From: Planoprotostelium fungivorum
Taxonomy: Eukaryota > Evosea > Variosea > Cavosteliida > Cavosteliaceae
Length of the DNA: 29,852 nt
Reading direction: 5' to 3'
Assembly: GCA_003024175.1 (NCBI GenBank)
Contig: MDYQ01000245.1
Location: forward strand, 1 to 29,852
In this document: piece after piece, positions 1 to 29,852 of the stretch
Layout of the letters: every line of letters begins with the position of its first letter
Numbering within the stretch: the first letter of the stretch is position 1
Program-made: the position numbers and the translations under genes
The notes under the pieces: model-generated
What the model was told of the DNA's origin: nothing
Database searches by the model: none
What the model saw: the letters and a program-made list of their open reading frames with translations, nothing else

Positions 1-309
1 CTGGACTGGGTCGCCATATGAAACTGGATCACAGATAATGCGATCTATGGCTTATCTAACACATCTGAACACTATAGACGAAAAATTCAGCCTCCTTGAG
101 GCATTTTGAATAGATAATCACACTGTTTAACCACCGCAAGTTTACGGAAGATGACTATCTGGTTCCTCAAAGGAAAATCTAAATCTTTTCCTGGACCTCT
201 AACATGCCAACAGCAGACAAGCTGCTCAAAAATCAAGACAAGTGGACGACAGGCAAATTTGCGCTGTCGTTTGTCAGTCCATCTCAGTTTCATTATCCGA
301 GCAACCACC
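1..309. other. Upstream region of the S41-like gene; no gene seen
   Basis: No coding exon can be supported here. An in-frame ATG at 151 would add 53 residues before the signal peptide of the next gene. That extension has no family-like features and would bury the signal sequence, so it is read as 5' leader. Promoter and end of any upstream gene cannot be told apart by eye. Confidence 0.5.
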
Positions 310-3300
310 ATGAGAGCGAGTCAACTCTTTCTTGTGGCTGCGTTGTGTCTCACCGCTTGCTCTGCCTATGACCTTCCTGTTGGCTGTAATTTTACAAAGG
401 GACAGAGAGTCTTTGCAGGGCAGGATGCAGCCATCTACAGCTGCATTCAGGCTGTGAGTCTTCTATCATATTCGATAGATGAAGATCGTTCGGCTGACGA
501 GATGATCGACAGCCAACCATTAGCTCCGAGACGAAGAGCAAAGTGTTCAACACGACTCGTAATCTGTTGAGGAGCTATCCGTTCCGTGACATCCTCGCCG
601 AAGGACCCACAGCACCATTCTACGTATCTCAGTGAGTCTGCATATGCACTGCCGCAGGATCGAATCTAAATCATTACCAGGGTGGACATCGAGGCTGCCT
701 TTGAGTCCATCGCTTATTACAACACTCATAACTCCGACAGAGCTTTCTCATTCTACTCTCGTCTGAGCGATCTCATCGACCGACTGATGGATCCGAACGT
801 CAAGTTCAGATTGCCCGAGTGTTTCGACGTCACCTTCTACCATCCGTTGATCATCGCAAAGAAGGAAGGTAGTAGACCCAGCACCGGTTCGACCGGCAAC
901 CTCTACGTGAAAGACGTCCGAACTTGGCCTGAGTTCGGTAACGATACAGTCTTAGAGCAGGTACCCAGCGCTTCACAAAGTGTATGGTTGCTGATGAGAA
1001 ACAGATCAGGGGATTGAAAGGTAAGACCATCGAAAAGCTATCAGGCGGCACAGCTCTCGACCAATATTCTTACTCAGTTCTACCCTACTCCACCCCAGGT
1101 TTCACCCTTGGTGAGATGTCCATCTCATTCCATCAACCGATCTGATCGTGAGACAGACTCTAGCATCAACGGAATATTGACCATAGCCAAAAATCTCATC
1201 GACACTCGATCTCTCCGTGATGGTCATCCGTTCCCCACCAGCACATATCGACATCTCACCTTCACCATCGAGGGAAAGACGTACGAATTTCCATTCGTGG
1301 CTGAGATCAACGGTGATGATCGAGTGATGATCGGGTGGTGGACTCACTCGTGACAGGAAATCTGTCCGACTGTGATGCCCCTCACACGTCTGCGACGAAG
1401 CAAGTGACCGAACCTGTGTCACCTGTTCAGGTGACTCATCGTCTGTGTTGAAATGTTGATTCAGTTGCAGTTGAGAGAGGTGGATGATAACACGGTGGCT
1501 GTGGTACTCCCTCACCTTCAGAATGGAACGAACGCGGAGGTGATGAGACTGTTCGAAGAGAAGAACAAGACATACAAGAACGTCATCATAGACGTGATCG
1601 ACAACATGAAGGGATCCATCTGTGAAGCCCAGTATCTGTTGGACTATCTGGTGATCCTTCTACTTTCTCGTTTCATCTGTATCTGATCTAATTGTAGACC
1701 GGAGGATCTGACCCGATCTGGGAAGACATCGTGTATTCCAACTACACTCTACAGCTGATGAAGATGGCTGAGGCAACAAATGGTTCAGATGACGTGATGC
1801 TGGGTGATCACCTGTGGGAGACTGTAGATGGATCTTCCGTGTGGTCCGTGGAGCAGGTGAGAGATCTACAATACCATCGTAGATGACACGTGACGCAGTT
1901 GACGCGAGCGAATTCGACGAACAACTTTTCGACTCTGAGGAAGAGGAAGTGTGCACCGAGTCCCTGGATCAACCACAAACCATATTTCGAGAAGGTGACC
2001 CTCATCATGATGCGTCACTCATCACACCTTCAACGGATCACCTGACGAGTATACAGGTGTACGTCTTGTCGAACGGTCTGTGCATGTCTGCCTGTGCAGT
2101 ATTGACCGCGAAGCTGTCTTCTCACGGTGTCACCATCTTTTCTGAAAGGTCCACATACAGTGTCCTACGTTACGCGACTTCAGCGAGTGGTGAGTGCATC
2201 GATTGTATCGCACATCACACGCGAGAAATTGTGACAAAGAGGATAGGTATGGTGGTGACAGACGAAGAGATGTTCAGACAGGCAGAGCACTGGAATGCTA
2301 CAGGAGATGACGTTCCCGCCAGATGGCCCGTCACTGTGTCCATGGAAACGGTAGTGACCGAGGTAAGGAAGATCTGATGCGCTTTATTTCTGACCAGTAC
2401 AGTATTACAGTGAACAAGACAGGAGTCATCCGGACCAGTTCAAGTCATCGAACACGGGAAACTCCATCACATTCTCTCACGAGACAGACAAGGACACACT
2501 GTATCATCAACTCATAGAAAAATTTCCCTCCTACGAGCTTCCACAGAGGTGTCAGTTCAAGATGATGAAAGGCATCGCCATTACCTCCTTGGAACAGTAC
2601 AAGGAGTGTGTTGACATGGTGATGACGTCACGTTGATATCTGAGTGACGTTGATAGATACCACTGAGCGAGAAGAAGAAGAGGTTGGTGTTAGACAACGT
2701 GAAGAGAATGATGGACATGTATCCCTTCTCTGATCTGGCTAAGAATACACCTGATCAGTCACCACTGAGAAAGTTAGAGTGAGTGAAATGCGTAATAATG
2801 GTATCACACGTGACGATGAGATACAGTCATGACATCAACGCTGCGATCGAGAAGCTGAGGAGCAGAGCGAACGACAGCACGATCGGAGCCTTCTCTTTCT
2901 ATCAGAGCATCACGGATGATGTGACTGCTCCCCTGGCTGATGCTCACACTCAGTTCACCAAGCCAAGCTGTTTCAATAGCATCGTGGCTCAACCGTTCAA
3001 TCTGACAGCCGTGGGAGATTTTCCAGAGATCTATCTGAGAGAAGTATTCTTCGATGGTAAGATGGAGATGATACCCAAGGCTCCCTTCTGGAACACGACA
3101 GAGGTGATAGCGTGGGTCACATTTGGGACTGAAAAGAGTTCAGTTTAGGACTTACGTTGGCAAGAAGATTCTGAAGATCAACGGTGATGATGCTACGGAG
3201 CATCTGATCGACTTTGCCAGATCTCATCCAATCTATTCGAAAGGTGTGTCACTCCCGCCGTAAAATGATCAACGGTAACCCTCGCAGACGATTCGGTCAA

Positions 3301-5361
3301 CTTCAATCAGATCTTCAACATGGAGATGTTTACCATTCGAATGCTTCACTCGGGCGTAGCGGGTGGCTTCCCAGAGAATGTGACGTTGGAGATGGAAGAC
3401 CATAAGACATTCAGCTTTCCATGGTTGACAGTTGTTGCGGGTGAGTGTGTGGATGGAGGAGGAGACTGAAGAGTGCAGATGATCTGTCTCAGTGTGACCA
3501 GACGAGTGAATATACGAAGAAGAGAGAAGCTAGTTTGAATGGAGAAGAATCGAGAGTGTTCGCCATGAAGAAGAGACAAGAAGACTTCTTGCTAGGAGAC
3601 CAAAACGTACGTGGATAACGATGACGATATCCATACTGAGATGGTGATTGACAATGTCACAGGTGTCTGTGAAGGAGATGAACGATGACACTCTCGTCAT
3701 CAAGATACCCTCTTTTGGAGTCAAAGTCAATCAACAGCTGAATCAGACGCTACCACAGCACACGCACAAGAAATTGATCATCGATGTGTCTGGTAACGGT
3801 GGAGGTCTCGTCTGTGAGGCTATGGAGCTCATCCGCTACCTGGTGATTGAATCGTGATAGATCTCGTGACACTGATGTAATACAGGCAACCCCGCCCCCA
3901 CGCATGATATTCGATTTCAAATGGTCCAGCTTGACTTGGAGGATGCAGCAGAAGTCGATGAACATGACACCCGATACCTTCCTTTATTTCGGACCGGATC
4001 GTTACGAGTCAGTGGAGGGAGCCGACCATCCGTGGTGGACACCCATAAATGTGAGATGCACAAAGCCAAGTGGTAACAGGAAGACTGACGTCAAGCAGGT
4101 GACGCGTGCCAACTCGACATCTCTTCACTCGTCTCGCTTCTACCTCGAACGATCGTGTCTGGATTCCACTGATATATGGAACGGAACGAAGAGGAACTAC
4201 AATGAGGTTCGTTGAACGACCTCTTCCTCTCGCCATAATTGACATCCTTCAGATCCTCATCTTATCGGATGGTCTGTGTGGATCAGCTTGCGCCATGTTC
4301 ACGACGTTGATATCGACTCTGCACGATCACGTGAGAACAGTTGTGACGGGAGGAATACCAGGACAAGAGAAGATGAGCTATTCTACCTTCCCCGGAGGTG
4401 ATCGAGACGATGAGTTGGAGTCGCTAAAGTCGTCAGGTTTCATCACGAACGATATCAACATACAATCAGTCTCGAAATATTATCAGATGGAAGGAGAGGA
4501 TGTGTTACAGGCATGGCCCACAGATGTACACATGCAGATACCCTTTGTAGAGGTGAGGATGACGCTGCGAGGAGAATGAGGATTGATGTGTTACAGCTGT
4601 TCTTGTCGAAAGAACAAGAGTTGCCCGAAGAGTTCAGCTTCTACGCAGCTGACTACAGACTACCCCACTTGTACGACTGGAGAGACATAGACACCATCTA
4701 CAATGAGACACACGAGTTCTTTGGATGGATATCGACATCGACAACTGAGGTGAGGTGCATACTAGTGAACGAAGAGAATGACAGATGATAGGACGTCACG
4801 ATGACATTCGTGGGTGACATCACCCGTGCAGACCTTCCCAAGTTGATTGCAGCTGTGGTACAGACGGGAGTCGAGTCAGTGACCGTGAAGAGCTGGGAGA
4901 GTCAGAGTGTGGCTGGCAAGAGAGCGCAGAAGGTCAAGAGCGTCATCACGCTGAGCGATGGAAAGATGAAGGCAACGGAGGCGAAGAAGGCACTGATCGC
5001 AGCTGTGGTGCAGCAGAAGAGTGGGGGAGAAGACAAGTTTGCCGAGTCGGCTAAGACAAACAATTTGCCCAGCATCCTCGTTGCGTCTGTGGATGGCGAC
5101 ATAGATACTACTACCGAGACTACGATTCAGCCAAAGACAAGCACATCCGAAACAGCAACAAGCACATCTGAGCCGAAGACAAGCACAACCGAGCCAAGCT
5201 CAGATCAGAGTGGGCATGGAACACTTACGAAGCCACAAGTGGCTGGCATTGTCGTTGGATCCATTGCTGGAGTGGTCCTCATTGGAGTGGTTGTATTCCT
5301 GGTTGTGAGGTACAAGAGGAGACAGGGAGGAGCATACTACGCACTGACTCAGTACGAGTGA
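310..5361 (+). CDS. Type I membrane protein with two tandem S41 (CPAF-like) peptidase units
   Basis: This gene has many introns and reads as one protein. It starts at ATG 310 (context ACCACCATGA) with a signal peptide (MRASQLFLVAALCLTACSA). Two homologous units follow, at about 680-2340 and 2820-4560. Each has a 'YPF..' entry segment, an F-S-F-Y helix, a Cys-Phe strand, a PDZ-like part, an 'IIDV' strand and a 'GLC.SACA' serine motif, the order seen in fungal and CPAF-like S41 peptidases. Unit 2 keeps DAHTQF (histidine codon 2945-2947), IIDVSGNGGG and SDGLCGSACA. Unit 1 has DPNVKF and IIDVIDNMKG instead, so only its serine survives. A Thr/Ser-rich stalk (about 5100-5220) leads to one transmembrane helix (about 5236-5310), a KRR stop-transfer and a short tail. 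There is no second signal peptide and no anchor after unit 1, which argues for one gene. Exon joins are inferred; S41 membership is fairly sure, substrate unknown. Confidence 0.8.
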
Positions 5362-5778
5362 AGATGATGCATTAAACAGCTCACTGGGAGAAGTTTCATA
5401 TTTCTACATCTCTTACTTATGAGACGCACGTTGATCGTTGGTGTTTGTGAGATGGAGGTATCAATAGCAGGTCCTCATATTATCCAATGTAGACAACTGG
5501 GATTTGACATGGGCAGTTCACACCTCTTTCCAACTCGTTGATTTTCGTGAAAAGCTCCAACAGGGTTGTGTGTGACTTGGTTTTTAGTGAAGAGTCTCAG
5601 CTGTAGCCTGTACAATCGCCACCCAAAGATGTACACATACTATCAATCCTTTCAAGATCTCATCATCCCCTCTCTGGGCATCAACCTCTTGAGAAACAGC
5701 TCATCGTCATCTTTATCATCCAATAAGTTCACTTCATTACGAATGTTACACTCGATGCTCCTGAAGAGGGTGAGAGAA
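5362..5778. other. Convergent intergenic region; no gene seen
   Basis: This lies between the stop codons of the S41-like gene (+) and the transporter gene (-). An ATTAAA hexamer follows the S41-like stop by about a dozen bases and could be its poly(A) signal. The 92-residue open frame at 5566-5844 overlaps the transporter's last exon antisense and has no recognisable features. Confidence 0.5.
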
Positions 5779-7686
5779 TTACGAAGGAATGATCACCTCC
5801 TGTTCCTCTTCCATGGGATACTCGTCCACCACCTTCTGAAATGAACCCCCTTCATCATTGAAATCTTTTCCTCTCTCCTCGAAGCCCACAGAGGCTATGA
5901 AGGAGATCGACAGGAAGACAACGAGCATGAATATGGCTTGCGTCTTTCCGTAATCGGCGATCATTTTGTCGTCCTTTCATGGGTTGAGTGGAATTTGTGA
6001 GGGTGACACACCTGTTCAGAATAGACGGGGAAGCTCTCTCCAATCTTGGCTTGGATCTGGGCGGATGCCGCTGATATCAGATTTCCTATCTGGTACACCA
6101 CTCCGGGGAATGTTCCTCGAAAGTTTCCTGGGCTGATCCTATACAACTGATGAGTAGAGAGAAGAGAGAATGAGAGAATGAGAGAAAAGAGAATGAGAGA
6201 AAAGAGAATGAGAGAAAAGAGAATGAGAGAAAAGAGAATGAGAGAAAAGAGAATGAGAGAAAAGAGAATGAGAGAAAAGAGAATGAGAAGGAATCAATGA
6301 CATACTCGTTGAGAAAGACAGGGACAACACCCCAAGCACCCTGAACGAAAAACTGTAAACCGAAAGCACCAAGGGCCATAGAGTAGCCCGGACCGTAGAC
6401 CCAGAGGGGCACGAACAACAGACCGCAGAGAGACGACACCACGATGGTTCTGTTCCTCATGAGAGAGAACGAAGAGACATCTCACCTCCTCCTCCCAAAG
6501 TACTGAGAGAAATATCCGATGATCGTTCCTCCTATGATGGCACCAAAGCTGGCCACGATGTTGGTCACTGACATTCTGACGGGGGAGTAGTGCATTTGGA
6601 TCTACAGAGGATCAGTTGAATCAAAGGAGGTGGATCACCCTGAGGAAAGTGGGATATAGATCCTGCGAGCCGTGCGACATGAAGTTGAAGCAGGCCATCA
6701 AGACGATACCGTACAACACTCTGGTCCATTCTGCCTTCAGCATGGCCCACAAGCTCTTCATGTAATCTCCTGCGCTCGTGGCTTTGTCCTTCTGTCTCTC
6801 GAATGTCTCTGACTCTGGTACAAAGAATCTACCCATCAGTCAGCACATTCTTACAGATGACAGAAGAACGTCAGATGAAGAGGGATGGAGGGAGTCACCT
6901 GAGGAAGAGAATGAGGAGAGCGGGAGAGGCACCGATGTAGAACAAGACTCTCCAAGAGATGTCCGGTTTGATCTCAAAGAGACAGAAGAGAACGAAGGAA
7001 GCCAAGAGGTGACCAGACGAATAGCCCTGCTGCAGGATGCCACTGAATATTCCTCTCGCTTCTGTCGGCAGAGACTCCATGGCAAGAGAGGCACCTAAAC
7101 CCCATTCACCTCCCTGAACATCCTCAGCTTCTTCATCTCACGAATCCATCGACATCGCACATCGCAACACGCGTAGCGATGGATGGATGATCATTCACCA
7201 TGGCAATACCAAAGACAGCACGTAGGGCGAAAAAGACAGTAAAGTTGGGAGCGAAACCAGTGAGAAACTCCATGAGAGAGTATAAGAAGATGTTACCCAT
7301 CAAAGGATATCTTCGTCCATAGCGATCTGCCAGTAATCTGTTGATTCACATCAGATGCGAGGATGTTACAAACTACACACCCGAAGATGATGGCACCCAC
7401 AGGTCGTAGCATGAGAGTGACTGTGATGGCACTGGCGATTTTGGCTGGCCCTAAGCCAAACTCTTGTGCGATCTGAGGTACCGTGAGAACTACCGTGAAG
7501 AAATCGAAAGCATCCAGGGCCCATCCGAGGAAGGCTGACAAGTTCTTAGTGCTTCACATCGAGAAGGAACGCACCGGCTGTGAATGTGAGTCGCTGAGTG
7601 GCATTTAGATTGACGATCAGTCTCCAAGGGTTCTTCATTGGTTCTATGGGTTCACTCATGAATCCACACCATCTTCGGAACACCAT
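5779..7686 (-). CDS. MFS carboxylate/sialate-type transporter (Jen1/SHS family)
   Basis: A proton-coupled carboxylate transporter of the sialate:H+ symporter/Jen1 branch is the likely product, about 470 residues, at a membrane. After an N-terminal cytosolic segment, the exons give family signatures in order: GWALDAFDFF in TM1, MLRPVGAIIFG, LADRYGRR in the 2-3 loop, GGEWGLGASLAMESLP, and GIFSGILQQGY in TM4-5. In the C-terminal half FGAIIGGTIIGYFSQYFGRR repeats the loop motif, and NEISPGNFRGTFPG is also typical of Jen1-like proteins. The tail is acidic. Clear introns include 7535-7574 and 6139-6305; the last is unusually long because of a tandem repeat. ATG 7686 is the first plausible start; the internal ATG nine codons on is an alternative. 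The gene is divergent from the small gene at 7811. Substrate cannot be read from sequence. Confidence 0.88.
6157..6291. repeat. 15-bp tandem repeat inside a transporter intron
   Basis: Seven perfect copies of agagaaaagagaatg fill 6181-6285, with degenerate copies on both sides. The array sits inside the intron 6139-6305 of the MFS gene. Because 15 is a multiple of three and the minus strand has no stop in two frames, it reads as an artificial Ser/Phe/Leu-rich open frame. Confidence 0.95.
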
Positions 7687-7810
7687 GCTTTCTGCGTCTA
7701 CGGATGGGGTCAACCCTAAATCCCAAAAAAAATCCGAACAAATCCAGTGGTTGTTTGTAGACCAGTGACCTTGATCATCATCAGATCACATTCACACAGA
7801 CATCAACATC
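7687..7810. promoter_or_regulatory. Shared divergent promoter region, 124 bp
   Basis: Only 124 bp separate the transporter start (minus) from the 74-codon gene start (plus), so both promoters and 5' leaders must lie here. No TATA-like element was recognised with confidence. A run of eight A residues lies near 7727-7735. Confidence 0.55.
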
Positions 7811-8035
7811 ATGAGCTTCGACAAGATCTGCGATTCATTAGAGAACGGTCTTAACAAATGGGAGGAGTTCTGTGAGAGTGGAAGCGAAGTGGCGAAGCCA
7901 ATCTTCCGTTATTCAGTCGTACCCACCGCCGTTATTGCCACCATCCTCTTTCACCCACAAGCCTTCTCACTCAACTGGTTGACCCTATTCTTCCCTCTTG
8001 GCATGCGCTTCATGCCCAAGTTTTCGATGAACTAA
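7811..8035 (+). CDS. Small single-helix membrane protein, possible Tom7
   Basis: This 74-codon, intronless open frame has a start ATG at 7811 and a TAA stop followed within four bases by AATAAA (8039-8044). The N-terminal half is hydrophilic and acidic. The C-terminal half has FRYSVVPTAVIATILF with a proline early in the helix, then a WLTLFFPLG end. Tom7, a small subunit of the mitochondrial outer membrane translocase, has the same layout: aromatic/basic start, proline within a single membrane helix, and a short Leu/Trp/Pro-rich tail. The match is by pattern only. The gene itself is likely real because of its divergent promoter and downstream AATAAA. Other small mitochondrial membrane proteins remain possible. 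Confidence 0.5.
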   Translation: MSFDKICDSLENGLNKWEEFCESGSEVAKPIFRYSVVPTAVIATILFHPQAFSLNWLTLFFPLGMRFMPKFSMN

Positions 8036-8038
8036 GAG

Positions 8039-8044
8039 AATAAA
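8039..8044 (+). promoter_or_regulatory. Putative poly(A) signal AATAAA
   Basis: A canonical AATAAA begins four bases after the TAA of the 74-codon gene, a position typical for this window, where 3' ends are very short. Confidence 0.6.
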
Positions 8045-8362
8045 GAGTGAGATGTTATGTATATATTCGCGTATGGTCGCAGTGCTTGGCTCCTGCTGCA
8101 ACTTAATGAGATGCTTGAATAGATAAACCATGGTAGACGTTCATCATGTTCCCATACGAATAGATACGATAGACGAGATGTGGAGGGGGTATCCCCCAAG
8201 ATCCCTCTTGGAGTACCGCGTGTAACTGTCACTCCTTCGTCTGGTTCCTTTATCGAATATCTGTTGAAAGCGGCCGTCATATTCAATGACGACGATTATT
8301 TCAAGATCTTTTTGCAAGTGAGTCGCCGATTCACCGTCACATCACCTCGCTCGTTCGCATGA

Positions 8363-9173
8363 TCATCATCGATAAGCGGTCATCGATCACCGAGATTGAG
8401 TATCATCCAGAGTTACGTTTCGATGGAGTAATACCAGGATCAGTATGTAAATATGGATGAGACTCCCGTGACGATCAACTTCAACCTGCAGATGTTCTGT
8501 GTGATTATATACGTCATTTTGACGTGTCTGCGTCACCAATTCTCCACAGAGACATAGACGCGGCAGTCGGTCGATCGATTTTGGTGACAACAGGGTGAGA
8601 TAAAATCTGGTGAGAAGAGATTCTAATTCAACTGTCAGGATTCTCGCCAGAGAGGATGAATCAGTTGAATGGTCGTGCTCTCGAGCAGTTCAAAAGTAAA
8701 ATAGTCTGGGATTCGTATGAGTTATAATACACCGCTTGACGTATATCCCTATCAATCTTGCCTCAAGAGACGATCTCTTGACCTAGAAGCACGACGATCT
8801 TTGTATAGCCATAATTTCGGAATGCTCTCTGATGCACATTTGTCCATCAAGGGCGTTCGGTGCAGGGTGGAAGAGGTAAGAATGCTCATTTTGAAAACTC
8901 AAACTAAAATATAACGGTACGTTATGATTCTTGTGGCACAAGGATGGCGCTAAATACGAGAAATCAGAAGAACTCACGGTGAGGATGAGTCACTCGTTGA
9001 ATATGGAGTGAAATGGGGAAGCATTGATGCACGACTGCTCTGAGGAAGAGATGATCAGCCGAACCACGTTCACTCAGATCGTACAAAAGCTGGAAGGAAG
9101 AGGGGAATGGAAGGAAAGCGAGTCATCCATCGTACCTACGACAATGAAGATCCTTTACTATAGAACATCCTAA
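8363..9173 (+). pseudogene. Decayed TKL-type protein kinase domain
   Basis: Pieces of one kinase domain appear in the right order but cannot be joined into an open protein. They are EIEYHPELRFDGVIPGS (HPN..G-V of strands 4-5), SPILHRDI (catalytic-loop HRD) followed by SILVT, GEIKSGFSPER where DFG is expected, IVWDSYEL (W..PE-like), then after a one-base shift SYNTPLDVYPYQSCL (DVYSYG..L-like), and finally LMHDCSEEEMISRTTFTQ, matching the LM..CW....RPTF end of TKL kinases. In-frame TGA codons break it near 8458 and 9012, and a frameshift lies near 8720. No glycine-rich loop or VAIK lysine was found. The open segment 8180-8362 just upstream may be part of the same relic. A functional gene with unusual introns cannot be fully excluded. 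Confidence 0.5.
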
Positions 9174-9592
9174 AATCACCCAAACACACGAACCTCGTGG
9201 ACACACGATCTATCTACTCTCCCAATCAACACCACCTTCATCACACGGAAGCAACTGCAAGATGACCTCATCACTTTACCGTCTCTAAGACCGAACTGGT
9301 TTCTTTCTCCCAACAAACTGCATAATCCGTTAGGAAGGTGTAACATTGTAGAGTGAGATACACAAGCAGCTCACTAATAGACGAGTGGTTGAATCATTAA
9401 AAAGAACAAACATCACTTTTATGTGATGTGCCGATTGCGTCGTCTCTCCTCTCATAGAGGATTTTCTGAAGGTTAGCAATCTCAGATGACTCAATAAAGG
9501 TATTCTTCGTTCTTCAAGGAGGTATCGGTGGCCAATCGCTGTCGTCACTCGGCATTACCATTTTTCCTCTGAGAGGGCGTTGATATTGAACT
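9174..9592. other. Region with no recognised gene
   Basis: Nothing coding could be supported on either strand. The minus-strand 72-codon open frame (9330-9548) lacks any recognisable motif. The segment probably holds the end of the kinase relic and the promoter of the STE20-type kinase. Confidence 0.45.
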
Positions 9593-12296
9593 ATGATTGA
9601 TCAGTCGACCACGCACAGGTGACGCAGCTCACTCAGATTATACCACATTATGAAGAACTGCAATAAAGCGAATGCCAGAAGGATGCTGATGAACTTCCGC
9701 CGTCGAATACTACAGACCCATCGAATCATTCGATCTGTAAGCCCCTGGTTCAGCATGTCTTCCAACCATCATCTAATCAGACCGGTGCGTTGCCTGGTCA
9801 AAATTCATCGAATTTTCGATACGATAGTTATGAAACTGGTTGCAGCCGTGGTTGGTGCCGCCAGTGGAGCAGGTCTAAAGAAGTGTGTATAGAGGTATCC
9901 TTGTCGCCTCTATAGGACACCTGTGGTTCGTTGTATCAGGGGCCAATATTTAGTGCACCTGCGACATATTTTTCGGAAGACACTTGGGGTGATGAGCAAA
10001 TTGTTGAAGAAGATCAAAGAAAAGCGGAAAGAGTTATGGAAGAAAGAAGAAGGGGATCCTCTTTTGATATCAGAACCCTCCGATCTGAAGCAAGGAGTGC
10101 ACGTAGACAGAGAGTATCAATGGAGTGGACAGAACGCTTCAGATCAATTCGGTCTCATTGATATCATCGGCCAAGGGTGAGGAAATCATTTCTCCATCAT
10201 CACTGAGTCAGGGAAGATCGTTTGGAAAAGTGTATAAGGCGGTCCATCTATTGTCCAAGTCTACTTTTGCCGTGAAGATTTTCAACGAAGAATCAACCGA
10301 GGCATTAGAGGGTACAAAGAGGGAGATCGAGATATTGAAGAAGTGCCATCATCCGAATCTAGTATCTTACTGGGGTGCCGTAAATAATGAGAACTCCATC
10401 TGGGTAGGATCACGTCACTTGGTCACAACGGCTGGTGTTGATCATCTGCAGATCGTCATGGACTATTGTCAAGCAGGATCAGTAGACGATGTGATGAATG
10501 GATGCAACGACGTATTTTCAGGTGATTTTCAGACGTGAACGCATGAATGACAGTCGATAGACAAAGAGGTGAATGAGAATAAAAATCGGTCGTGTGATCG
10601 ATGAGCAGGTGAGATACATCTCCTTCTTCACTCTCAAGGGTCTCCGTTATCTGCATCACCAAGGGGTCATCCACAGGTGAGACCTCGCGTGAATCAACTG
10701 ACGGGGACAGAGACATCAAGTGTGCCAACATCCTGTTGACTTACGAGGGAGAAGTGAAGATCGCGGATTTTGGAGTGTCCAAGCAGTTGGATGACTCTGG
10801 TAAATGCAGTACTCTGACTGGAAGGTGAGAGGCCTGAAAGGGGAAGAATGGAACTGAAGGATTGCAGCCCTTATTGGATGGGTGAGCTGAGAGAGAGACG
10901 AGGAGTGACGAGTGATAGCACCCGAGGTGTTGATCATCCGTGGAAGAGAGTATTCCTACAAAGCTGACGTGTGGAGTTTGGGAGTCACGTGTATCGAGAT
11001 GAGCACTGGTGTTCCTCCTCAGAGTGGTGCCACACCTGCACAAGCTGTGATCCTTTCCTTCTCATTTCCAGGTGCTGACCAATGCAGATGAGACGTATCC
11101 CCATGCAGGCTGCACCGAAGCTCCCACAAAAGTGAGATTGTGAGGAGAAGAGGGAATGAAAGAGAACAGGACAGATGGAACACAATGGAATGAGAATTAC
11201 ATCGACTTCCTCACAAAGTGTTTGGAGAAGGATCCAAAGAACAGAATGGATGCACAAGAGATATTGAACGTGAGCCATCATGGTGTATCATGACTGACAT
11301 CAGAGAGCACTCCTTCTTCGCTGAGGTCAAATTGCCTCGTAGCCTTCTGACAAAGATAGAGAGGTCAGACCACAAGGTGCGTGTGATGAACAGAGGAGAG
11401 CATGACTGTTGTAGAGAGCAAAGAAGAAGAGGAAGATGATGGAAAAGAGACGAGAGGAGGGAGAGGGAAAACGGGAAGAAAAGAGAGAGGAGAGAGAGAA
11501 GAGAGAGGAGGAGAGAGAAGAGAGAGAAGAATCGAAGGGCACCATCGTGATATCCTCCAATTCCGGGACAGTAGTGCAGAGTTCTTCTTCACTCAGCGGA
11601 ACAGTCATCGATCATTCCGGAACATTCGTCGACACATCGAACGATCCCTCAGGCACATTTGTACATCACTCTGAGGAATCTCAAGATTCAGGAACTTTTG
11701 TTCACAAATCAGAAAACAGTGGCACATTCATCGATAGATCAGAAGAGAGCAGTGGAACATTCATCAACAGATCAGAGGAGAACAGTGGAACATTCATCGA
11801 TAGATCACAGAACAGTGGAACATCCATCCAATCCGATACGAGTCAAGCGAGAACACCCAAGAAGAGCACATACAGATCGATTCAATTCACCCAAGGTGAG
11901 AGGAAGGAACGAAGGAGAGACATTCAACTCGAACAGAAGGTGGTTCTCTCTCTGATCTGCGGAGAGAAGCGATGGATGTCAACACGATACCGTATGATGA
12001 AAGCTCCGTCCTCATCGAGAAGGGGACAACGTACGGCACGATCATCGAGGAAGAAGAACCAGAAGAGAAGGAAGAGAAGGAAGAGAAGGAAGAGACACGA
12101 ATCGACATACGAGTCGAAAACGGTGTGCCTTCATCAAAAAGGAGAACGAACAAAACTGAACGCGCCAGATGCACCGATTGCCGCACAAAACGAGGAAAAC
12201 TTGTTCTGGTCTCTAGCAAATGTTATCGCAACCGTGATGGGTGTTCTATCGGCAACAGTGGCTGCCTTCTTTGTGGGTCGTCGAATGTGGATGTAA
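9593..12296 (+). CDS. STE20/MST-like Ser/Thr kinase with Gly-Thr repeat linker and C-terminal membrane anchor
   Basis: The model has about 700 residues over many exons. A low-complexity N-terminus leads through a 40-nt intron (10103-10142) into FGLIDIIGQGSFGKVYKA. The kinase core is intact: TFAVKIF lysine, WIVMDYCQAGSV hinge, VIHRDIKCANILLT catalytic loop, KIADFGVSK, GSPYWMAPEVL, YKADVWSLGVTCIEM, and a C-lobe end. IVMDYCQAGSV and HRDIKCANILL point to the STE20 germinal-centre/MST branch. After it come an Arg/Glu-rich run (about 11436-11535), ten GT[IVFS]-type repeats, one more GTII near 12035, and a 26-residue hydrophobic stretch (NLFWSLANVIATVMGV onward) ending RRMWM, as in a tail-anchored protein. 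The last introns are 41 and 46 nt. Start ATG 9593 rests on a less usual AAG acceptor and is uncertain; the kinase and tail are firm. Confidence 0.85.
11536..11835 (+). repeat. Coding SGT[F/V/I] repeat array in the kinase linker
   Basis: Ten GT motifs occur in about 100 residues (KGTIV, SGTVV, SGTVI, then SGTFV and SGTFI copies, SGTSI). The last part (about 11725-11830) repeats at DNA level in units near 33 bp around cagtggaacattcatc, suggesting recent expansion. Confidence 0.85.
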
Positions 12297-12326
12297 TACA
12301 AGATGGTTGTTTGTGTCTTCACGTCT

Positions 12327-12332
12327 TTTATT
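12327..12332 (-). promoter_or_regulatory. AATAAA overlapping the Brr2 stop codon
   Basis: On the minus strand the end reads GAA TAA AAG, so the stop codon is inside AATAAA. The kinase stop on the other strand ends at 12296, leaving 31 nt between the two genes. Confidence 0.6.
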
Positions 12333-15300
12333 CTTCCATGGCATCCTCCACGGTGAGTGAGATGTCCAACTCTTGGTCACAACCCGAGTAGCTGTCGCAC
12401 ATCACGTACATCTTCAGGTCGTAGTTTCCTCCTTCCTCGGGTGCCGTGAAGTCGAGTTGAACGGACTTGTCCTTGTCCACGGTGATACGCTTGATGCACA
12501 GTAGAGTGTTGTTCTTTGGGTCTCCCACCAAGAGCCACCACTCCTCCGTCTTTTCCTTGGGGAAGAAGGGTGCGATCACGGGGCTCAGTGTCTCTCCCTC
12601 AATCTCTCTCTTCAGGTTCACCGACACGCTGACTGTCTCTCCCGCCTTGATGGCCTTGTGGGATACCTCCATGTCCACTTCGATGTCGGGGTATCGGTTG
12701 CAGTACCTTCTCTGGTCAGGTGAATCCCCTCTCTCCTCTCACCTGATGATGTCCTGGACTTTCTTGTCGTCGTTGGGCAGCAGCTTCTTCCTGACATCAT
12801 CCTCCATCTCCACAATGTCGAAGATGGTGTTCACATCCATCGACTTGGCCAGCTCGATGAGCTCTGCAGTGAAGTGAGGCACCTGACGCAGGGGAGAGTC
12901 ATCGTTCCACACGGCCTGTGTGATCATCTGGGACAGCTCCATCACTGCCAGGGCAGGGGAAAGCCAACTGGAGGAAGAGATGACATCGACCATGGCCTGA
13001 CACAGCTTCACGGCCTGTCCCACGATGACGTGGTTGTCTGACTCCAGCTCTGGGGTGAGTCTCTTTCGAGAGAAGTGACACTGGAGGAGAACGTTGACCT
13101 TGGTGAGGATGGAGTGCCACGATGGCTTCTCGATCTTCATGGGAAGGTGTCTGCCAAACTCTGAGATGATCTTGTCCTCTCCCTGTCTCATCGGAATCGT
13201 AGAGTACTCGCTGGCACTGCACAAGATCTCGATGATACCTGTCTATGTCAGTCTCTTCCTTCTCTCTCTCTCACCTCTCAGCTTCGTCTTGGACTTGAGA
13301 GAGGAGTTGAAGAGCTCCACGGTGGTGTAGGAGAGGTTGTAGAAGGATGCGATGAGACCCAAGTTGAGGGGCTTGACGTTCATCTCGTCCTCGATGGAGA
13401 TCAACTTGGACTCTGCCAGTTGACCCAGTGTGTTCTCCACCATCTCTGACAGGTGGTCTGATATGTGCACTGTGGTCGATCCCTGTTCCTCTCTGTCAGA
13501 AGAGGAGGATAGAGAGGAGAATGGACAAGTGAGAGGAGAGAGGAGAATGGACAAGTGAGAGGATAGAGGAGAAGAGAGAGGAAGTGGAAGAGCCTCACCT
13601 GAAGGTTGTAGTAGTTGGGGTTCAAGAAGAGACGACGGAACATGAAGGACCAAGTGAGATAGTCCACAGCCTCCTGCTTGTCCTCGATGGTCTTGGCCAC
13701 GATCTCAGCGTTCATGGTATCTGCGATGAAGTGATCCAGGTGGGACTCCACGGGAAGGGGCTCATGCAAGAACTTCTTGTAGTACTCCTTCTTCGGTCCG
13801 AATGTGTAAATCACACACTTGCCCAGCTCTTCACCCACTCCACGACATCTGTCATCTTCAGTCCCTCTCCCTCTCCTTCTCTCACCTTCCGCTCATCTGC
13901 AGGACATCGGTGATGCTGTAGTCGGTGTATCTGTGCTCAGCTCCATCGTAGTACTGTGTTCCCATGATGATCACACAGTGTGCTGTGAAGTTGATCTGCA
14001 GATCTAAGTCGTGGATAGAGATGTATGTTCAGAGATGGATCGATGTTTGGAGATGGATGTTCACCTCCCAGCAGAGATCAAAGACAGCGACAAGGATCTG
14101 TACAGCGCCAGACTTGAACAGCTCAGCTGCAATCTGCTTCTCCTTCTCTCGGAGAGAATCGTGGTAGATGGAGATTCCACTCAAGAGAGATTGCTTGAGA
14201 GCATCACTGGTGATGTGGTCCAAGTGGGGTTGTAAGTCCTCCTGGGGTACCTGCCATCCTCAGCTTCCTCTTCTCTCTCTCTCACCTTCAGGAATCTTCT
14301 GGTGGGGGTGTCGTTGTCCACGTACTTGATGAGATCCTTCACGATGGACCTCATCGACTTCCTGTTGGGTACAAAGATGATCACGGGGTGACCCGCTCCC
14401 GAGCTGGAGACAGCGTACAGCGTTGGTCTGGACATAGCCATGACACGGGATCCAAAATGGGTCATATCGAATCCTAATGACATGAGTATATTCTATTCAA
14501 TGATGTAGATGGAATTCATCAGAGTGAGGAGATCACCTTGAATGTGGATCTCCATGGGAGAGGGACGAGTGTTGGGGTGGAAGTTGAACGTGGAGGCAGC
14601 GGGGATGTTCAACCAGTCGGCCAGATCTTTTGCGTTAGCCACGGAAGAAGAGAGGGCCACGATACGTGTCTCGTGCTTGGTCTGTCTGGAGATGTATCTC
14701 GTTCTGGAACACACAACCTGTCGAACGATCAGCCCACGTGGATGTGGATGATGGTGGACTCACCTCCAATACGGGACCATTGTTACCTCCGATGAGGTGG
14801 AGATCATCGATGATGATGAGGTCGATGTTCTGTACATTCTTTCGGCTCTTCCACCTCCTGGACATGAGATCCCAGTTCTCTGGTGTGGACAGAATAAAGT
14901 TCCCAGCGATCAGCTTCACGTCCATGGCTGAGTCTCCGGTCAGCTTCTCGGGTCTGGCCTGGAGTTGAGGCAGCTTGCTGAATTTGGCCCTCCAGTCGGC
15001 CAGCTTCTCGTTGATGACGGCGGCGACGGGAGAGATGTAGAGGACCTTTCCGTTGGGCTTCTTCTCAAAGAGTCTGAGGATGGCAAACTCTGCACACACC
15101 GTCTTCCCTGATCCTGTGGGGCAAGCGACGAGGACGTTGTTGTCCGAGTTGTAGAGGGACTGGTAGACTTGGGTCTGTATGGCGTTGAACTGACGGATGG
15201 GGGAGAAGAGGGTGGGGGCAGAGGGGCTCTTGATGTCAGTGATGAGGAGGGGCTTCAGATCGAGGAGGTCCGTGTGGGGATGGAACTTGCTGGGGAGGTG

Positions 15301-18300
15301 AATGTTGCGGAAGGACAGGGGGAGGCTGGTCTCCGATCCGATCCATCGATCAGAGACGATGGTGATGTAGTACTGAGGGTGGAGGGGCTCGAACAGGGGC
15401 ACAGTGAAGGTCACAGTGTGCTCTTCATCGGCAAACTTTCTCTTCAGTACAAAGAACTCGTGGTGGAGGATCTTCTCGTTGTCGACGTCCTTCACCAAGA
15501 TCCAGAAGGCCTCGGCGTTACCGTGAACCTTCTCGTCAAATTGGAAGTCGGGAGTGATGACGAGCTCGATCTTGAGGGTCGATCGAGTGATGGGCTGGAA
15601 GTGAGCGGTGACCTCCAACTTGGGGAACTGGTGTACCAGCTTGTGGATGTTCTTTCCCTGCTGGGGAAAGTTGATGAGGTCTCCGATCTGCTGGGAGTTG
15701 AGGTCGTAGAGGCGATCCATGGGGAAGTCCTTTCGTTCGATCTTCTTGATGATCTCGTCGGGGACATCCTTGAACTGCCTGAGGGGGGACTGTGTGGGCC
15801 AGATCCTCTTGTCCACCATCTTGCACATGTTCAGAGCCCTCTCAGCCACTTGGGCCCATCCTCTCTTGAGGACCATCTCGTACAGAGAGCGGAACAGACG
15901 AGCAGCCGACTGAGTGACGTAGACCATGTCGGAGATGAGAGCGAAACCCTCCAGCCTGAGACGAGAGATGTAGGCCTGCAGGAGGACGTTCACCTTGGCT
16001 GTGGGCTCCTCCATGGATTCCTTCACGGGAATGGGTACACGGTCGAGGAGCTTCTCAAGTTCTTCCTTCTCTTCCTCTCGGACGGTGATGTACTTGAACT
16101 CGGTGGAGAGGGAGAAGATGCGCAGGAGATCGATCTCGGTGGTGGAGGGCTTGAGGTGGTCGTTGTAGATGTTCATGGAGTTGTATCCCACGTAGTAGTG
16201 AGACGCCACTTGACCCAGATCGGTGACTTGGAAGGATCCCGACTTGCGATCGTATCGAATGAGGTTGGCCTTGTCCAAGATGATGGCAGCAGAGTGGATG
16301 AGGTCCCTCCTTCTCTTGATCAGAGTGGGATCCTCTTCTGCCTCGTCGAGGGAGATGGAGTAGAGCTGAGGGTTTCTGAGCATGCACACGTAGAGGTAGG
16401 TGTAGGACAACCACGTGATGGCCTGCTCCACGCTCTGTACGGTTCCCAGGACGATCTCGGCGTTGAGGTTATCAGCGAGCTTGCTGATGTACTGCGACTC
16501 GATGGGCAGCTGTTGGTTCAGGAGGGAGAGGTAGTACTGCAGCTCGTGGTGGGTGGTGATGATGATACCCTCTCCAGAGGTGTCGTACTGAGGTCTGCCG
16601 GCTCTTCCGAGCATCTGCATGACGTCCATGTAAGACAGTTCGACCCAGGAGCTCTTCTCGGGGGAGTAGATCTGAGTACCCTTGATGATGACTGTGTGGG
16701 CAGGGAGGTTGACACCCCACGCTAAGGTTGCCGTGGAGACGAGGACTTGGATATGACCATCAGCGAAGAGATCCTCCACCATGGTACGGTCCGCCCTCTG
16801 AAGTCCGGCGTGATGGATTCCGAAACCGTAGGGAAGGATGTCCTTCAAGTCGGAATTCTTGATGGAAGCGGCTTCGTCTTGCAGGACGGCAGTGGAGAGG
16901 GAGCCCTCCTTCAGAAACTTGTTGAGGGTGTCCTTCTGCAGTGCAGTGTCCCTCAGGGCCCTGGCCGTCTTGGCCGTCTCTTTCCTCGAGTGGACAAAGA
17001 TCAAGATCTGGTTGACACCTGCCTGCTCCATGACTTTCTCGTAGGTGATGTCGTTCATGACTTGCATCCTCTTGATGGCCTTCTTCTCGGTGACTCCGAT
17101 GTATTTCTGCTCCAGGGGCACTGGTCTGTAATCGTTGGTGAAGGCAAAGAGTCCGCTCTCCTTGACTCGAAGGAAGGTGGCGACATCCCTGTAGTTGGGA
17201 AGGGTGGCTGAGAGTCCCACCAGACGGATGTTCTCTGCGGTGGCCTCCACTTGGCGGAGGGTTCTGGCCACGATGGACTCTAACACGGGACCTCTCATGT
17301 CGTGGAGGAGATGAATCTCATCGATGATGATCAGCTTCACCAGCTGGGTGAAGGTTCTGTCTCCAGCCTTTCGTGTGATAATATCCCACTTCTCGGGGGT
17401 GGTGACGATGATCTGGGTCTCTCGGATCTGCTCCTTGGACAGATTCACATCTCCTGTCAACTCCTTGACGTTGATGGAATAGCCCTCCAGTCTCTTCTGG
17501 AAGTTTCCGACGATCTCCTGAACGAGGGCCTTCATGGGGGCAACGTATACAATCTTCAGGTTGTCCAAGTGCCCTTCCTTGTCCAGCAGCACTCCAATCT
17601 CACGCAGGATGCACAGCATGGCCACGTTGGTCTTTCCTGATCCAGTGGGGGCGCAGAGGAGGAGGTTCTCGTATCCATTGAATGCGGCCTTGAATAGACG
17701 ACTCTGCACTCGGTTTAGCTGGGTGACCCCCACGAAACCCTTCTGTGCCCAGTCGGGGAGACTCGAGATGGAGACCAGGTGCTCTCCCTCCTGCATGGGT
17801 GGTTTGGCAGGCTTGGGAATGTGTACCTCTTCGAATCCCTTCATGGTCTTACGGAACGAGCCTGGGGGTAAGTTGACGGTGCGGTTGGGCATCAAGTGGG
17901 AGCCCTGAGAGAAGGCGATCTCCTCCAAGTTGAGCAGGGTGCCCTTGTTGTCTGCCGCTTCCGTTCCACCTGCCTTCATCTTGATGGCCCTCGCCTCTCT
18001 CTTCATCTGCTTCAGTGCCGAAGATCGATCGGCTCCGGTGAAATCCTCCAAGATGACTCGCAGCTGTGGCTCAGCCTTCATCTCCTCTTCCACAGCCGTT
18101 CTCTCCTCTTCGTTTTCGGCGTGGTTGAGTTTGGTACAGTAGATGATCTTCAGTCGATTGTGAAGCAGAACCTGTCCTCGTTACTTTGCGTCTCTTCCTC
18201 CCTCTCACCTTGATGAAATCGAATTTTTCAAAGCCCAAGAGTTGTACGAGCTCGTTTTCACTGTGTCTCTCGTCTGTGGACTCTAAAATCTTGAGTACCT

Positions 18301-19223
18301 CTCCAGACAGTCTCTGTGACTCCACGGGGTCAGGATCGACCAGCTCTGAGATCTTTCCCTTGAGCCAGAAGGCACGAATGTCTTTCGCATCGATGGCGAG
18401 AGGGTCCTCCACGTCCATGTCATCCTCTCCGTCGTTGATTTGGACTCGACTCTCGGTGATACCCTCCTCGTCTCCTTCATCTTCAGATTCTTCTTTGATC
18501 TCATCGGGTTCTTCCTCCTCGTCCTCGTCGAAGATGACAGCCACACCCATCTCTTCATCGACACGCCCCGACTCTTCTCCTTCTGCATCATCTCTCCAGT
18601 CTGTGATCCTACGTCCCAGCTCGGACAGCTCTGTGAACACTTCCTGTGTCACTCCTCCGATCAGGGAGTTAATCTCGTTCTTCTTGTCTGGTGCCTTCAT
18701 TCGATCGTCCTTGAGCGTCGCAATGACCTATGGGAGTGAATACAAAACAACTCTGTGGCAACTGTACCTCAAGGGCTGCGTCTCTTAATACACTTTGTGG
18801 TTGGTCTCCCAGACCATCTCGGCAGATGGTCAAAATCTTGGCGTATGCCGCACGGGTCTCCTTTGTCTTCGGTTGCCAGCCTGATTCTCCCACCTATTTT
18901 TTTCAGATTTCCAAGCTCAGGTTGTAAATTACCTCGTATTCCACCGTCCCTGTCGTCTTCCGTTTCTTTAGTGAGGGTGCGCCGCTAGGTGCTGTGTCTT
19001 TCTTCTTCTTCTGTTGAGCCTTCTTCATTCTCTCCTTCAACTCTTCATCTGAACGGACTCTGGCCTTGTCTCCCATGCGAGACCCAGTTAATTTACCGGC
19101 TAGAGAGTGAACTTCTCCTGTTGCCCCATCGTTCTCTCTTGGTCCTCTCTCTGTTTGTTGCAGGACGAGATTGGAGTTGGCTTTATAGTCAAACAGCTTC
19201 GAGCGGGCTGATTTTTCAGACAT
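12328..19223 (-). CDS. SNRNP200/BRR2: Spliceosomal helicase Brr2 (U5 snRNP 200 kDa subunit)
   Basis: Brr2 unwinds U4/U6 during spliceosome activation. Twelve exons join to about 2113 residues (human about 2136): 19223-18933, 18893-18768, 18727-18209, 18171-14764, 14717-14537, 14473-14286, 14250-14065, 13995-13886, 13848-13599, 13482-13275, 13238-12743 and 12706-12328. The frame closes across all of them. The N-terminus has [11 protein letters not shown] and GSRMGDKAR, then a PWI-like segment. Cassette 1 has [40 protein letters not shown] and [11 protein letters not shown], followed by a Sec63 region. Cassette 2 has [10 protein letters not shown] but DDLH for motif II and QMSGRCRG for motif VI, fitting the known inactive-like second cassette. 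A second Sec63 region ends the protein. The stop lies within AATAAA. Start ATG 19223 begins the conserved N-terminus. Confidence 0.97.
13483..13598. repeat. Purine-rich Brr2 intron with a duplicated 21-mer
   Basis: This 116-nt intron between the ninth and tenth Brr2 exons is longer than its neighbours. It contains two copies of gagaatggacaagtgagagg near 13518 and 13541 within a GA-rich run. Confidence 0.7.
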
Positions 19224-19438
19224 GTTGAATACTGTCTGAGCCCTAACCAGCTGTTTTTATGTCTTGCCTTGAGAATGTGATTGGATGCGATGACTGGTCA
19301 GCCCTGTTGTAGTGGAGAAATTTCCGGTAAAGAGCCATAACGGATTCCACATTTCTCACGCACGCCTCTCTCACGCGCACTTTCAAACACCTGAGAGACT
19401 CCATTCACTTCCTATAAGCTTATCAATGAGAGCAGAGT
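19224..19438. other. Tandem intergenic region between UBA3 end and Brr2 start
   Basis: About 215 bp separate the UBA3 stop from the Brr2 start on the same strand. It must hold the Brr2 promoter and leader. No further gene is visible. Confidence 0.5.
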
Positions 19439-21108
19439 TTATTCAAAGCGAACGCTGAGGGTGATGGCGGCGGAGGAGAGAAGTGGGTCCGTGATGTCCA
19501 GAGTATCACCTGATTGGAATAACTCGTTCAGTTTCTTGCTCAAGTTGGGTGTAGTTGCCTCGAGCAGTGCCTTGGGTGCTTGCATGAATACATTCTTGTT
19601 GTTGCATCGGATGGAGGGTTTCTTCAGTTGACTGACTCACTTAGCTACCTTTCACAAGGAGTACTCACTAGTTGACATCTCCGCCCAGCATTTCGATGAA
19701 CTCTTCGAGCTTGATGTCACCTGACACAGAATAGACAGATTGGGACGTACCACAGACGAGACAGTTCTCCTTCTTCTCGTATTCAAAGGTGTGAGTGTAG
19801 ATCCCCTCCCCTCCTATGTACATCATGTAATTGTTCAGCACATCCGCCGCATTTGTCACGATCTTGAGGGCCTCTGTGACTTCGGAGGCTGTGGGTGAGG
19901 TGAGATAGAGATGATGTAGAGATATGTGAGATAGAGATGATGTAGAGATATGTGAGATGAGATGATGTAGAGATATGACTGACCTGCGATGATGGCATTG
20001 GTGGATGCGATGGCAGGGATGATGTTCTTGACCACACCCTGAGTCAACCTGTAAGTGACTCCCTTGATATTGAACTCTTCCGCTCTCTTCGATGCCGTCT
20101 CGAACATCCACTTCATGTGATCCGTGTTGTCCGCGTCAAACTTGGTCTCTGTACACGTCAATGGATGAGTAGAGATGTATATGATGTAGATGCATGTAGA
20201 TGTAGAGATGATGTAGAGATGATGTAGATGAATCTAGATGTAAGGATGATGATGCAGAAGAGAGTGATGTCACCTTTCCACACTTTGGGCCATTCCAAGA
20301 TGTGTGCCCACTCTATACAATGTTCAGGGAGTCTGGGGGTGTTGGCCAAGGTGCAGATGGGATAGTTGACTTGAGGAGGGAAAGCCTCGAGAGAACATTC
20401 GAAGCAGGAGGTGAAGCCCGGGTAGATGACTCTCGACTGACCCTTGAAACCCTCAGTTCCTCCATCGATGAACGGAATGACGCTGTCTGGGTCGATGTTT
20501 CCCTCATCGTCATAGACGAGCATGTTGACGAGTGTTGAATTGATCCAACGACGAGCTGGAATGGAGTCCAATCCAGCGATGATGATCTTGAATTGTCTGT
20601 AGTATTCCTCTCCTTTGTCTTCGATTCGTCCAAAATATCTGGAGAGATCAGGGAGTGTTAAAGTGGAAAGATACTCACGGGACAACGTTGACACCCGGGA
20701 AGCGCTTGTTGATGAATGTTGCGGCTGTAACAGCCTTTGGCTTCCCGACATCGTCTTTTCTTTCAAGTACAATCAGTGATCATCAATCATTTTCGCACAA
20801 ACCTAAAAAGGAATTGGCGATTGAGGTTGGAATAGTCGATAGTGTCCATATCAATCACTTCGATGTTTCTAAATCCGGAGTACGCGAGGTTCTTCAAGAG
20901 TTCACAACCGAGACCACCTGCACCGATGACTAATACTTTCCATGTTTCTACGAGGTTTTTCTTATGCTATTTGGGGTCAAAGGGGCCACATAGATGACTA
21001 AATTACCTCCTCTAAATTGGCACTAAAGTCTTCCGTAGCGAATGGTCCAGGCCTTCCTAATAATTTTCCAAGATGATGCCATTTACCATCTTCCACTTGT
21101 GTTGCCAT
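19439..21108 (-). CDS. UBA3: NEDD8-activating enzyme E1 catalytic subunit UBA3
   Basis: UBA3 pairs with NAE1/AXR1 to adenylate NEDD8, form a thioester with it and pass it to UBC12. Exons give [15 protein letters not shown], then the nucleotide-binding [17 protein letters not shown] and [28 protein letters not shown] and [15 protein letters not shown] follow. The catalytic cysteine lies in [18 protein letters not shown]. Two CxxC pairs (TSCFEC and NCLVC) match the family zinc site. [20 protein letters not shown] leads on to a C-terminal ubiquitin-fold part that binds the E2. ATG 21108 starts the conserved region; only a non-ATG extension exists upstream. The stop TAA sits inside AATAAA (19438-19443). 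Two introns carry tandem repeats. The gene is divergent from the scramblase gene with 119 bp between starts. Confidence 0.95.
19900..19976. repeat. 26-bp tandem repeat in a UBA3 intron
   Basis: Two identical 26-bp units at 19900-19925 and 19926-19951 are followed by a third with one base missing (19952-19976). Each contains gatgatgtagagatat. The array lies within the intron before the [16 protein letters not shown] exon. Confidence 0.9.
20165..20245. repeat. Imperfect gatgtaga repeat in a second UBA3 intron
   Basis: This degenerate array of gatgtagagat/gatgtagat units lies in the intron between the EWPKVWK and ETKFDADN exons. Its core matches that of the array at 19900-19976 in another intron of the same gene. 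Confidence 0.8.
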
Positions 21109-21227
21109 TGTGTTTTCGTTCGCTGATGCAGGTTCAATAAACAGGACTCTATCTACAACACCATCACACACATTTTGTTGAATTGAATTTTCTTTTGACA
21201 CAAACCCTTTTTCGATCACTAACACAC
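21109..21227. promoter_or_regulatory. Bidirectional promoter, UBA3 / scramblase
   Basis: Only 119 bp separate the two divergent start codons. The segment is AT-rich compared with the coding DNA on both sides. No specific factor site was recognised. Confidence 0.6.
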
Positions 21228-22882
21228 ATGATCACCCGCAAATTCGGAATATTGAATAGGATTCTAAGCAACGCAAAGAATCCTTACAATGGACATTTAA
21301 CCCTGCCACGACCAGTGGTTGCTTTAAGATCTCTACCAAAGAGGAACTACAGTTATTACAAGCCCTCCGCTAACAGAGTCGCTAAACCTGTTGACTTGAA
21401 ACAAAAAGAACCTGAAGTTGTACCAACTCAATTAACGAAGAGAGGTGATTTGATTAACAAGTAGATCAGAATTGAATGCATTAGCTGAGGATGAGATACA
21501 ACACAAACCAGAGGAAGCGCCCATGGTGCCTCCACAGGTGAGAGTGAATTCTGTTGTCAACGTGCTGATGTGTCAGGATCAACCCGCGTATTTGGGATTA
21601 GATGGAGTTCTCAATAATGATGTTCTTATCATCACAAGAAGGATTGAATGGGCCAATGTACTTGTCGGATTTGAACAGGCTAATATGTACGAGATGAAGA
21701 ACCAGCAGGGTCATGTGAGTCAGTAACGACCAGGAGAAAGAATTGACAGAGGATAGGTTGTGGGATATATGGCAGAAGAAGATTCCCTACTGAACACAGT
21801 TGGAAGACAGTTGTTGAGAGGTGATAAGCATGATCGACTCCACTGACTGAGATAGGCCACCGTTCATTCAAGACGACAATCTTTGATAGTGCCAGGAACA
21901 AGGTGCTGCAAGTGCACCGTCCTGTCTACCTGATCTCCAGCTCACTGGTGACTTGAAGATCATTTCTGACGCTGATGTCGGTAGTATGTGAATGATGCAG
22001 CGGACAATCGAATTGGCTCTGTCACGATGGACTGGCATCTGATTCGACGGTGACACAGAGAAGCAGTTGAATTGAGCACTCACGCTGATCAGCCGATACA
22101 AGCTCATGCATCGAGAGCAGCCCTTCGCCTACATTGACTCTGGCTTCTTGCAGTGGGAGTTTGACCTGAAGAATGCTGATGGTAAGTCACTGACTGCCAT
22201 CGACAAGGACTGGTGAGTGTTGATGGATGACCTCAACTGAGAAGAGACAGGACGGGCCTGGGTAGAGAGGTGAGAGGGAGATGCAACGGAAGGTTGATGG
22301 ATGAAGCTGTTCACGGATGGAAATCAATACCTTGTCAAGTACAATGCCAAAGAGGAAGGATTGCCTCCCCTTGAGTTAGAGCAGAAGGCCATCGCCCTAG
22401 CTACAGCAATCAGCATAGACCATGACTATTTCTCTCGGTATGTTCTTACAACCGTGAGGGACTCAACCGTGCAGACGCAGCCACAGTGGAGGTTTCTTCC
22501 CACCTCTCATGTTCCCCTATGGTGGAGGATCTCACGAGGGTAAACCCGCCGATGTCACCTCGGACCCTGTTGGATCAGCTGCCGGTGGTGCTGTTGTGGT
22601 GATTCCTCCTTTCTCTTCCATCATTCCATTATCCTATCCTTCTATCAATCCTATCCCATCCTTCTGTCATTCTGTGACATTTCCCAGGGTGCTGCTGATG
22701 GTGCGGCCTCAGAGATGGGACAAGGAGGACAAGAGTTCGGACAAGGAGGACAAGAGTTTGGACAAGGAGGACAAGAGTTTGGACAAGAGCAAGAGCAAGG
22801 AGTAGAGCAAGAGTGGACATACCAAGAGGATGGGCAAGAGGGTGGTGGTGGCTCCTGGTGGGATGTATTCTCAGACGATTAA
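21228..22882 (+). CDS. Phospholipid scramblase family protein, probably mitochondrial
   Basis: The scramblase fold is a membrane-tethered beta barrel; the family includes PLSCR3 and yeast Aim25 in mitochondria. The first exon (MITRKFGILNRILSN, then RSLPKRNYSYY) is rich in Arg/Lys and free of acidic residues, like a mitochondrial presequence. The domain follows across short introns: LGLDGVLNNDVLIITRRIEW, FEQANMYEMKNQQGHVVGYM, FKTTIFDSARNKVLQVHRP, GSVTMDWHLIRRRYKLM, IDKDWTGLGRELFTDGNQYL, and KAIALATAISIDHDYFSR as the C-terminal hydrophobic helix. After it come a Gly/Phe/Pro-rich segment, three GQGGQEF repeats and an acidic SWWDVFSDD end. ATG 21228 is the first ATG of the frame. The stop overlaps ATTAAA (22878-22883). 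The SPATA17-like gene ends 31 nt away on the other strand. Confidence 0.88.
22718..22780 (+). repeat. Three 21-bp coding repeats (GQGGQEF) in the scramblase tail
   Basis: Three nearly identical 21-bp units of ggacaaggaggacaagagtt encode GQGGQEF each time. They are in frame with the scramblase tail and differ at only one third-position base. Confidence 0.9.
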
Positions 22883-22913
22883 AGTTTCCCACACGCCTAT
22901 CCTCTTCCATGGT

Positions 22914-23562
22914 TCAGAAGATGTTCGGACACGTGCCGAATATAGAAGGAGGATCGTGCCAACGAGTGCGATTAGGTATCTGTCTATATTGAATGGCTGC
23001 AATGGTCATCACTCCCACCCCCCCACGACACAGCTTGTAGATGATTTGAAGGAGATCGGGCTAAACGACACAGTTGTCTTACCTGCTCGATGTAAGTGTA
23101 TATCGAAGGGCACAGATTACCTGTGCGTTCTTCAATTGGACTTCTGAGAGGTAGCGCTTTCTCGCGTAAAAGTCCAAGACTTTCGTTCGGACATAGTGTC
23201 CCTTCCAAACACGCTGTATTTTGGTGGCTGCTGAATTGAAGAAATTCCTTCTCTGCTTTTGTTGGGCCAATTCACACTCCGCGCGAAATAATCTTCGTCC
23301 CATAAAGCCTCTGAATAGTCGCTGTATCTGTGTGGCTGCTCTATGCCTCTGTTTGATGTCACTTCGAACCAAATAAGCCCTCCATAAACTTTGAATTGTG
23401 ACTGCTGCGTTGTGGTCTTGCTCTCGACGAGCCTCGGCTTCTCTGTGATGTTCAACATCGTGACAACTGCGGTGCACTTCTCAACACTCACTCGGAGACT
23501 CTGAAGTAATGACCCAATATGATGGTATGTCTATCTTTCCACAGATTATAGAAGCGGCTCAT
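22914..23562 (-). CDS. SPATA17: IQ-motif protein similar to SPATA17
   Basis: SPATA17 is a calmodulin-binding-type IQ protein tied to cilia and flagella. The model starts at ATG 23562 (MSRFYNLWKDRHTIILGH), crosses a 49-nt intron and reads AAVTIQSLWRAYLVRSDIK, ATQIQRLFRGFMGRRLF and ATKIQRVWKGHYVRTKV, three IQ motifs in SPATA17 spacing. FYARKRYLSEVQLKNAQ follows, as in the family. The C-terminal exons are uncertain: AIQYRQIPNR may match the family's short IPG region, after a doubtful 22-nt intron. The protein would be near 180 residues, about half the length of vertebrate SPATA17, so the C-terminal part is missing or lost. The gene is divergent from uS9m with 103 bp between starts. Confidence 0.75.
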
Positions 23563-23665
23563 CGCCTGTGGTCTATTTTTATTGTGTGTAAACATTTTCA
23601 ATTGAATTCTTGGGTTCGCAAACAACGAGCCCAGAGAGGCCATCTGATCTTGATCTGCTTGGACA
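23563..23665. promoter_or_regulatory. Bidirectional promoter, SPATA17-like / uS9m
   Basis: These 103 bp lie between the chosen start codons of the two divergent genes. If the SPATA17-like start were further upstream the two coding regions would overlap, which is why ATG 23562 was preferred. Confidence 0.5.
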
Positions 23666-25074
23666 ATGCTGAGGACCATCAATGCGGTCCCTCACCGGGG
23701 AATGGTTCACCACAGACCCATTGTGTCTACTCCAAGAAGATCATATGCCACTTTGAACACCCAGCCCTTGAGAACTGTCGATCCAATGGAGGGAAGAGAT
23801 AAAACCCCAACGAGGGTTGACCGAGAAGTCTATATGAGTGCCAAGTGAACTTTTCTTCCTCCTCGATCTCGGTTGACTGGAAACGTTAGGTACTTCTTGG
23901 AGAATAGTAAAGAGATGAGAATCACACCTAAGCGCGAAGTGATCACAACTCGCACCAACATATCCGATGAGGTATTTCAGATTACGTTACTCTAGATGAC
24001 AATCCTTTAGACGCTGGTTAGGGGACGAAAGGCTCAACTCTACAAGTCACCTATGGAACCACATATTCCAGTCCTGCAGACTAATGTAGCTAAAAGTTTG
24101 AGCAAAACCAAACTGCGTGAGATGTGAGCATCACATGACCATTCTCACACAGCTAGATCTCAATTTTCAACTGCCAGATGTGCATGTCATGAATAGAAAG
24201 ACATTGGAGCTCGAGAATGGATCAATCATCTACGTATGTCTCCACTACTGTTGCACTCATGTTCTGATCGTAGAACAGTATGCGCAAGCGAGAGGCACAC
24301 GTAAGACTGCAGCCGCTCTGGCGTCCATCAAGCCCGGAAACGGCTTATTCACTGTGAACGGAAGACCCATGAACGAATATTTCAGGCGGTACAGTTCTCG
24401 AGAGATGGTTCTAGAGCCCTTTTTAATCACTCGCACTCTTTGTGAGTTTGACATTGCCATCAAAGTGATGGGTGGAGGTCTGACAGGTGAGACGAGCTCT
24501 TCCTTTCATTCTATCGATATCACCCCTCTCATTCTGTCCATCTCATTCCATCAGGACAAGCTGGTGCCATCCAACTGGCCGTGGCTAGAGCTCTGCAGAA
24601 CTGGGAGCCCGAGCATAGAGGACAATTGAGAATAGGTATTGACTCTAACACACAAGCATTTCACAAATCAGAACATGATATATCAAACACTGAACATGAT
24701 ATACCAAACACTGAATTTGAGACGTCAANNCATTCTGTCCATCTCATTCCATCAGGACAAGCTGGTGCCATCCAACTGGCCGTGGCTAGAGCTCTGCAGA
24801 ACTGGGAGCCCGAGCATAGAGGACAATTGAGAATAGGTACTGACTCTAACACACAAGCATTTCACAAATCAGAACATGATATATCAAACACTGAACATGA
24901 TATACCAAACACTGAGCATGATATACCAAACACTGAATTTGAGACGTCAACCTTGAAGACATGGGCATTGACGATGGAACAGCGGGAATGTTAACTCGCG
25001 ATCCCCGTCAAGTGGAGAGGAAGAAGTATGGACAGAAGAAAGCCAGAAAGAAGTTCCAATGGGTCAAGAGATAA
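23666..25074 (+). CDS. MRPS9: Mitochondrial small-subunit ribosomal protein uS9m
   Basis: uS9 sits in the head of the small ribosomal subunit with its basic tail reaching the P site. The first exon ([17 protein letters not shown], then [11 protein letters not shown]) is a good mitochondrial presequence with an RRSYA-like cleavage region. A linker over three exons follows. The conserved domain reads [44 protein letters not shown], then [14 protein letters not shown] after an intron, and after another intron [20 protein letters not shown] ending VKR, the universal uS9 C-terminus. The penultimate exon occurs twice (near 24555 and 24756) on either side of an 'nn' gap. Only one copy fits a normal uS9, so the duplication is probably an assembly error. 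MAT1 ends 83 nt away on the other strand. Confidence 0.93.
24530..24950. repeat. Near-identical direct duplication flanking a gap
   Basis: The segment 24530-24728 recurs as 24731-24950. The copies differ by one base (ggtattgac versus ggtactgac) and by one extra unit of a 21-bp tandem repeat (gaacatgatataccaaacact), two units in the first copy and three in the second. Each copy carries one full uS9m exon. Confidence 0.95.
24729..24730. other. Assembly gap (two undetermined bases)
   Basis: The window's only ambiguous bases lie exactly between the two copies of the duplicated segment, as expected where two overlapping contig ends were placed side by side instead of merged. Confidence 0.95.
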
Positions 25075-25157
25075 ATCGTCATCCTATGTCCATCTCCAAC
25101 GTTTCATTCAGACGATTCCTCATGGTCGACGCCGTTGGTGTCCTTGTGATGCTAGGA

Positions 25158-26358
25158 TCAAAAGACGAGGGAGTTGAAAGCATCCTCCATGGCTTTCTTT
25201 GTGATGAATTCATCTTGCCACCCCCCTGCCTTCATCGTTCTCCTCATTCTCTGCTCTTCGCTCATCTGTTCTCCAGCTTGGGTTGTCTGCTTCTGTTACG
25301 GTCCATTCTTCCTCTCCTTATGGTGTCCCACCTGTGTTCTGAAGGAGAAGCTCTGCGGTAAGAATCCTGTCATCTGCGTTGGAACGTAGGTCAGAGGTGG
25401 TTTTGGTGCGTTGGTAGCTGGGATAGTCTTCTTGTTCTGTCCGTTGTCCTTCTTCTCTTCCTTCTTGCTTGATTTGGGCTGGATCGTTTAGCTTCCATCG
25501 TGCGGACAGCCTCACCATTCCGTCGATCTTCTCTTCTCTCTCTTTGATTCGCTCCTGCTGTACCCTCTGATCCTCCGCTGCATTCTCTCTTCTCTTGTCT
25601 TCGGCTTCCCTCTCCTGTTGAATCACTCTTGCGTGCATCTCTCTCTCAAATTCAGCCTGCAATGCTATGTCAGTTCAAACAGAGGAGGTCAGATGGTGAG
25701 GGGATGACGGCTTAGATTTGAAAGATTCGCTGGTTCACCTTCTTCGACTGGTTGATCACGATGCGAGATTGATTCTCGCGTCGGTACTTCTTAATCCTCT
25801 CCTGAGTGGCCTCATGTTCAACATTATTGGTCAAATTGTGTACTGTTGTACATCAGTCCTCGCTCGTCTTCTTAAGCTCACTGATGTCTTCTACTTCCTC
25901 CAAATAATCATTATAAGCCCTTACGCTGCCGAAATCATCTCTTCTCATGTTGAAGCTGTAATTTTGATTTGCGATCTCCACATTTGAGCTCACTCTTTCA
26001 ATATCGTCTTTCTGATTGTCATCTCTCTCTCGTATTCGGCATCTTCTGCTGACTTCGTCGTAAAGTTGTTCTTTCTTAGGGTTGCTCTGCAATGTGGGCA
26101 AACAATGACCTTCTGGTGTGAGTAATCTGCAATTTCTAGGGAAGTTCACCTTGCCTACTGTAATCGATCGGCTTACACAACTGTCACAACTGTATGTGGT
26201 TAGTGTCGATGAAAGGGATTATTGATCACAATCTATGTCCACACGAAGCAGTCAATAACTTCATGTTAGGGTTTAAGAGAAGCTATACTATTCAGTGTCA
26301 CACGACTCGGTGGTAGAATCACCTCGCTTTTGCAGAGCGAACACTCTGCTGAAGACAT
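25158..26358 (-). CDS. MNAT1: CDK-activating kinase assembly factor MAT1 (TFIIH subunit Tfb3)
   Basis: MAT1 holds CDK7 and cyclin H together and tethers the CAK to core TFIIH. The N-terminal RING spans several exons: CSLCKSE, then LLLNPNMKLLTASCGHRFC and DSCVSRSITVGKVIVCPHC, followed by RATLRKNNF. Then come YEREMTIRKTILKE and DDFGSVRAYNDYLEEVEDI, the conserved segment after the RING, VHNLTNNVEHEATQERIKK, and a long Glu/Arg/Gln coiled coil (about 25510-25670). A 37-nt intron leads to a Lys/Pro-rich linker, and the last exon ends AGGWQDEFITKKAMEDAFNS, like the family's C-terminal CAK-binding end. ATG 26358 starts MSSAECSLC. Without the introns the region shows only broken frames. The divergent gene starts 24 nt away. 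Confidence 0.9.
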
Positions 26359-26382
26359 TGGGCCCGAATTGCACGGAAGAAA
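26359..26382. promoter_or_regulatory. 24-bp gap between two divergent start codons
   Basis: The MAT1 ATG (minus) and the coiled-coil gene ATG (plus) are only 24 bp apart. The core promoters must be inside this gap or inside the opposite gene's first exon, or one start is really further downstream. Confidence 0.5.
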
Positions 26383-27641
26383 ATGGAGGAGCTTTCTACA
26401 CTGGCAAGACGAACCAGAGAAATCCACAAAAAGATCTCCGATCGAAAGATGACCATGATGCGGAGCAATACTCTCCACGACCTACGAACAGTAGCCACTG
26501 CAACACACGTCACTCCACTTGGTGGTGTGGGATCGGGGAGACATCAAAAAAAGGTACATCACATCCGTTGATTGTGATTAAAGAGAAGTAGAGCACTTTG
26601 ATGCAATTGGACGAGGCTCTCCTCTCAAAATTAGCTGATAAAGAGTTTGAGAGAAAGTTGGCCCGATACGAGGAGGTTCGGAACGCCATTGGGTGAGCTA
26701 CACAACCTGCTCACTTCACTGAGATCAATAGGCGAATATCCTTTGGTATTCAACTGGAGCGGAGTGGAGCCACACCTCTTGCCACGATAGAAGAGGCATA
26801 TGCGAAAGCATCACACAGTCTTACAACCGCCATCAATCACCAGGGTGAGTATGCGAGATGTCCGAATAATGCTCGGATCTTGTGTTGAACGAGGACAGAG
26901 GTATTACGAGATGAAGATTTAGTGACTGTACTACGAGTATTTCACATTCAAGTGAATAAACACTTGCACGAAATCGTTGTTCTTGCTGACGCAAATGTGA
27001 GATCAATCTATACGAATTCCAATCTCACTCGCGTGTAGAAGAAGAAACCACCAGCGCACTACGACAAACTAGAATTAGAGAACCAAGAATTGAAGGACGA
27101 GGTGAGTCATCGCATAGATGGTCTGGATGATGATCAACAGGTGGACCGACTGAAGAAGATCATAGAGGACCTCGAAGTGGAGGTGCAAGCCTATAAGGTG
27201 GCATCCTCCAACAATAATCGCCCAATCATTGAATCACCCACTGTAATTAGAACAAGAGCCATGAACGAGGTCGGTCGGTTCATCAACCAACTCTGACCAT
27301 TACAGGTCCCCAAATTTATTACAGATCTGGATGTACAAACAGGTGTACCTTATTCACTGAGTATACATCGATTTGATCTAATCATAAACAGGAAGAATAG
27401 TAGAAGAACAAGCTGCAAGTTTTTTAGCCAAGCTGGATCGAACACGGCAATCTATCTTGGAGCTGAAGAAGTCGGATGAAAGGATTGTCGAGAAATTGAC
27501 TCGAATGAGCCTAGGAGCTAGTATAGAGGTGTTAAATTTCATCCCTCTTGGCGTCTGATCGATTCAGCCCGAAACTTGAGAACTGGTCATAGTGGCCTGT
27601 TTGTTCGTTCAGAGCTGGAGCTGGGAATGAGTGCGAAATAA
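26383..27641 (+). CDS. Coiled-coil protein of unknown function
   Basis: I do not recognise the family. Eight or nine exons join in frame: a basic N-terminus (MEELSTLARRTREIHKKISD), a Gly-rich patch, then QLDEALLSKLADKEFERKLA, FGIQLERSGATPLATIEEAY, LRDEDLVTVLRVFHIQVNKH, and a clear heptad segment (HYDKLELENQELKDEVDRLK onward, about 27055-27200). A second helical part reads QAASFLAKLDRTRQSILELK, and the end is GLFVRSELELGMSAK. Introns are all about 35-55 nt. There is no signal peptide or membrane helix. The stop TAA is inside AATAAA (27637-27642). It could be a cytoskeletal, centrosomal or kinetochore subunit, but nothing in the sequence decides that. The last splice (GTATAG donor near 27520) is the weakest join. 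Confidence 0.65.
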
Positions 27642-27642
27642 A
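27637..27642 (+). promoter_or_regulatory. AATAAA overlapping the coiled-coil gene stop
   Basis: The end reads GCG AAA TAA ATA, placing the stop inside AATAAA. The arrestin gene on the other strand has the same arrangement at 27671-27676, with 30 nt between the two stops. Confidence 0.6.
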
Positions 27643-27671
27643 TACTTTGTATGCACATAGAGCAGGAACCT

Positions 27672-29154
27672 TTATTCTGAATCCACAACATGGACTGGGA
27701 ATGTGATCTTCAATGGCTCAGTAGCTTTTCCAAATACACATTTGACAACCAATTGAAATTCTCGCGCGTAAGGTCCAGAGATCTCAGTGAGTGAGGTTCG
27801 TATCGGCACAGTGAATTCAGCAAGTGGAATCTCCACCTCTCCGTGCGCCTGAGAGTGTTAATCACACATCTCAGCGCTGCCATTCACCAGAGGAAATTGA
27901 TTGTTGGTGCCAAAGTATTCCCTCCTTCCAAACTTGTTCTCCTTGGTCTTCACCTTCCTCTCCACACCATATCCTAACTTGGTCTGTGATCCCATGAGGT
28001 CTTTGGCGTGACTGACACTCATAACCAGATAGGCCGTTACGTTCTTGATGGTCTTGGAGGAGCGATTCTCTACAAGAATGGAATATCGAATGGTCTCTCC
28101 CGGTGTGAAGTTCTTCTTCGGTAGCTTCACTCTCATGTAAGCGTACTCGTCAGAAAGCATAAATGTCTTTGTCGCTTCCTTATCCAATCCTGTGTATCTT
28201 GAGCATACAGATTTCTCACTCTCTCACCTCTCGTAGCCTCGAAACACTTGATGTGGTACTTCTTGTCCTCAGCCACTTTGTAGGAAGAGAGGCCATCGAT
28301 TACTTGATTGCACACCACGCAGGCGTTCACATTCGATATGAGTCCCATCCTCCTGCGTATCCCTTCAGCCTGTTGGGTGTATTTTCCAATTGCCTCTATT
28401 AGCCTCTGTTTCATCAGGTAATCTGGCTCCTCTGATCGAATCTCTTCAGCACTTGATAGATCTTCATCTCACCTTCTAACGCTCTTTGGAGGTAGTCGAT
28501 TGCAAGGTTATAGTACCGATATGCATTATCGTACCGACCTGCTTGGTCCTCTTCTGTTGCCTTCTTGGCTAGCTCTGCAGCAGCGGAATACGCTCTTCAC
28601 CATTAAGATCAAAAAAGTGTCAATTCTCAGAAAAAGGATACTCTTCCCTGGACATCAGGTATGGGGGACGTAATTGAGATAATGAAGAGGATCGATTCAT
28701 AACATGCTGAGATGTTGTGGGTGTCATTTGCGGTGGACCTTGGCTATTGTTTTGTGGGTTCACGCCAACACCAAACGTGTTCATCTTTGGTTGCATTAAT
28801 AACTTGCAGCTCTGATTAACCCACAGAAGGAAGAGTTGCGACACCCGATTGTGCGACTTTGTTGATGTTATTCCTTTTCCTCATCTGCTCTTGCAGTACA
28901 TCGTTTCTGGATTTATATTCGCTCAACTTCTGTGTAATGAGCGTTTTTCTTGAGGATTCCCTTTCCACTGGTATATATAAGCCTTTTTTGGTGTTATTCT
29001 CACCCATAAAGGCGCGTTCAAGATTGATGATTCCCTGCTGGTAGTAATAACAAGCAGTTTCAAAATCTCCCTGTGTGTCAAATTGAACTGCTTGTGTCAC
29101 GAGCGAGAGAGCTTCAGTCAATGAATCCATGATCGCCAGTGGATGTTGTCTCAT
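27672..29154 (-). CDS. Arrestin-fold protein with two MIT domains and half a LIM zinc finger
   Basis: Exons read from 29154 or 29130 downward. MIT domain 1 is ALSLVTQAVQFDTQGDFETA, YYYQQGIINLERA and LITQKLSEYKSRNDVLQEQM. A Gln/Pro/Thr-rich linker follows (about 28660-28800). MIT domain 2 is AYSAAAELAKKATEEDQAGR, YRYYNLAIDYLQRAL and LMKQRLIEAIGKYTQQAEGI. A zinc module CVVC-X18-HIKC matches the first half of a LIM domain; the second half is absent. The arrestin fold is AYMRVKLPKKNFTPGETIRY, ILVENRSSKTIKNVTAYL, REYFGTNNQFPL, then after a 40-nt intron VEIPLAEFTVPIRTSLTEIS and a final strand. MIT domains usually bind ESCRT-III tails, and arrestin-fold proteins act as cargo adaptors, so an endosomal sorting role is inferred. 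The stop lies in AATAAA. The linker intron is uncertain. Confidence 0.8.
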
Positions 29155-29533
29155 CCAAAGCGCCGCCAAACCTCGAGTTTTCACAAATGTAGACTTTGAT
29201 AGAATTTGACAGCCCAGTCGTCACCAATGTGAAACTCGAATAGAACCGACCAGTTGCGCGCGGAATTCCGCAGTTCCTTCTTTTGAACTGGTGGCGGCGC
29301 ATTGTAGTAAAAGGGAATATTATAATAGCGGATTTCTCTACAACTCACCTCGCTCTGAATGCTCGCCTCCTGTGTTCTGTTTGGTAATCCTCAAGCGTTT
29401 GCGCGCTCTGCACTCGCTTTATGCAGTCTGTGTGGAAATCTATACACTCAAATCATACAAAAGACACAAGGAGGCAAAAGGCAGGCGCACATGAATAGGC
29501 TGAGATCAATTTATTTGAGGCTCACGAGGCCGT
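29155..29533. other. Intergenic region; no gene seen
   Basis: This lies between the arrestin start and the end of the next minus-strand gene. An AATAAA (minus strand, 29510-29515) about 20 nt past the partial gene's stop fits its poly(A) signal. The rest should hold the arrestin promoter. The short open frames on both strands show no recognisable motif. Confidence 0.5.
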
Positions 29534-29852
29534 TCAATTGTTCTTGAGGATGTCCTTTGCTGCGTCAAGAAAGGCTGGAGTGATGTTGGAAGTGCTCACC
29601 CTCATAAGCTTTGGGAGGCATGTTTGGTGATGGTGGAGTGCTTGCTTGTGTATTCAGTTGGAAATGACGATTGACCACTCTGTAATTGGAGAATCCCTCT
29701 TCCTCTGCTTCCGCCATGAGATCGTCATGAGGGCACTCTGCCACGAGTGATTTTAAAATCACTGTCTTCAATCTGACTTATATCTTTAAGTCTTCGGTCC
29801 GTATCGCGCCGTATTTTCTTAGACTTCGTCTCGAGCGTCCGCAGGTAACGAC
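29534..29852 (-). CDS. 3' end of an unrecognised gene (5' end outside the window)
   Basis: Three exon pieces join in frame from the window edge: RYLRTLETKSKKIRRDTDRR and LKDISQIEDSDFKIT, then after a 40-nt GT-AG intron EEGFSNYRVVNRHF, a Thr/Pro/Ser-rich stretch and NMPPKAYE, then after another intron of about 40 nt AKDILKNN and TGA (stop at 29534). The first part is highly charged and likely helical. No family was recognised. Only about 80 C-terminal residues are visible. Confidence 0.55.

Follow-up and report, generated by a model that had tools for sequence, protein, structure and literature searches.

CPAF-like peptidases use a catalytic triad of His, Ser and Glu, and bacterial tail-specific proteases use a Ser-Lys dyad. 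Chlamydial CPAF is made from a zymogen (PMC4734761), and its H105A mutant is reported to be defective in proteolysis (PMC12011302). The fungal secreted peptidase AvrStb9 has CPAF as its closest solved structure and was described as carrying "two serine-protease domains" over positions 70-726 (PMC10208482), a span that we read, because of its length, as one unit of the kind presented below. The modules of RBP3 illustrate that S41-like units are able to lose catalysis and bind ligands (PMC11750400). Here we describe a gene located near one end of a 29,852-nt contig of Planoprotostelium fungivorum (MDYQ01000245.1; the whole of this stretch is referred to as the window). With about an even chance of being right, we propose that it encodes a type I membrane protein in which a pseudoprotease unit and an active unit are joined in cis, both derived from tandem duplication of a CPAF-like S41 unit.

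The gene is eukaryotic, with its stop codon ending at 5361, and the features of its model are collected in the Table. All 20 introns are bounded by GT and AG and measure 37-62 nt, and the spliced frame contains no internal stop. The model was built with a codon-usage dynamic programme whose starting codon table was seeded with exons picked by eye, and splice sites were partly chosen by hand, guided by continuity of the frame and by the other unit. The programme gave several doubtful introns. Fourteen of the final introns are identical to those of its last round; the remaining six were hand-set, two of them being present in the first automatic round. The encoded chain runs from a signal peptide through unit 1, unit 2, a small domain and a Ser/Thr-rich stalk to a single transmembrane (TM) helix and a short tail. 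The proposal of the preliminary description that two tandem S41/CPAF-like units lie on one signal-peptide-to-TM chain agrees with a single open spliced frame in the model and with the homology between the units (134 bits). Elsewhere in the window we observed a probable scaffold join with Ns, and a Brr2-like neighbour gene that scored 1817.7 bits against human Brr2 versus 1221.3 against yeast Brr2.

Table. Features of the two-unit gene (nucleotide positions in the window; aa, residues of the gene model).
Feature	Position	Strand	Basis or remark
Whole gene	310..5361	+	Model: 21 exons, 20 introns, 1380 aa
Signal peptide, aa 1-19	310..366	+	Sequence and hydropathy; cleavage guessed near ACSA/YD
Unit 1, aa 20-585, 566 aa, membrane-distal	367..2537	+	Homology to unit 2
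DPN, aa 125-127 (DAH in unit 2)	790..798	+	Asn127 in the His position
DNMKG, aa 337-341 (GNGGG in unit 2)	1600..1614	+	Alignment, 20/20 settings
CMSAC, aa 447-451	2081..2095	+	Ser449 kept (2087-2089), flanking cysteines kept
Exon 11	2403..2618	+	Fusion joint; one open exon spans the border of the two units
Unit 2, aa 586-1191, 606 aa, membrane-proximal	2538..4749	+	S41/CPAF-like, Pfam matches
DAH, aa 691-693, His693	2939..2947	+	Gene model
GNGGG, aa 917-921	3792..3806	+	Gene model
CGSAC, aa 1049-1053, Ser1051 (4283-4285)	4277..4291	+	Gene model
Glu1152 in LPEEF, candidate third catalytic residue	4630..4632	+	Alignment; codon place derived from exon 20
Small membrane-proximal domain, aa 1192-1294	4792..5100	+	Helix-strand-strand-helix, very short leading strand (low-confidence models)
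Ser/Thr-rich stalk	5104..5223	+	55% S/T over aa 1296-1335
Transmembrane helix, about aa 1339-1363	5233..5307	+	Hydropathy; helix in predicted model too
Cytoplasmic tail RYKRRQGGAYYALTQYE, 17 residues, YxxPhi-like YYAL	5308..5358	+	Sequence

The N-terminal signal-peptide-like stretch reaches a 19-residue hydropathy of 1.82 at aa 6. The start ATG stands in the context ACCACCATGA, and use of a second in-frame ATG at 151 would bury the signal peptide. At the other end, hydropathy rises to 3.0 in windows over aa 1338-1367, the only TM segment. Structure models of the small domain had mean pLDDT values of 50.4 and 52.5, and no PDB relative better than E 2 was found for it; the predicted order of its elements recalls SEA-like domains, to which we do not assign it. 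The last exon gave thirteen Pfam matches (RIFIN, DAP10, podoplanin and others), which were dismissed, as they lie below cut-off and fit the TM and Ser/Thr-rich composition. The tail sequence suggests residence in an endosomal, phagosomal or surface membrane. Since the tail holds YYAL, which we take to be a YxxPhi-type sequence with the meaning usually given to that motif, an endosomal or digestive-vacuole membrane is as likely as the cell surface.

Unit 2 passes the Pfam S41 cut-off (PF03572; 31.3 bits against 24) over profile positions 2-58 of 165 and falls just under that of PDZ_CPAF_rel (PF23658; 25.4 bits against 27, E 1.5e-5, positions 32-118 of 120). As the S41 match covers only that first part of the profile, the catalytic serine was placed by motif. 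Unit 2 matches four NCBIfam families, all far under their cut-offs, among them the chlamydial CPAF equivalog NF033424 (14.1 bits, E 0.014, cut-off 250) and TIGR00225 (24.2 bits, E 1.6e-5, cut-off 218.6). In PHROGs it had no match, and no family entered a two-member tally. His693, GNGGG and Ser1051 are all present by motif; Glu1152 is a candidate for the catalytic acid, and the PDB searches yielded no alignment of unit 2 with a solved CPAF-like structure.

Unit 1 matched neither PF03572 (E up to 1) nor PF23658 in Pfam, and nothing in NCBIfam at E up to 1, NF033424 included, so its putative S41 membership comes solely through homology to unit 2. In all 20 alignment settings, Asn stands in unit 1 where unit 2 has His693, DNMKG where it has GNGGG and Gln where it has Glu1152, but the serine is retained. 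Asn127 and DNMKG occupy the places where the CPAF-like S41 subfamily has His and GNGGG, with Ser449 present, and Gln552, aligned with Glu1152, is a third possibly catalytic position that has changed. The positions given in the preliminary description for DPN, IDNMKG (1597-1614) and the serine of unit 1, and for DAH of unit 2, were all found to be correct, the GNGGG and SAC serine that it named in unit 2 lie at 3792-3806 and 4283-4285, and its reading of unit 1 as lacking the histidine and most of GNGGG beside intact motifs in unit 2 was borne out.

End-to-end alignment of the two units gave 134 bits (E=1e-37) with 24% identity over 622 aligned columns; the best of 500 shuffled versions of unit 1 scored 26.6 bits. 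Eight cysteines are common to both units, and blocks such as AFSFY, TRANST and LS-GLC-SACA are kept in unit 1. Moreover, among the ten introns of unit 1 and the nine of unit 2, seven pairs agree in alignment column and phase, a number reached in none of 200,000 random placements; this comparison is somewhat biased by the partly hand-set splice sites. The last automatic round already contained both introns of the exact pairs at columns 30, 70 and 260 and of the near pair at 303/305; for the pair at column 580 it contained the two donors. Taken together, the end-to-end homology, the shared cysteines and the shared intron positions and phases indicate, as read from the sequence, that the two units are an internal tandem duplication of a complete CPAF-like S41 unit that took place after the introns existed.

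Searches for relatives, a profile search for other two-unit proteins having been suggested earlier, confirmed none in the genome-contig, viral, plasmid and phage sets covered. In genome contigs, two patterns from the two-unit alignment, both taken from the first part of the unit, gave 18 matches and a serine-region peptide gave 115, none confirmed. Viral contigs gave 90 matches, and nine with the C-terminal domain, again none confirmed; plasmids gave no match, and phages a single record at chance level (E 0.6). In sequence searches of the PDB, the best S41 match of the two-unit profile was a tail-specific protease chain (E 0.071), and no S41 chain was among the matches of the single units; matches of unit 2 to T4 lysozyme were taken as chance. 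At E up to 10, RBP3 chains were not found with unit 1 (zero matches), nor among the nine matches listed for unit 2 or the six listed for the profile.

That the locus represents two genes, or a mis-assembled or mis-spliced model, is highly improbable. Such an artefact could be suspected from a model derived purely from DNA sequence, from splice sites partly set by hand (six introns unlike the last automatic round) and from the probable scaffold join in the window. However, no stop separates the units, whose joint falls within a single open exon. Nor does either half combine a signal-like stretch with a TM segment, unit 2 being devoid of the former and unit 1 of the latter; both observations argue against two separate genes. 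At only 24% identity, the units are not an assembly duplicate either. No AATAAA was found on the + strand within the gene, a weak argument for one transcription unit that says little either way because the next one downstream is only at 8039; no promoter or terminator was found at the joint with bacterial patterns, which have no meaning for a eukaryote. We also regard it as very unlikely that unit 1 owes catalysis to rearranged residues, such as another histidine that reaches Ser449. The serine is indeed kept and unit 1 has 15 histidines, such as His142, 15 residues after Asn127, but since the GNGGG loop and the candidate acid have changed as well, to DNMKG and Gln552, three of the four elements would need replacing.

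Two further explanations concern the role of the units and are both unlikely, though less so than those above. Unit 1 could be a relaxed, drifting copy devoid of a selected role, kept by its position between signal peptide and unit 2. Compared with unit 2, it lies more distant from the S41 family, as judged by the absence of the Pfam S41 and NCBIfam matches seen for unit 2; against drift, its frame is kept over 566 aa and ten introns, and the eight cysteines and the sequence blocks named above persist, all of which fold constraint alone could explain. Slightly harder to sustain is the idea that neither unit is a protease and that the protein, resembling an RBP3/IRBP with two modules, serves as a carrier or receptor for ligands at a membrane, the motifs of unit 2 being kept by ancestry only. 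RBP3 consists of four tandem S41-like modules, from which catalytic residues have been lost and whose ligands are retinoids and fatty acids, and CPAF is among its DALI neighbours (PMC11750400). Nevertheless, its modules are of about 300 aa, against 566 and 606 aa for the present units, and five of the seven cysteines of porcine RBP3 were modelled, with no disulfides (PMC11750400), against eight shared cysteines here. Furthermore, drift would be expected to erode the motifs of unit 2, as in unit 1, whereas His, GNGGG and Ser are found together in a unit that passes the Pfam S41 cut-off.

We return to the combination of a pseudoprotease and an active unit in cis. The luminal or extracellular part would go back to a tandem duplication in which an entire CPAF-like S41 protease unit was copied. 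Unit 2, next to the membrane, would be the serine protease at work, and unit 1, further from it, a pseudoprotease that keeps fold and cleft. As a homodimer is the form described for mature CPAF (PMC10208482), unit 1 may take the place of the partner within the chain, giving a pseudo-dimer with one active site, and it may contribute a cleft for ligand binding by which unit 2 is gated or fed. The inhibitory, substrate-holding or sensing role that the preliminary description suggested for unit 1 at the cell surface is hypothetical in the same way. A bolder version, to which we give little credence yet slightly more than to any of the alternatives above, is that an S41 protease took its homodimer mate up into the same chain, where this mate is now ligand-sensing or substrate-presenting; whatever the dead twin binds would then switch a membrane protease that belongs to an otherwise ordinary family. 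If true, this would be an S41 counterpart of separate pseudoprotease regulators and a form lying halfway from secreted S41 proteases to carriers of the RBP3 type. To our knowledge, most work on regulation by a catalytically dead twin concerns pairs of separate proteins. An intact and a degenerate S41 unit together on one chain would allow a direct test of what the dead unit does, and the protein could represent an intermediate stage from S41 proteases to RBP3 with its tandem non-catalytic modules.

The preliminary description stated that it knew of no such two-unit anchored form. Among the titles and abstract starts listed from open-licence literature on S41/CPAF, pseudoproteases and tandem S41, no two-unit anchored S41 protein appeared, nor did any membrane-anchored chain on which a degenerate unit lies next to an intact one. 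The statement has to be narrowed all the same, as vertebrate RBP3/IRBP provides a known case of tandem S41-like modules in which catalytic residues were lost (PMC11750400). The fungal secreted S41/CPAF-like peptidases (Panther PTHR37049), exemplified by AvrStb9 of Zymoseptoria tritici and compared here by description only, share with the present protein a signal peptide, S41 and eight cysteines; AvrStb9, with 727 aa in total, is about the size of one unit, and neither a membrane anchor nor a degenerate partner is described in the accessible part of its report (PMC10208482). Chlamydial CPAF (NF033424) has an S41 core with a CPAF-like PDZ, to which unit 2 comes close with a PDZ match just under and an NF033424 match far under the cut-off, but CPAF forms a homodimer (PMC10208482) in place of two different units on one anchored chain. 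The bacterial tail-specific proteases Prc/CtpA have the GNGGG region in common with unit 2, with weak matches only. RBP3/IRBP is extracellular, as the present units may be, and shares the tandem of S41-like modules with lost catalytic residues, a loss seen here in unit 1; it differs in its four modules and in that neither an intact protease unit nor a membrane anchor is described in the portion of the source available (PMC11750400). The arrangement of a degenerate and an intact S41 unit on one anchored chain is thus new within this comparison, and its parts, including catalytically dead tandem S41-like modules, are already known.

Positions 310-5361 of the contig code on the + strand for a single spliced protein of 1380 aa, the only stop in the final model being the terminal one. 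The model, obtained with a codon-usage dynamic programme followed by manual correction, comprises 21 exons; its 20 introns measure 37-62 nt each and are all bounded by GT..AG, and 14 of these 20 are identical to those of the last automatic round. Intron 5' ends read GTG (16), GTA (3) or GTT (1), and 3' ends CAG (16) or TAG (4). The start codon at 310 lies in a favourable context (ACCACCATGA). An upstream in-frame ATG at 151 (151-309) would lengthen the protein by 53 residues, and was disfavoured because this extension would bury the signal peptide. The tandem protein predicted from this gene model is well supported.

Predicted organization of the protein encoded by 310-5361 (+)
Element	Position (aa)	Remarks
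Signal peptide	1-19	
Unit 1	20-585	
Unit 2	586-1191	
Small domain	C-terminal to unit 2	~100 residues
Ser/Thr-rich stalk	after the small domain	
TM helix	about 1339-1363	
Tail		17 residues, RYKRRQGGAYYALTQYE

The 21 N-glycosylation sequons, the last of them at aa 1176, are distributed as would suit a lumen-facing or extracellular region. The tail contains YYAL, which we take to be a YxxPhi-type motif, and as it carries this YxxPhi-like element an endosomal or phagosomal membrane would be as likely a location as the cell surface.

On sequence comparison, the two S41/CPAF-like units are duplicates of each other. Their end-to-end alignment (622 columns, 24% identity) scored 134 bits (E=1e-37), compared with a maximum of 26.6 bits when unit 1 was shuffled 500 times. 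Eight cysteine columns are common to both, with two extra cysteines in unit 1 and one in unit 2. The 10 introns of unit 1 were compared with the 9 of unit 2, in a model where some splice sites had been placed manually while consulting the other unit. Seven pairs shared column and phase, and an eighth had identical phase with an offset of at most three columns, an agreement not matched by any of 200,000 random placements. Of these pairs, three exact ones and the near one already stood in the last automatic round, as did the donors of a further exact pair. Another pair lies one column apart with differing phases, and the intron at 1857-1898 in unit 1 is unpaired. Exon 11 (2403-2618) holds both the end of unit 1 and the start of unit 2, and therefore the copies were joined in frame. 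Unit 2 itself lacks a signal-like stretch.

Unit 2 matched the Peptidase_S41 profile above the cut-off (31.3 versus 24 bits) and the CPAF-like PDZ domain below it (25.4 versus 27 bits); unit 1 gave no match to either at E up to 1, and the S41 matches in NCBIfam were sub-threshold and came from unit 2 alone. Residue pairing was checked under 20 alignment settings differing in matrix and gap cost, all of which gave the same result at four positions. Asn127 of unit 1 lies opposite His693 of unit 2, DNMKG (337-341) opposite GNGGG (917-921), and Ser449 opposite Ser1051, which bears out the preliminary description of a first unit that had lost the histidine and glycine-loop motifs and kept the serine. 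Not foreseen there, Gln552 lies opposite Glu1152, a candidate for the acid, judging from the C-terminal P-x-E-F region of the S41 family. The missing histidine by itself would be expected to disable the unit 1 site, since the CPAF mutant H105A is reported to be defective in proteolysis (PMC12011302).

Unit 2 is probably the working protease of the chain, and unit 1 probably shares its fold but is cleavage-incompetent, a probable pseudoprotease whose role we infer. CPAF, the chlamydial S41 protease, is described as a homodimer (PMC10208482), and its zymogen as being kept inactive by a segment that occupies the active-site groove and abuts the PDZ domain (PMC4734761). An inactive twin in the same chain could act as the second member of the dimer, cover the groove or offer substrate; we favour, by inference, a pseudo-dimer with a ligand-binding cleft.

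The window looks eukaryotic, because its genes are interrupted by short introns and a neighbour (about 12300-18700, - strand) is a Brr2-like (U5 snRNP 200 kDa) spliceosomal helicase gene with DEAD, Sec63 and PWI domains, in which a 1152-aa open frame scored 1817.7 bits against human Brr2. Fragments of a protein kinase (10125-10535, +), a ThiF-type E1-like protein (20161-20772, -) and an MIT-domain protein (28819-29184, -) are also present; no tRNA genes, and no Rfam families at gathering score, were found in the window. A GA-rich tandem array at 6158-6288 (15-base unit, 8.7 copies, 97% matching) lies near - strand frames that by eye resemble a membrane transporter, one fragment of which (7296-7553) had no match in a Pfam search. 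A nearly perfect tandem copy of 201 bases at 24530-24915, in the region of a ribosomal protein S9/S16 gene, is probably an overlap from a scaffold join and not a biological duplication, because two Ns (24729-24730) separate the copies. AATAAA is commoner than expected in the whole window (16 observed; mean 6.35 and largest 15 in 100 shuffles), as though it served as a signal in some part of it, but not directly 3' of the S41 gene.

No relatives of the S41 protein were found in prokaryotic, viral, plasmid and phage sequence collections, and no membrane-anchored pair of degenerate and intact S41 units in the open-licence literature, among the matches listed. AvrStb9, a secreted S41 protein of the fungus Zymoseptoria tritici, has CPAF as its closest solved relative, eight cysteines and 727 residues, about the length of one unit here, and is described as two serine-protease domains spanning 70-726 (PMC10208482). 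Expansion or enrichment of S41 families is reported in the chytrid Batrachochytrium (PMC5364385, PMC3744429), and vertebrate RBP3 (IRBP) is described as a tandem array of S41-like modules that bind retinoids and fatty acids, their catalytic residues having been lost (PMC11750400). As far as these accounts describe their proteins, only the present one combines a degenerate and an intact unit in a membrane-anchored chain.
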